This document shows, piece after piece, positions 1-64,000 of a DNA stretch of 64,000 nt. Source of the stretch: Akebia trifoliata. Its lineage: Eukaryota > Streptophyta > Magnoliopsida > Ranunculales > Lardizabalaceae. The stretch covers positions 23,919,288-23,983,287 of the forward strand of contig CM030717.1 in NCBI GenBank assembly GCA_017979445.1. The letters run 5' to 3'. Both the position numbers and the translations under genes were made by a program. How positions within the stretch are numbered: position 1 is the stretch's first letter; every line of letters begins with the position of its first letter. The notes under the pieces are model-generated. The model was not told where the DNA came from. It ran no database searches and saw only the letters and a program-made list of their open reading frames with translations.

Positions 1-1058
1 CGACATCTGAGCATAGTTTCGAGAAAACCCTCGGCGGTAACTGAGCATAGTTCCTAGAAAACCATCGGTGGCATCTGAGCATAATTCAAAGAAAACCCTT
101 GGTGGCATCTGAGCATAGTTCCTAGAAAACCCTCGGCGGCATCTGAGCATAATTCCAAGAAAATCCTTGGCGGCATCTGAGCATAATTCCAAGAAAACCC
201 TTAGCCGTATCTGAGCATAGTTCCGAGAAAACCCTCGACAGCATCTGAGCATAATTCCAAGAAAACCCTTGACAACATCTGAGCATAATTCCAAGAAAAC
301 CCTCGACGATATCTGAGTATAGTTCCAAGAAAACCCTCGGTGGCATTTGAGCATAATTCCAAGAAAACCATTGGCGGCATCTGAGCATAGTTCCGAGAAA
401 ACCATCAACGACATCTAAGCATAATTCCAAGAAAACCCTTGGCGACATCTGAGCATAGTTCCGAGAAAACCCTCGACGGCATCTGAGCATAAATCTAAGA
501 AAACCCTTGGCAGCATCTGAGCATAGTTCTGAGAAAATCCTCGGCGGCATCTAAGCATAGTTCTGAGAAAATCTCGGCGGAAACTGAGCATAGTTACGAG
601 AAAACCATCGGTGGCATCTGAGCATAATTCCAAGAAAACCCTTGGTGGCATCTTAGCATAGTTCCGAGAAAACCCTCGGTAGTATCTGAGCATAATTCCA
701 AGAAAACCCTTGGCGGTATCTGAGCATAGTTCTGAGAAAACCCTCGGCGGCATTTGAGCATAATTCCAAGAAAACCGTTGGCGGCATCTAAGCATAGTTC
801 CGAGAAAACCCTCGGCGGTAACTGAACATAATGCCAAGAAAACCCTCGGTGGCATCTGAGCATAATTCCGAGAAAACCCTCGACGACATCTGAGCATAAT
901 TCCATGAAAACCCTTGGCGGCATCTGGGCATAGTTCCGAGAAAACCCTCGGTGGCATCTGAGCATAGTTCCGACAAAACCCTTGGCGGTATCTGAGCATA
1001 ATTCTAAGAAAACCCTCGGCGGCACCTGAGCATAATTCCAAGAAAACCCTTGGTGGCA
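1..1058. repeat. 34-bp minisatellite array (about 31 copies)
   Basis: Tandem array with an exact 34-bp step (CTGAGCAT recurs at 7, 41, 75 and onward). The core is CTGAGCATAATTCCAAGAAA followed by a CCCTTGGCGGCAT-like part. Copies differ by about 10-20 percent, and the array runs off the left edge. On the minus strand it stays open in all three frames as a 34-residue repeat, because three units make 102 bp. There is no sign that it is a real protein. It lies on the 3' side of the pol remnant of element A, where Tat/Ogre elements often carry tandem repeats. Confidence 0.95.
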
Positions 1059-2639
1059 TCTGGCTGAGTAAAATTGAGAATGATGGAATAAAACTGGGAA
1101 ATAACGATTGAAAATGAAATCTGGAAAAGATGGGTTAAATCTGAATAGATCTGGGACAAAATTAATGCCATATCTCCTATATGAGATCCAAAATGCATTT
1201 GTTTGAACCTCAAGGTTTTATCCAAAAGTTTTATGAATTTAAAACCTGAGTTTGAACCTCACGAGTTTTTCAAAAAACTATTATCAAGAGGGTAACTTTA
1301 AGTTTGGGGTTCCTATTATCTTTTAGGATTAACATTGCTCAAAAAAAATGCCCCTAGTTTGACAATAAACATGACATTGAAGATAATCGAACACATCATG
1401 CAAAAACTAAAAAAAAATGCCCCTGGTACAAGGGGAGAAATTACATATTTAGAGGAAAAAAGAAAATGCCCCTTATATGAAAGTTTGTAATATTTGATTA
1501 CTACAAACGCAATAAAGATCCAACTTTTAATTTTATTGAAGATTTTGAATCAGGCTCAAGAGAACAAAATATCTCCTTTTGAGACTCATCATAGAATTCA
1601 CCCTTCTCTCCATTGGTCACTTGGTAAAGTAAGAATTTTCAGATCGATCGTAGACAAGATACTTGTGGCTTTTGAGTCTATGCCTAGTTTAAGCTAAGTA
1701 TTGAACTTGGTTATTCGGACTTCTGATGTTTTAGCTCGGACAGCTCTCAGCTTCGAATTTTCTTCTGTTTTTCTTTGTTGCTCTAACTTTTGCCTATATC
1801 GCCTTTTCAGGTTTTCAATCTATAGAGCTTGTTCTAGCTTTTGCTTAGAACGCCTTTTCAGGTTTTCAATCTAGTGAACTATTTTTTTTTTCTTTGGCTC
1901 TGATTGTTGCCAAAGTTGTCCTTTCGGATTTTCAACCTTGCGAGCTTGCCTTAATTTTTGCCTAAGTCGTTTTTTTTAGGTTTTCAACTTAGTAGGCTTC
2001 ATCATTTTTTATCTTTTTCTTCTCTCTAAACTTCTAGAGTTATTGTCTGATCTTGCTTTGCTATCTTCATTGACCCTTCGTACGATACTTAGGAGGACTT
2101 TTATAGGTAAGCTTAGGACTGGGTATAAAAAGAAAGGAAATTTGAGATTTAATGACCCAAATGCCCCTTGTGTGGGATTTCATTTAAAATTTTTTTCTGA
2201 AAATTTTCTTTCCCATTTTGGATGATATTTCTTTTACGTTTTAGATTTTTTTTTTCGGGGAATCTATTTTTTTATTTTGATATGGTCGGGTCTGAAATAA
2301 CTTCTCAGATTGCCTACGTACCCAAGAATTTTGGGATCAGACCAAAACGTAGTTCGAACTTTCCCTCCCCTAGGTTAAGTGATCGGACTGAGAAAGAAAA
2401 AGGCATAATTATTTTTTGAAAAGGCTGCAAAGGGGTTGAGAAAGGATATATTGAACTGGGTAATAGGAGAATTGATTCGACTAAAGATGGCCTCCTTAAA
2501 CGTAGTACCGTTTGATTTGGTCAAGGTTGGTTGGTTCTGGTAATTCAATTCCATCATGATCTTGAAGCTTGACATCTTTTCCTATTAATACTTCCTTGAT
2601 GATGAATAGATTTCTTCAATTTGATTTGAAATTCCCTCT
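1059..2639 (-). other. Probable 3' UTR of element A
   Basis: No coding sequence is recognised. On the minus strand this is the stretch between the integrase remnant and the minisatellite. From about 1790 to 1995 a motif reading AGGTTTTCAA on the plus strand recurs four times at irregular 51-65 bp steps. The same motif, CAGGTTTTCACTATG, occurs in the 3' UTR of element C near 27323, and in reverse complement in element B near 21260. This supports a shared 3' UTR origin. Short ORFs here are in AT-rich sequence and were not annotated. Confidence 0.5.
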
Positions 2640-3450
2640 AGGGTCAAAGATAGGTGTCCGATTCTCTTTGAGTACTAAATCCTCGACATGCAAGTGACGG
2701 GCCTTGATCTTTTTGTCAAACGCACAGGTGATTCTTCTTTGATAAGCTTGCAAGTGGTACAAAGCTCTTAGTCATTTTTTTCCGATCAAATTTAATTCTT
2801 TATACCACTGACTAATCCAATCTGTTTCTAACAATTGACTTTCCTTGAAGGCCTTGAGATACGAGATTTCCATTTCAACTAGTAAGATTTCTTTCATATC
2901 ATACACTAGAAAGTAGGGAATAGCTCCAGTGGAAGACTGCATTGAAGTATGATGTGCCCCTAGTATGAAAGGTAACTTCTCTATCTAATCCTGGTGTGAT
3001 TGATACATTTTCTTAATAATTGTTTTGAAATAATTTATTGGCTGCTTCAACCTTTCCATTAATCTGAGGATGATAGAGAGATAATGTGATGTCGAATCTT
3101 GAACTTTGAACACAGAGTGATACCCTAAGCTTTGATGTACGACCCATTATCAGAGATCAATACTGCTTCAACTGTTTCATTAGTTTGAGAATGGTAATAT
3201 ATTTTGGGAGCTTTACCATTTTGAGAAATGTAGCACTTATACATTTTGTAACATCTTCCTTGATCTCATTTTCTCAAGCTAGTATCTATCCTGTGTTAGA
3301 CAACACCCAAGCTAGTATCTATCTGAGAAAATTCATTATTCCCTTGTGTTCCTCTAGAATTAGGATGATTTCTATTTGAATCTCTTTAGGAATTTATTTC
3401 TATTCCGAGGTCAATGACCTTTGCTATCTTGAGCCCGACTCTTATCTTCT
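2640..3450 (-). pseudogene. Degraded gypsy pol: RT N-terminus fused to integrase (element A)
   Basis: Minus-strand translation in shifting frames gives first RT-leading words near 3420-3230 (VIDLGIE, then IKEDVTKCISATFLKMVK, matching the usual IKEEV...AGF..V.KYPEW). It then passes straight to integrase words: LISDNGSYIK near 3150, YHPQINGKVEAANK near 3060, and a C-terminal part with DWISQWYKELNLIG and FDKKIKARHLHVEDLVLKEN. The RT catalytic core, RNase H and integrase zinc finger are missing between them, so an internal deletion is inferred. Many stops are present. It is a relic of the pol of element A. Confidence 0.75.
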
Positions 3451-3969
3451 TGTTCAGAAGAAAAATATATCTTTGAAGCTAGATTATTAGTTAATTCGTT
3501 AATGCGCTCGAGGTATTCAAAAATTTTCTTTATCAATTCAAATTCAGAAGGGGAGACAGACACCTCTATAGACTTGACAAATTAACTTGACTCAGTAAAA
3601 AAAGAGTAGACTCAATCTAAAGAAAATATGACATTGAAAAATTTGACTCGAGCTAACTCAAATAACTCATGAAAACTCAATACAACTACCCACAACAAGC
3701 TTGATTAGGACTGAGGACTGAGACATTGCTTACAATCATCAGGATTGAGGCACGGTGATCTTCAAGGAACAATTGGGCGATATTGAGAAATTCTGAGGTC
3801 ATTTCTAACTGTTGACTTGATACTGGCGTTTGTCTTAATTAATCGGACTTACAACCCTAGTTAGACGATGGATAATTGAGCTTAAGTATAATAATAACCC
3901 TTAAACCTCTTTGAAGGTGAATTTAACCAATTTCAGTATCACCCCCTTGATAACATTTTAAATGAACCA
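3451..3969. other. Uncharacterised retroelement-internal sequence
   Basis: I recognise no gene or repeat here. The stretch lies between the pol remnant and the leader-like block of element A. It is probably the junction left by the deletion that removed gag and most of pol. Confidence 0.3.
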
Positions 3970-6578
3970 TGAGACTTTATTGAATTTTGTGCACCAATCC
4001 ATTAAACAATTCATCCATTCAATGATTATTTAGAAGGAAAATAATTTTATTGCACTCTTGAAAATTATTGAAAATTTTTGTTTTTATTGAATAATAATTT
4101 TCACAAATATGATTTCAATAATTTTTCATGCAAAAATAGATCTTTTGTAAATCATTTTTTTTTTAAAATATTTTTCTTCCTCTTCTTTTTTTGAAAAACA
4201 TTTTCTTTTAGAAAAAAATTTTGGGAAAACATTTCCTTTTGGAAAATCTTTCACTTCTAGAAAATATTTTTCCTAGAAAATACTTTTTCTGAAAAATATT
4301 TTCATTTTGTAAACCATTTTTGTTCTTTGAAGATGGGTTGGAATCCGAATTTAGAACATAATTTAATTTCCATTAGGATTTAAATGCCTCGGCCCATCAT
4401 GATTGTTGGATCGAAATGGACTGGGTCATTATTGTAAAATGATGGATTCTTTATTGGGTCGGTGCACCCATTTGATACTGTAATTTCAAATCAGGTTAAA
4501 CAACAAAAAATTTATCCTTGAGGACAAATCCGCACATTTTTGATCTCATCATTCATATACATTCATCTCATCATTCACATGCAATATGATTTCATTATTC
4601 ACATATATTCATCATTCACAATGTCTCATTCAATGAACAACCTGGGAACACCCACGATAAGTTCGAGTCGTGACCTACAAGGAAGGTTTCTAGACTCTAA
4701 GCTTACTACGTGAAATGCATTTTTATCTGGCCACCCTTGTCCTAACACACCTATATACCTCTCGATACGTGGTGACTTGGTTCGATATATCGTATAGGTG
4801 ATAATCTAAAACCTCAACTCACTTCTCTGAAATAAAAAACAGACAGTTTGATCCCCAGTTGAGAGGTGGCGCACAATGCTGAACAAGGGCCCACTTAAAT
4901 ACATCTTGTCTAGAATAGACGCAGTCTATCCCCCTCGTACAGTAGGGTACAGCGGGGCAAGATCTCGCTTAGGCACCGGTTTTGACCTAGAAGTGCAATT
5001 GATATACTTAGATTATCTTTTACATACCTATGGGTACGAGTCAAGAGTTGTAGCTTTCATAAATGGTTTGGCATCCTACGAGGGGACCGACCACATACTA
5101 GTACTACGTTGGTAATCGGGACATGTGACTGTGTGACTCACAATAGGTCAAAGGCTCAGGTCGCTCCAGCCTGAGTTCATCAATATACCTCTCAGAATCA
5201 CCTGATCAAACGGTATTGATGCCCCAGTTTGAGGTACCCTAAGGTACATGACTGGAGTTGTGATTTTCATGAATGACGTCGCATCTCCGCATCTCCGAAG
5301 AGACCGGGCCACGCACTAGTGCCACGTTGGCTATATAGGATGTGTAAGTGTGCAAAACAGTAAACGTGCATATGGTGTGTGCAAAACAGGGTGGGGTGTG
5401 CCCGGGGCCATTTTAAAACAAGTTGGCCCATTAGCCAAATCAAACCATCAAAATATGGATATTAGAAAATGTCATACAACATAAATATCCAAAGCATCAA
5501 GATCAAGATTAAAGCATGCACATCAAAATATATATGAATCAAGATCCTGGCAAATCAATTAATGATCATGGCATAGAATAATTGATTAAACCGAAACATT
5601 GCAATAGGCATAATTTTTATAATTTTATGGTCCAATCAAGGGTTGTTTTGGGTGATCCTAAATAAATCGAGATTCAATGAACATTAAATTAAAGATAGCA
5701 TGATAGTTGTTGTGATTTGGAGTGATGAATCCCTTTTTCATTTTTTTTAAAAAATTTTTTAAAAAAAACTAATTGATTTTAAAGAAAAGAAATTCTTTTT
5801 TTATTTATTGCAACACACAATTTTTTATTGCTGCCAAAACATCCAACATGTTGTCAGCACATACACCACTCAATTTTTTCGTATATGTTATTGTCTAGCA
5901 ACACAAAACAACAACAGCACAACAGCAACATCCAACAGCAACAACAACACATAACAGCAACACCCAACAGCAACAACAACACAACAACAACATCCAACAG
6001 TAACATCAACGCACAGCAGCAACACCCAACAGCACCAGTAAATTTTTTTTCTTTCGTTGTTGATGTGAACAACACACAACACAACAGCAACATTTTTTTT
6101 TTTTTTTGAAGAAAGGAAAAAAAAATATGCTACCAAAGGTCAAATGGACACGTACCAAATGAACAGCCAAAAAAATTTTCTTCTCTTATGTATACCATTC
6201 AAGGGACAAATTGGCACACACCCAAAACTTTCTTTTTATTATTTTTTTTAAAGGATAGATCTAGATAAAAAAATTAAAAAAAACAAATAAATAAATAAAT
6301 AAAAACCTGATCTGATAATCATTATTCTACCATCAACAAAAACCACTTCTTTGCAATCTCGCATTATTTTGGGTCATCTTAAACGACCCTCAATTGAACA
6401 ACATAAAGAATACTTGATTGAACAAAAATAATATGCTAAAAAAAAATAATAAATAAATTACCGAGAGAATATAATACAAATCTAAAAAATAAACGATTCA
6501 AATAAACTAAAAAAAAAAAAAAAGGTCTAAATGGCAATGTTCCCATAGTTGGGGCTTTTCAAGTTTGATCCTCAAAAG
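3970..6578 (-). other. 5' leader of element A, homologous to leader of element C
   Basis: The block from 3970 to about 5420 matches 38860-41410 of element C in order and strand. Shared words include GAATTTTGTGCACCAA, CCCACGATAAGTTCGAGTCG and CGCACTAGTGCCACGTTGG. The main difference is that A lacks the 1.2-kb ORF1 block found in C at 39010-40200. Two diverged copies of a module lie inside it: 5040-5110 and 5255-5330 both contain TTTCATRAATG and ACTAGTRC. The remainder to the PBS is A-rich. An open frame on the plus strand at 4876-5115 is antisense to the element and broken in the C copy, so it is not called a gene. Confidence 0.7.
5890..6095. repeat. Imperfect CAA/CAG microsatellite
   Basis: Long run of CAACAGCAACA-type trinucleotides with occasional CATCC and CACCC interruptions, within the leader of element A. 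Open frames on both strands (polyQ/N or Leu/Cys-rich) are by-products of the trinucleotide repeat. Confidence 0.85.
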
Positions 6579-6596
6579 TCCCTAGTGGAGTCGCCA
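6579..6596 (-). promoter_or_regulatory. Primer binding site of element A (tRNA-Arg type)
   Basis: The minus strand reads TGGCGACTCCACTAGGGA, one base inside the LTR end. It matches the complement of the 3' end of plant tRNA-Arg(ACG) as I recall it, with one mismatch (A for G). tRNA-Arg priming is known for Ogre/Tat elements. This fixes the LTR at 6598-8312 as a 5' LTR on the minus strand. Confidence 0.75.
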
Positions 6597-6597
6597 C

Positions 6598-8312
6598 TGA
6601 AAGCGCCCTCGATCCGCGGGGTAAGCGGATCCGCTTTTGACCTTTGAGGTTTGGGAGTCGCCACCTAGTTATTATGGTCTAGGAACCGAATTTTGACTCT
6701 AAAAGGCAAATAAACTAATCTACAAAAGAAAAATATGGGTCTGGGGATCACGTTACAAGGTTGGAAGGTGTTAGGCACCAACCCCGCCCGGCAAACGCCG
6801 GTCTCTACTAATTCTCAAATAAAACTACATTGCTAACAAGACCTAAATAATAATAAAAAAAATAAAAATACTCACCTTTTCCGAGCGCAACGATTTTATT
6901 CCCTCAGATCTGATAAAATTGTTCCTTGTACTGTACTCCTTGCTTCGTTCTGTCTCCGGATCTGATTTCTGATATCCGAGGCAAGGTACCTCTTTCTTAG
7001 ATTTGGATTCTTCAAACTTTTTTATAGATTTTGGGATGTTTTTCAAGGGCTTCCAGGTGTTTTTCAGGCTAAAATCGAAGTATGGGTGTTAGGTAAGGAG
7101 TTGGAACTTCAAAATTATGATTTTGGGAAGGTTGTGGAGGTTTCTTGACCTATTTTTTTTAAGATTTTTTCTTTGATACAAAAATAGGGTGTGGAGGCTC
7201 CTATTTATAAATTTTTTTTAGGAGAATTAGGGTTTCAATTAGGGTTTAGACTTTGGTCTCATGAGATTGACTTAGTCTTTAGGGTTTTAATTTAGGGTTT
7301 TTACCTTAGTCTTATGAGATTGACTTGATTAGTTTAGATTAGGGTTTTAATTTAGGGTTTTGATTTTAGTCTTATGAGATTGACTTAATTAGTTTAGATT
7401 AGTGTTTTGATTTAGGGTTTTGGCTTTAGTCTTATGAGATTGATTTTAATACTTTGACTTTAGTCTTTTTCGTTGGCTTTTAATATCTTAACTTTAGTCT
7501 TACTTGATTGACTTTAAGGTTGACTTTAGTCTTACTTGATTGACTAGATTTTGGAGGACCCCCTTTTATTATATCTTTAATTCTTTGGGCCCCTAGATAG
7601 AGGGGTCCTTGAATAAATATCCTGACAACCATCAACAATTTTGCCTAAAAGCCTGATTGGTCGATTTTTTGGGTAAAATTTTGAAATTAATTTTATTAAT
7701 GTTTCACTTTACATTATTTATTAATTTCAAAATTTTTAATTATTAATTTCGTGAAATTACCATTTTGCCCTCGGAGAGGATTTTTTACGTTTTAAGTCGT
7801 TTTTCAACGTTTCAGGATGTTTTGGAATCAGTTTTTCATAAGGAATTCAATGGGAATGTTGGTTTTTGTCATTTATGAAGTTTTTTGTATGAAATGGTCC
7901 TGAACTTTATGAGGGGCATTTTCGTAATTTTGTCAAATTTTATGAAAATTGGCGAAATGATTTATTTGGTTTCGATTTGTTATTTTATGTGTTTGAATGA
8001 GTTTTCCTAATCGTAACGTAGGCTCTAAGGTTGTTTTGATGTTAGGGGTATTTTGGTAATTTTGTCATTTTTAGTGATTTTTATCGTGAAGATTCGTTTT
8101 GTCTGAAAGATGATGATTTATATGTGTCTGGGTCGTATTTTCCTAGCGTAGCGTAGTTTCTAAGTTTTGTCAGTTCGAGATACCTCATCCGAATTTTTGA
8201 ATCATATCTGGTAACAAAATAAAGCATTGGAATAGACATACATCATTGGGAACCGTTGCGATCGGATTGACGAGTTGATTAATCAGGCGAGTGCAAAAAT
8301 GGGGTGTCTACA
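6598..8312 (-). mobile_element. 5' LTR of element A (Tat/Ogre type)
   Basis: 1715 bp, starting TGAAAGCGCCC and ending GGGGTGTCTACA on the plus strand (TG...CA). A minus-strand TATA box (TATAAATAG) lies at 7201-7209, so transcription runs toward lower coordinates. Near 6610-6635 the inner end holds an inverted repeat, GATCCGC...GCGGATC. The right flank AACAT (8313-8317) has no partner at the inner edge, as expected for the outer edge of a full element whose other end is outside the window. It interrupts the gag of element B at 8312/8313. It is the same family as the solo LTR at 11358-13101. Confidence 0.85.
7255..7440. repeat. 60-bp tandem repeat inside LTR of element A
   Basis: Three consecutive copies at an exact 60-bp step, each containing TTAGTCTTATGAGATTGACT and TTTTAATTTAGGGTTTT. 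A related but more decayed set (GACTTTAGTCTT...TTGATTGACTTT) continues to about 7555, and also occurs in the sister LTR at 12150-12320. Confidence 0.8.
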
Positions 8313-9690
8313 AACATACAGCCGAATCGACCCCTCTTCATCCCTTCACCAGCACCGAGACCATAAGCACAGTTAACTTCATGGGTACCAGCACCACCAA
8401 CATGGAACCCTCTACCTCAAAAACAATTCAGGGAAAATCCTCCACCAGTTGCACAGCAGGCACCATTATACGGGCAGAACCAACAGGCACGAGCCAACAG
8501 AGTAAATAGAGTGTTTTCCAGGTTACCCATGACACTATCAGAATTACTGCCAATCTTACTCAGGGGTGAGTATCTTGCAAAACACCCGCCAAATCCTAAG
8601 GTTGCCAAAGGGCCAAGATACAACCCCAATTTATTCTACGAATTCCACATGGGTGCACCAGGGCACTCTACAGACCAATGCTAGCAGCTCAAGCATCAAA
8701 TACAGACCCTGATCAATAAAAAGGCTCTCATCCTAGATGGGCCTGCCAATCCGCCCCAACAACAGAACATCAATCAAAACCCCCTACCTACTCACAATGG
8801 AGCAGGAAGTGGGCACAGGGTAAATGTCATCTGCGGAGAGCTCGACTTCAACCCTTCGGATTTGATAGCACCTATTGGGACAAAAATTATGGTCCACTTA
8901 ACCCAGGAATCCAAGGCATCAATGGTTAACACAAGCAACCATTACACAACCAACGCATCCCAAAATTCACTGCCACCACTCAGATTGGCCAACCTCACCA
9001 TCCATCCCACTCATCAAAATATGACTACCCGACCACCCTTAGTCATACCTTACGGATCACCCCATCATCAAAATTCGACCCGGTCTCCCCTGCACCACCA
9101 TATTCTCAAGGATCAACTCGACCCCCCTTCACATACCATACACTTCGTCTCCACATCCACCACTCGTCATTCCATATACTCCATCAGCTACTCACACAAC
9201 TCCTTCTACTACCACTACCTCCAAATCGTCACCACCGCCCCTCATCCTCAATATGAAACCCGATCCACCTCCCATAACCATATGCTCACCTAAACCATTC
9301 CCCTATAGCTTCGATCAGGCAGTCCCCTAGAGCTATGAGACCACTATCACCACAACAGTGGGGGTCGAAACAAAGAAGGAAACAATAGTGGCTGACATCA
9401 ACCATACGACAAGGGCAGGAAAATGCCAAAAATTGTTAGAAAATGGGGCGAACGTCAAGGAAGAAACGGAAAAGACTGTGAAAGAGGTAACTGACGAAGG
9501 AAAAAGGAAAGCAAAGGGAAAGGGTAAGCTGTATAAGGATGAGAAGACGGAAGAAAAGGTGAAAGTGACAGACAAGGAAGCCGCAGACTTCATTAAGCTC
9601 GATCTCAAAAGTGAGCATCATATAGTGGACAAATTGAACAAACAGCCAGCTCAAATCAATATCCTGGGATTGATGCAAAAATTTAAATAG
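8313..9690 (+). pseudogene. gag: gag C-terminal part and linker (element B)
   Basis: Aligns with the gag of element C. Shared words include FSRLPMTLSELLPILLRGEY near 8517-8576, then a zinc-knuckle-like YEFHMGAPGHSTDQC near 8640. The first cysteine of that motif is Tyr here but Cys in C. A TAG follows the last Cys. A Pro/Thr-rich spacer follows (8700-9300). Then comes a Lys/Glu-rich open segment (9358-9690) ending INILGLMQKFK, the conserved gag-protease linker. The N-terminal capsid-like half is missing because element A is inserted at 8312/8313. Confidence 0.8.
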
Positions 9691-9702
9691 CACCAAGAGG
9701 CG

Positions 9703-9934
9703 TTGCTGAGAGTTCTAAGAAAATCACATGTACCTTCGACCACGTCATCAGCACAATTGGAACAAACAGTCGGCCAGGTCATGGCCCCCACTCCCATTAT
9801 TTTCACAGAGAATGAATTTACGCTTGAGGAAACGGGGTACGTCGAACCACTGAACATCATGGTCATATACAAGGGCATGATGGTCGTCAGACTATTGATT
9901 GATAATGGCTCAGCGCTTAACGTCTGTCCGCTTG
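9703..9934 (+). pseudogene. pro: Protease, 5' portion (element B)
   Basis: Opens with LLRVLRKSHVPSTTSSAQLE and reaches the aspartic protease active-site word LLIDNGSALNVCPL near 9893-9933. Asp is kept, with DNGS in place of the usual D[ST]G[AS]. The frame is interrupted at 9934 by LTR F and resumes at 15604. The junction is clear because element C has the uninterrupted sequence (FIDNGSALNVYPLETFRKL). Confidence 0.85.
9930..9934. repeat. Target-site duplication of LTR F, left copy
   Basis: GCTTG here pairs with ACTTG at 15604-15608, a 5-bp duplication with one substitution. It flanks TGAAATC...GTCTACA. Confidence 0.7.
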
Positions 9935-10739
9935 TGAAATCGCTTCGACTCGTTTTCCACCAAATTGTGGATAGGGGTCCGATTGGTAAATTGGAGACTT
10001 TTAGGGAATAAGGAGTCGCCACCTAGTTTAGGTCTAGGAACCAAAAATAACTCCAAAATGGATCGGGTCGGTCCACGGATCAGAGAAATGAGTAAGAGGT
10101 CAGATTACGGGTTTCGAAAGGTGTTAGGCACCGAACCCGTCTGATCGAGATGATCGGTCTCTACTACGATCCAAACTATCCTACGGTCAACGGGTAGAGA
10201 CTAAAGTCAAGATTATGGTCCAATCATCGTCACCATCATCATCAAATTATATCGAATGTATTAAACGAATCTCAAGGCCAATATTCCCCAAATATCATAT
10301 AATCATGAATTTCGCATAAAGATGGAAATATTTGAAAAAGTCTTAATTCCGGTCTATGCTTCAAAGTCCTCATGGCAACATTTCAATTACAAATCCAAAT
10401 ATATGAAGATTTTCCAAATTGACCAAAATAGGAATCTGTGAAAACTTTCTAAAGTGGAAAACTGAGAATATGAAACTTCTAATTTGGGAATTCACAAAAT
10501 TTCTAAATTAGAAATTAGAAATTTCCTAAATTGAGAGTTCAAAATTAGAAATTTAAAAAAGGGGTTTTCCAAATTAGAGAATTATCAAAATTGGGTTTCT
10601 CGAATTAACAATCTTTAAATATCAATTTTTCAAAAATAGAAAACCATGATTTTAGGAAAATCACCAAATCAAAGAAAAACCCATAAATCCCCAAAATTAG
10701 CAATTTGTGAATTTTCAAGAATCCATTTTTGCCACGTGA

Positions 10740-11325
10740 ACACAAATCAGCGAGTCGACTCATCAACAACATTTTGAAAAGTAAAATAAGTTTTCACACC
10801 CCAATGTCCACCAAAATCAGTGAGTCAACTCATATGTCCATTTCATAAAAAAAATCAGATTTTGAAATTCCTATGTACACCAAAAATCAGTGAATTAACT
10901 CACGTGGCAACTTCATAAAAAATTCAATTTTAGTTTCCTATGCACACATACAAGTCAATGAGTTAACTCAACATCTATTTTGTTAATAAATCAATTTTGG
11001 AATTCCAATGTACATAGAAATCAATGCGTCAATCCACATGCTTATTATTAAAAAGAAAATCGATTTTAAACCCATATGTGCACACAAATCAGTGAGTTGA
11101 CTCATGCTTATTTTGTTAAAAAAATTGATTTTAACTTTCCATGTATATAAAAAAGTAGTGAGTCGACTCAGTTGCAACTTCATTAAAAATTCAATTTTGA
11201 AATTCTCATACTCACACAAATCAGTGAGTTGACTCACGTGTCCATTTTATCAAAAATTTTAATTTTGAATTCCCAATGTGCACAAAAAATCAATGACAGC
11301 CCACGTGTTAATTTCATTAAAAACT
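10740..11325. repeat. About 68-bp tandem repeat with TGAGTCGACTCA core
   Basis: Nine diverged copies. The core AATCAGTGAGTYRACTCA recurs near 10751, 10821, 10891, 10959, 11025, 11093, 11159, 11225 and 11294, a step of 66-70 bp. The best copies hold the perfect 12-bp palindrome TGAGTCGACTCA. The array lies within LTR F, downstream of its predicted start site on the minus strand. Confidence 0.75.
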
Positions 11326-11357
11326 TAGTCTTTATCTTGATTTCACAAGTATGAAAC

Positions 11358-13101
11358 TGAAAGCGCCCTTCAATCCGCGGGGTGCGCGGATCCGCTTTTG
11401 ACCCTTGAGGTTTGGGAGTCGCCACCTAGTTATTACGGTCTAGGAACAGATCAATGATTCTAAACGGATAAAAATTAATCTAAAACCAAAAAAACTGAAT
11501 TCGGGGATCATGTTACGGGATTGGAAGGTGTTAGGCACCAACCCCGCCCGGCCAAAGCCGGTCTCTACTAAATTCCCAAGTAAATTACATTGCTAAAACC
11601 TAGATAAAAATAAATAAAAATAAAAATTTACCTTTCCGATAGCAAGGACTTTGTTCCCTCAGATCTGACAAAAAGAGCTCCTTGTACCGTGCTCCCTTGC
11701 TTCCTTCTGTCTCCGGATTTGACTTCGGATCTCCTAGACCGAAGTATCTCCTTGCTTTTGGATCTGAACTCTTCAAGTTTGTTGCGGATTTGGGGGTGTT
11801 TTTGGAAGGCTTTTAGGCGTTTCTTATGCTAAAATCGAAGGGGGGATGTTAGGTAAGGAGTTGGGACTCCAAAACTAGGGTTTATGGGGGGCTAGGGGAA
11901 CTTCTAGACCTACTTCTCTTAGGGTTTATGATTTGATACGAAAATAGGGTGTGAGCACCTCTATTTATAGAATTTTTTTTAAGGTTGATTTGGATAGAGT
12001 TAGTGTTTAATTAGAGATCTTTTAATTAGAGTTGTGTTTTAGTTAAAATTGTTTTAGGTAGAATTGTGTTTTAATTAGAATTATTTTAGGTAGAATTGTT
12101 TTTAAGTTAGAACTCTATTAGATAGAGTTATTATTTAATTAGAATTCTATTATGACTTTTGGTCTTATTTGATTGACTTTTAATGTTTTGACTTTAGTCT
12201 TAATTAATTGACTTTTAATATTTTGACTTCAGTCTTGCTTAATTGACTTTAATTTTGACTTTAGTCTCACTTGATTGACTTTAATACTTTGACTACAGTC
12301 TTGCTTGATTGACTTTAAATTTTTGGAGAACCCCCTTCCATTATTTCTTTAATTCTTTGGACCCCCAAATGGAGGGGTCCTTAAAGAAATATCCCACGAA
12401 CCCTCAACAATTTTACCCGAAAGTCCGATTGATCGATTTTTTAGGTTCAAAATTTTAAATTAATTTCATCAATGTTTCACTTTAATTATTTAATATTTTA
12501 TTTATTAATTTCGAATTTTTTAATTATGAAAATTGTGAAATTACCGTTTTGCCCCCCGAGAGGACTTTTCACGTTTTAAACCGGTTTTTAATGTTCTAGG
12601 ATGTTTTAGAATCAATTTTTCGTAAGGAATTCAATGGAAATATTAGTTTTTATTATTTATGAAAAAAAATTTGTGTGAAATGGTCGTGAACTTTATGAGG
12701 GGCATTTTCGTAATTTTGTCAAATTCTGTTAAAATTGGTGAAATGATTTATTTGGTTCCAATTTGTTATTTTATGTGTTCGAGAGAGTTTTCCTAATCGT
12801 AACGTAGGCTCTAGGGTCGTTTTGAGGTTAGGGGTATTTTGGTAATTTAATCATTTTTAGTGATTTTTATCGTGAAGTTTCTTTTTGGTCTGCAAGATGA
12901 TGATTTCTATGTTTCTAGGGTCGTATTTTCCTAGCGTAGCGTGGTTTCTAAGGTTTTATCAATTCGAGATACCTCATCCGGATTTCTAAAACACATCTGG
13001 TAACAAAATAAAGCAACGGAATACACATCCATCATTGGGAATCATTGCAATCGGGTTGACGAGTTGATTAATTAGGCGGATGCAAAAATGGGGTGTCTAC
13101 A
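11358..13101 (-). mobile_element. Nested solo LTR (element A family)
   Basis: 1744 bp from TGAAAGCGCCC to GGGGTGTCTACA, flanked by a perfect 5-bp duplication GAAAC (11353-11357 and 13102-13106). A minus-strand TATA box (CTATAAATAG) lies at 11961-11970. It aligns from end to end with the LTR at 6598-8312, including the GATCCGCGGGG...GCGGATCCGC inverted repeat at its inner end. No internal region is present. It is inserted in LTR F, so it is younger than that LTR. Confidence 0.92.
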
Positions 13102-13106
13102 GAAAC

Positions 13107-15600
13107 ATGCACCTAATTGAGGTTTCCAAAAATTCCAGCATCAATATTCTAATTAAGTTAATGTGTGTAAGCTTCATGAATGCTCAATCAAAACGAAAAT
13201 TAATATGAACATTATAGCAAACTAAGTCAAATAAGAAAATTCAAAATAAAAATCAGCAATCAAATTGATGCCACGTTTGAAACACATGAAGGCATACCTT
13301 GATTATTAAGATCAAAAGTCCCTCCAAATCCTTGGTTATTGTGATTCCTTCAAAGAACTCGAAAGCTCGGCTTCTCTAGAGGAACATGGTAATGATGACT
13401 CGAAAAAACCTTGAGTAGAACCGGGATCAAAGGAACCTTGAGAACGAAATATGAGAGGGGTCCGTGATGGGGCTGCTATGAGTATGATAAGAATGAGCAA
13501 GATAAAATGGCTATTGTCTGTATGAGAAGGGAAGAGAGGAGATGAAGGAGGGGCTATTTTACAGGCTCAAGCTAAGTGAATAGGGCTGAAACACGTAATG
13601 AAGGAGGGGGTATTTGGGCTGCCGTAAGGACTATTAATGGAGGCTGAAATATTGCTGATGGAGAGGGCGTTTGGGACTATTAATGGGACTGTAATGGACA
13701 GTGGGGTTGTTGGTTTAGTGGAGAGGAAGAAAGGGCAGCAATGGTGCAAGGGTATTGAAGCAGGAGAAGAGAGGAATGAGTTGCAGGTTTTAATGGGGGA
13801 TGGGACAATGGACAGCAGTAGGACGCCTTGGACTGAAGGGAATGAAGGAAAGAGAGAGAGTGTGTGTGGGGGCTGAAATAGGGCTGTCAATGGAGGACGT
13901 TTGGGGTGTCAAAGATAGTAAGGAGAGGGATTGTTGGAGGGGCTGTTATGGACGGTGAGGTTGTAGATTGAATGGAGAAGAAGATGGGACAACAAGGGGG
14001 TTGTAATGGACGACGAGGTTGCTGATTTTTATGGACAAGAAGATGGGAAAATAAGGGAGAAGAAGATGGGGCAGCAAAGGAGAAGAATGAGTAGAGGGGA
14101 AAGAGAGAGAGCAGCCACATTTCAGTCCATTGGGCAGCCCCCCAACGTTGGAAAAGAAAAAGTTTTTTGTTTTTTTTTTTTTTTGTTTTTTTCTTTTCTT
14201 TTTTCTTCCTTCTTTTTCCTTCTTTTGTTGATGCCCCCTTCTCAAGAATGTCAACCTTTCTTGTTTCTTTCAAAATGTCAGCCTTCCTTTGATGGGTTCA
14301 AAAAATGTCTCTCCTTCAAGAGAGAAAGCTCTCTCCCATTTATAGCATTTTCTTGCTATTTTTTTTATTTTATCTCTTTCTCTTTTTCATTTATTTTTTT
14401 TCCCTTTTTTGTTTGTTTTACTTTATTTGTTTCTTTATTCTTTCTTTTATTTGGATATTCTTTGACCGAACCAAAGAGAGAATATCTCTCTTTTAAAATT
14501 TAGAAAGAATGGGACCATGATCCCATGCTGCACAACACGTGGCACATTGGTAGATCATTATTGATTAAATTTCAATTTTTAATTTTGATTGATGGTTTGG
14601 GTTACAATTTTTAATTTTGGTTTGATTTTAATTTGATAGATTAATTGTGTTTCACTTTTCGATCTTGATTGGTTGATTAAATTAAGATTTTAATTCGATT
14701 GGTTAATTATGTTTTGATTTGGATATTGATTGGTCAATTGAGTTTAATTTAAGCTTTGAATTTTGATTTTTTAATTTGTTGATTGGCTTCAGTTGGGTTT
14801 TGATAGAATTTTAATTCGGATTGGTTTATTGATCTTTAATTTGATTTTAAAATTTATTTTTGATTTAATTTTGAATTTTAATTTGAATTTCAAATTGATC
14901 TTAAATTTTAAGTTGTCGATTAAATTCTAATTTTAGTTTAATGGTTATTTTCAATTTTCAATTTTTTTATTTGATTGTAAATTTTAATTGATTTAAATTT
15001 TAAATTTTAATTTAATTTTGATTATTTGAGATTTTTATTGAATTCTTTTTAATTCTTTAATCGTATTTTCCTAAGCGTCAAGGTTTCTAAGAGTCGGACA
15101 TCGAGGGGCGTTACGGTCATTTTGCGACTTTTCATAAATTTCTCCGATTTCACGATTTGGGTCCCGTTAGACTCAAAATCATGTTTTGAATGCAACGGAG
15201 GTGCTTTTGAAAATTTTCGAAGGTCCGAAATTCATGAAGGGTATTTTCGTCATTTTATCAATTTTTGTCTATTTTGGCGTGAAGTTTCTTTCAGTCGTAA
15301 CGTGATTATTTCTAAGTCTCGAGGTCATGTTTTCCTAGCATAGCGAGGTCTCTAAGTTATCCAAATGTGTAGCGAACCTAAGCGTGCATGCTTGCTAAGT
15401 TGCGTGTATGGTGTAGTGATCCTAAGCGTGCGTGATTCTATGTTGTGTGGCAAAGAGAAATAATAGAATAAGATTAGAAGACAGGGGGAATTAAAAGGAT
15501 GCTTCTCTCAAGCTTTCGAGTTTTTTGCTCTCATCATTAGGAATCCACAACAATCGGGTGACGGATCGCCAAGTCAGGCGGATACAAAAATGGGGTGTCT
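13107..15600. other. Right part of LTR F, low-complexity, no gene
   Basis: A purine-rich stretch at 13440-14130 and a T-rich stretch at 14160-14440 give long but compositionally biased open frames on both strands, with no recognisable domain. From 14560 to 15060 the sequence is a simple mix of TTTTAATT and TTGATT words. The region near 15060-15360 shares GTATTTTCCTA...CTCTAAG words with the other Ogre-type LTRs. Confidence 0.6.
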
Positions 15601-15603
15601 ACA

Positions 15604-15942
15604 ACTTGAAACCTTCCGGAAACTCAACACTGATTGGTCACATGTGAAACCCAACAACAAGGTTGTTCGAGGGTTTGATAGCTCAAGAATGGATTTCCTG
15701 GGAGAAGTAAACCTACCTATCACAATAGGCCCGTGCACATTCGAAGTAACATTTGAAGTCATGGAAATACCAACGACATTCAACCTGTTACTTGGCAGAC
15801 CTTAGATCCATGTAGCCGAAGCTGTACCTTCTTCTCTACACCAGAGAGTCAAATTCATCATGGGGCAAAGAATGATATCATTACTGGCAGAGAACTTGAT
15901 CCTGACTGGCAGAGCTCCGGACGTGCCGTTTATTATATAGAA
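15604..15942 (+). pseudogene. pro: Protease, 3' portion (element B)
   Basis: Resumes the frame broken at 9934 with LETFRKLNTDWSHVKPNNKV. It continues through the second conserved protease words GPCTFEVTFEVMEIPTTFNL and LLGRP. A TAG replaces the Trp codon after LLGRP (element C reads LLGRPWIH). Another stop lies near 15939, just before the next open segment. Confidence 0.85.
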
Positions 15943-16743
15943 ATGACGAAAGACAATGCACTCTACCATTCATACCAATTCGCTGCTGTTAATCACATCA
16001 AAAAAGGAAATGAGAAGATAAAAGCAAAACTATCAAGAACAAGTCTGATGATTGGTCGGGTCATGAAAAGGGCAGGCTATCGACCCAAGCAAGGGTTGGG
16101 ACCAGGAAGAAGAGGAAGAGCTATACTGGTCGAAGCGAGAAAACATACTCCCTATTTTGGTCTGGAGTATAGGCCCACGAAAATGGATATTGCAGAAATG
16201 AATGATAAGAAAAAAGAGCTTCGACTAGTGAGAAGGCAAAACCGTGAACCGAACATCTGGAATCTGGGCCGAGTCCCTCACATCAGTGTTAGCTTCCCAA
16301 GATCACATGCCAGACTCGACAGCTTATCAGAACCACCATCAGCAAAAAAGTCAAAAAGGGTAAATCCCAAATCAATGCACATTCAAGAAGACCCAATCGT
16401 AGAGTCCCAATCATCTTTCGAAGAAGGCATTGATGTTCTATTCAATGGGGATTCCGATGAAAGTCCATCAGAAACTGTTCCAAAATCCACTAAAGTGGAG
16501 GTCACTACCAACCAAGAGAACAACTCACCATTTTCATCAGGCATTGACTGGGCATTAGTCGTCATCCCGTCAAGCTTGGGAGGGACTATGCCCCAATCTA
16601 AATCATCCAACGAATCACTTGCTCATCTCATCCGCCCCCTCAGAGAAGGGGAGACATTGCACAACTGGGAGGAATTCCCATTGACACTTGAGACTGTCGA
16701 AGCCCCCCAAAAAAATGCCGTTAGGCGACATCAAGTTGCCTGA
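15943..16743 (+). pseudogene. Pol segment with G-patch-like motif (element B)
   Basis: Open for 266 residues, beginning MTKDNALYHSYQFAAV and containing a glycine-rich G-patch-like motif (KRAGYRPKQGLGPGRRGRA). G-patch-like segments between protease and RT are usual in Tat-type gypsy polyproteins. The rest is acidic linker (QSSFEEGIDVLFNGDSDES). The corresponding part of element C on the minus strand is 31940-32810, where the frame is broken. It is part of the polyprotein and not a separate gene. Confidence 0.75.
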
Positions 16744-17065
16744 GGATCATAACGAGCCCTCGTCCTCGGGTAAAGACTGTTTTGGGGGCTCCTTATCTTT
16801 ATTAACAAATTTGCATGATTGTTCTTCTTATTTCAGGTATTTAGAAAATCACAAAAAAATAAATATTTCTCAAAAAGCAAAAAAATCAAAAATTTCTCAA
16901 AAATAAAAAAAATCAAAAAGTTTTCAAAATTGCAAAAAAATAGATATCTTTCAAAAACCAAAAAAAGAGTTTTCAAGGGACCTGTCTTCATCAAATGAGT
17001 ACTTAGATAAAACAGAATTTGAAAGAAACGAGTATGATTTCGATCTTGAACTCTACTTCGACCTC
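16744..17065 (+). other. Pol linker before RT (element B)
   Basis: Aligns with 31541-31910 of element C. It holds DHNEPSSSGKDCFGGSLSLL and then an A-rich stretch with stops (Lys-rich in one frame). No domain is recognised. It is spacer sequence between the G-patch-like segment and RT. Confidence 0.6.
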
Positions 17066-18200
17066 ATGGGGATAAAAGAAGAGTCTGAGGATGAAATGGA
17101 GTACCCACCCAAAGAAATCAAAGATTTGGTAGAACGTCACGAAAGAGGTGTTCAACCAAACATCGAGGATACAGATTCAATCAATCTTGGTACCGAAGAG
17201 GACCCACGAATTGTCAAAATAGGAGCTTTGTTAACGTCACAGCAAAAAGAATAAATGGTTGAATTCCTACGGAACTATCAGGACGTCTTCGCATGGTCAT
17301 ACAGAGATATGCCGGGGTTAGATACAGATCTCGTTGTTCACAAGTTGCCAATCGCTTCTGGAAGTAAGCCAATCAAACAAAAACTGAGAAAATTGAAGTC
17401 TGAATGGAGCCTCAAGGTCAAAGATGAGGTCATGAAGCAGTTTGAAGCAGGGTTTCTTGCAGTTTCTACGTACTCGGAATGGCTAGCTAACATCGTCATA
17501 GTACCAAAGAAGGACGTAAAGGTACGCATGTGTGTTGACTATTGAGACTTGAATCGGGCCAGTCCTAAGGATGATTTTCCACTTCCACACATCGACACTC
17601 TAGTCGACAGTACAGCAGGGCATGGCATGTTCTCGTTCATGGATGGCTTCTCAGGATATAACCAGATAAAAATGACAGAAGAAGACTAAGAAAAGATAGA
17701 GTTCATCACACCATGGGGTACTTTCCACTACAAAGTCATGCCATTCAGGTTGAAAAATGCAGGGGCGACTTACCAACGGGCAATGACCGCATTATTCCAC
17801 GACATGATCCATAAGGAAATAGAGGTCTACATAGACGACATGATCACTAAATCCGGCATAGAAGAAGATCATCTGGTAAATCTGAAGAAGTTGTTCGACA
17901 GACTCAGAAAGTACAGCTTAAGGTTAAATCCAGCAAAATATAATTCGGTGAGACATCAGGCAAGCTATTGGGGTTCATTGTCAGCAGAAGAGGCATTGAA
18001 ATAGATCCAGCAAATACTAAATATATCCTTGAGATGAAAGCACCTGTTACAGAAAAGGACGTTCGGGGCTTTTTGGAAAGAATACAGTATATCAGTCGGT
18101 TTATAGCACAATTGACGCCTATCTGTGGACCAGTATCCAAGTTACTGAGGAAAGATACACCGAAAAAGTGGATCAAAGACTGTCAGGAAGTATTCGACAA
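17066..18200 (+). pseudogene. pol: Reverse transcriptase (element B)
   Basis: Begins with the leader MGIKEESEDEMEYPPKEIKD and the usual FAWSYRDMPGLDTDLVVHKL. RT motifs follow: LANIVIVPKKD, MCVDY, FSFMDGFSGYNQIKM, YKVMPFRLKNAGATYQRAMT and the catalytic EVYIDDM near 17830, with both aspartates kept. Damage includes TAA near 17250, TGA replacing the Arg of CVDYRDLN near 17542, TAA after MTEED near 17688, and a frameshift near 17940 in LNPAKC. It cannot be translated as one chain. Confidence 0.9.
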
Positions 18201-18645
18201 GATCAAGCAATATCTGCTCAATCCACCAGTCTTAGTCCCTCCTACTCCAAGGCGGCCTCTGCTGATGTACATCTCAATACAAGAAACATCAATGGGATGT
18301 GTGCTAGGGCAACATGATGAATTGAGACGGAAGGAACAGACCATCTACTATCTCAGTAAGAAATTCATTGATTACGAAGTGAAATATTCAACACTTGAGA
18401 AGACTTGCTGTGCATTAGTCTGGGCATCTCAACGACTACGTCATTATTTGCTCAGTTACTCGAATGCTTATCACCAGGATGGACCCCCTGAAGTACCTAT
18501 TCGAGAAACCCGCACTAACAGGCCATACAGTAAAATGGCAACTATTGTTATCAGAGTTTGACATCACCTATGTTACTCAAAAAGCCATCAAAGGGCAAGC
18601 CATTGCTGACCACCTCGCTGAGCATCCACTGCCTGATTCTTTCCG
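18201..18645 (+). pseudogene. pol: gypsy RNase H (gRNH) and tether (element B)
   Basis: Follows RT directly. It reads LLMYISIQETSMGCVLGQHD, then YYLSKKFIDYEVKYSTLEKT, which is the RNase H fold with weakened catalytic positions as is common in Tat elements. A frameshift near 18460 moves the frame to DPLKYLFEKPALTGHTVKWQ. The tether AIADHLAEHPLPD follows near 18595-18640, leading to the second RNase H. Confidence 0.8.
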
Positions 18646-18699
18646 GATGAAGCCATACTATTTATCGAGATTGAGGATGATGACGACGAACCAGGTTGA

Positions 18700-19095
18700 A
18701 AAATGAACTTCGACGGAGTAGCCAATCATAAAGGAAACGGAACAAGGGTAGTTTTGATCAAGTCAAATGGGTCCCACGTACCGATCGCCATCAGATTAAA
18801 ATTCCATTGCTCTAACAACGAGGCCGAATACGAAGCATGCATAGCAGGGTTAAAAGCAGTACTGTATCTCGACGTAGATGAGATCGATGTTTTCGAAGAC
18901 TCAAGCTTAGTAATCTATCAAACGATCGGAGAATGGAATACCTGAGAACAGAGACTGGTCCTTTACCACGAGTATCTAAAGGAGCTAAGCTCGCGTTTTG
19001 ACTAGAACTCATTCACCTACATGCCAAGAACTAAAAATCAGTTCGCTGATACACTTGCTTCTATGATTAGTATTTCAGAAGATCTGGTCATTGAC
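18700..19095 (+). pseudogene. pol: Second, archaeal-like RNase H (aRNH) (element B)
   Basis: MNFDGVANHKGNGTRVVLIK, then NNEAEYEACIAGLKA, then DVFEDSSLVIYQ show the D...E...D catalytic series of type I RNase H. A second RNase H between gRNH and integrase is a known mark of the plant Tat/Ogre lineage. A TGA follows GEWNT near 18944, and further stops precede the DA(L)ASM helix. The equivalent in element C is at 29400-29900. Confidence 0.82.
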
Positions 19096-20413
19096 CCAAT
19101 TGAGATTGGAATTTAGGACGAGCCAGCTTACTATCTTCCCGTCGAAGTTGAAGAATCCGAAGAAGAGCCTTGGTATTCGGACATCAGGGGATATCTCGAG
19201 GATCCTTCCCTCAGATGCAACGCCAAATGATCATAGAACTATCCAGAAATTGACAGGGCAATTCTTCATCAGTAATGGCATCCTGTATATGAAATCGTAC
19301 CACGAGGTCTTGCTCCGATGCGTGGCTAAAATAGAAGCGAAACGATTAATCGAGACTATACAAGGTGGGGTCTGTGGGCCCCACATGAATGGACACATGC
19401 TAGCCAAAAAGGTTATGAGGATGGGGTACTATTGGTCGACAATGGAAAACAACTGCTATCAGCATGTTCACAAATGCCATCTATACCAGATATAAACCAA
19501 CAAGATCAATGCTCCACCATCAGAATTTCATAACATGACTACGCCTTGGCCCTTCTCGCTCTAAGGAATGGACGTCATCGGGCCGATCTCACCTAAAGCT
19601 ACAAATGGGCATCGCTTCATTCTAGTAGCTATCGACTACTTCACCAAGTGGGTAGAAGCTGCTTCATACGCCAACATTACGAGAAACAATGTCCTGAAGT
19701 TTGTCAAGAACAACATTGTCTGCAGATATGGGTTTCCCAGCGGATTAGTGACTGATAATGCCAAAAACTTCAAAAATAAGGATATGATCAAGTTGTGCGA
19801 AGATTTTCAGATTACTCATCATAACTCTGTACCCTATAGACCTAAGATGAACGGGGCAGTCGAGGCAACCAACAAAAATATCAAAAAAATTATCGAGAAG
19901 ATGGCAGTTACGTACAAGGATTGGCACGACATGTTGCCTTTTGCACTTCACGCCTATCGAACCTCGTTCAGAATTTCGACTGGGGCAACTCCATATTCAT
20001 TGGTTTACAGAATGGAAGCAGTTTTACCTGTGGAGGTCGAGATCCCTTCCCTCCGGATCCCAAAAGAAGCAGAGTTGGATAAAGCTAAATGGATTCAAGC
20101 ACGGTTCGACCAGTTAAATCTAATCGAAGAGAAACGTCTTGCAGCCATCTGCCACGGACAAATCTATCAACGACGGATAGCCCGTGCCTACAATAAGAAA
20201 GTCAAACCTAGAGATTTCTCACCAGGAGACCTTGTTCTGAAGAAGATTCTGCCAATCCAAGAAGACGTTAGAGGAAAATTCAGACCAAACTATGAGGGAC
20301 CATTCATCGTGAAGAAGGTGATGACGAGATAAGCTCTGATCCTTACAGAGATGAACGGACAAGTATTCCCGCAACCGATCAATGCTGACACTGTCAAGAA
20401 ATATTACACCTGA
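19096..20413 (+). pseudogene. pol: Integrase (element B)
   Basis: HHCC zinc finger with HMNGHMLAKK near 19383. The last Cys of CHLCQI is Tyr here. The core has D at MDVIGP (19568), D at LVTDNAK (near 19750) and E at NGAVEATNKN (near 19855), so the DDE set is kept. The C-terminal part has TPYSLVYRMEAVLPVEVEIP and the GPY/F-like GKFRPNYEGPFIVKK. Stops occur after CHLYQI, before MDVIGP, and near 20330. The chain ends VKKYYT-stop at 20411-20413. Confidence 0.9.
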
Positions 20414-21782
20414 GAACTGATCCTGAGATGACAAAAGTCCATCTTTGTATCCCAAACAAACTATCTAACCCTAGTCAACCCTTTTGAGCCATCACGTTCA
20501 TTTCTTAACCTAAGACTGGGGCAAATCAACAATTACAAAATGATAAAAAAAAAAAACCAAAATAACACAAAAGAAAGGAAAAGCAAATTAAAAGTATCAA
20601 GATACTCCTGGCCCGCATGAGGATAAACTGTGAACGGCTAAAAATACAAAATAATTAAAAAAATCAAAAACTCGAATACTTGATCTGAGCTCAACCCAAA
20701 TCTCCAGCCTAAACAAGTTCGAGAGACGCTGGGAGGAGACATAGATCACCTTTTCGAAATAAAAATATGCGAATACCAAGTGTAAACCACTCTAACTACA
20801 TTCAGACCTTAAACTTTTTAACCTTTCACTACCATGACCCTAAGCCAACGTTTCATCCCAACAAAAGTCATTTTTGATCAGGGAATGTTTCAGGGTAACA
20901 CAATGACAATTGCAGCATCAATGATCTTGCAACTTGGTCCGGACCTCTAAAGTCTTATTAGTCGTTGGAAGACTCGAGAGGGGAATCCAGGTCTAACATT
21001 CAAAAAAAAAGAGTACTCGAAGTATAGAGTAATCGATCTCGTGGTTCAACTTGAGTTGTCGAATCATGAATAGTCATCAATAAACTCGAGAGGGGAATCT
21101 AGATCGATTACTCCAGAAAAAGTGCCACTACAAGAGTAGAGTCATCGATCTCGCAGCTCAACTTGAGTCACCAAGCCACAGAGACACAGAGACTACGAAT
21201 AGAACTGAAATGTAAAAATCCAAACAAATACAAGCATAGTCTAAAAGGGCATAGTGAAAACCTGAAAGGTCGCTATGAGTAAAAGAATCAGACTGTTGCA
21301 AGATCAAAACCATCTACACGATGAAAATCCCAAAAAGGGATATCGATGCGCAAAAACGTGGAAACCAGGTCTGGTGAAAATCGTAACTGGCACCAGGGGC
21401 AATATAAAAAAAATAACTCCTAGCCCGCAAGAGTATAAACTGTGGACGACAAAATCTTTTTCAAAACCCATAACCCAAACAGACAACAATTTTTCAAAAT
21501 CAGGGCACTGGGAATGACTCTAAAGGAATCAAAATAATAATTGACGTTTATATCCTCTGTGGTTGGCAAAAATACCAAGATCGTCACAACCAAAGATTTA
21601 ACCAACTCTGTATTTACCGTACTCATTTGATAAAGAAATTTCATGAAATTACATTTCAAAAACTACTATTTTTGGCCAATGATGATGAATGTAGGACTCA
21701 TTTGACAAAATTTCAATTTTCAGAAACATTAGATAAACCTGAGGTAAAGTAAGTACAAAACCTATTTTATTTGCATTAATCT
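20414..21782 (+). other. 3' UTR of element B, proximal part
   Basis: No gene. It is homologous in reverse complement to 26800-28150 of element C. It contains an approximately 111-bp tandem duplication beginning CTCGAGAGGGGAATC (20973 and 21084). A separate repeat, ACTCCTGGCCCGCATGAGG / AACTCCTAGCCCGCAAGAG, occurs near 20605 and 21415. It is cut at 21782 by element C, and the homology resumes at 44533. Confidence 0.75.
21778..21782. repeat. Target-site duplication of element C, left copy
   Basis: AATCT, identical to 44533-44537 at the other end of element C. Confidence 0.95.
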
Positions 21783-23325
21783 TGTAGATACATGATCTCG
21801 TCATTACGATGACCACATCTATTAAGGTTAGGAGTCGCCACCATTCATTTTCGTAAGTGGGTGTGAATAGTCACCTGATGTACATTTTTTGAAAAAGTGA
21901 CATTTTTGGCGTTTAGTGACTCTCGATGGATAGGAACTAATCGAACCTTGAGATTCGGGGTAAGCGGTTCGGTTGGAGAAAAGGGAACATGTTAGGCACC
22001 CTTTTCTCCCCACTAAATAGTGGTAACCTCAACTCAACTCGGTCATTTGATTTTAAAAAATACAAAAAATAAAGTGCCACATGTGTGCATTTGTACTCTA
22101 GGTAGGGATTTACTTTTGGCTCGATCATACAATCATCTCATTGAAAGAGATGATCCTAATGGATCATTTGCCTTGAGATCCACTCATCTTGAATTCATTT
22201 AAAATAAATGAAGAGGAGAGGGGATAATAAAAGAGGGAGGAGGAGAGGGTAGAGAGAGAGGGGGGATTGCCTTGAACCCACCTTGAAGCTTTAAAGTTTT
22301 CTTTTCTTTTCTTTCCCTCCTTTTCCTTCTTTGAGTCTTCTTGAGTCCTTAGTAGAATATGAGAGTATGAGAATGGGAAGAGGTGATTAGAGGGAGTAGG
22401 GATTTTTTTTTTTAGTGAGACTTGAGGAGTATTAGTGAAAGAGAATTGGTAAGATTTTTCTTTGTGAGAGTGGGGGGAGAATTTTTGTAGTGAAAGTTGG
22501 GAGGATTTTTTGGGAAGAAGATGAAGATATTTATAGATCTTGAGGAGTTATTTTAGGGATATAATAGGGTAAAATAAAGAGAAGTGGTAGAATGGTGTGT
22601 GGTTTAAGAGAAAGGTGGGGGTAAATTAGAGATGATTGAAGGGCATTTGTGTAAGAAGGGTAAATGGATTGGATCTTTCAACCCATTTGGGTTGAGTATT
22701 AGATGAAATAAAATAAGTGAGAGTGGTTGAGAGGATGGGATTGTGTAAGAGAGTAATTAATTGGTGAAGTAAGTTGAGGGGATGGGATTTTAATTAAAAG
22801 AAGGATTGTGTAAGAAGGTGGTTGATGATATTTTGGGAAGGTGTGGGAGATGATGCCATGTGTCAAAATGGGTGGAGATGAAGGGTTGAGATGGGTTGAT
22901 AAGAGAAGTTGAGTGTTTGACTTGAGTGGATGGGTGTAGGCTTAGGTTGTAGATGTGGGTTTTGTAGGGAATGATGATGGTAGATTAAGGAAAGTATAGG
23001 TTAGGGGTGTGGGTAGATGTGTTTGATTTGAGAGAAAAGGTGATGGATTGAGGTGTGGGTAGGTGAGGTTTAAAGAAAATTAATAGGATAGGTAGTTGGA
23101 TGAGGGAAGTGAGATGGGGTGATGACATGTGTCACCTTTTGATGATAAAAATAGTGATTGGTTCATGTGGGTAGTGGTTTGTGGGTTAGGATTATGGGTT
23201 GGATAATGAATTGGGTATGGATAGTGGTTTGTAGGCTTTTAGTGTATTGGCCTTGGGTTTTAGGAGGGTTGTGGGTTATTTTGGCTTGGATAGAATTTGT
23301 TTTGGGTTGGATTTTTGGGGGTAGG

Positions 23326-24557
23326 TGATGAGTGTCTCCAAACACTCAATTATACGCATATTTTTTGGATATTTATCTCTATTTTTATACCTATTTCTCT
23401 ATATTAAGATAATAATCATGATAAGTCTCAAACCACCATGTTGCATGTTAATTAGATATAATTATATATAAATAAATTCATTTACTAGATAAATCTAATT
23501 ACGTGTGTTTCTTGTGTAGAAAATCAACAATTTGGAATTAAAATCTCAAGGCAAAAGTATTTGGACCCACTTTGGAATGTCCTAACACTTTGGAATGCCC
23601 TAATCCTTTGGAATGCCCTAATCCTTAACTCATATTCTCTTCTTTTGTCTTTTTGTGCAAAGAAAAGTGGAGGCTACTTTTAGACTCTTCTACACACATT
23701 TTTCTCTATAAATAGAGTCTCCATTTCTAGAGAAAGGGTCCCATCTTGGTTCTCTTATCCAAGACTCCTTTAATCTAAGGCTCTTTGCCTATTCTCTTAT
23801 TTTTTGTATTTTCATTTTCTAGTTATTTTCTTTTGGCTAATTAGTCTTGTAAGAAGTAGAAGAAGAAGAAGTTGTAATTTTCTCCATGAAATGAAGAAAA
23901 GTTCTTTCATCTCTTATCTTCCCTCTTTTGCAATGACATTAGGCTAAGTTCCCCTCCATTGGAGAGTGGAAAAGCCTAGAGTAAGTTCTTGTGTTATTTT
24001 TAATTTCATGCCTTTATTTTATTTAAAATGCTTATGAATTCTCTTTAAGTTTCTTGCACCTTTTATTCTTAATATAAATACTTTATGCTTAGATTAGATC
24101 AAGATAAAGTATGCTTAAATTAGATAATTGATAGTAGGAAGTTTTCAAAGAATTCTACTTTGTTTATGTTCCCTTATTTCATTTCATTTGCAAAACTTTC
24201 CGATCTAAGGAACTAACACCAAGCCCTTACGATTGAGTTATAAAAAGGCTTGAAACTAAGAATTTCTCATCAACATGTTCTAGGTAGATCCACCTCCAAT
24301 GGTGTTTTAATTTCATAAGTTTACTTGCTTTTAATTTCATTTACTTTAGTTTCTTTTCTAGTAATTTTACATTTTCTTATAAGTTCAAAAATATAAAGAA
24401 AAACAGTTTTAATTCCTTTTAGTTAATTTGAATTTTATCTTCTTAGCTTAACTCTATTCCTCCTTTATCTTGGGTTCAATCCCCTACTTGCCCCACAAGT
24501 AAAGTAAACATAAGATTATTATTAACTCCGGTGAGAAGAACAACGATAGTCTCATCA
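23326..24557 (+). mobile_element. Solo LTR H inside 3' LTR of element C
   Basis: 1232 bp with 7-bp terminal inverted repeats TGATGAG...CTCATCA and a perfect 5-bp duplication GTAGG (23321-23325 and 24558-24562). The 5' LTR of C has the uninterrupted sequence at 44018-44027. A plus-strand TATA box CTATAAATAG at 23706-23715 sets its orientation. No internal region is present. It belongs to a different LTR family from the Ogre-type LTRs here. Confidence 0.95.
23706..23715 (+). promoter_or_regulatory. TATA box of solo LTR H
   Basis: CTATAAATAG, about 380 bp into the LTR and followed by pyrimidine-rich sequence. It is a typical LTR core promoter position. Confidence 0.6.
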
Positions 24558-25075
24558 GTAGGTTCATTTTATGATTTAGGTGATATGGGATCGATTTTAG
24601 GTTAAGGGTAAGGTGAGAAATTAATTTGGGAAAGATTTGAGGGCTTGTGGGCTTTGAATGGGCTTAAGGTATTTGCGGATTCGGAGGTGGAGTGGTGGAA
24701 GTAGAGGAGGGGTAGGCATCCCAAGTCTCACATTTTTTAATTTATTAATTTTTTTGAGATTTTTGACAATCATTGATTTGATCAAAAAATGCCACGTGTT
24801 GGCAAATCAGGCTTTTTAGGCCCGTTGGTGAATTTTTTCAAACATTTGGCATTTTTAATTTTGGAAACGGAGTGGTGAATATTGGAAAAGCGGAGGGTTG
24901 GCCGAGTCCTCTTGGCGGGCCTCCCAAACCATTAAGAGGTCTTAGGGGCCTTGGTTATATCAAAATATCACTTTTTAATGACTTGGGCCCTTAAGGCCCG
25001 TTGGGCCATTTATTTGAAAAATCTATATTTTTGGGCCCTTTCAAGTAGTGGCCCGTTCAAATTGAGGTGTTTACA

Positions 25076-25090
25076 GCTTCCCTTTTTTGC
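25076..25090 (-). promoter_or_regulatory. Polypurine tract of element C
   Basis: The minus strand reads CAAAAAAGGGAAGC directly before the LTR start TGTAAACACC. A purine run next to the 3' LTR is where plus-strand DNA synthesis is primed. It agrees with the PBS next to the other LTR, so the orientation of C is secure. Confidence 0.75.
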
Positions 25091-25458
25091 AGGAATTTCA
25101 TACAAAAAACTGCAAAGAATAGACTAAACCCCTATTTGTACAGGTCAGAGAAATTCTGTAAAAACGTGATCTTGAATTACCGATTTTATTAAAGATTTTT
25201 GTGGAAAATGGCTACTCAAGCACGAGGTCTGACAGAGTTTTACCTTATTAATTCCTTGATCTCGATGGCGCGGAGCTCGTGTGAGATCTTGGATTTTATG
25301 AAATTTTGATGAGTTTAGAAATTCAGATATTTCTTCAGTCGCATTTTAACAAATTGGAATTGAGTGCAACTCGAAAGGTTTTTGAAGTTTTTAATCCCTT
25401 TTCATTGCCTTCTTTTGTTGATTTTGCTCTATTTCTATCATAAGTTAACCCTCTCAAT
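25091..25458 (-). other. Sequence between HD-ZIP fragment stop and polypurine tract
   Basis: No coding content is recognised. It may be the 3' UTR of the captured gene followed by the original 3' end of element C. The boundary between the two cannot be placed without a relative lacking the capture. Confidence 0.4.
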
Positions 25459-26600
25459 TCATGCATTGTCCCTTGTAATGATACTTTTGATCCTTTCAAC
25501 GGTGTAATCACTGAGATTGTTAGCAGTTACCACAAATCCAAGAGAGAGTTTTGCAATTGGAACCGAATCGACCAGGATCTAGAATGCGACAATCAGTAGA
25601 GATCCACCAAACCCAACCTCCGTAATTCCACTTCTATTAATCATTGACCAATCTGAAAGTATAGCGAAACCTGAAGGCAGAAAGGCTACATAGTCTGGGT
25701 CACTTCTATTTAGAACATATTTATTGCAACAATATCAACAGGAGCATAAGCTGCGAACGAGCCTGTTGCATCGGTGCTACTCTCTTACAGTATCAACATA
25801 CTCTTTCGCACTTCTTGATTCATTATCATACCAATATCTGTAGCTGGCATGTTACTAGTCATAACACTTGCAAGGCGTTCGCACTGTCGATCTAAGGTAG
25901 CAACCCATTGTTTTGCTCCAAATCCAAAGTCAGAGTTAACTAATGTTCTATATGTACTGTGAACTGCTTTGTCATCCACTTCTACATGTTCGACCCATAT
26001 GACCTTGGAGTAACCATTTGATATTTCTTGGATTAAACCGCCTGATGGCCTTCTTCGACATCTTGATATTGGGGTAGGACACAAATGATCCAAGGAAACA
26101 TTGACCACCATCCAAATCCCCTCGACATGTTGTTTACAATACCTTACAAAGAAACTTTCTCAAGTCAGAACCAGAGGTGAAGGGACTTGAAATTCTATTG
26201 TCATCACTTGAAGGGCTCCATTATAGTTTTCTACTAGCCTGTTGATACGACCTCAAGAGTCATTATTTTTTAAACAATGCTAGAAAACACGGTGGACCAC
26301 TGATTCACATCCATAAGGATCTCAACAAGGTTAATGTGATTCATGATAACAATGGTAGTTTCTCGAGAAGCTTCTGACTTCAATCCAAATGATTTTGGTC
26401 CAATACCCCTCAGGAATGTTTGCATGTACTCATCTTCACTTAAAATCTCATAAGCATGATCAAGACTATGCACTCACAACGGTTTTCCTAGTTGGGCCAT
26501 TCTTATAAACTCTTCCATTGCTGCAACTACGAGTTCGATGATCAATGGTTTATCTGTTTCAGTAGGATCGGAGAGTGATCTCAGGAGGGGCTTGCTTGAG
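25459..26600 (-). pseudogene. Captured HD-ZIP IV gene fragment (START domain to C-terminus) in element C
   Basis: Minus-strand translation matches plant class IV homeodomain-leucine zipper proteins (ANL2/PDF2/HDG group). In order it shows DKPLIIELVVAAMEEFIRMA near 26550, [20 protein letters not shown] then [78 protein letters not shown], then [28 protein letters not shown] and the C-terminal [12 protein letters not shown]...TVERIK, with its stop at 25459-25461. The homeodomain and zipper are absent. Roughly 110 residues are missing between RKSML and ILxESSTDATGS. Three or more in-frame stops (for example Trp to TGA after GKPL) and at least two frameshifts make it a pseudogene. It is in sense with C, between pol and the PPT, and absent from the visible 3' UTR of B. 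Confidence 0.9.
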
Positions 26601-28155
26601 GTCCCTGCTTCGACGCCTTCGCGTCTTGTCTAGTGAGTCGTGATGCTTCGAATGCAAAAGTGATGATGAGTCAGGCTGTCCGAATCCGTGTTTTAGAGGA
26701 ACGCCTTGACTCTTTTTTTTTATGATGTTTGATTGAATACGTTGTATTAACTCTTTTTGTATTTTCTTTTCATTATTTGAATGTATGCAAAATGTTGAAA
26801 GATTAATGCAAAGAAAATAGGCTTTGTACTTACTTGGCCTCAGGTGTATCTAATGCTTTGAAAACTTGAAGTTTGAATAAGTCCTAGAATCTTCATCATC
26901 GGTCAAAATAGTAATTTTTCTTTTTGAAATTTTATGAAATATCTTTATCAAATGAGTACGATAAATTCAGAGTTTGTAAAATCTTTGGTTGCGACGATCT
27001 TGGTATTTTTGCCAATCACAAAGGATATAAATGTCAATTGCTCTTTTGATTCTTTTAGAGTCATTCCTAGTGCCCTGGTATTGGAAGACTATTATCTGTT
27101 TGGGTCTCAGGATTTTGAAAAGATTTTGTCGTTCACAGTTTATACTCTTGCGGGCCAGGAGTTTTTTTTTTTGTTAACCTTTATTGCCCCTGATGCCAAT
27201 TACGGTTTTCATCAGATCCGGTTTCTACATTTTTACGCATCGACGTCTTTTTTGGGATTTCCATCGTGCCAGTGGCTTTGATCTTGCCATAGTCTGATTC
27301 TTTTACTCATAGCACCCTTTCAGGTTTTCACTATGCCCTTTCAAACCATGCTTGTATTTTTCTAGATTTTTCATTACAATTTTGCTCGGAGTCTCTGTGT
27401 CTTTGTGGCTTGGTGACTCAAGTTGAGCTACACAATCGATGACTCTACTCTTGTAGTGGCAGTCTTTCTTGAGTAATAGATCTAGATTCCCCTCTCGAGT
27501 TTGCTGACGACTATTCGTGGTTCGACAACTCAAGTTAAGCTGCGAGATCGGCTACTCTACACTTCGAGTACTCTTTTTTTTTCGAATATCCGATCTGGAT
27601 TCCCCTCTCGAGTCTTCCAACGACTAACAAGGCTTTGAGGTCCTGACCAAGTTGCAAGATCATTGGTGCTGCCACTGTCGTTATGTTGCCCTAGAACATT
27701 TCCTGATCAAAAAGGACTTTAAGTAGGATGAAACGTTGGCTTAGGCTTATGGTAGTGGAAGGTTACAAAAAGGTTAAGGTATAGGTTTGTCTAGAGTGGG
27801 TTAGACTTGGGATTTGTTTATTTTTACTTTGAAAAGGTGATCTATGTCTCCTCTCAACGTCTCTCGAACTTTTTTAGGCTGGAGATTTGGGTCGAGCTTA
27901 GATCAAGTATTCGAGTTTTTGATTTTTTTGTATTTTTAGCCGTTCACAGTTTATCCTCATGCAGGCCAGGAGTAATTTGATGCTTTGATCTTTCTGATTT
28001 TCCTTTCTTTTGCCCTTTTCTTTGTATCATTTCGTAGTTGTTGACTTGCCCCAGTCTTAGGTTAAGAAATGAACGTGATGGCTCAAACGGGTTGACTAAG
28101 GTTGATAGTTGGTTTAGAATAGCGAAGATGGCCTTTCGTCGTCTCACGATCAGTT
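26601..28155 (-). other. 3' UTR of element C
   Basis: Homologous in reverse complement to 20414-21782 and 44533-44700 of element B. It includes CTCGAGAGGGGAATC-type words near 27485 and 27595, and CAGGTTTTCACTATG near 27323. The homology with B stops at about 26640, where the HD-ZIP IV fragment begins shortly after. Confidence 0.75.
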
Positions 28156-29350
28156 TTAGGCATAGTATTTCTTGACAGTGTCAACATTGATTGGTTGCAG
28201 GAAGACTTGTCCGTCCATTTCTGTGAGAATCAGAGCTCCTCCCGTCATTACCTTTTGCACGATGAATGGTCCCTCGTAGTTTGGTCGAAACTTTTCCTTA
28301 GCGTCTTCTTGGATTGGCAAAATTTTCTTTAAGACCAGGTCTCCTGGCGAAAAATTTCTAGGCTTGACTTTTTTGTTGTAGGCTCGAGCTATTCGTCGTT
28401 AATAGATTTATCCATGGCAAATGGCTGCAAGACGTTTCTCTTCAATCAGATTCAACTGATCAAACCGAGCTTGAATCCATTCAGATTCATCTAACTCTGC
28501 TTCTTTTAAGATTCGGAGGGAGGGAATCTCAACCTCTACGGGTAAGACTGCTTCTATTCCGTAAACCAATGAATACGGAGTTGCCCCAATCGAAGTTTGA
28601 ACGAGGTTCGGTAGGCGTGTAGTGCAAAGGGCAATATGTCATGCCAATCTTTGTATGTAACTACCATCTTCTCGATTATTTTCTTGATGTTCTTGTTGGC
28701 TGCCTCGACTGCGCCATTCATCTTAGGTCTGTAGGGTACAGAGTTGTGATGTGTGATCTGGAAGTCTTCGCACATTTTGATCATATCTTTGTTCTTGAAG
28801 TTCTTAGCATTGTCAGTTACCAATCCGCTTGGAAGTCCATATCGGCAAATGATGTTGTTCTTGACAAACTTCATGACATTGCTCTTAGTGACATTAGCGT
28901 ATGAAGCAGCTTCTACCCACTTGGTGAAGTAATCGATAGCAACAAGGATGAAACGATGCCCGTTTGTAACTTTTGGTGAGATCTGCCCAATAACGTCCAT
29001 GCCCCAGAGTGAAAAGGGCCAAGGAGTGGCATATTATGTAGTTCTGAAGGTGGGGCATTGATCTTTTTGGCATAGATTTGACATAGATGGCATTTGCTGA
29101 TATGTTGATAGCAATCACTCTTCATTGTCAACCAATAGTATCCCATCCTCATGATTTTCTTAGCCAGCATATGACCATTCATGTGGGGCCCACAGACTCC
29201 CCCATGTACAGTCTCAATTAGTCGTTTTGTTTTTGTTTTTGCCACAAACCTGAGTAAGATCTCATGGTACGACTTCTTATACAGAATACCGTTGCTCAAG
29301 AAAAATTGTCCTGCTAGCTTCCGAATGGTCCTTCTATCATTTAGCATTGC
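28156..29350 (-). pseudogene. pol: Integrase (element C)
   Basis: Ends VKKYYA-stop at 28156-28158. The HHCC finger is intact (HMNGHMLAKK...KCHLCQI near 29180-29070). The DDE residues are at MDVIGQ (29000), LVTDNAK and NGAVEAANKN. A frame change lies between the finger and the core near 28990, and another near 28570 in ISTGATPYSLVY. The C-terminal part reads GNLRF-like GPF motif words near 28265. It is very similar to the integrase of B but with different lesions. Confidence 0.9.
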
Positions 29351-29975
29351 ATCTGAGGGGAGCGTTCGATCTTCAAGATATGCCTTGATGTCTGAGTATC
29401 ATGGCTTTTCCTCGGATTCTTCTACTTCGATAGGTAGACAGTAAGTCGGTTCATCTTGAATTCCAATCTTGATAAGGTCGATGATTAAGGCTTCCGAGAT
29501 ACTGATCATAGAAGCAAGTGTAGCTAGTGCATCTACAAACTGATTCTTAGCTCTCGGCATGTATGTGAATGAAATTCTATCAAAGCATGAGCTTAGTTCC
29601 TCCAAATACTCATGGTAAGAGACCAGTCTCTATTCTTAGGTCTTTCATTCTCCAGTCGTCAGATAGACTACTAAGCTTGAATCTCCGAAAACATCGATCT
29701 CATCTACCTCGAGATCCAGTGCTACTTTCAACCCTGCTATGCATGCTTCCTATTCAGCCTCGTTGTTAGAACATTAGAATTTCAATCTGATTGCAATTGG
29801 TAAGTGGGATCCATCTAGCTTGATCAAAACTGCCTCTATTCCGTTTCCTTTCTGATTGGCTGCTCTGTCGAAGTACATTTTCCAGCCTGGTTCATCATCA
29901 TCGTCCTCAATCTCGGTGAGTAGTATGGCTTCATCAGGAAAGTTCGTCTTTAGTGATTCGTAGTCAGGCAATGGG
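29351..29975 (-). pseudogene. pol: Archaeal-like RNase H (element C)
   Basis: WKMYFDRAANQKGNGIEAVL near 29880, NNEAEYEACIAGLK near 29760, and VFGDSSLVVY near 29690 give the D...E...D series. A later helix with QFVDALATLASM lies near 29530. Stops interrupt it near 29775 (after RLKF), near 29638 and near 29630. The tether AIADHLTEHPLPD precedes it. It is the second of two RNase H domains. Confidence 0.82.
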
Positions 29976-31540
29976 TGCTCGGTGAGATGGTCGGCGATGG
30001 CTTGCCCTTTAATGGTTTTTTGAGTGACATAGGTGATGTCAAACTCAGATAACAATAGTTGCCATTTTGCAGTGCGACCTGTTAATGCTAATTTCTCGAA
30101 TAGGTATTTCAGGGGGTCCATCTTGGCGATTAGCATAGTTGAGTAACTCAGCAAATAGTGACGTAGTAGTTAAGATGCCCAGACTAATACGCAGCAAGTC
30201 TTCTCAAGCGTTGAATATTTTACTTCGTACTCAGTAAATTTTTTGCTGAGATAATAGATGGCCTGTTCCTTCCATCCTGATTTATCGTGTTGCCCTAACA
30301 CACACCCCATTGACGTTTCTTGCACCGAGATGTACATCAGCAAAGGTCGCCCTAGAGTAGGAGGGACTAGGACTGGTGGATTGAGCAGATATTGCTTGAT
30401 CTTATCGAATGCTTCCTGACAGTCTTCGTTCCACTTTTTCAGTGTGTCTTTCCTGAGTAGCTTGAAAATTGGCTCACAGATAGGCATAAGCTAAGTAATA
30501 AAATGGCTAATATACTGTATTCTCCCCAAGAATGCTCAAACATCTCTCTCCGAAACGGGTGCTTTCATCTCGAGGATATACTTAGTTTTTACCGGATCTA
30601 TCTCGATGCCTCTTCTGCTGACGATGAAACCTAGTAGTTTGTCTGATGTTGCCCCGAATAAACATTTTGCAAGATTTAACCTTAAACTATACTTCCTCAG
30701 CCTGTCAAACAACTTTTTTAGATTCACTAGATGATCTTCTTCAATGTCGGATTTAGCAATCATGTCGTCTACGTAGACCTCCATTTTCTTGTGGATCATA
30801 TCGTGGAATAGTGCGGTCATTGCCCGTTGGTAAGTCGTCCCTACCTTCTTCAGTCCGAATGGCATGACTTTATAGTGGAAAGTACCCCCTGGTGTGATAA
30901 ATGCAGTCTTTTCTTGGTCTTCTTCCGTCATTTTTATCTGGTTATAGCTTGAAAATTCATCCATGAACGAGAACATGCCGTGCCCTGCTGTACTATCGAC
31001 TAGAGTGTCGATGTGTGGAAGTGGGAAATCATCCTTAGGACTGGCCTTGTTCAGGTCTCAATAGTCAACACACATGCGTACCTTCCCATCTTTCTTGGGT
31101 ACTAGGACGACATTAGCCAACCACTCAGGGTACGTAGAGACTACAAGAAATCTGGCTTCGAACTGTTTCATGACCTCGTCCTTGACCTTGAGGGTCTATT
31201 CTGACTTTAATCTTCTCAATTTCTGCTTGATCGGTTTGCTTCCGGAGGCAATTGGTAACTTGTGCACAACCAGATCTATGTCCAATCCCGACATATCCTT
31301 GTACGACCATGCGAAAATATCTTGATAGTTTCGTAAGAGTTCGATCATTTCTTCTTTCTGTTGCGACGTTAATAAGCCTCCGATCTTGACAATTCGTAGG
31401 TCCTCTTCGGTATCAAGATTGATTGAATCTGTATCCTCAATGTTTGACTGTACACCTTTCTCGTGACGTTCTACCAAGTCTTTGATTTCTTTAGGCGGGT
31501 ACTCCATTTCGTCCTCAGACTCTTCTTCGATCCCCATGAG
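29976..31540 (-). pseudogene. pol: Reverse transcriptase and gRNH (element C)
   Basis: Starts MGIEEESEDEMEYPPKEIKD at 31537. Motifs follow: MSGLDIDLVVHKLPIASGSK, CVDY-stop-DLN near 31060, FSFMDEFSSYNQIKM, YKVMPFGLKKVGTTYQRAM, and the catalytic EVYVDDM near 30780. The gRNH follows with LLMYISVQETSMGCVLGQHD near 30340 and YYLSKKFTEYEVKYSTLEKT near 30250. Stops occur after CVDY, after SERDV near 30535, near 30490 and near 30170. The stop replacing Arg in CVDYRDLN is also present in B. Confidence 0.9.
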
Positions 31541-31910
31541 GTCAAAGTCAAGTTCAAGATCGAAATCATACTCGTCCTTTTCAAATTCTGTTTTATCTAA
31601 ATACTCATTTGATTAAGACAGATCCCTTGAAAACTCTTTTTTTGATTTTTGGAAAATATATATTTTCTTTTAATTTTGAAAATAATTTGATTTTTTTGTC
31701 TTTCGAGAAGTTTTTAATTTTTTTGCTTTTTGAGGAATATTTATTTTTTTGTTGCTTTTCGAATACTTGAAATAAGAAGAACAATCATGCAAATTCATTA
31801 ATAAAGATAGGGAGCCCTCAAAACAGTCTTTACCAGAGGACGAGGGCTCGTTATGATCCTCGGACAAACTAGATTCGTTTAACGACATTTTTTTTTAGGC
31901 CTCAATAGCC
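31541..31910 (-). other. Pol linker before RT (element C)
   Basis: Counterpart of 16744-17065 in B. It has DHNEPSSSGKDCFEGSLSLL, then a Lys-rich A-tract region. No domain is recognised. Confidence 0.6.
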
Positions 31911-33279
31911 TCAAGGGTTAACGGGAATTCCTCCCAGTTGTTCAGAACTTCCCTTCTCTGAGGGGGCGAATGAGATGCGAAAGTGATTTGTTGGGTGATT
32001 TGGTCGGTGGTTCGAAGATGACCATGATCTCCGATTGATCTTTGTCAAGTTGGGGCATAGTCCCTCCCAAGCTTGGTGGGATGACGACTGAAGCCCAGTC
32101 GATGCCAGTGGGGAATGGTGATTTTTTCTCTTGGCTCGTGGTGATTTCCACGTTGGTGGATTCTGGAGTTGTTTCTGATAGACTTTCATCAGAATCCCCA
32201 TTGAATAAGACATCAATGCCTTCTATGAAGGATGATTGGGACTCAACGACTAAATCTTCTTGACTGTGCTGCGGTTTGAAACTCACTATTTTCTTTTTCC
32301 TGGTTGGCTTTGTTGACAGTGGTTCTGAAAGACTGTTGGGTCTGACTTGTGATTTCGAGAAATTGACGCTGATATGAGGAATCCTGCCCAGATTCCAGAC
32401 ATTAGGCTCACGATTTTATTTTCTGACTAACTGGAGTTCCCTTTTTTTGTCGTTCATTTCCATAATATCTTTTTTCATGGGCCTAAATCCCAAACCAAAA
32501 TAAGGAGTATGTTTTTTTGCTTCAACTGGCGTAGCTTTTCCTTTTCCTCCCGGTCCTAACCCTTGTCTGGGTCGATAACCTGCCTTTTTCAAGACCCGAC
32601 CAATCATCAGATTTGCCCTTGATAGTTCTGCCTTCACCTTCTCTTTCCCTTTTTCAACGTGGATAACAGCAGCGAACTGATAAGAATGATATAACGTCTT
32701 GTCTTTCGTCATCTCTATGTCAATAAAGGGGATGTCTGGAGCTCTCCCAGCTAGAATCAAGTTTTCTGCTAGTACAGATATCATCCTCTGCCCCATAATA
32801 AATTTGACTATTTGATGCAAAGAGGAAGGCACTGCCCCAGCAATATGAATCCATGGCCTGCCCAACAGCAAGTTGAAAGTTGTAGGTATCTCCATGACCT
32901 CGAATGTTACCTCGAAGGTGCAGGGTCCTATAGTGATTGGTAAATCTATCTCTCCCAAAGAGTCTCTTCTCGAGCTGTCGAAACCTCGGACAACCTTCTT
33001 GTTGGGTTTAACATGCGACCAGTCCGCATTAAGTTTTCGAAAGGTTTCGAGAGGATAGACATTGAGGGCTGAACCATTATCGATGAACACCCTAGCAACC
33101 ATCATGTCCTTGCACATGACCATGATATTTAGTGGCTCAACGTGCCCCCGTCCCTCTAGCACGAACTCACTTTCTGTGAAGACGATGGGGTTGGGAGCCA
33201 TGATTTGACCCACTGTTTGTTCTAATTGTGCTGGTAAAGTAGTTGTAGGTACATGTGATTTTCCCAGAATTCTCAACAA
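31911..33279 (-). pseudogene. pro: Protease and G-patch-like segment (element C)
   Basis: Open for 287 residues from MLRILGKSHVPTTTLPAQLE. The active-site word VFIDNGSALNVYPL lies near 33080. Conserved words TIGPCTFEVTFEVMEIPTTF and LLGRPWIHIAGAVPSSLHQI follow, then the glycine-rich KKAGYRPRQGLGPGGKGKAT near 32550. After about 32416 the frame is broken, and the acidic linker (VVESQSSFIEGIDVLFNGDS) follows at 32290-31940. It is the uninterrupted counterpart of the protease of B and shows what LTR F disrupted there. Confidence 0.88.
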
Positions 33280-33344
33280 TGCTTCTTGATGTTCTTCTGA
33301 CTTTTGTAGCAGACCCAGGATGTTGATCTGAGCCGGTTGTTTGT

Positions 33345-35718
33345 TCAGTTGTCAAAGACATTGTCCTCACTCTTGCGAATAAGTTTAATGAAGTCTGCTA
33401 CTTCCTTGTCTGTCACCTTCCCTGTTTTCTCTTCTTTGCCCTCTTCGTTAATCTTGCCCTTGCCCTTTTCCTTTCTTTTTTTCTCATTCATTATTTCTTT
33501 TGTTTCTTCCCTGATGCTTACCCCTTTTTCTGGCAACTTTTGGCTCCTCCCTGCCTTTGTCATATGGCTAATGTCAGCCACTGTTACTTTTTTTCATGGT
33601 CTCAACCACTGCGATTGTGGTGATGGTGGTCTCGTAACTCTAAGGAATTGCTTGGTTGGAGCTATAGGGGAATGGTTTAGGTGAGCGGATGGTCATTGGA
33701 GGTGGGTCAGGTTTTACACTGAGAATGAGGGGTGGTGGTGGTGATTTGGATGTGGTGATGATAGGAGGAGTTGTGTGAGGAATTGATGGCATGTATGGAA
33801 TGACGAGAGGTGGTCATGGAGTGTAAGGTATATGAAGGGGGGGTCGGGTTGATCCCTGAAAAGTTGATAGTGTGTAGGGTGTAATAAGAGGAGGTCGGAT
33901 TGAATTTTGATGGCTTGGTAGTCCGTAAGGTATAACTAAAGGTGGTCGGGTAGTAGTATTTTGATGAGTGGGGTGGATGGTGAGGTCAGACAATCTGAGA
34001 GGTGGTAGTGAATTTTGGGATGAGTTTGTTGTATGGTGGTTGACTGTGTTAACCGCAGATGCTTTTGATTCCTTTGTTAAGTAGACCCTGATTTTTACTC
34101 TGATAGGCGCTATCAAGTCTGAGGGATTGAAGTCGAGTTCTCCACAAACAACATTTACCATGTGCTCACTCCCCTCTCCATTGTGAGTAGGTAGGGGGTT
34201 TTGATTGATATTTTGTTGTTGGAACGGGTTGGCAGGTCCATCCAGGATAAGAGCTTTCTTATCGATCAAATTTTGTACTTGATGTTTGAGCTGTCAGCAT
34301 TGATCTGTAGAGTGTCCTGGTGTACCCATATGAAATTCACAAAATAAGCTGGGGTTATACCCTGGTCCTTTCGTAGCCTCTGGATTTGGTGGTCGTTTCG
34401 TGAGGTACTCTCCCCTAAGCAAGAGCGGAAGTAATTCTGTCAGCGTCATAGGCAATCTAGTGAATACTCTGTTTACCCTCTTAGGTCGTGCTTGTTGATT
34501 TTGCCCATAATGTGGTGCTAGTTGTGCTTGTAGAGGAACTGTCTGAAAGAGATTCTACGATGTTGAAGCCCAAGCAGCTCGAGGTACTGGAGCCCAAAGG
34601 ACTTGTGGTGCCTGCAGCCTCTGAACTGGTGCTTGAATGAAAAGAGGTTGGCTGGGTTATACATTGTTGACTTGAGTTTCCTCTTTCTTTTTGACAAAAT
34701 CCACTAACTTCTTCTGTGTCGATGTCCCTACTGCTGCACTTAGAGCTGTAAAGTCGAATATTAGACCAGTTCGGATCCCATCCTCGACCCGGTCTGCCAC
34801 TTGAACTAAATTTGAGAAGGTGCCTGTAGTGTGTCCAACCAGATGAGTATAAAAGGCATGTCCTAGTGTTGAGATGAATGTGGTATTCATCTCTTGTTCA
34901 GTCATTACAGGCCTTACTTGTGAGGCAGACTCCCGCCACTTCTGGGCGTACTCTTTCACCGTCTCCCTTTGCTTTCTAGTCATCTTGGCCATATCATTTC
35001 GATCCAGACCCACATCTGTGCTGAACCGATAATTATGCCAGAACATTTCAGCCAAGTCTTGCCAACTTTTGATAAGCGTATGGTCCAATCCAGAAAACCA
35101 TTTGAGTGTTGGCCCTGTCAAGCTTCTTTGAAACAACTGCACCAGTAGCCTGTCATCTTCGCCGTATTGGCACATGGATCCGCAGTATAGTTTTAGATAT
35201 GACAGAGGACACCCCACCCCATTGTACTTCTCAAACTCCGGACATTTGAACTTGGCCGGCAACTGTGCATTTGGGTAAAAGTAGAAGTCCTTAAACCATG
35301 TCCCGCTCATAGTGTTGAGGCCTTTCATCTTCCTCATTTCTTCTTGCAAAGACTCGATTTGCTGAGCCAATTTTTCATCTGTTGCACTTTTAGCCTCTGT
35401 GGCCCTGTACTCGCATTCGCCATCAGGAATGACCACAGGGGGTGGTCGATTCTATGGAATATAAAGTGGGGGTCTCTGGTATTCAGGCACTACAGGAGGC
35501 ACGGTAGTCTGTGGTCCCTGTGGAGGTTGTTCGGGTAGATTTTGATTTGATCCGGACGCATGTTACTCTATTTTTTGGGCTTGTATGATGCTGGCATTGG
35601 CTAACATGGCACTTACCATTTTTTCTTGCCTCTCAATTATTTTCAATAGTACTGCTATTTGTGGATCGATACCTGACGTTTCAACTTCTGAGGGTTGTGC
35701 GGGTTCGGAAGAACTCAT
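33345..35718 (-). pseudogene. gag: gag (element C)
   Basis: Probable start MSSSEPAQPSEVETSG at 35718. A coiled, Glu/Lys-rich segment follows, then the capsid-like core (FKCPEFEKYNGVGCPLSYLK, LKWFSGLD, WQDLAEMFWHNYRF, RETVKEYAQKWRESASQVRP), typical of Retrotrans_gag. Downstream is CEFHMGTPGHSTDQC near 34330-34290, a zinc-knuckle-like motif, followed by a TGA. A Pro-rich spacer and the Lys/Glu-rich linker (33345-33581) then lead to the protease. Stops occur near 35563, 35450, 34656 and 34295. Confidence 0.88.
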
Positions 35719-35931
35719 GATGACGGTGCAAGATCTGAGAAAATACGGAGGTTCCTCTGGTTGCTTATATTTCTTTCGTTTGGCCACCTTTGGGTACAGA
35801 AGACCAAGCATTACTATCTTGTTTACAAAAAGAAAAATGCAGGACATTTTATTAAGTCGGGTAAAGTTATTTATGTTAAAGTAAACGAGTTTTAAAGAAA
35901 AGAGTTTATCCGGCATAGAGCCGACATTAAC

Positions 35932-38855
35932 GCGAAATTGGCATCAACACGGGACTGGCAAAACATTTAAAAAAAAAAGAATTACATCAGCCGGAGCTGG
36001 CATCGACACGGAGCCGGTGAAAATTAAAATGATCAGCACAGAGCTAGCATCGATACGGAGTCGATAAAACATTTTGAAAAAGAATTACATCAGCCGGAGC
36101 TGGCATCGACACGAAGTCGGTAAAATTTAAAGACGATTTCATCAGTACAGAGTTGGCATCGACACAGTGTCGATAAAACTTTAAAAATGATTTCATCAGC
36201 ACGAATTTGGTATCGACACGGAGTCGGTAAAATTAAAAATGATTACATCAGCACGGAGCCGGCATCGACACGGAGCCGATAAAAAAGATTTTGAAAAAGA
36301 ATTACATCAGCCGGAGCTGGCATCGACACGAAGTCGGTAAAATTTAAAGACGATTTCATCAGTACGGAGTTGGCATCGACACAGAGTCGATAAAACTTTA
36401 AAAATGATTTCATCAGCACGAATTTGGTATCGACACGGAGTCGGTAAAATTAAAAATGATTACATCAGCACGGAGCCGGTAAAAAAGATTTTGAAAAAGA
36501 ATTACATCAGCCGGAGCTGGCATCGACACGGAATCGGTAAAATTAAAAAGATTTCATCAACACGGAACTGGCATCGACACGGAGTCAGTAAAATTTAAAA
36601 ACGATTTCATCATCACGGAGCTGGCATCGATATGGAGTTGGTAAAATTTAAAAACGATTTCATCAACATGGAGCTGGCATCGACACGAAGTTAGTAAAAT
36701 TTAAAAATGATTTAATCAGCACGAAGCTGGCATCGACACGGAGCCGATAAAATTAAAAATGATTACATCAGCACAGAGCTGGCATCGACACGGAGTCGGT
36801 AAAAATTCAAAAATGACTTCATCAGCACGGAGCTGGCATTGACATGGAGTCAGTAAAATTTAAAATGATTTCATCAGCATGGGGCTGGCATCGACACGGA
36901 GTCGGTAAAATTTAAAAATGATTATATCAGCACGGAGCTGGCATTGACACGGAGTCGGTAAAACATTTTGAAAAAGAATTACATCAGCCAGAGCTGGCAT
37001 CGACACGGAGTCAGTAAAATTTAAAGACGATTTCATCAGCACGGAGCTGGCATCGACACGGAGCCGATAAAATTAAAAATGATTACATCAGCACGGAGCA
37101 GGCATCGACACGGAGTCAGTAAAAAATAAAAAATGACTTCATCAGCATGGAGCAGGCATCGACACAGAGTCGGTAAAATTTAAAAACGATTTCATCAGCA
37201 CGGGGCTGGCATCGACACGGAGTCGGTAAAATTTAAAAATGATTACATCAGCACGGAGCTGGCATCGACACGGAGTCGATAAAATATTTTGAAAAAGAAT
37301 TATATCAGTCGGAGCTGGCATCGACACGGAGTCGGTAAAACTTTAAAAATGATTTCATCAGCACGGAGCTAGTATCGACACGGAGTTGATAAAATTAAAA
37401 ATGATTACATCAGCACGGAGCTGGCATCGACACGGAGCCGATAAAAAAGATTTTGAAAAAGAATTACATCAATTGGAGCTGGCATCGACACGGAGTCGGT
37501 AAAATTAAAAAGATTTCATCATCACGGAACTTGCATCAACACGGAGTCGATAAAATTTAAAAACGATTTCATCAGCACGGAGCTAGCTTCGACATGGAGT
37601 CGATAAAATTTAAAAATGATTTCATCAACACGGAGCTGGCATCAACACGGAGTCGATAAAATTTAAAAATTGATTTCATCAGCACGGAACTGGCATCGAC
37701 ACGGAGTCGATAAAATTAAAAATGATTTCATCATCACGGAACTGGCATCGACATGGAGTCGGTAAAAATTAAAAAACGACGTCATCAGCACGGACCTGGC
37801 ATCGACATGGAGTCGATAAAATTTAAAAACGATTTTATTAGCACGGGGCTGGCATCGACACGGAGTCGGTAAAATTTAAAAATGGTTACATCAGCACGGA
37901 GCTGGCATCGACACGGAGTCGATAAAATTAAAAAAATTTCATCAGCACGGAGCTGGCATCGACAAGAAGCCAGTAAAAAGGGTTTTGAAAAAGAATTACA
38001 TCAATCGGAGCTGGCATCGACATGGAGTCGATAAATTTAAAAAGATTTCATCAGCACGGAGCTGGCATCGACACAGAGTCAGTAAAATTAAAAAGATTTT
38101 ATCAGCACGGAGCTGGTATCGACATTAAGTCGGTAAAACATTTTGAAAAAAAAATTTCATCAGCACGAGGCTGGCATCGACTCGGAGTTGGTAAAATTTA
38201 AAAATGATTTCATCAGCACGGAGCTGGCATCGACACGGAGTCGGTAAAATTTAAAAATGATTTCATCAGCACGAGCTGGCATCGACACGGAGCCGATAAA
38301 ATTAAAAATGATTACATCAGTACGGAACTGGCATCGACACGGACTCGATAAAAATTAAAAAATGACTTCATCAGCACGGAGCTGGCATCGACACGGAGTC
38401 GGTAAAATTTAAAAACGATTTCATCAGCACGGGGCTGGCATCGACACAGAGTCGGTAAAATTTAAAAACGATTTCATCAGCACGGGACTGGCATCGACAC
38501 GGAGTCGATAAAATTTAAAAATGATTACATCAGCACGGAGCTGGCATCGACACGGAGTCAATAAAATTAAAAAGATTTCATTAGCACGGAGCTGGCATCG
38601 ACACGGAGCCAGTAAAAAGGATTTTGAAAAAGAATTACATTAGTCGGAACTGGAATCGACACGGAGTCGATAAACTTAAAAAGATTTCATCAGCACGGAG
38701 TTGGCATCGACACGGAGTTGGTAAAATTAAAAAGATTTCATCAGCACGGAGCTGGCATCGACATTGAGTCAGTAAAACATTTTGAAAAAGAAATTTCATC
38801 AGCACGGGGCTGGCATCGACATGGAGTCGGTAAGACATTTTGAAAAAGAAGATTA
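35932..38855. repeat. 53-bp tandem repeat array (about 55 copies) in element C
   Basis: The unit is about 53 bp (range 49-57), built from CATCAGCACGGAGCTGGCAT, CGACACGGAGTCGGTAAAA, and an A-rich joint that varies (TTTAAAAATGATTA, TTTTGAAAAAGAATTA, TTAAAAAGATTT). The joint variants alternate in a higher-order pattern, for example 36050-36300 repeated at 36300-36500. The array lies between ORF1 and gag. Short ORFs here are by-products of the repeat. Confidence 0.95.
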
Positions 38856-39009
38856 CATTTTGAATTTTGTACACCAACCCATTAAACAATTCTTTTATGT
38901 CATGATTATCCACAAAGAAACTAAAAGAAATTTTATTGAATTATTGAAAATTGCTTGACAGATAAGATTTTCCTTGAATAACAATTTTCAATAACTCTGT
39001 CTTACATTC

Positions 39010-40029
39010 TTTTACATGGACGCTTAGATTTTTTTTTATCATCATTAGGATTGCTAGGACAATTAGGCTTGCTTCTCTTGGTTCTAACAACTAGCTCTTT
39101 GAACTCTGATGGTCCATCTGGATATCCTAAGGTGCGTTTGTTCCAAGTCTTCTCAATGAGATGCACTAACTTTTCAGTAAATGGTTCGGGATAAAAAAAT
39201 TCTTTGTGTTGGGCTAGCGAAAACTCTATAGGTACTCCGTACTATTCTGGGATCAAGGCAGGTCGATAAAAAGATATCTCCTCCAGTCCAATCAAACGGA
39301 CATAATAGGATCCTTTGGTACTTAAAACAGGGTAGTCCGTCATCCACCAAGAGCATCTCAAACCAATATGACGGGCAAGGCGAGAATCCAACCATTTGCT
39401 CCAAGCCTTAACTGAGTTGTGACGCACTAACATGTTTATCTTAAAAAAGTGTTCTGGCCTATACTCGAGGGTTGAAGGAATGTCCACAATTTTAAGACGA
39501 TCGCAAAGTCACATATAAAGTAGGTGAGGGCTTCCTTTGAAATCCCTTCCCTCACCATTTTTTATGGCATCCAAACCTAAGAAGGTTTCAGCTAGAATGA
39601 GGGTACAGGATTGGCTTTTCTAGAGAGCTGGGAAGCTATGTCTATGAAAGACTCAAGAACAGTTTGACCCTCACTTTTGGAGGTCAGTATGAATTGGGCT
39701 AAGATTCATAAACACAATCGATAGTCCCTAGTGGCTCTCCAAGCTTCTGGTTTTATATTGATGGGATGACTATGGGAGTGGTATGGATTCAATAAGGGTA
39801 CTAAATACAATCTCTCGTTATGGACTAAGGCCTTGGCTTCTTCTTTTGAAATGTTTAGGCCTGTGGCGAGGTCACCAGAATATCTTGTCTTCAATGAAGG
39901 CCTGACTAGAGGACCTGAAGTAGATATCCCCATGATGCCACAATAGTCTTCATGAGTAGGACATAAGTGCATATGTCCAATGTGGAAGATGTGAAGATAA
40001 GGGTTCCAACGCTTAGCCATAGCACGCAA
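39010..40029 (-). pseudogene. ORF1 of element C, DUF7745/plant-mobile-domain-like
   Basis: Minus-strand reading in changing frames. It begins MRAMAKRWNPYLHIFHIGHM at 40029, then HLCPTHEDYCGIMGI, ETFLGLDAIKNGEGRDFKGS near 39580, HLLYM-stop-LCDRLKIV, SKWLDSRLARHIGLRCSWWM, GSYYVRLIGLEEISFYRPAL, and a basic tail near 39090-39010. The layout resembles plant proteins with the DUF7745/aminotransferase-like plant mobile domain (WNPxYxxF...TxEEY...LG...GCPxLLQxWLxxxL). I judge that by eye. Stops near 39705, 39628, 39518 and 39241 and frame changes show decay. An extra ORF ahead of gag is a known trait of Ogre elements. The homologous leader of element A lacks this block. Confidence 0.6.
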
Positions 40030-40199
40030 AAGGTTTCAATCTATCTCCACCTCATAGAAGTACATGGTACATCTCAACATGAATTTTGCAAAGTTGAATT
40101 TCTCTACGGTGTGCATCCCCGTGATGGTTGTTTTGACCAACTGGTTGATTGGGTTATTACCTGCAGCTAGCATCCTGAGTTGACACAAAAGAATAGTTC

Positions 40200-42473
40200 A
40201 GTGCATTTCCAAGGTCCATGTAAAATTACTTTTCTTTTGAAAAATTTTGTTCTTATGGAAAACACCTTATTGAAAACACTTTTCTTTTTTTGAAAACATT
40301 TTTTCCTAGAGAACACTCCTTTTGGAAAACCTACTTTCTGGAAAATATTTTTCTTTTGTAAACCACTTTTCTTTTTTGAAAATTTGATTTCCATTTTGAT
40401 TTAAATGGTCCAACCTATCATGATTATTGGATCGAGATGGACTGGGTCATTATTGAATTTTTGCAAGAAATGGATTCTTTATTAAGTCGGTGCACCCATA
40501 TTAATTTCTAAAAATAAAATTTTTGATCCTTGAGGATAATCATACACTCTGATTTCATCATTCACATCATTCACATACATCAATCATTAGGTTCCATTCA
40601 ATGAACAACCCGGGAATACCCACGATAAGTTCGAGTCGTGACCTACAGGAAAGTTTTCTAGACTCTAAGCTTACTACGTGCAATGCATTTTTATCTGGCC
40701 ACCCTTGCCCAAGCACACCTATATACCTCTCAAGCATACTCAATCAAATGGTACGTGGTGACTTGGTTTGATATACCGTATAGGTGATAATCTAAAACTT
40801 CAACCCACTTCACTAAAGTCAAAAATAGCCAGTTTGTTCCCTAGTTAAGAGGTGGCGCACGATACTGAGCAAGGGCTCACTTAAATACCTCTCATCTAGA
40901 ATAAATGTAGTCTATCCCCCTCGTACAGTAGGGTACAGCGAGGCAGGATCTCGCTTAGGCACTGGTTTTAACTAAGAAGTGCAATTGATGTACTTGGATT
41001 ATCTTTTATATGCCTACGGGTACGAGTCAAGAGTTGTAGCTTTCATAAATGGTTTTCACATCCTGCGAGGGGGACCGACCACATACTAGTACTACATTAA
41101 CAAGCGAGACATGTGACCGTGCAACTTACAATAGGACAAAGGCTTAGGTCATTCCAACATGGGTTTATCAATATACCTTTTAGAATCACCCGATCAAACG
41201 GTATTGATGCCCCAGTTTTATATACCTTACGGTAAGTGATTGGAGTTGTGGTTTTCATGAATGACGTCGCATCTCCAAGGAGATCGGGTCACGCACTAGT
41301 GCCACGTTGGCTATTAGGGACATGCAAGCGTGCAATACAGTAAAGTAAACGTGCTAGTGGTGTGTGCAAATAAGAAGGGTGTGCCCGGGGCATTTTCCAG
41401 ATGAGTGGGCCCGTTGGCCAACTCAAACCATTTCTACATGGATACCACATAGCTCAAAGACTACCAAATCTATTACATCCATATTACAATCATGTAGGCA
41501 CATTAAAATATACCTATAGAGACCATGGCCTTTTAGATAATCAGTCCACAGGATAGCACATTCATTGTTACGCATCAACCAATCGATTTTTTTTTCATCA
41601 TTTTTTTTTTCAATTTTTTTTAACGAATGAACTAATAACAAAATGACTTCTCTTTTTATTTATTATTTTTTTTTTATGGTCCAATCGATGATCGCTTTAA
41701 ATTTTCATTTTGATCAATCAAAAAGTGGCGAGCAGCATGCCCTGAGTTAAAAAAACTGATCTGTTTGATCTTTTGAAGCTTTAAAACTTGAAAAAAAAAA
41801 TTCCAAGAGAAAAATTTCCAAGATTGATTTAAGGAACAATCTGAGTAAAAAAAAAAAATTTTGAAATTTTTTTTTAGCTCATTTTGAGGCACATTGCCTC
41901 TGGGTTTTGGTTTGGGTCAAATTTTTTTTATGCATTTTTTTCTACTCATTTTGTATCCCGACAAGACGTCAAACGGAAATGCTAACGTAAACGATAGTAA
42001 ATGAGCTCAAAAATCGATTCTGACTTGACAAAATCTTGCTAATTATGTCCCATTTGGTAAAAAATTTTGTTCTACCCTAAATCGATATGCACTAATAGTT
42101 AATCGGAGATCGGACGAGAAAGTTACAATCAGTTTAAGTTCGACTATCCATTCGCAAAAAAAAAAAAAAAAAAACATTTTTTTATTTATTTATTATTTTT
42201 TTTTATACTCATTTTGAGGTACATTGCCTCTGGTTTTTGGCTTGGGCTAAAAAAAGAAAATTTTTTCTCATTTTTTTGATGATATACATGCTTAAAAGAC
42301 ATATAATTGGATAAATAAAGTAAAAATCGATTTTTTTTCTTTTTTTTTCACTCAAGGGAGTAAATAAATAAAAAGAAACCTACCTAAAAAATAAATACAA
42401 CAAATAATGTTAGCTTGCATTTAAAGTTTTTTTTTTCAAAATGACCAAGTTGACACGAGGGTAAAGCCTTTAC
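40200..42473 (-). other. 5' leader of element C
   Basis: The block 40380-41410 aligns with 4310-5420 of element A. The PBS-proximal part (41640-42470) is A/T-rich. It contains a direct repeat of about 50 bp, with CTCATTTTGAGGYACATTGC followed by CTCTGG at 41878 and 42210. No gene is supported. Confidence 0.6.
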
Positions 42474-42491
42474 TCCCCAGTGGAGTCGCCA
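42474..42491 (-). promoter_or_regulatory. Primer binding site of element C (tRNA-Arg type)
   Basis: The minus strand reads TGGCGACTCCACTGGGGA, three bases inside the LTR edge at 42495. It matches the complement of the 3' end of plant tRNA-Arg(ACG), including the CCA, over 18 bases as I recall that tRNA. Confidence 0.8.
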
Positions 42492-42494
42492 AGC

Positions 42495-44532
42495 TGTAGA
42501 TACGTGATCTCATCATTACGATGATCACATCTACTAAGGTTATGAGTCGTCACCATTCATTATTGTAAGTGGGTGTGAATGATCACCCGATGTACATTTT
42601 TTGAAAAAGTAAAATTTTTGGCGTTTAGTGACTCTCGATGGATAGGAACTAATCGAACTTTGAGATTCGGGGTAAGCGGCTCAGTTAGATAAAAGGAAAG
42701 GTGTTAGGCACCTTTTTCTCCCCACTAAATAGTGGTAACCTCAACTCAACTCGATCATTTGATTTAAAAAAAATACGAAAAATAAAGTCCCCCGTGTGTG
42801 CATTTGTACCCTAAATAGGGATTTACTTTCGACTCGATCATAGGATCATCTCATTGAAAGAGATGATCCTAATAGATCATTTGCCTTGAAATCCATTCAT
42901 CTTAAATTCATTTAAAATAAATAAATAGGAGAGGGAATAATAGAAGAGGGAGGAGGAGAGGGTAGAGAGAGGGGGGGATTGCTTTGAATCCACTTTGAAG
43001 CTTCAAAGTTTTCTTTTCTTTTCTTTCCTTCCTTCTCCTTCTTTGAGTCTTCTTGAGTCCTTAGTAGAATATGAGAGTATGAGAATGGGAAGAGCTGATT
43101 AGAGAGAGTAGGGATTTTTTTTTATTATTATAGTGTGACTTGAGGAGGATTAGTGAGAGAGAATTGGTAAGATTTTTCTTAGTGAGAGTGGGAAGAGAAT
43201 TTTTATAGTAAAAGTTGGGGGGATTTTTTAGGAAGAGGATGAAGGTATTTATAGATGTTGAGAAGTCATTTTAGGGATATAATGGGGTAAAATAAAAAGA
43301 AGTGGTAGAATGGTGTGGGATTTAAGAGAAAGGTGGGGGTAAATTAGAGATGATTGAAGGGTATTTGTGTAAGAAGGGTAAATGGGTTGAGTATTAGATG
43401 GAATAAAATAAGTGAGAGTGGCTGAGAGAATGGGATTCTGTAAGAGAGTAATTAATTGGTGAAGTAAGTTGAGGGGATGAGATTTTAATTAAAAGAAGGG
43501 TTGTGTAAGAAAGTGGTTGATGATATTTTAGGAGGGTGTGGGAGATGATGCCATGTGTCAAAATGGGTGGCGATAAAGGGTTGAGATGGGTTGATGGGAG
43601 AGGTTGAGTGTTTGACTTGAGAGGATGGGTGTAGGTTTAGGTTGTTAATGTGGGTTTTGTAGGGAATGATGAAGGTAGATTAGGGAAGGTACAGGTTAGG
43701 GGTGTGGGTAGATGTGTTTGATTTGAGAGAAAAGGTGATGGGTTAATGTGTGGGTAGATGAGGTTTAAAGAAAATTAATGGGATAGGTAGTTGGATGAGG
43801 GAGGTGAGATGGGGTGATGACATATGTCACCTTTTGATGATAAAAATAGTGATTGGTTGATGTGGGTACTGGTTTGTGGGTTAGGATTATGGGTTGGATA
43901 ATGAATTGGGTATGGATAGTGGTTTGTGGGCTTTTAGTGTATTGGCCTTGGGTTTTAGGAGGGTTGTGGGTTATTTTGGCTTGAATGAGATTTGTTTTGG
44001 ATTGGATTTTTGGGGGTAGGTTCATTTTAGGGTTTAGGTGATATGGGATCGATTTTAGGTTGAGGGTAATGTGAGAAATTAATTTGGGAAAGAGTTGAGG
44101 GCTTGTGGGCTTTGAATGGGCTTAAGGTGTTTGCGGATTCAGAGGTGGAGTGGTGGAAGTAGAGGAGGGGTAAGCATCCCAAATCTCACATTTTTTAATT
44201 TATTAATTTTTTTGAGATTTTTGACAATCATTGATTTGATCAAAAAATGCTACGTGTTGGCAAATCGGGCTTTTTAGTCCCGTTGGTGAATTTTATCGAA
44301 AATTTGGCGTTTTTTATTTTGAAAGCGGAGTGGTAAATATTGGGAAAGCGGAGGGTTGGTCGAGTCCTCTTGGCGGGCCTTCCAAACCATTAGGAGGTCT
44401 TAGGGGCCTTGGTTCGATTAAAATGTCACTTTCAATTACTTGGGCCCTTGAGGCCCATTGGTCCATTTATTTGAAAATTTTGTATTTTTGGGTCCTTTCG
44501 AGTAGTGGCCCGTTCAAATTGAGGTGTCTACA
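42495..44532 (-). mobile_element. 5' LTR of element C
   Basis: 2038 bp, TGTAGATACGTG to GAGGTGTCTACA on the plus strand. A minus-strand TATA box (CTATAAATACC) lies at 43244-43254. It aligns with 21783-25075 once the solo LTR there is removed. It is followed outside by the AATCT duplication. Open frames in it are G-rich and not annotated. Confidence 0.95.
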
Positions 44533-44786
44533 AATCTTTCAACATTTTTGCATACATTCAAAGAAAAAAAAAGTAAGAATACAACGCAATCAGTCAAACA
44601 TCATGGTGAGAAATGAAAAGAGAGTCAAGGCGCTCCTCCAAAGCATGGATCCGGGCAGCTTGACTCATCATTACCTTTTCGGCATCGAAAGCATCACGGC
44701 TCACCAAGTACGCTGCAAAGTCCTCAAAATGAGGACATTGGGCAAGTCGATCCCTCAACACGGCAAGTCGATCCCTCAACTCGAAG
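44533..44786 (+). other. 3' UTR of element B, distal part
   Basis: Continues the B sequence interrupted at 21782. AATCTTTCAACATTTTTGCA and GAGTCAAGGCG...GCAGCTTGACTCATCAT match the reverse complement of 26850-26640 in element C. The homology with C ends about 44700, and the next 85 bp (with a short CAAGTCGATCCCTCAAC duplication at 44744 and 44765) are not assigned. An open frame across 44330-44791 bridges the LTR and this piece and is not a gene. Confidence 0.75.
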
Positions 44787-47120
44787 CCTAGATACGTGGT
44801 TTTCGTCATTACGACAGCCACATCTACGATGGTTTGGAGTCGCCACTATTCAAGTTGTAAGTAGGTGTGAATGATCACCCGATATACATTTTTTTATAAA
44901 AAAATGACATTTTGGCCTTAGTGACTCGAGATGGATAAGGAGCTAATCTAATCGAACCTAGGGATTTGGATAAGCGGCTCGGTTAGAGAAAAAGGAAGGG
45001 GTTAGGCACCCCTTTCTCCCCGCCAAGTGGCAGTAACCTCAACATAATTTGATCATTTTGACTTTAAGGAACATTGGAAAATAAATGTGCCACGTGGAAG
45101 TGTTTGTACCCTCGATAGGGGTTCACTTTCGACTTGATCATAGGGTCATTTCATTGATGAAAATGACCCCCATGAACCTTTAGCCTTAGGGTCCTCTCAA
45201 AAATAAAATGAACGAGAAGAAGGAGGGGATCTTAGAAAAGGGAGGAGGAGAGGATAGAGAGAGAGAGGGGAGGGTACTTTGAACTCACCTTGAAGCTTCG
45301 AGTTCACCCTTCTTTCTTCATTCCTTCTTCTTCTTCTATGCTTCTTAGTTCCTTAGTGAGGTATGAGAGTGAAGTTACTTTTTTATTATTTATGGTGGCA
45401 TGAGAGAGTAGTAGAATAGAAGAGAGAGAGTAGATTTTTTTTTTAAGGGAGACTTGGTGAAACTTGGTAACACTTGATAATAATTGATTACCCTTTTTGG
45501 AAGAAGGGGAGGGGTATTTATAAGAGTTGGGAGGAGGTTTGGAGTATGATGGGGTTAAATTTTGAAAGGGATGATAATAGCATGGGTTTTAGAGGTGGAA
45601 AGTTTGATATTTAGAATACAAGTGAGGGTATTTGTGTAAATGATGAAAGTGGGTTGTGTTTTAACCCAAATTGTTTGGATTTTACCCAAATCCATTTGGG
45701 TAGAGTGTTTGGTGGGGTGAGATGAATGATGGTTGATGGAGAATGGGGATGTAAAGTGTTAGGTGTTTGATTAAGTGTTGGGTTGATGGAAAAGGTAAGG
45801 TGTTTAGATTTAGGAGGATGGGTTGTGTAAGAGGTGGGTATATTGGTTTTTTGGGAGGAGAAAGGGGATGATGCCATGTGGCAATCATGATGAAAGGATG
45901 AGGTAATGAGATTGGTTGATTGGTTGATGGGAGTTGTTTGATTAGAGAGAGAAGTATGGGTTAGTTAGTTGAAGATAAGAGAAGTATGGGTTGAGGTGAT
46001 TTTATTGGAGTGTTTTAAGAAATATGGTGGGTAGAGATATGGGTGGTGATGTGGGTGGTTGACGATGTTAGATAATGGTGATGAATTAGGGTATGGGTTG
46101 AGGTGTGAGTGGTTGATGATGTTAGAGGATGGGGATAGGTTAGGTTAGGGTAGGGTATGGGTTGAGGTGATTTTGGAGGGAAGTGATGTGTTAGATGAGT
46201 TATTTAGAGAATGGTGATGGGGATGGGTAATGAGATGAGGGAGGTGAAGGGTGGTGATAACATGTGTCATCTTTGATGTAGGGAGGGTGATTGGTTGATG
46301 TGGGTGATGGATAATGGGTTAAGGTTATGGGTTGGATAATGAGTTGTATATGGGTAGGATTTTGTGGGCTTTGAGGTGTATTGGCCTTGGGTTTAGGAGG
46401 ATTGTGGGTTGTTTTGGATTGGGTAAGGCTTATCTTGGATTGGATTTTGAGAAAGGAGGTTGTTTTTAGGGCTTAGAAGGTATAAGATTAATTTTGGGTT
46501 AAGGGTAAGGTAGGAAATGAATTTAGAAGAGTTGAGGCCTTGTGGGCCTTAGGTGGGTTTAGGGTATTTGCAAATTTCGAGGCAGAGTGGTGGGTGATAG
46601 ATGAAGGGTAGGTCTCCCAAGTCTCACCTTTTTAATTTTTTAATTTTTTGTATTTTCCTTGAAGTTATTGATTTGATCTAAAATGTCACGTGTTTGGCAA
46701 TTTTGGCCTTTTGGGCCCGTTGGAGAATTTATCGATTTTTGTAGATATAAGTGTGGAGCGGCGAAGGTTGGGATGACGTGGGATGAGTCCGGTCCCTTTG
46801 ATGGATCCTGTAGACCATTGAATGGTCTTAGGGGCGTCGATTTAATCGAAATTGCCACTTTTTAATGTTTTGGGCCTTAGAGGCCTGTTGGCCTATTTTG
46901 TCGAAAATCGGTGTTTTGAGTGGAGCGGGGTAGAAGGGAGATAGCCGAATCCTTTTGGTGGACCTACTAACCCATTGAGTGGTGTTAGAGGCTTGGATTT
47001 TGACAAAAAATATCAGATTTTAATGCTTCGGGCCTTTGAGGCCCGTTGGCCAAATTTATCGGAAAAACATTATTTTTGGGCCCTTTCGAGTGAGGGCCCG
47101 TTCAAATTGGGGTGTCTACA
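44787..47120 (-). mobile_element. LTR D1 (Tat/Ogre type, relative of the LTR of C)
   Basis: The left edge is near TAGATACGTGG (44789); the expected TG is CC here. The right edge is TTGGGGTGTCTACA at 47120. It shares with the LTR of C the leading words ATCTACGATGGTTTGGAGTC, GTTAGGCACCCCTTTCTCCC and the closing GAGGGCCCGTTCAAATT. A minus-strand TATA (TATAAATAC) lies near 45514-45523. No matching target duplication was found, so it may be one end of a larger damaged element. Confidence 0.75.
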
Positions 47121-48959
47121 GGGATGTTTTGAACCCACCTTGAGTCTTCAAGTTCACTCTTGTTTTTTCACTTCTTCTTCTTCGTTTAATCTTCTTAGAT
47201 CCTTAGTGAAGTATGAGAGAGAAGTTGTCCCTTTTTAGAAAGTGGTATGAGAAAGTAGTAGAGAAGAGATGAGTAGAGAAAATATTTTTTTCCTTTTTTT
47301 CTTATGAGACTTGGTAACCATTTTTGGGATGAGATAGGAGGTATTTATAGATGTTTGGAGAAGGTTTGGGGGTATAATGGGGTGAAGAGTTGAGAGAATA
47401 GGGAATGGCATGGACATTTGAAGTGAAAGATGTGAAATTTAAAGTGGAATGGAGGGTAAATGTGTAATGAGTGAAAATGGGTGAGGTTTAGATCCAAATG
47501 GGTTGGATCTTACCCAAATCCATTTAGGTAGAGTGTTTGGTGGGATGAGATGAGTAATGGTTGATGGGAGGAGTTGGGTGTAAGAGAGTTGTTTAGAGAA
47601 GAAGTGTTAGGTTGGTTGATGAGGTGAGGTGTGCAGATTTAGGAGAATGGGTTGTGTAAGAGGTTGTTAAATTGATTTTTGGGAGGAGAAAGGGGATGAT
47701 GCCATGTGGCATATGTGATGAGAGGATGAGGGGATGAAATTGGTTGATTGCTTGATGGTGGTTGTTTGATTAGAGAGGGTGTGGGTTAGTTGGTTGATGA
47801 TGAGGGAAGTATGGGTTGAAGTGATTTTGTTGGCGTGTTTTTAATGGAACGTGATGGATTAATATGTAAGGGATATGGGTCGTGATGTGGGGGGTTGCTG
47901 CTGTGTAGAGCCTGGTGCTGGGTTTTAGGGTATGGGGTTGCGTGTCGGTGTTTGCTGCTGTTCGAGCCTGGGGCTAGGGTCGGTTCGGGTCCGGTATGGA
48001 TGGCGGTGATTTTTGGTGCGAAGTGCTCTGGGTTCCCTGAGTTGTTTAGCGAATGGTGCTGGGCGTGGGTGATTGATGCGGCGGGAGGTGCCGGGTGGTG
48101 CATGACCGCTGTCCATCTTTTGCTATTTAGAGGTTGATTAGTTGATGTGGGTCCTCGGTAATGGTTCCGGGGTTTCTGGGTTCGGCGGTAATGCTTGGCT
48201 ATTGGTCCTCGTTCGTGGGCTTTTAAGTGTTGGGCTTGGGTTTCGGCGGGTTGTGGGTTATATACGGTTGTTTTTGTGGTTGGCTTTTTTCCGGGCGGGT
48301 CAGTGTTAGGGTTCGGGGATCTAGGCCTCATTTTGGGTTAAGGTAAGGCCGAAATGAATTTAGGAGCCCGCGTTGAGGGCTTGTGGGCCTCGGTGGGTTT
48401 CGGGTATTCGCGAATTTTGCGGCGGAACGGTGGCGGATCGATGCGGGGTAGGTCTCCCCCGTCTCACCTTTTTAATTTTTTTTTTTTTATTTTCTGTGTT
48501 TTTGAAATTATTGCTTTGATCAAAACATGTCCCGTGTTGACAAATCGAACATTTTAGGCCCGTTGAAGGATTTTATCAATTCTTGATGTAAGCGAGGAGC
48601 GGTGATGTTGAACACGTGTAGGACGGGTCCCAACCCTTCTCGTGGGTCCTTTAGACCATGGGATGGTCTTGGGGGCCTCGATTTACTCAAGATTGCCATT
48701 TTTTAACATTTTGGGCCTTAGAGGCCCATTGGCCTATTTCGTTGGAAAATCGATATTTCGAGTGGAGCGGAGTATGTCGAGCTTGCCAAATCTTTTTGGT
48801 GTACCTACTAACCAATTGAGAGGTGTTAGAGGCTTTGATTTTGGCAAAAATGCCGTATTTTAATGATTCGGGCCATTGAGGCCCATTGGCCAAATTATTG
48901 GAAAGTAACTGTTTTTGGGCCCTTTCGAGTGAGGGCCCGTTCAAATTGGGGTGTCTACA
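47121..48959 (-). mobile_element. LTR D2, truncated
   Basis: Starts abruptly at GGGATGTTTTGAACCCACCTT, which corresponds to about 45265 within D1. It runs to a normal end GGGGTGTCTACA at 48959, so about 475 bp of the left side is missing. A minus-strand TATA (CTATAAATAC) lies at 47342-47350. It abuts the RT of element E at 48960. The stretch 47880-48440 is clearly richer in G+C than the equivalent part of D1. Confidence 0.75.
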
Positions 48960-49860
48960 TGCGCATTCTAAAATAGCTAAGTATAGTCCTAGTTCCTCTC
49001 TTACTTCTAGTTTGGAGAGTATAGGTGGTATGCCCATATATTTCTCCATCTTTATAAAGGCTTACTCACACTCTTCTATCCATTAGAATTTGGTATTCTT
49101 TCGTAACAGTTGGTACAATGGCCTGTACTTATCTGAAGATTTGAAAATGTGTAGTTTTAGGGCTGCCACTCTTCATGCTAACTTTTGAAATTGTTTCTGC
49201 ATTTTCTGGGAGGGCATCTCTAGTAGTGCTCTGATATGTCTGGGTTGACTTCTATACTTCTCTCTTTGTGACTAGGTAGCCCAAGAACTTCCCCGAAGTT
49301 AATTTCGAAAGTACATCTGGATTGAGCTTTATCCCAACTTTTCTCACCCAATAAAAGACATCTTTTAGATCAGCAACATGATCTTTCTTTTTCTTATTCT
49401 TCACTAACAGATCATCAATGTAGACTTCTGTAGTCTTGCCTAACAGATCCCTGAAGAGTTTTATTACCAGCTGTTGATAAGTCGCCCCTGCATTTTTCAA
49501 CTTGAAGGGCATAACTTTGTAGTAGTAGAACCCCTGCTTAGTGATGAAGGTTGTCTTCTTTTGATCTGTCAAGTCAAGATGTATCTGATTGTAGCTAGAA
49601 TAGCCATCCATGAAATACAACATTTCATGACTTGAAGTCGTATCTACCAACTAGTCAATCCTCAGCATAGGAAAACTATCTTTAGGACAGGCCTTATTTA
49701 GGTTTGTAAAGTCAAATCAAACTCTATCCTTCCCATTCTTCTTTGGCATTACCACAATATTCGTTATCCAATCAGGAAACTGCACTTCCCTGATGAACCA
49801 TGCTTTGATCAGCTGCCCACCATGTCATTTACTGTTTTTCTAAATTGTGGTGTTAATCTC
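48960..49860 (-). pseudogene. pol: RT and start of RNase H (element E, second gypsy)
   Basis: Minus-strand words: PDWITNIVVMPKKNGKDRV near 49760, LYFMDGYSSYNQIHLDLTD near 49620, YYYKVMPFKLKNAGATYQQL, the catalytic EVYIDDLLVKNKKKKDHVAD near 49430, LTSGKFLGYLVTKREV near 49260, then a connection leading to LEVREELGLYLAILECA at 48960. There it is cut by LTR D2 and an artefact frame runs on into the LTR. CVDYRDLN is altered to FDFTNLN, and stops are frequent. The sequence differs from B and C, so this is another gypsy family, closer to RIRE2/Retand-like elements. Confidence 0.85.
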
Positions 49861-50600
49861 CTTGGCTTCTATTTTATTGACTTGAAAGCTGATTCCACAT
49901 TCAAATGATGGCAGATCACTTTTGGGCTGATCTCTGACATCTCTTCTATGGACCAGGAAAAAATGTCCCAGTTCCTTCTTAAGTAGTCTGTTAGCTTTTT
50001 CAGCTTTTCTGATGTTAGCTCTGCTCCTACTCCAATCTACCTACTTCCCCTACATCCACTATATGGATGTTCTCTAAGCATGGGAATTCTCTAAGTTTGT
50101 TTTTCCCCACTATAACTATTATTGTTGAACTTTGACATACTTGGGCTACTACCTGATCCCCTTATATGTCCCACATCTTTTGCGGCATTGGGAACCTTAG
50201 GACCTAGTAGTATGTAAAATGAACAATCTTCATCTCATGTTTCCACCATTTGCCCAAGATGGCATTGTATGGTGAGCTCGCCTCAACAACCATAAACCTA
50301 GTCATCAAGGTCGTCGGTCCTGCCTGCATGGACAAGATTATATTATCCTATGGTTAGTTTGTTCTCCCGTCAAACTCAATCATAGGTGCTCCTGCTAGGT
50401 TGAGCACATTTCTACTAAGGCCCATCTTTAGAAAAGTTGTAGCATATAGAATATCGACAAAACTCTCACTATCGATCAATACCCTCTTGAGAGTAAAGGT
50501 GTCCACCTGGAGGGTTACTACAAGTGCATCGTAATGGGCCCTCACTACCCCTTCCAGGTCCTTATCCGTGAAAGACATGGTCTACTCTCCATAGGACTCT
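49861..50600 (-). pseudogene. pro: Protease region (element E)
   Basis: The minus strand shows the aspartic protease-like KRVLIDSESFVDILYATTFL near 50490-50430, where the usual is LIDGGSS.DIL. Upstream it reads FTDKDLEGVVRAHYDALVVT from 50578. The third active-site position is Glu instead of Gly, so it is probably dead. The part from 49861 to 50353 is linker with stops. Confidence 0.75.
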
Positions 50601-52086
50601 ATCTACCTTGTAGGCCCGCTTTTTTCTTTGTAGGTGTGAGCCAAGTACTCTGTTCGTCGTCTCTTCATCTTTTCGTCAGCCCTACTCTGGTCTAACCTTC
50701 TACTTTCTTACCCTTCAACAGGTGGTTAATCAGGCTTCTAGTTCTTATCTCAAGGTGGATTCTCCCTCTATCTTCTGGGCAGATCTCTCAATATGCCCTA
50801 CTTTGCTAACCTCTGCAGAAACCTTTTCAAGGCTTGGCATCTATTGGTGGTATGTGCTCGCACCTTGTGATACTCGCAGTATCGCTTATCTCGATTTATC
50901 TGATCTCGAGGAAGTGGTACTGACCATTTAAAATAAGACTCATTCGTGATGAGCGGCAAAATCTCACTAGGGAGCATAGCAAAATATGTCCTCTCTCTTA
51001 TGCGCTCTCTATTCTGCTCGAGAAGTCTCTGTTTGTTCTACTACTATAGTTGATGCTGCTTGTTGGGCTTTACCGCAGTGTGTATTACTTTGCTCTTCCC
51101 GACCGAATTCTAGGGATCATCTTCCAAGCGAATATAATTCTCTGTTCTTTCAAATAATTCGCTTAATACCTTTAGTCTCTTCTTCACAAGAGACCTATAT
51201 AATCTCAAGCTAGATGGCAAGGAGTTCCTGAACGCCACTATGGCCTTTCTCTCATCACAGCTCTCTAGGGACATTGTTTCTTACCTAAACCTTCTTGTAA
51301 ACTCTCTGAGACTCTCCCTAAATTGCATTCTTATGTTGAGCAGAACATCTACATCTCCACCACTCTTTCTGTTGCCAATATAACATGTTACAAATGCAGT
51401 ACAAAACTCCTTGAAAGAAGTTATGGATCCACATGGAAACTTATGGAACAATACTAACACACTCCCCTACAAACTTGAAAGGAATAATTTGCACGTCAGT
51501 CCTTCGTTTCCTTCCCACAAGACAAACATCTGTCGAAAGTGGAAAAGATGTTCCACCAGGTCTTTCGTCCTTGAATAAGAAGTGGAGCATGGCAGCATAA
51601 ACTTCTTCAGAATTTCTTCTGTCAAGATCTTCGCTGTAAAGGAAAACTTTTGAATCCCCCTGATAGCTTTGCACTGCCATTGTACCTGTATCAATACTTT
51701 TCATCGTCTTTTTTTCTTTCCTGATTATTTCTCCGATCTCCTCTCGAGTCAAACCCATTACGAGCTCTGCTCAGGTAGTTGTAGTAACAACTTCTATCTC
51801 TCATTCCCCCATTGGGATTAACGATGGTACACTTCCTTTTGTATTCGAAGCACGATCATCTTTAACAGAAGGCTGAGGATCTCTCGATGAGATATCTTGT
51901 CTCACTGGCTGCTAGTTATGAGACGCTGACTCAAATTTCAATTCTATTGAACTAGATCATCCATCTTTTTTACATCTCTTCTTGCTGCTTACTCATGACT
52001 TCTAACATTGCCAAAAGTTGAGCATCTGTAGCTGGTGCCACGTGTAGGGGTGCATTGACTTCGATGGTTCTTATGGATCTCACCAT
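50601..52086 (-). pseudogene. gag: gag (element E)
   Basis: Probable start at 52086 (MVRSIRTIEVNAPLHVAPAT), about 32 bp after the PBS. The core near 51470-51100 reads HKFPCGSITSFKEFCTAFVT, RKSGGDVDVLLNIRMQFRES, then LREFTRRF and EERKAIVAFRNSLPSSLRLY-like words, typical of Retrotrans_gag. A zinc-knuckle-like YCEYHKVRAHTTNRC lies near 50890-50840. Stops and frame changes occur throughout. Confidence 0.8.
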
Positions 52087-52117
52087 TATTTCAACTGAAA
52101 TCAATTCGTTATTGGTA

Positions 52118-52134
52118 TCCCACGAACAGCGCCA
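52118..52134 (-). promoter_or_regulatory. Primer binding site of element E
   Basis: The minus strand reads TGGCGCTGTTCGTGGGA, six bases inside the inferred LTR end. It resembles the TGGCGCCGTCTGTGGGA primer site seen next to many plant gypsy LTRs, and differs from the tRNA-Arg site of A and C. Confidence 0.6.
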
Positions 52135-52140
52135 GTTCTA

Positions 52141-52666
52141 TGCAATCAGAATCTAGTGAACAATGCTGATAGATTTTGCCTTACGAATTGGAAGTCACTC
52201 TTATCACCTCCCTCCTCGTGCTAGCGTAGTACCTGCCAAAATCACTAGGACGCTCAAGTTAGAAAAGTAGAGGAATAGTCTAAAGAACTGGTTAAACCTC
52301 CAATCCGTTAAAATGATCATTTTTTTTGTGCTCACTATGTTATTTATAGATCCTTGCTACGAATAAGGATTTTCCCTTTCACGGGCGGTGATCTTGGGGA
52401 ATCTCCTGATTCTGTGGATCCATAAACGGAAAGAGGATCTTCTGGATTGGTCGTACTATACTGCAGAGATCTTTTGAGATATCTAGGATCAACATAGGCA
52501 TATCAAGATTACGATTATTATATGACCAAGTCTGCCCTACTTGGCAGACCAGGTCTCATTCAGTGTTGTGCTGCCATTCCAACCAGACTAGAGAAATCTC
52601 TGCATTGATCTGCGCATAGTACCACTTAACCAGCTTGGACACGTGTACGGATCAGATAATTGCACA
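52141..52666 (-). mobile_element. 5' LTR of element E
   Basis: Inferred 526-bp LTR from TGCAATCAGAATC to AATTGCACA on the plus strand. A minus-strand TATA box (CTATAAATAAC) lies at 52341-52350. It is placed by the neighbouring PBS and gag start. The second LTR is not in the window, because the element is cut at 48960, so the outer edge is less certain. Confidence 0.55.
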
Positions 52667-55143
52667 ATTATTTCCTTGTAGAGAAGGTCTTATAGAAGTT
52701 AAAAAGAAAATGAGTTGTAGTTCAATTTACAAACTAAACAAACTAAGATGATGAGCAAGCCATACACCAAAGTGTATGCTTGCTAGATTTTTTTATGAGC
52801 TTGGAACTTTGATGGCAATCCACTTGGATTTCATCATTTGGAATTCTCAAGCTTCAAAAACCCATAAGCAATGTTCATGAATTGAACAAGACCAAAAAGA
52901 GGTCAAGACCTTATGTATGAGATGTTATCCTCTTGAGGATAATCTTCTTGTTGGCTTTAAAGGTTAGATATAGGTTCATAGGAACCTACACCCTTGTTTG
53001 TAAACCATTTATAAATGAGTATGCATGAGAGTGCATGCATGTCATGGACTTAGCAAGAAAAGATTACCGCCAAAGAGGGTATATACTCTAGCTTTATTGC
53101 CATCAAGAAAGCAAAATGAGAGATAATTGTTGTAGGAAATAAAGTGCAAGAAAATGTAAATAAACGTAATTACGTAATCTAGAAATTTAAATTGTAAGGA
53201 AGTAAATAAACAAGTAAGAACTATTCTTAGAAGGAGATTATCTCATTAGGAGGGATTACTCTCTACTCCCAAGCATTGAGAATAGGAATTGTAAATCTAT
53301 ATTATTAAATAACAAAGGAAAGTTGTAGTAAAATAACACTAAATGTAAAGAATGGGGAGGAGAGAATATGGATATTAGAAGGGGTTTTCTTGGTCCTACT
53401 TTGGTCTTCTTCTTCTTCTTCTTCTTTTTCTCTATCTTAGGTTCTTCTTTCTATGGGGTTTGAGAGAAGTTTTGGAGGATTAGAAAGCTTGAGAGTTTTG
53501 GAGGGAAAACATGACAGAATTTTATATCACACTTGAACTCTACTTATTTTACCTTAGATGAGTCTTTTATTTATAAGATTTTGGGAGACCCATAGGGATA
53601 GTTTGATCCTAAAACCTAGTGTTTCCAATATTCTCATTAAAACCTCAATGAAAGATACTAAATACCCTCCATCAAAATGTCTTTAATAATCTTTTACACC
53701 TCTATGAGTCTAGCTAATCATAATCATCAATGGATATAAGTGTAATTGCACTCAAAGTTCTAGATAACTTAAATTGAGGGATAAAAATGTCCTAATCCCT
53801 TGCCTTGCAGTCAATTTCTAGAGATCTAGCGAGATGGCATGTAAATTTGCGATTGAGTTTTGATCATTCTAGACTTTCTACTTAGCTAGGCTTCTAACAA
53901 TCTAAGGTTAAAAGAGTCTTCGCATACAAATTCTAGAACATTCTCTTGAGTGGACAAAATGAACATAGGTCCTAGAAATGAGTCATTTTAGATTGAATGC
54001 CAAGAAATTGATTTGATTTTTAAAGAATGTTAAAAGGGTATAAGATTGAACCGCCTCTAATGAGTCTCAACAAAATAGGGTTAGAGGAAGTAATTCACCT
54101 AAAATGGGGACCAAAAGGACCTTGGTTCAAGATTGGACATTCCATAAATATTAAAAAGATAAGGATGTGTCTCAAATATTTAGGAGAAAAAAAGTCGGGC
54201 TTTATTAAGGAAAGAGTAATATAGTCGTTACGATCCCATTATTTACTTGGAAATATCTCTTCAGAGTATGATTTTAAAAATTATCTAATTAAAAAGAGGA
54301 CAGATCCGCTGTAGTAGTTTTTTCCTTCATTGGTTTTCTTATACCATTGAATGGATCACTTTTAAACTCAATAACACAAACATCCTCAAATTTATCGATC
54401 GTAGATCAGATTTCAAAAAAAAGAAAAACAAAAAGATTGACAAAAGAACTATTTTAAAAACTGTTATCAATGGTTTTGAAAATTAATGGTCCTTAAACTT
54501 AAAGAGTGTAAATTTAGTCTTTTGCTGATTTCGTGATATCTTTGCCATTCAAAAGTACTACACGGAATTATAGAAAAAAGAACAAAAAAGAAAAACCTAC
54601 ATAGGATCAGCTCCCGATTTAAAAAGTCCTAAGTCATCTTGGTATCATTCGTGTATAAATCACGTCTTACTCTAAAAAAAAAAATTCGTCACCATTGTTA
54701 GTGATATAGAGTTGAATCATTATCCATCAAAGTGTACTTAACATCGTTTGTAAACCAAATAAGGCGAGAACCAAAGATTTAAAATCATTCTCTAGTACTC
54801 CCAAGTCCCAACAAAGTCAAGTCAATATAATCTTCTTCTTGTATTACACGCCAAATATGCATGAAGTTTTGGATGATCGCTAATGGAAACATGGGACGGC
54901 TATAGGGAAGTTAGTTATGTTAGAATATGTTTTATATAATACAGCCAGCAAGTGAGACAAATTAATGGCCAACGGTACAGCAAAATCAAATATTGAATTA
55001 GTCCGGCCGAACCGAGGGACACCTCACAACTTTCATCAGAGTCAAACAAAACATCATTCTCATCCGAAACACAATCACAACTAATCTGCATAACTACGAA
55101 AGAGAAAATTACCATTATACCATCTTGAATTTGTGCAGGAGCA
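52667..55143. other. AT-rich sequence, no recognised gene
   Basis: 52667-53850 contains a minus-strand TATA-like TCTTATAAATAAAAG near 53563-53577, A-rich runs and a TCTTCTTCTT run near 53408. It could be a decayed LTR, but I could not find ends or a duplication. From 53850 to 55143 I see nothing codable, and the short open frames there resemble no known protein. Confidence 0.35.
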
Positions 55144-55752
55144 GGACAACTCCTCTATGTTTTGGTGAAATATTTTAGATACCCTTATGTTTCAAAACTG
55201 ATAACATGTCACCTTCACCTTTCTCTTCTCTCATGGACTATGGATAAAATTACTTAAATATCCTCATTTCAACCTCGAGCCTAAATTCCTTGGTTTTTTT
55301 CTTTTTAATTTTTTTTTTTTTTTCACAAAAACAGCCAACTTCAAATACCATTGGCTTCAACCTCCAACCTAAAAGCCTTGATTTTTTTTTTTTTTTTTTT
55401 TTACAAAACCAGCTAACTTAAAGCTCTTCAACCTTTATGGTAAATTATTTTTAATCTATTCAATCTCATATTTGATCCATCATTAGAACTTAACCCCTTC
55501 TAAGGAATCCTTGATTTAATTTGTTTATCATAATTCTCATCATCTTCTACTTCTCCAAATATCATCCTATCTCATTCTTGAGATTTGAAGGATGAGTAGA
55601 TAGAATCTTTAAGCTTGAGGATGAAGGTAAGAATTCACGTTTATGTCATTTTTCCATAGTCTATTGAGTAAACCGAAATCAAGGAGGGTATGCTATCAGT
55701 TTAAAAACACGGGGTATCTCAAATATTCACCAAAACATAGAGGGCTATGTCT
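55144..55752. mobile_element. MITE-like element upstream of the zinc finger gene
   Basis: About 609 bp with long imperfect terminal inverted repeats of about 60 bp. The left end reads CTCTATGTTTTGGTGAAATA...GATACCC...AACTGATAACAT (55153-55205). The right end reads, in reverse, CTCTATGTTTTGGTGAATAT...GATACCC...AACTGATAGCAT (55742-55689). No transposase is present. It ends about 27 bp before a TATA box. The target duplication is not clear. Confidence 0.7.
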
Positions 55753-55778
55753 AAAATTCAAAATCACTCTTTTTTTTT

Positions 55779-55788
55779 TATATATAAG
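55779..55788 (+). promoter_or_regulatory. Probable TATA box of the zinc finger gene
   Basis: TATATATAAG, followed by pyrimidine-rich leader sequence and, about 155 bp downstream, the ATG at 55944. The only candidate promoter element seen. Confidence 0.45.
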
Positions 55789-55943
55789 CTCACTTTCCCA
55801 GCATCTTCCTTCCAAAACTTTAGCAACCTTACTTTAAACCGGCCGAGCATTTTTCACCTTTTATTATGCTCACTCCTCATCTTAGTTTTTATTTGGAAGC
55901 TTAGGGCCCTAACAGAAGCAGAATTCCATTTTTCATTAGAACA

Positions 55944-57724
55944 ATGGGAGACTTAGTTACCTTGGCGAAGGCAAGACAAGAGCTTGAAGACCTCTACCGC
56001 GGAGTCCCAGATGAATCGGTGAATCTTACTTTTCAAGATCTCGCAGAACTAACACAACAAAATGGAATTACAGAAAGAAAAAAACCAAATATTGAACAAA
56101 TTCAAGAGGTCGATGTTAGAGAAGGATTATCTCTAGGAAAATCACCAAGCCTCGACTTTTCTAAGGCCTTGCAAGCATCCAAGGCTCATCAAGTATACGG
56201 TATCAACAGGGAAGGAACACACGCATCTCGAGGTTATAATCCCCGTGTTGAAGACCATGCAATACCCAATAGCTCAAGAAGGAACTTGGGTTTGAGAAAT
56301 ACGATTGAGAGTAGCATGGCTTATGATGATGTGATGAGTGGCATTAGTATGACTTCAAGGAATCCATACCACGAGAGAGAAGGAATAAGGAGACCAGGAA
56401 TTCCTCACTCAAACATTTGCACCATCTGCAGCACATACATCTACATTTTTCGTCATCGATGCCTGGTGATCCTCTACCTAAACAAATTTTGAGTTAGAGA
56501 TTTCAATTTTAATTAGGCTATTTTTGTTTCTTTGAAAATTAACTTAGGATAATGAAATTACAAATTCATTATATCATGAAACAAAAATGCATAATAAACT
56601 ATATATGATTGTCATTTAATTGGAGAATCATGATTTTATTAAGGATAATGCTGAAATAACATTAAAATGTACGTCGTGGGTGACATTTCTAGGTGGCTTA
56701 AAAGCATCTATAGTTATGATACTCATTCACATCAAAAATATCCCTCACGATGTACATTTCAATGTTTCTCCAGCTAGCACAAATCTTTTATTTTATTAAA
56801 TCTTGGATTCTCATATTGTCTCATTCATGAAGATTACCGTATCATTTGTGAATTTAAAAATCTATGGAAGATGGGAGATATTTTTATTTGTATAATGAAA
56901 TTGTTTTGTCAACCAAGACATACATTTACTTAAATTTAATTTTGCAAGTTTAGCATGGTTATTTATTTAAAATTGAAAATAAGGATATATAATTATAAGT
57001 AAATTAACCTACAGGGGTTGGCTAAATGGCAATTTCAAACCGATAAGCGGTGAAAGTCCGTGGGTTGTGAGTTTGATACTCATTGTGAGTAATAATTCCT
57101 TGGGGCCACCTGCGAGGGCGCACCCTCACTTACCTGGTGCGTGTGATGTGAGGGCGTTGCACGTGGCTCTGGATCTTCGGATCCCATTAGTCAGCCGTAA
57201 GTTTGGATATCCCTGTCATTAAAAAATAAAAAAAACGATAAGTAAATTTAAATAAATGCAAGCACTACAAGCATAGTATTTTATAAAAATATTTCCATTA
57301 CAATATAGCGATATGTTCCATCTTCTAAATATGTTTAGAACTTGTATAATCTGCTAATTTGGTTTCTAGTGTGCCTTACTCTACTTCTTAAGATTCAAAA
57401 AGCTAATTACTTATTGAACAAAAGAATCTTTTGCTTCTTTAATTTTTTTTTTTTTTAATTTAATTTAATTTAGATCTCATAAAACTGAACCCATAATGAT
57501 AATAATAATATTATTCATCTTTATACAATTATGATTTTTTCAGGTGTGTGGAAGAGCTTATTGCAGGCACTGTGTAGGTATCGGTATGGGAGACATGACT
57601 GAAGGAAGAAAATGTGTGGAATGCTTGGGAAGAAGATTTAGCCAAAGGTATCAAATATTGCTTCTTCTTTTTTAAAGGGTCCATATATCTTTACACAGGT
57701 CTTTATATAGAACCCACATCGAAG

Positions 57725-57780
<56 letters not shown>

Positions 57781-60588
57781 CACAAAAATTCAGTTCAATC
57801 TGAAACTTATATAAGCTATATAAGTTGGAGTTAAAGCATTAGGACATGAAATCCACTAGTTATATTTGATATATTCTTGGGATGCATAATTCTTCTATTT
57901 ATATTTATACCTTTGCATCCAAACATACCCTATAAGAGAGGGAAGAATTAGAATCTAGATTTCTCCTCGTTCTTGGTTGTTATCAATATAATAGAATAGA
58001 ATAAAGAATTGTGTTTGAAATGGACTGGTCGTTTTAATTGTGTAATAGAATCTACTGAACTTGGCCATTGTTGAGAAAAAAAGAATCTGATTTTACTTCA
58101 AAAGTTCGAACCGAACCGAACCACCTCATGATAACAATTTTTAATGAAAACAGGCCGGCCAATGGGAATCAATCTTCTGACTTAGATTTTCAAGGATGAT
58201 GTTATTCTTGCATCCAAGCACCCCCCCACATCAAATTTACATGTTGTAGGTGATTTAGACATACCCTTCCACAGGTTTTAGAGAGCCCCTTGTGTTTTTC
58301 TAACTGATACTTGCCTCCCTTGACCTAGGCCTTCTTATCTAATATTATTGTAAATGACCAAAATGCCCTCATCGTCTACAACTTTAACAATTTATCTAAA
58401 ATAGACTATTTATTAGAAAAATCAACAGTTTCTAGAAGACATTGAAGACGAGTTTGAATGTATTAATAATATTTGATGCTGGTCAACTTGAAGATGACAT
58501 ACGTTTCTTGGAGAAAATCAAAGGGTTTTCACTAGAGGTTATATTAGTCTCTCAAAAAAGACCTAGGTCAAGGCGCTTGTTGTTAAATTGAAATAAAAGG
58601 TATAATGTTGACAAAAAAGGTGGAGGGCCATGTCTAAATAACCTTAATCTATAACATTAGAAAGGAGAAATTACTTTCTGGACACTGTGCTACAGAAGTC
58701 TTTCTAAATGCATTCTAAGTTTTGGGGCGGTATCTTAACAACCTAATTGATAAAATCTTTTTTTCTAAAGGTCCCTCTCATCCCTAATTGAGATCAATCA
58801 TTAAATTCAATCTCAGTAATTTAAATTGTTAATTTCAATAACTCATATTCCAACGTCGAGATTGACAATTGTAAAAAGGTCGATCTTGACAATTTGAATC
58901 ATTAATCTCAATAATTCAGGTTCAAAAGTAAGATTTATTATCATTGATCAAGATGGTTATAAAAAATTTGATCTCTAACAATTGGATAAATGGATCTCAA
59001 TGATATGAATTGTGGATCTTAATAATTTGAATTATTGAAAGGGGATAAAGGGCCATTAAGAAAGAAAACTTTTACCAAATGGATTAAAAAGTTAAGGGTA
59101 TTTAGAAAAAAAAAATCACTCCATCATGATACATAAAGTAAATTTTCCGATTCAAAATGATTATATATATATATGGTCTCGTTCAGCAACAAACATTTTG
59201 GCAAAACATTTTTCAAAACATGGGTTAGAGGTTTTGGAATGGGCTGACTTTTGGTGAGGATGATCTCTACGGTGAGAAGATCATCCTCACCAAAAATCAG
59301 CCCATTCCAAAACTTCTAGCCCCAGTTTACAAGTTGAAAAATTGTGGATCGTCCATTTTTTGTAAACCATTTTTGATGGGGTTAGAAGTTTTGGAATGGG
59401 CTGATTTTTAGTGATGATGATCTACTCACCGTAAAGATCATCCTTACCAAAAATCAGCCCTATATATATATAGGGTCAGGTTCCGTAGACACATAAAGCT
59501 ACTCACATTGCGACACAGTGTTTTGTCTTATATGAGTAAAAATGTTTGGATTGGGCTGATTTTTTTTTTAGGATGATCTCTATGGTGAGGAGATCATCCT
59601 TGCCAAAAATCAGCTCATTATGAAACTTCTAACCTCATGTTTACAAGTTGAAAAATTTTAGAATGTCCAATTTTTGTAAATCAATTTTGATGGGGTTAGA
59701 AGTTTTGGAATGGGATAATTTTTTGCAAGGATGATCCCCTCGTCACAGAGATCATCCTCACAAAAAATCAGCCCATTCCAAACCTTTTTACTCATATAAG
59801 ACAAAAAGGTGTCGCAATGTGAGTCGCAATATGGGTCGTAGGAACGTCACCCATATATATATATAGAACAGCGTTCCTAAGAATCATATTGGGACTCACA
59901 TTGCGACACACCGTTTTGTCTTATATGGGAAAAAATATTTGGAATGGGCTGATTTTTTGTGAGGATGATCTTTATGGTGAGGAGATCATCCTTGCCAAAA
60001 ATCAGCTCATTATGAAACTTCTAGACCGTCCAATTTTTGTTGAAAAATTATAGACCGTCCAATTTTTGTAAATCAATTTTGATGGGGTTAGAAGTTTTGG
60101 AATGTGATGATTTTTTGCCAGGATGATCCCCTCATCACAGAGATCATCCTCACAAAAAATCAGCTCATTCCAAACATTTTTGCCCATATAAGACAAAACG
60201 GTGTGTCGCAATGTGAGTCTCAATATGAGTCTTAGGAACGTGACCCATATATATATATATATATATAGGGAAATGTTCAGCAACAAACATTTTGGCAAAA
60301 CATTTTTCAAACACATGGGTTAAAGGTTTTGGAATGTGCTGATTTTTGGTGAGGATGATCTCTACGGTGAGGAGATCATCATCACCAAAAATCAGCCCAT
60401 TCCAAAACTTCTAACCCCATCAAAAATGGTTTACAAAAAATGGACAGTCCACGATTTTTCAACTTGTAAACATGGGGCTAGAAGTTTTGGAATCCTCACC
60501 AAAAATCAGCCCATGCCAAAACTTCTAACCCATGTAGGACAAAAATGGTTGATTAAAATATTGGCCAAAATGTTTGGTGCTGAACGGG

Positions 60589-60631
<43 letters not shown>

Positions 60632-61996
60632 AGCATTCAAAGGCCCTAAAGAAAGCTAAATATTGTGCCAAACATTTTTGAAAGTAGGGGTTAAAAGTTT
60701 CATAATAGGCTTATTTTTTGTGAGGATGATCTCTATAGTGAAGAGATTATCCTCACCAAAAATCAGCTCATTCTGAAACTTCTAACTTTAATTTACAAGT
60801 TGAAGAATTGTGAATCGTCCAAATTTTATAAACTACTTTTGATGAGGCTAAAACTTTCAAAGATCATCCTCGCCAAAAGTCAACTCATTTTGAAACCTCT
60901 AACTCATACATAAAAAATGTTTGGCTTTCTTTATGACCTTTGAACGCCAGCCAATATGTATATATATAGGGAAATGTTCAGCACCAAACATTTTGGCAAA
61001 ACATTTTTCAAAACATGGGTTAGAAGTTTTGGAATGAGCTGATTTTTGGTGAGGATGATCTCTACGATGAGGAGATCATCATCACCAAAAAACAGCCCAT
61101 TCCAAAACTTTTAATCCCATAAAAAATGGTTTATAAAAAATGGACGATTCACGATTTTTCAACTTGTAAACATGGGGTTAAAAGTTTTGGAATGGGCTGA
61201 TTTTTGGTGAGGATGATCTCCTCGAACTACGATGAGGAGATCATCATCACCAAAAAACAGCCCATTCCAAAACTTTTAATCCCATAAAAAATGATTTATA
61301 AAAAATGGACGATTCACGATTTTTCAACTTGTAAACATGGGGTTAAAAGTTTTGGAATGGGCTGATTATTGGTGAGGATAATCTCCTCGAACTACGATGA
61401 GGAGATCATCATCACCAAAAAACAGCCCATTCCAAAACTTTTAATCCCATAAAAAATGGTTTATAAAAAATGGACGATTCACGATTTTTCAACTTGTAAA
61501 CATGGGGTTAAAAGTTTTGGAATGGGCTGATTTTTGGCGATGAGGAGATCATCCTCACCAAAAATCAGCCCATTTCAAAATTTCTAGCCCATGTAGGATA
61601 AAAATGATTGACTAAAATGTTGGCCAAAATGTTTGGTGCTAAGCGGGACCATATTTATATTTATATTATTTTTTCTTTTGTGTGTGTTGATGTTGACGAT
61701 GGGAAGTGTTTTGTGTCAAAAGGTACATTGGAAGAGCGGGTAAGATAGGGTGTTGCACGAGGTACCCAAGCATGGTGAAGCAACAAGAGCTAAAATGGGC
61801 AGAGAAGGGCTTTAGAAGGAGTGGAGGAGAGAGGGGATACGGTGGTAGAAGTGGGATGATGATGTCAGGATCCAGAAGTCCAATTGGTTCGACAACTCCA
61901 ACCAATAGGGCGCATGTTAGCATCGGCCCTCCCTCTTTTGTCATGAGCTCACAGTATTCGGCTTACTCCCCTGCTAACCATCCAATTCCTTATTAG
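55944..61996 (+). CDS. FYVE/RING-like zinc finger protein, extra-large G-protein-like; three exons
   Basis: Inferred join of 55944-56465, 57544-57647 and 61723-61996, giving 299 residues plus stop TAG. Exon 1 encodes a hydrophilic N-terminal region (starts MGDLVTLAKARQELEDLYRG) and ends inside a zinc finger at IYIFRHRCL. The joined finger has CTIC, RHRCLVC, AYCRHC and KCVEC pairs, spaced C-x2-C-x10-C-x2-C-x4-C-x2-C-x13-C-x2-C. That is close to the FYVE pattern (RHHC..CG..C..C). Exon 3 gives RYIGRAGKIGCC and a Gly/Ser-rich tail ending SPANHPIPY. Plant proteins of this make-up are usually named extra-large G-protein-like. They share the Cys-rich part of XLG proteins but lack the G-alpha domain, and their function is not established. 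Splice sites fit GT-AG and keep the frame. The acceptor of exon 3 has a weak pyrimidine tract. No in-frame lesions, so it may be active. Confidence 0.8.
56611..56830. mobile_element. Foldback MITE in intron 1
   Basis: The whole segment is one imperfect inverted repeat. Left arm: GGAGAATCATGATTTTATTAA, then AACATTAAAATGTACGTCGTG. Right arm in reverse: TGAGAATCCAAGATTTAATAAA, then AACATTGAAATGTACATCGTG. The loop is about 50 bp near 56695-56740. No coding content. Confidence 0.7.
57006..57237 (+). mobile_element. tRNA-derived SINE in intron 1
   Basis: About 232 bp flanked by an 11-bp direct duplication ATAAGTAAATT (56995-57005 and 57238-57248). It has a box-A-like GGCTAAATGGC near 57019 and a box-B-like GAGTTTGATACTC near 57069. 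The body is GC-rich (GAGGGCGCACCCTCACTTAC), and the tail is A-rich. The arrangement is that of a plant SINE of Au type. It is inserted in sense with the gene. Confidence 0.8.
57544..57647 (+). CDS. Exon 2 of the zinc finger gene
   Basis: 104 nt preceded by ATTTTTTCAG and followed by AGGTATC. It encodes VCGRAYCRHCVGIGMGDMTE, then GRKCVECLGRRFSQ, completing the third and fourth Cys pairs of the finger. It joins exon 1 in phase 0 and exon 3 in phase 2. It is shorter than most open frames and easy to miss. Confidence 0.85.
57728..57779. repeat. (TA)n microsatellite in intron 2
   Basis: About 26 uninterrupted TA dinucleotides. Other long TA runs lie at 60246-60267 and 60593-60627, between MITEs. 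Confidence 0.95.
58250..58642. mobile_element. MITE in intron 2 (ATTTAGACAT ends)
   Basis: About 393 bp with imperfect inverted ends. The left starts TGATTTAGACATACCCTTCC; the right in reverse starts TTATTTAGACATGGCCCTCC. Further in, CCTTGACCTAGGCC pairs with CCTTGACCTAGGTC, so the inverted arms extend about 100 bp. No coding content. The ends resemble the ends of the 55144-55752 element (TTTAGACATAGCCCTCTATG). Confidence 0.65.
58672..59150. mobile_element. Decayed MITE in intron 2
   Basis: Imperfect inverted ends. The left starts AAATTACTTTCTGGACACTG and has TCTTTCTAAATGCATTCTAAG. The right in reverse starts AAATTTACTTTATGTATCATG and has TTTCTAAATACCCTTAAC. The middle holds repeated words (GATCTCAATAATTTGAAT-like). 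Boundaries are approximate. Confidence 0.5.
59175..59460. mobile_element. Hairpin MITE K1 (truncated)
   Basis: Left end GGTCTCGTTCAGCAACAAAC ATTTTGGC next to a TA run. The right terminal repeat is missing. It contains the family hairpin: GTTTTGGAATGGGCTGACTT, then a GATCTCTACGG loop, then the reverse arm ending CAGCCCATTCCAAAAC. Confidence 0.7.
59473..59852. mobile_element. Hairpin MITE K2 (GGGTCAGGTTCC ends)
   Basis: Complete, about 380 bp. The left starts GGGTCAGGTTCCGTAGACAC; the right in reverse starts GGGTGACGTTCCTACGACCC. Both then carry CTCACATTGCGACAC and TTTTGTCTTATATGAGTAAA. The inner hairpins are the same as in K1 and K4. Flanked by TA runs on both sides. Confidence 0.8.
59866..60246. 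mobile_element. Hairpin MITE K3 (K2 subtype)
   Basis: The left starts GAACAGCGTTCCTAAGAATC; the right in reverse starts GGGTCACGTTCCTAAGACTC. Both arms have CTCACATTGCGACACACCGT. About 380 bp, with the inner hairpins as in K2. Flanked by TA runs. Confidence 0.8.
60268..60592. mobile_element. Hairpin MITE K4 (GTTCAGCA ends)
   Basis: The left starts GGGAAATGTTCAGCAACAAA; the right in reverse starts GGGTCCCGTTCAGCACCAAA. Both continue CATTTTGGC. It carries the family hairpin arms and a second inverted pair around CATCAAAAATGGTTTACAAA. Sits between two TA runs. Confidence 0.85.
60628..60954. mobile_element. Hairpin MITE K5 (third end type)
   Basis: The left starts GAAGCATTCAAAGGCCCTAA AGAAAGC; the right in reverse starts GGCTGGCGTTCAAAGGTCAT AAAGAAAGC. 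These ends differ from K1-K4, yet the inside still holds the TGAGGATGATCTC hairpin, with decay. Confidence 0.7.
60969..61650. mobile_element. Hairpin MITE K6 with internal amplification
   Basis: Ends as in K4: the left starts GGGAAATGTTCAGCACCAAA; the right in reverse starts GGTCCCGCTTAGCACCAAAC. It is twice the normal length because a 165-bp inner unit is repeated in tandem. It ends about 70 bp before the exon 3 acceptor. Confidence 0.85.
61066..61540. repeat. 165-bp tandem repeat inside MITE K6
   Basis: GATGAGGAGATCATCATCAC begins at 61066, 61231 and 61396, a step of exactly 165 bp. A fourth, shorter copy starts at 61539. Units are nearly identical, so the amplification is younger than most of the surrounding MITEs. 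Confidence 0.9.
61723..61996 (+). CDS. Exon 3 of the zinc finger gene
   Basis: 274 nt after CAAAAG, completing an Arg codon and reading YIGRAGKIGCCTRYPSMVKQ, QELKWAEKGFRRSGG and a Gly/Ser/Pro-rich end. Stop TAG is at 61994-61996. It lies 4.07 kb from exon 2. The in-frame upstream Met near 61706 is part of the intron. Confidence 0.82.
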
Positions 61997-62305
61997 GAGG
62001 AGCCTTGGGAGAGAGAGGCGTTGCTATCAGTAATAATTATAGGTTTAATTAAATATTTCGTTTGTGGCTAAGGCCTTAGATTTATAAGATGACACTGTTG
62101 TGTGGAAGCGTAACCAGAACAAAATAGAATATAATCACGCACGAATAACATGAGTCTTGGTGATTCGATAAATTAACTATATCCACAGCGGAGAGAGCGA
62201 GATGAATACACCAGTGGCGGACCCAGAAAGTTTTGTTTTGACTTTGCGAGGCGAAATAAAGTATAAAATAAAATTAAAATAAATTATAAATGATAATATA
62301 TATAT
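61997..62305 (+). other. 3' flank of the zinc finger gene
   Basis: Probably 3' UTR and downstream sequence. AATAAA-type signals occur near 62245-62275 (GAAATAAAG, AAAATAAAATT). Nothing else is recognised. Confidence 0.4.
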
Positions 62306-62606
62306 GGGTCCCAGCACGAAACATTTTGACAATATTTTTGTCCTACATAGGTTAGAAGTTTTGGAATGAGCTGATTTTTGGTGAGGATGATCTCTACCAA
62401 AACTTTTAGCCCCATGTTTACAAGTTGAAAAATTGTGGACCCTCCATTTTTTGTAAACTATTTTTGATGGGGTTAGAAGTTTTGGAATGGGCTGATTTTT
62501 TATGATGATGATCTCCTCACCGTAGAGATCATCCTCACAAAAAATCAGTCAATTCCAAAACTTCTAACTCATGTTTTGCCAGAATGTTTGGTGCCGAACA
62601 TTTCCC
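62306..62606. mobile_element. Hairpin MITE K7
   Basis: The left starts GGGTCCCAGCACGAAACATT; the right in reverse starts GGGAAATGTTCGGCACCAAA. Same inner hairpins as K4, slightly shortened. Flanked by TA runs, 3' of the gene. Confidence 0.75.
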
Positions 62607-62620
62607 TAAATATATATATA

Positions 62621-62974
62621 GGGTCCCGTTCACCAACCTACGCTTTACCAAACGTGTTTTGTCCTACATGGGTTAGACGTTTTGGAATAGGCTGATTTTT
62701 GGTGAGGATGATCTCTATGGTGAAGAGATCATCCTCACCAAAAATCAGCCCATTCCAAAACTTCTAACCCTATAAAAAATGGACGGTCTACGATTTTCAA
62801 CTTGTAAACATGGGGCTAGAAATTTCGGAATGGGTTGATTTTTTGTGATGAGGATCTTCTAATCGTAGAGATCATCCTCATTAAAAATCAACCAATTCCA
62901 AAACTTCTAACCCATGTAGGACAAAACACGTTTGGTAAAGCGTAGGGTAAAGTGTAAGGTGTTGAACATTTCCC
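62621..62974. mobile_element. Hairpin MITE K8 (fourth end type)
   Basis: The left starts GGGTCCCGTTCACCAACCTA CGCTTTACC; the right in reverse starts GGGAAATGTTCAACACCTTA and then CACTTTACCCTACGCTTTACC. The inner arms (GTTTTGGAATAGGCTGATTT...AAATCAGCCCATTCCAAAAC) match the other K elements. It is followed at once by the target of the hAT-like element. Confidence 0.75.
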
Positions 62975-62978
62975 AAAC

Positions 62979-62986
62979 ATTTTAGC
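62979..62986. repeat. 8-bp target duplication of hAT-like element, left copy
   Basis: ATTTTAGC, identical to 63981-63988. Confidence 0.92.
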
Positions 62987-63567
62987 TAGGGCTGTCAATG
63001 GATAGATATCCGATCGGATAATGTAATATCCGAATTCGAATCTGAAATTTTTTAGTACTATCCGAATTCGAATTCGAATTTGATCGAATATCACTAACGA
63101 ATATTTGAATTCGTATCTGAATAAATTATCGGATATTTGATATTATCCGATTCGAATACGAAATTTACAATCCGAAAATATCAACAAAAAAAAAAAAACA
63201 AATAAAATCAAATGGGTTTTGAGAGAGAGAGAGAGATTTCGACCGATTCGACCTGTCAATGGACGTCGATGCCGAAGGTGAGCCGCTGAGAGGAGATTCC
63301 AACAGTGATTGCGAGGGGTTGAGATTCTGGAAAACGATGAGGGCTGAAGACGATGAGGTTTTACCCTGTGTGTGAGAGTTAAATTCCACCTATTCGAATC
63401 TGTACAAAATAAATTGATTTTCTTATTTTTTCAACTCCATTCGAATCTGAATAAAAAAAATAGCGTTTTATTCTACGTGTGTGAAAGAAAGAGAGGAAGT
63501 ATTGTTGATGCTCTTCGACCGGAGAAGACGATGGTTATGGAGTTCGCATCGTCGAAAAAATGGTTTT

Positions 63568-63605
<38 letters not shown>

Positions 63606-63980
63606 CGTACCTGCATGCTTGCTAGCCGGAGAAGGAGCTCGCAACCCCGCACGGTCAAAACCCCACCCTCGTTCCGTTTACTTGGACTAGTTTGTGTGGT
63701 TTAGGTTGAGAGAAGATAAAAACAAATTAAGTTTTTATTGTAAAACATGAATACACAGTATACATATACATATATAAATGTTTTGTTGTAAAACATGAAT
63801 ACAGAATACATATATTATATCGAAGCGGATATTATCGAATCAGATATCGCAATATCCGAATTCGTATCCGAAATTCATTCAAATTTTAAAATAACATCCG
63901 AATCCGAATCCGATATTTGAAATTTTCGAATAATATCCGATTTTTCGAATTCGAATTTCGGCTATCCATTGACACCCCTA
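62987..63980. mobile_element. Non-autonomous hAT-like DNA transposon
   Basis: 994 bp with inverted ends TAGGGCTGTCAATGGATAG / TAGGGGTGTCAATGGATAG (right end read in reverse) and a perfect 8-bp duplication, both usual for hAT elements. Subterminal regions are dense in ATCCGAATTCGAAT-type words on both sides (63005-63175 and 63830-63955), as expected for transposase binding sites. No transposase. The centre has GA-repeat tracts (about 63216-63231 and 63572-63603). A short GC-richer open stretch starts at the ATG at 63261 (MDVDAEGEPLRGDSNSDCEG) and could be a captured host fragment, though I do not recognise it. Confidence 0.88.
63572..63603. repeat. (GA)n microsatellite
   Basis: About 16 GA dinucleotides within the hAT-like element. 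It makes Arg-Glu repeats in the overlapping open frames, which are not considered genes. Confidence 0.9.
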
Positions 63981-63988
63981 ATTTTAGC

Positions 63989-64000
63989 AAACATTTTGGC
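63989..64000. mobile_element. Start of a further hairpin MITE fragment
   Basis: AAACATTTTGGC at the window edge matches the inner side of the K4-type terminal repeat. Too short to say more. Confidence 0.3.

Follow-up and report, generated by a model that had tools for sequence, protein, structure and literature searches.

LTR retrotransposons are already known to capture host genes, as in maize Bs1 and other elements (PMC13317346), and reported counts of genes captured by LTR elements are 672 for rice and 1,343 for sorghum, some of them associated with small RNAs (PMC3726574). The locus described here is an example of this process. Like the captures in maize, rice and sorghum, it consists of a host coding fragment within an LTR element (PMC13317346; PMC3726574), and it lies in sense, the orientation described as usual for genes transduced by retrotransposons (PMC7264820). 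Unlike them, it has as its carrier a giant Tat/Ogre-like element with gag-pol remains, and as its source an HD-ZIP IV gene.

Closer in type of carrier are the orchid Gypsy_Pa_2799 elements, which are described as sister to pea Ogre and as bearing an extra ORF for an ALKBH5-like (2-ODD) RNA demethylase (PMC9289625). Here too, a Tat/Ogre relative holds an added gene of host-like origin, but the orchid ORF is intact, was retained through rounds of replication and is reported to be active in vitro, whereas the one that we describe is broken in the one copy seen (PMC9289625). In position, the fragment is also similar to the additional ORFs of plant LTR elements, including Retand, which occupy the region between pol and the 3′ LTR; the antisense ORFs of those elements are described as having no gene relatives outside the elements, whereas our fragment is in sense and clearly host-derived (PMC7264820, PMC11963269). 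The original prediction called a capture of this kind unusual, a view that the rice and sorghum counts (PMC3726574) and the orchid Ogre relatives (PMC9289625) do not support.

The converse case, in which an LTR element disrupts an HD-ZIP IV gene, is described in cucumber (PMC4696102). In a literature represented mostly by titles and the beginnings of abstracts, we found no report of an LTR element that had captured an HD-ZIP IV gene, which is weak evidence of absence.

Results

The carrier element and its neighborhood

We analyzed a window of 64,000 nt of Akebia trifoliata DNA. Blastn self-comparison and the letters at the edges delimit a Tat/Ogre-like LTR retrotransposon, element C, at 21,783–44,532 on the minus strand, flanked by the 5-bp target duplication AATCT (21,778–21,782 and 44,533–44,537). 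The same evidence places its 5′ LTR at 42,495–44,532 and its 3′ LTR at 21,783–25,075, both on the minus strand, as are all parts of C given below. A polypurine tract (AAAAAAGGGAAG plus one C; 25,076–25,088) adjoins the 3′ LTR, and the primer-binding-site-like sequence TGGCGACTCCACTGGGGA (42,474–42,491) lies 3 nt inside the 5′ LTR; the Ogre primer-binding site is described as antisense to tRNA-Arg (PMC9289625).

Ten frames of C were scanned for domains, two of which had no match. These frames contain gag at 34,660–35,451 (Retrotrans_gag, 3.1e-10), for which 3 of 359 candidate relatives were confirmed, the nearest from Vigna radiata at 38% identity; a frame between gag and reverse transcriptase at 32,419–33,351 (G-patch, 1.6e-06), where the protease region is assigned by position only; reverse transcriptase at 30,539–31,057 (RVT_1, 1e-24); its RNase H at 29,777–30,490 (RT_RNaseH_2, 1.8e-20, with RT_RNaseH as two pieces); and the integrase core at 28,557–29,033 (rve, 5.9e-14). 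Between RNase H and integrase, at 29,402–29,629, is a borderline second RNase H (RVT_3, 2.4e-04, scoring 21.5 bits where the cut-off is 21.6), a feature that is given as an Ogre and Retand trait when it precedes the integrase (PMC6317226). A possible ORF1 remnant lies 5′ of gag at 39,709–40,035, with a weak DUF7745 match (E = 0.0058) that is below the cut-off. The one piece of it that was scanned showed no match to the plant mobile domain, which is reported in the extra ORF 5′ of gag in 57% of Ogre elements (PMC6317226). The domain order of C is as expected for the Ogre/Retand branch of the Tat clade (PMC6317226), although some of the features score slightly below the cut-off.

Two further features of C were observed. 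Between the ORF1-like remnant and gag, 53-bp tandem repeats form a 2.9-kb array at 35,974–38,858; satellite DNA derived from retrotransposon tandem repeats has been described, with mention of Ogre (PMC7004042). The 3′ LTR holds a 1,232-bp TIR-type insertion at 23,326–24,557, which is bounded by TGATGAG...CTCATCA and flanked by the 5-bp duplication GTAGG; its empty site is visible in the 5′ LTR. This is probably a small DNA transposon that arrived later than C.

The target into which C inserted is an older relative, element B (15,596–21,782, plus strand), which is 82% identical to C at 26,799–33,061. B continues past C at 44,533 and is cut at about 44,788 by another LTR. The cut is made by the first of two LTR-like stretches at 44,789–48,959 that are related and lie head to tail (45,278–47,120 and 47,128–48,959, 75% identical). 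Elsewhere in the window, an LTR-sized direct-repeat pair (6,596–8,330 and 11,356–13,120, 79% identical, spanning 6,596–13,120) surrounds a stretch at 8,451–9,932 that matches C at 33,050–34,527 in inverted orientation. A 34-bp unit is repeated about 31 times in an array at 4–1,062, and direct and inverted repeats with units of about 165–392 bp are densely clustered at 59,196–62,989, where they possibly represent foldback or nested MITE copies.

Identity of the HD-ZIP IV fragment

Within C, at 25,459–26,590 on the minus strand, we find degenerate coding sequence of a class IV HD-ZIP gene of the ATML1/PDF2/HDG2/ROC2 group, which runs without introns from the pre-START region to the native TGA stop. 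The original prediction placed it at 25,459–26,600, which is correct to about 10 nt: coding similarity begins at 26,587, and the native TGA occupies 25,459–25,461. Both protein words on which it drew are present on the minus strand, in sense with gag-pol, DKPLIIELVVAAMEE in frame within 26,474–26,629 and TVERIK...DNA ending at 25,462.

The coding remains are distributed over three reading frames in six pieces. When five of the six were run singly against Pfam, START was above the cut-off in two (1.7e-05 and 1.2e-23), PDF2_C was below it in one, a 24-aa piece (5.8e-04), and the other two had no match at all. In the joined read-through, START (PF01852) reaches 7.9e-40 and the PDF2-like C-terminal domain (PF25797) 1.1e-27, over profile positions 95–238 of 241. 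A comparison with proteins gave 1,518 matches at E ≤ 1e-3 among 5,074 candidates, with a best E of 1.3e-163. These protein and domain matches bear out the HD-ZIP IV origin that had been proposed, and the similarity is far beyond chance.

Further protein comparisons used the best 120 of the 1,518 matches. Among these 120, the named entries are all from plants, for example MERISTEM L1, PROTODERMAL FACTOR 2, HDG2 and ROC2, while the unnamed ones give no taxonomic judgement. Across the 373 aligned columns, identity between the fragment and these best 120 peaks at 73% and averages 71%, compared with a mean identity of 81–88% for each of them to the others. In a tree of the fragment and 40 of the 120, it sits on a long branch (0.75) close to no particular species, and its finer placement within the group is unsure.

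The alignment begins at LLRS, ahead of START, and continues through the C-terminal end of the protein to the native TGA. The homeodomain/leucine zipper side is absent: in tblastn at E ≤ 1, the N-terminal parts of three relatives matched nothing across the whole window. Because homeodomain and leucine zipper were not found there, the segment is a piece of an HD-ZIP IV gene and not a member gene. A 124-aa piece of the fragment had no match at E ≤ 1 among PDB sequences and, among viral contigs, 27 pattern matches with 0 confirmed relatives; Rfam at gathering scores gave no match within the window.

Frame state, internal deletion and lack of introns

Five in-frame stops and two frameshifts break the fragment. 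Frame pieces and alignment place the frameshifts approximately, the first at 26,228–26,240 (near 26,235) and the second at 25,710–25,719 (near 25,716), both on the minus strand. The retained parts comprise the START and C-terminal regions, which could suggest that the element has kept them as a working extra ORF, for example for a dominant-negative START protein, and the active extra ORF reported in orchid Ogre relatives (PMC9289625) would be a precedent. Against the stops, the frameshifts, an internal deletion and the loss of 41 of 244 near-invariant columns, we consider this reading scarcely credible, and for the present copy a working ORF is ruled out by the stops, the frameshifts and the lost conserved columns. 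The frame of this copy is dead, and the fragment is most simply a non-coding passenger.

In the alignment, the internal deletion has its junction at 25,794–25,799 (minus strand), where ...RKSML is joined to MLILQES..., with Met-Leu common to both sides. About 110 residues are missing overall (about 112 as measured on the relative P0004); both anchor words occur in 110 of the best 120 of the 1,518 proteins, 88–140 residues apart. A gap at a shared Met-Leu is compatible with a jump during reverse transcription. We also considered exon skipping and rejected it, given the Met-Leu on both sides and the absence of the exact join word from all 161 fetched HD-ZIP-related proteins; this is not a strict exclusion, since a mutated join would escape an exact-word test. 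When fragment-sized proteins with the same join were sought, 41 of 49 candidates matched and none had the exact join; the best-scoring of the 41 showed 64% identity, and the top identity was 79%, over 36% of the query.

The fragment is intron-free, as 373 columns align over about 1,130 nt with no inserted stretch. The original prediction had set out intron absence as a point to check, and the continuous alignment supports it. The cucumber HD-ZIP IV gene CsGL3 is reported to have 10 exons (PMC4696102) and banana HD-ZIP IV genes 8–11 (PMC4740955). From these counts, which come from other species, introns would be expected in a genomic piece of this length, and the source was therefore most likely a spliced host mRNA.

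Flanks and junctions

The fragment lies in sense with gag-pol between the integrase core (28,557–29,033) and the polypurine tract/LTR start (25,075–25,088), 1.6 kb downstream of the final frame on the integrase side (28,159), with 370 nt separating it from the polypurine tract. Domain scan and polypurine tract/LTR sequence thus agree with the place between integrase and polypurine tract of a Tat/Ogre-like element that had been claimed for it. Upstream, the flank at 26,591–26,804 (minus strand) is element-derived and matches B at 44,533–44,704. BLAST similarity to B stops at 26,633, beyond which a weak forced global alignment reaches about 26,590, where HD-ZIP similarity starts. The fragment is carried by C, as it is bordered upstream by element sequence that also occurs in B and downstream by the polypurine tract and LTR. 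In the forced alignment, B retains about 35 nt beyond the point equivalent to the fragment, and these 35 nt gave no match to the HD-ZIP piece, which suggests, but hardly proves, that B is without the fragment.

The stretch between the native stop and the polypurine tract (25,092–25,458, minus strand) may be host 3′UTR, element sequence or both. Its only relatives within the window are a 44-nt match (E = 0.007) and a 35-nt match (E = 0.087), and the predicted folding of 25,092–25,461 is unremarkable (z −0.37). Conserved HD-ZIP IV 3′UTR motifs of 19 and 21 nt have been described (PMC8133684; PMC4740955). Beginning about 20 nt after the native stop is an A-rich stretch of 50 nt (25,389–25,438) with 60% A, a level reached by 26 of 2,000 shuffles; the longest A-run in the flanks compared below is 5.

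With the upstream capture junction blurred, microhomology at the capture ends was not seen. No word of at least 9 nt is shared between 26,521–26,760 and 25,060–25,480, and two 8-mers are common to both flanks, compared with 2.5 expected. A target duplication of the fragment's own had been named as the sign of a separate insertion; the flanks contain no direct repeat beyond chance.

LINE-made processed pseudogenes are intronless and 5′-truncated and retain the native stop, and the fragment is like them in all three features. Its truncated 5′ end, complete coding 3′ end and A-richness soon afterward are what one would expect of such a pseudogene. It is conceivable, then, that target-primed reverse transcription placed a processed HD-ZIP IV pseudogene into an Ogre-like copy, either C or its ancestor, with the element as target and not as agent. 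The A-rich 50 nt also speak for this. Unlike such pseudogenes, however, the fragment has no detectable target duplication of at least 9 nt in the flanks compared. The longest A-run there is 5, and a tail at that place would leave a 3′ non-coding stretch of no more than about 20 nt, whereas an HD-ZIP IV 3′UTR is reported to exceed 679 nt, a comparison with one HD-ZIP IV gene (PMC8133684). A fresh LINE insertion after C landed is further disfavored by the decay estimate below. Overall, a LINE origin in an ancestral copy is the main rival to template switching, though we regard it as unlikely.

Timing of the capture

The LTR pair of C differs by a K80 of 0.077 over 2,037 sites, or 0.039 per copy since insertion, and B and C differ by 0.198, or about 0.10 per lineage. 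The fragment retains 203 of 244 near-invariant HD-ZIP columns (83.2%), whereas the best 120 of the 1,518 matches keep at least 96.7%. Under simulated neutral decay at 0.0386, 88.5–95.5% of the 244 columns were kept (95% of 1,000 runs), and five or more stops, the number in the fragment being five, arose in 0.5% of 1,000 runs. The observed 83.2% falls inside the runs at 0.08 and 0.10 and just outside those at 0.06 and 0.12, which corresponds to a drift about twice that of the LTRs of C since insertion. Breaks are also denser in the fragment than in pol: there are 7 over its 1,130 nt, compared with a minimum of 11 across 5,193 nt of pol (one-sided p 0.03). The pol figure, counted in frames of at least 60 aa, is a lower bound, and at 15 breaks p rises to 0.08.

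Because the fragment has decayed more than the LTRs of C, it was probably aboard the element before C inserted. The original prediction had the fragment carried along by transposition, and this decay dating supports it as far as presence before insertion is probable. On the simplest view, the fragment would have entered the lineage leading to C around the time of the split from B or later, and before C landed. A separate insertion after C landed was considered and rejected, given decay in excess of the age of C and flanks with no direct repeat beyond chance.

The dating would be weakened if the source had been an already diverged or dead paralogue, since the same excess decay would result, and likewise if gene conversion had homogenized the LTRs. 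A dead donor is also the main attraction of a DNA-level route, in which an existing intronless HD-ZIP retrocopy was moved in by gene conversion or as a break-repair patch: the decay of the fragment beyond that of the LTRs would then be accounted for. Such a route requires a prior intronless donor, and we think it very unlikely.

Discussion

We favor, with moderate confidence, the reading that cDNA of a spliced HD-ZIP IV mRNA was template-switched into an ancestral Tat/Ogre-like element and then traveled as a passenger to C. Template switching is favored because the fragment is intron-free and in sense, because no duplication of its own was found and because its internal gap resembles a jump. 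The original prediction had offered read-through or template switching as routes. Template switching appears to fit better; LTR read-through is insufficient alone, since the insert sits inside the LTRs.

We infer the mRNA source, the template switch and the capture before insertion, and the sequence of events might have been as follows. A host mRNA of the ATML1/PDF2/HDG2/ROC2 group, already spliced, would have been co-packaged in a virus-like particle, where reverse transcriptase could have switched template to the host mRNA and back. The resulting 5′-truncated cDNA would have settled in an ancestral Tat/Ogre-like element, past the integrase and ahead of the polypurine tract, and been copied on as a non-coding passenger, decaying as it went. 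Copy C would finally have transposed into element B and brought the decayed fragment along.

A single broken copy is by itself ordinary genome history. It is tempting to speculate that a whole Ogre-like subfamily bears the HD-ZIP IV segment and that its transcripts or small RNAs dampen ATML1/PDF2-type epidermal regulators, an idea that we consider a very long shot. If it were true, element activity would be tied to epidermis development. A subfamily bearing the segment would make the host's epidermal HD-ZIP IV genes candidates for targeting by small RNAs from the element. The locus also serves as a worked example of how cargo decay, set against LTR divergence, can order capture and transposition from one copy, and with it a developmental regulator joins the genes that giant Tat/Ogre-like elements have acquired.
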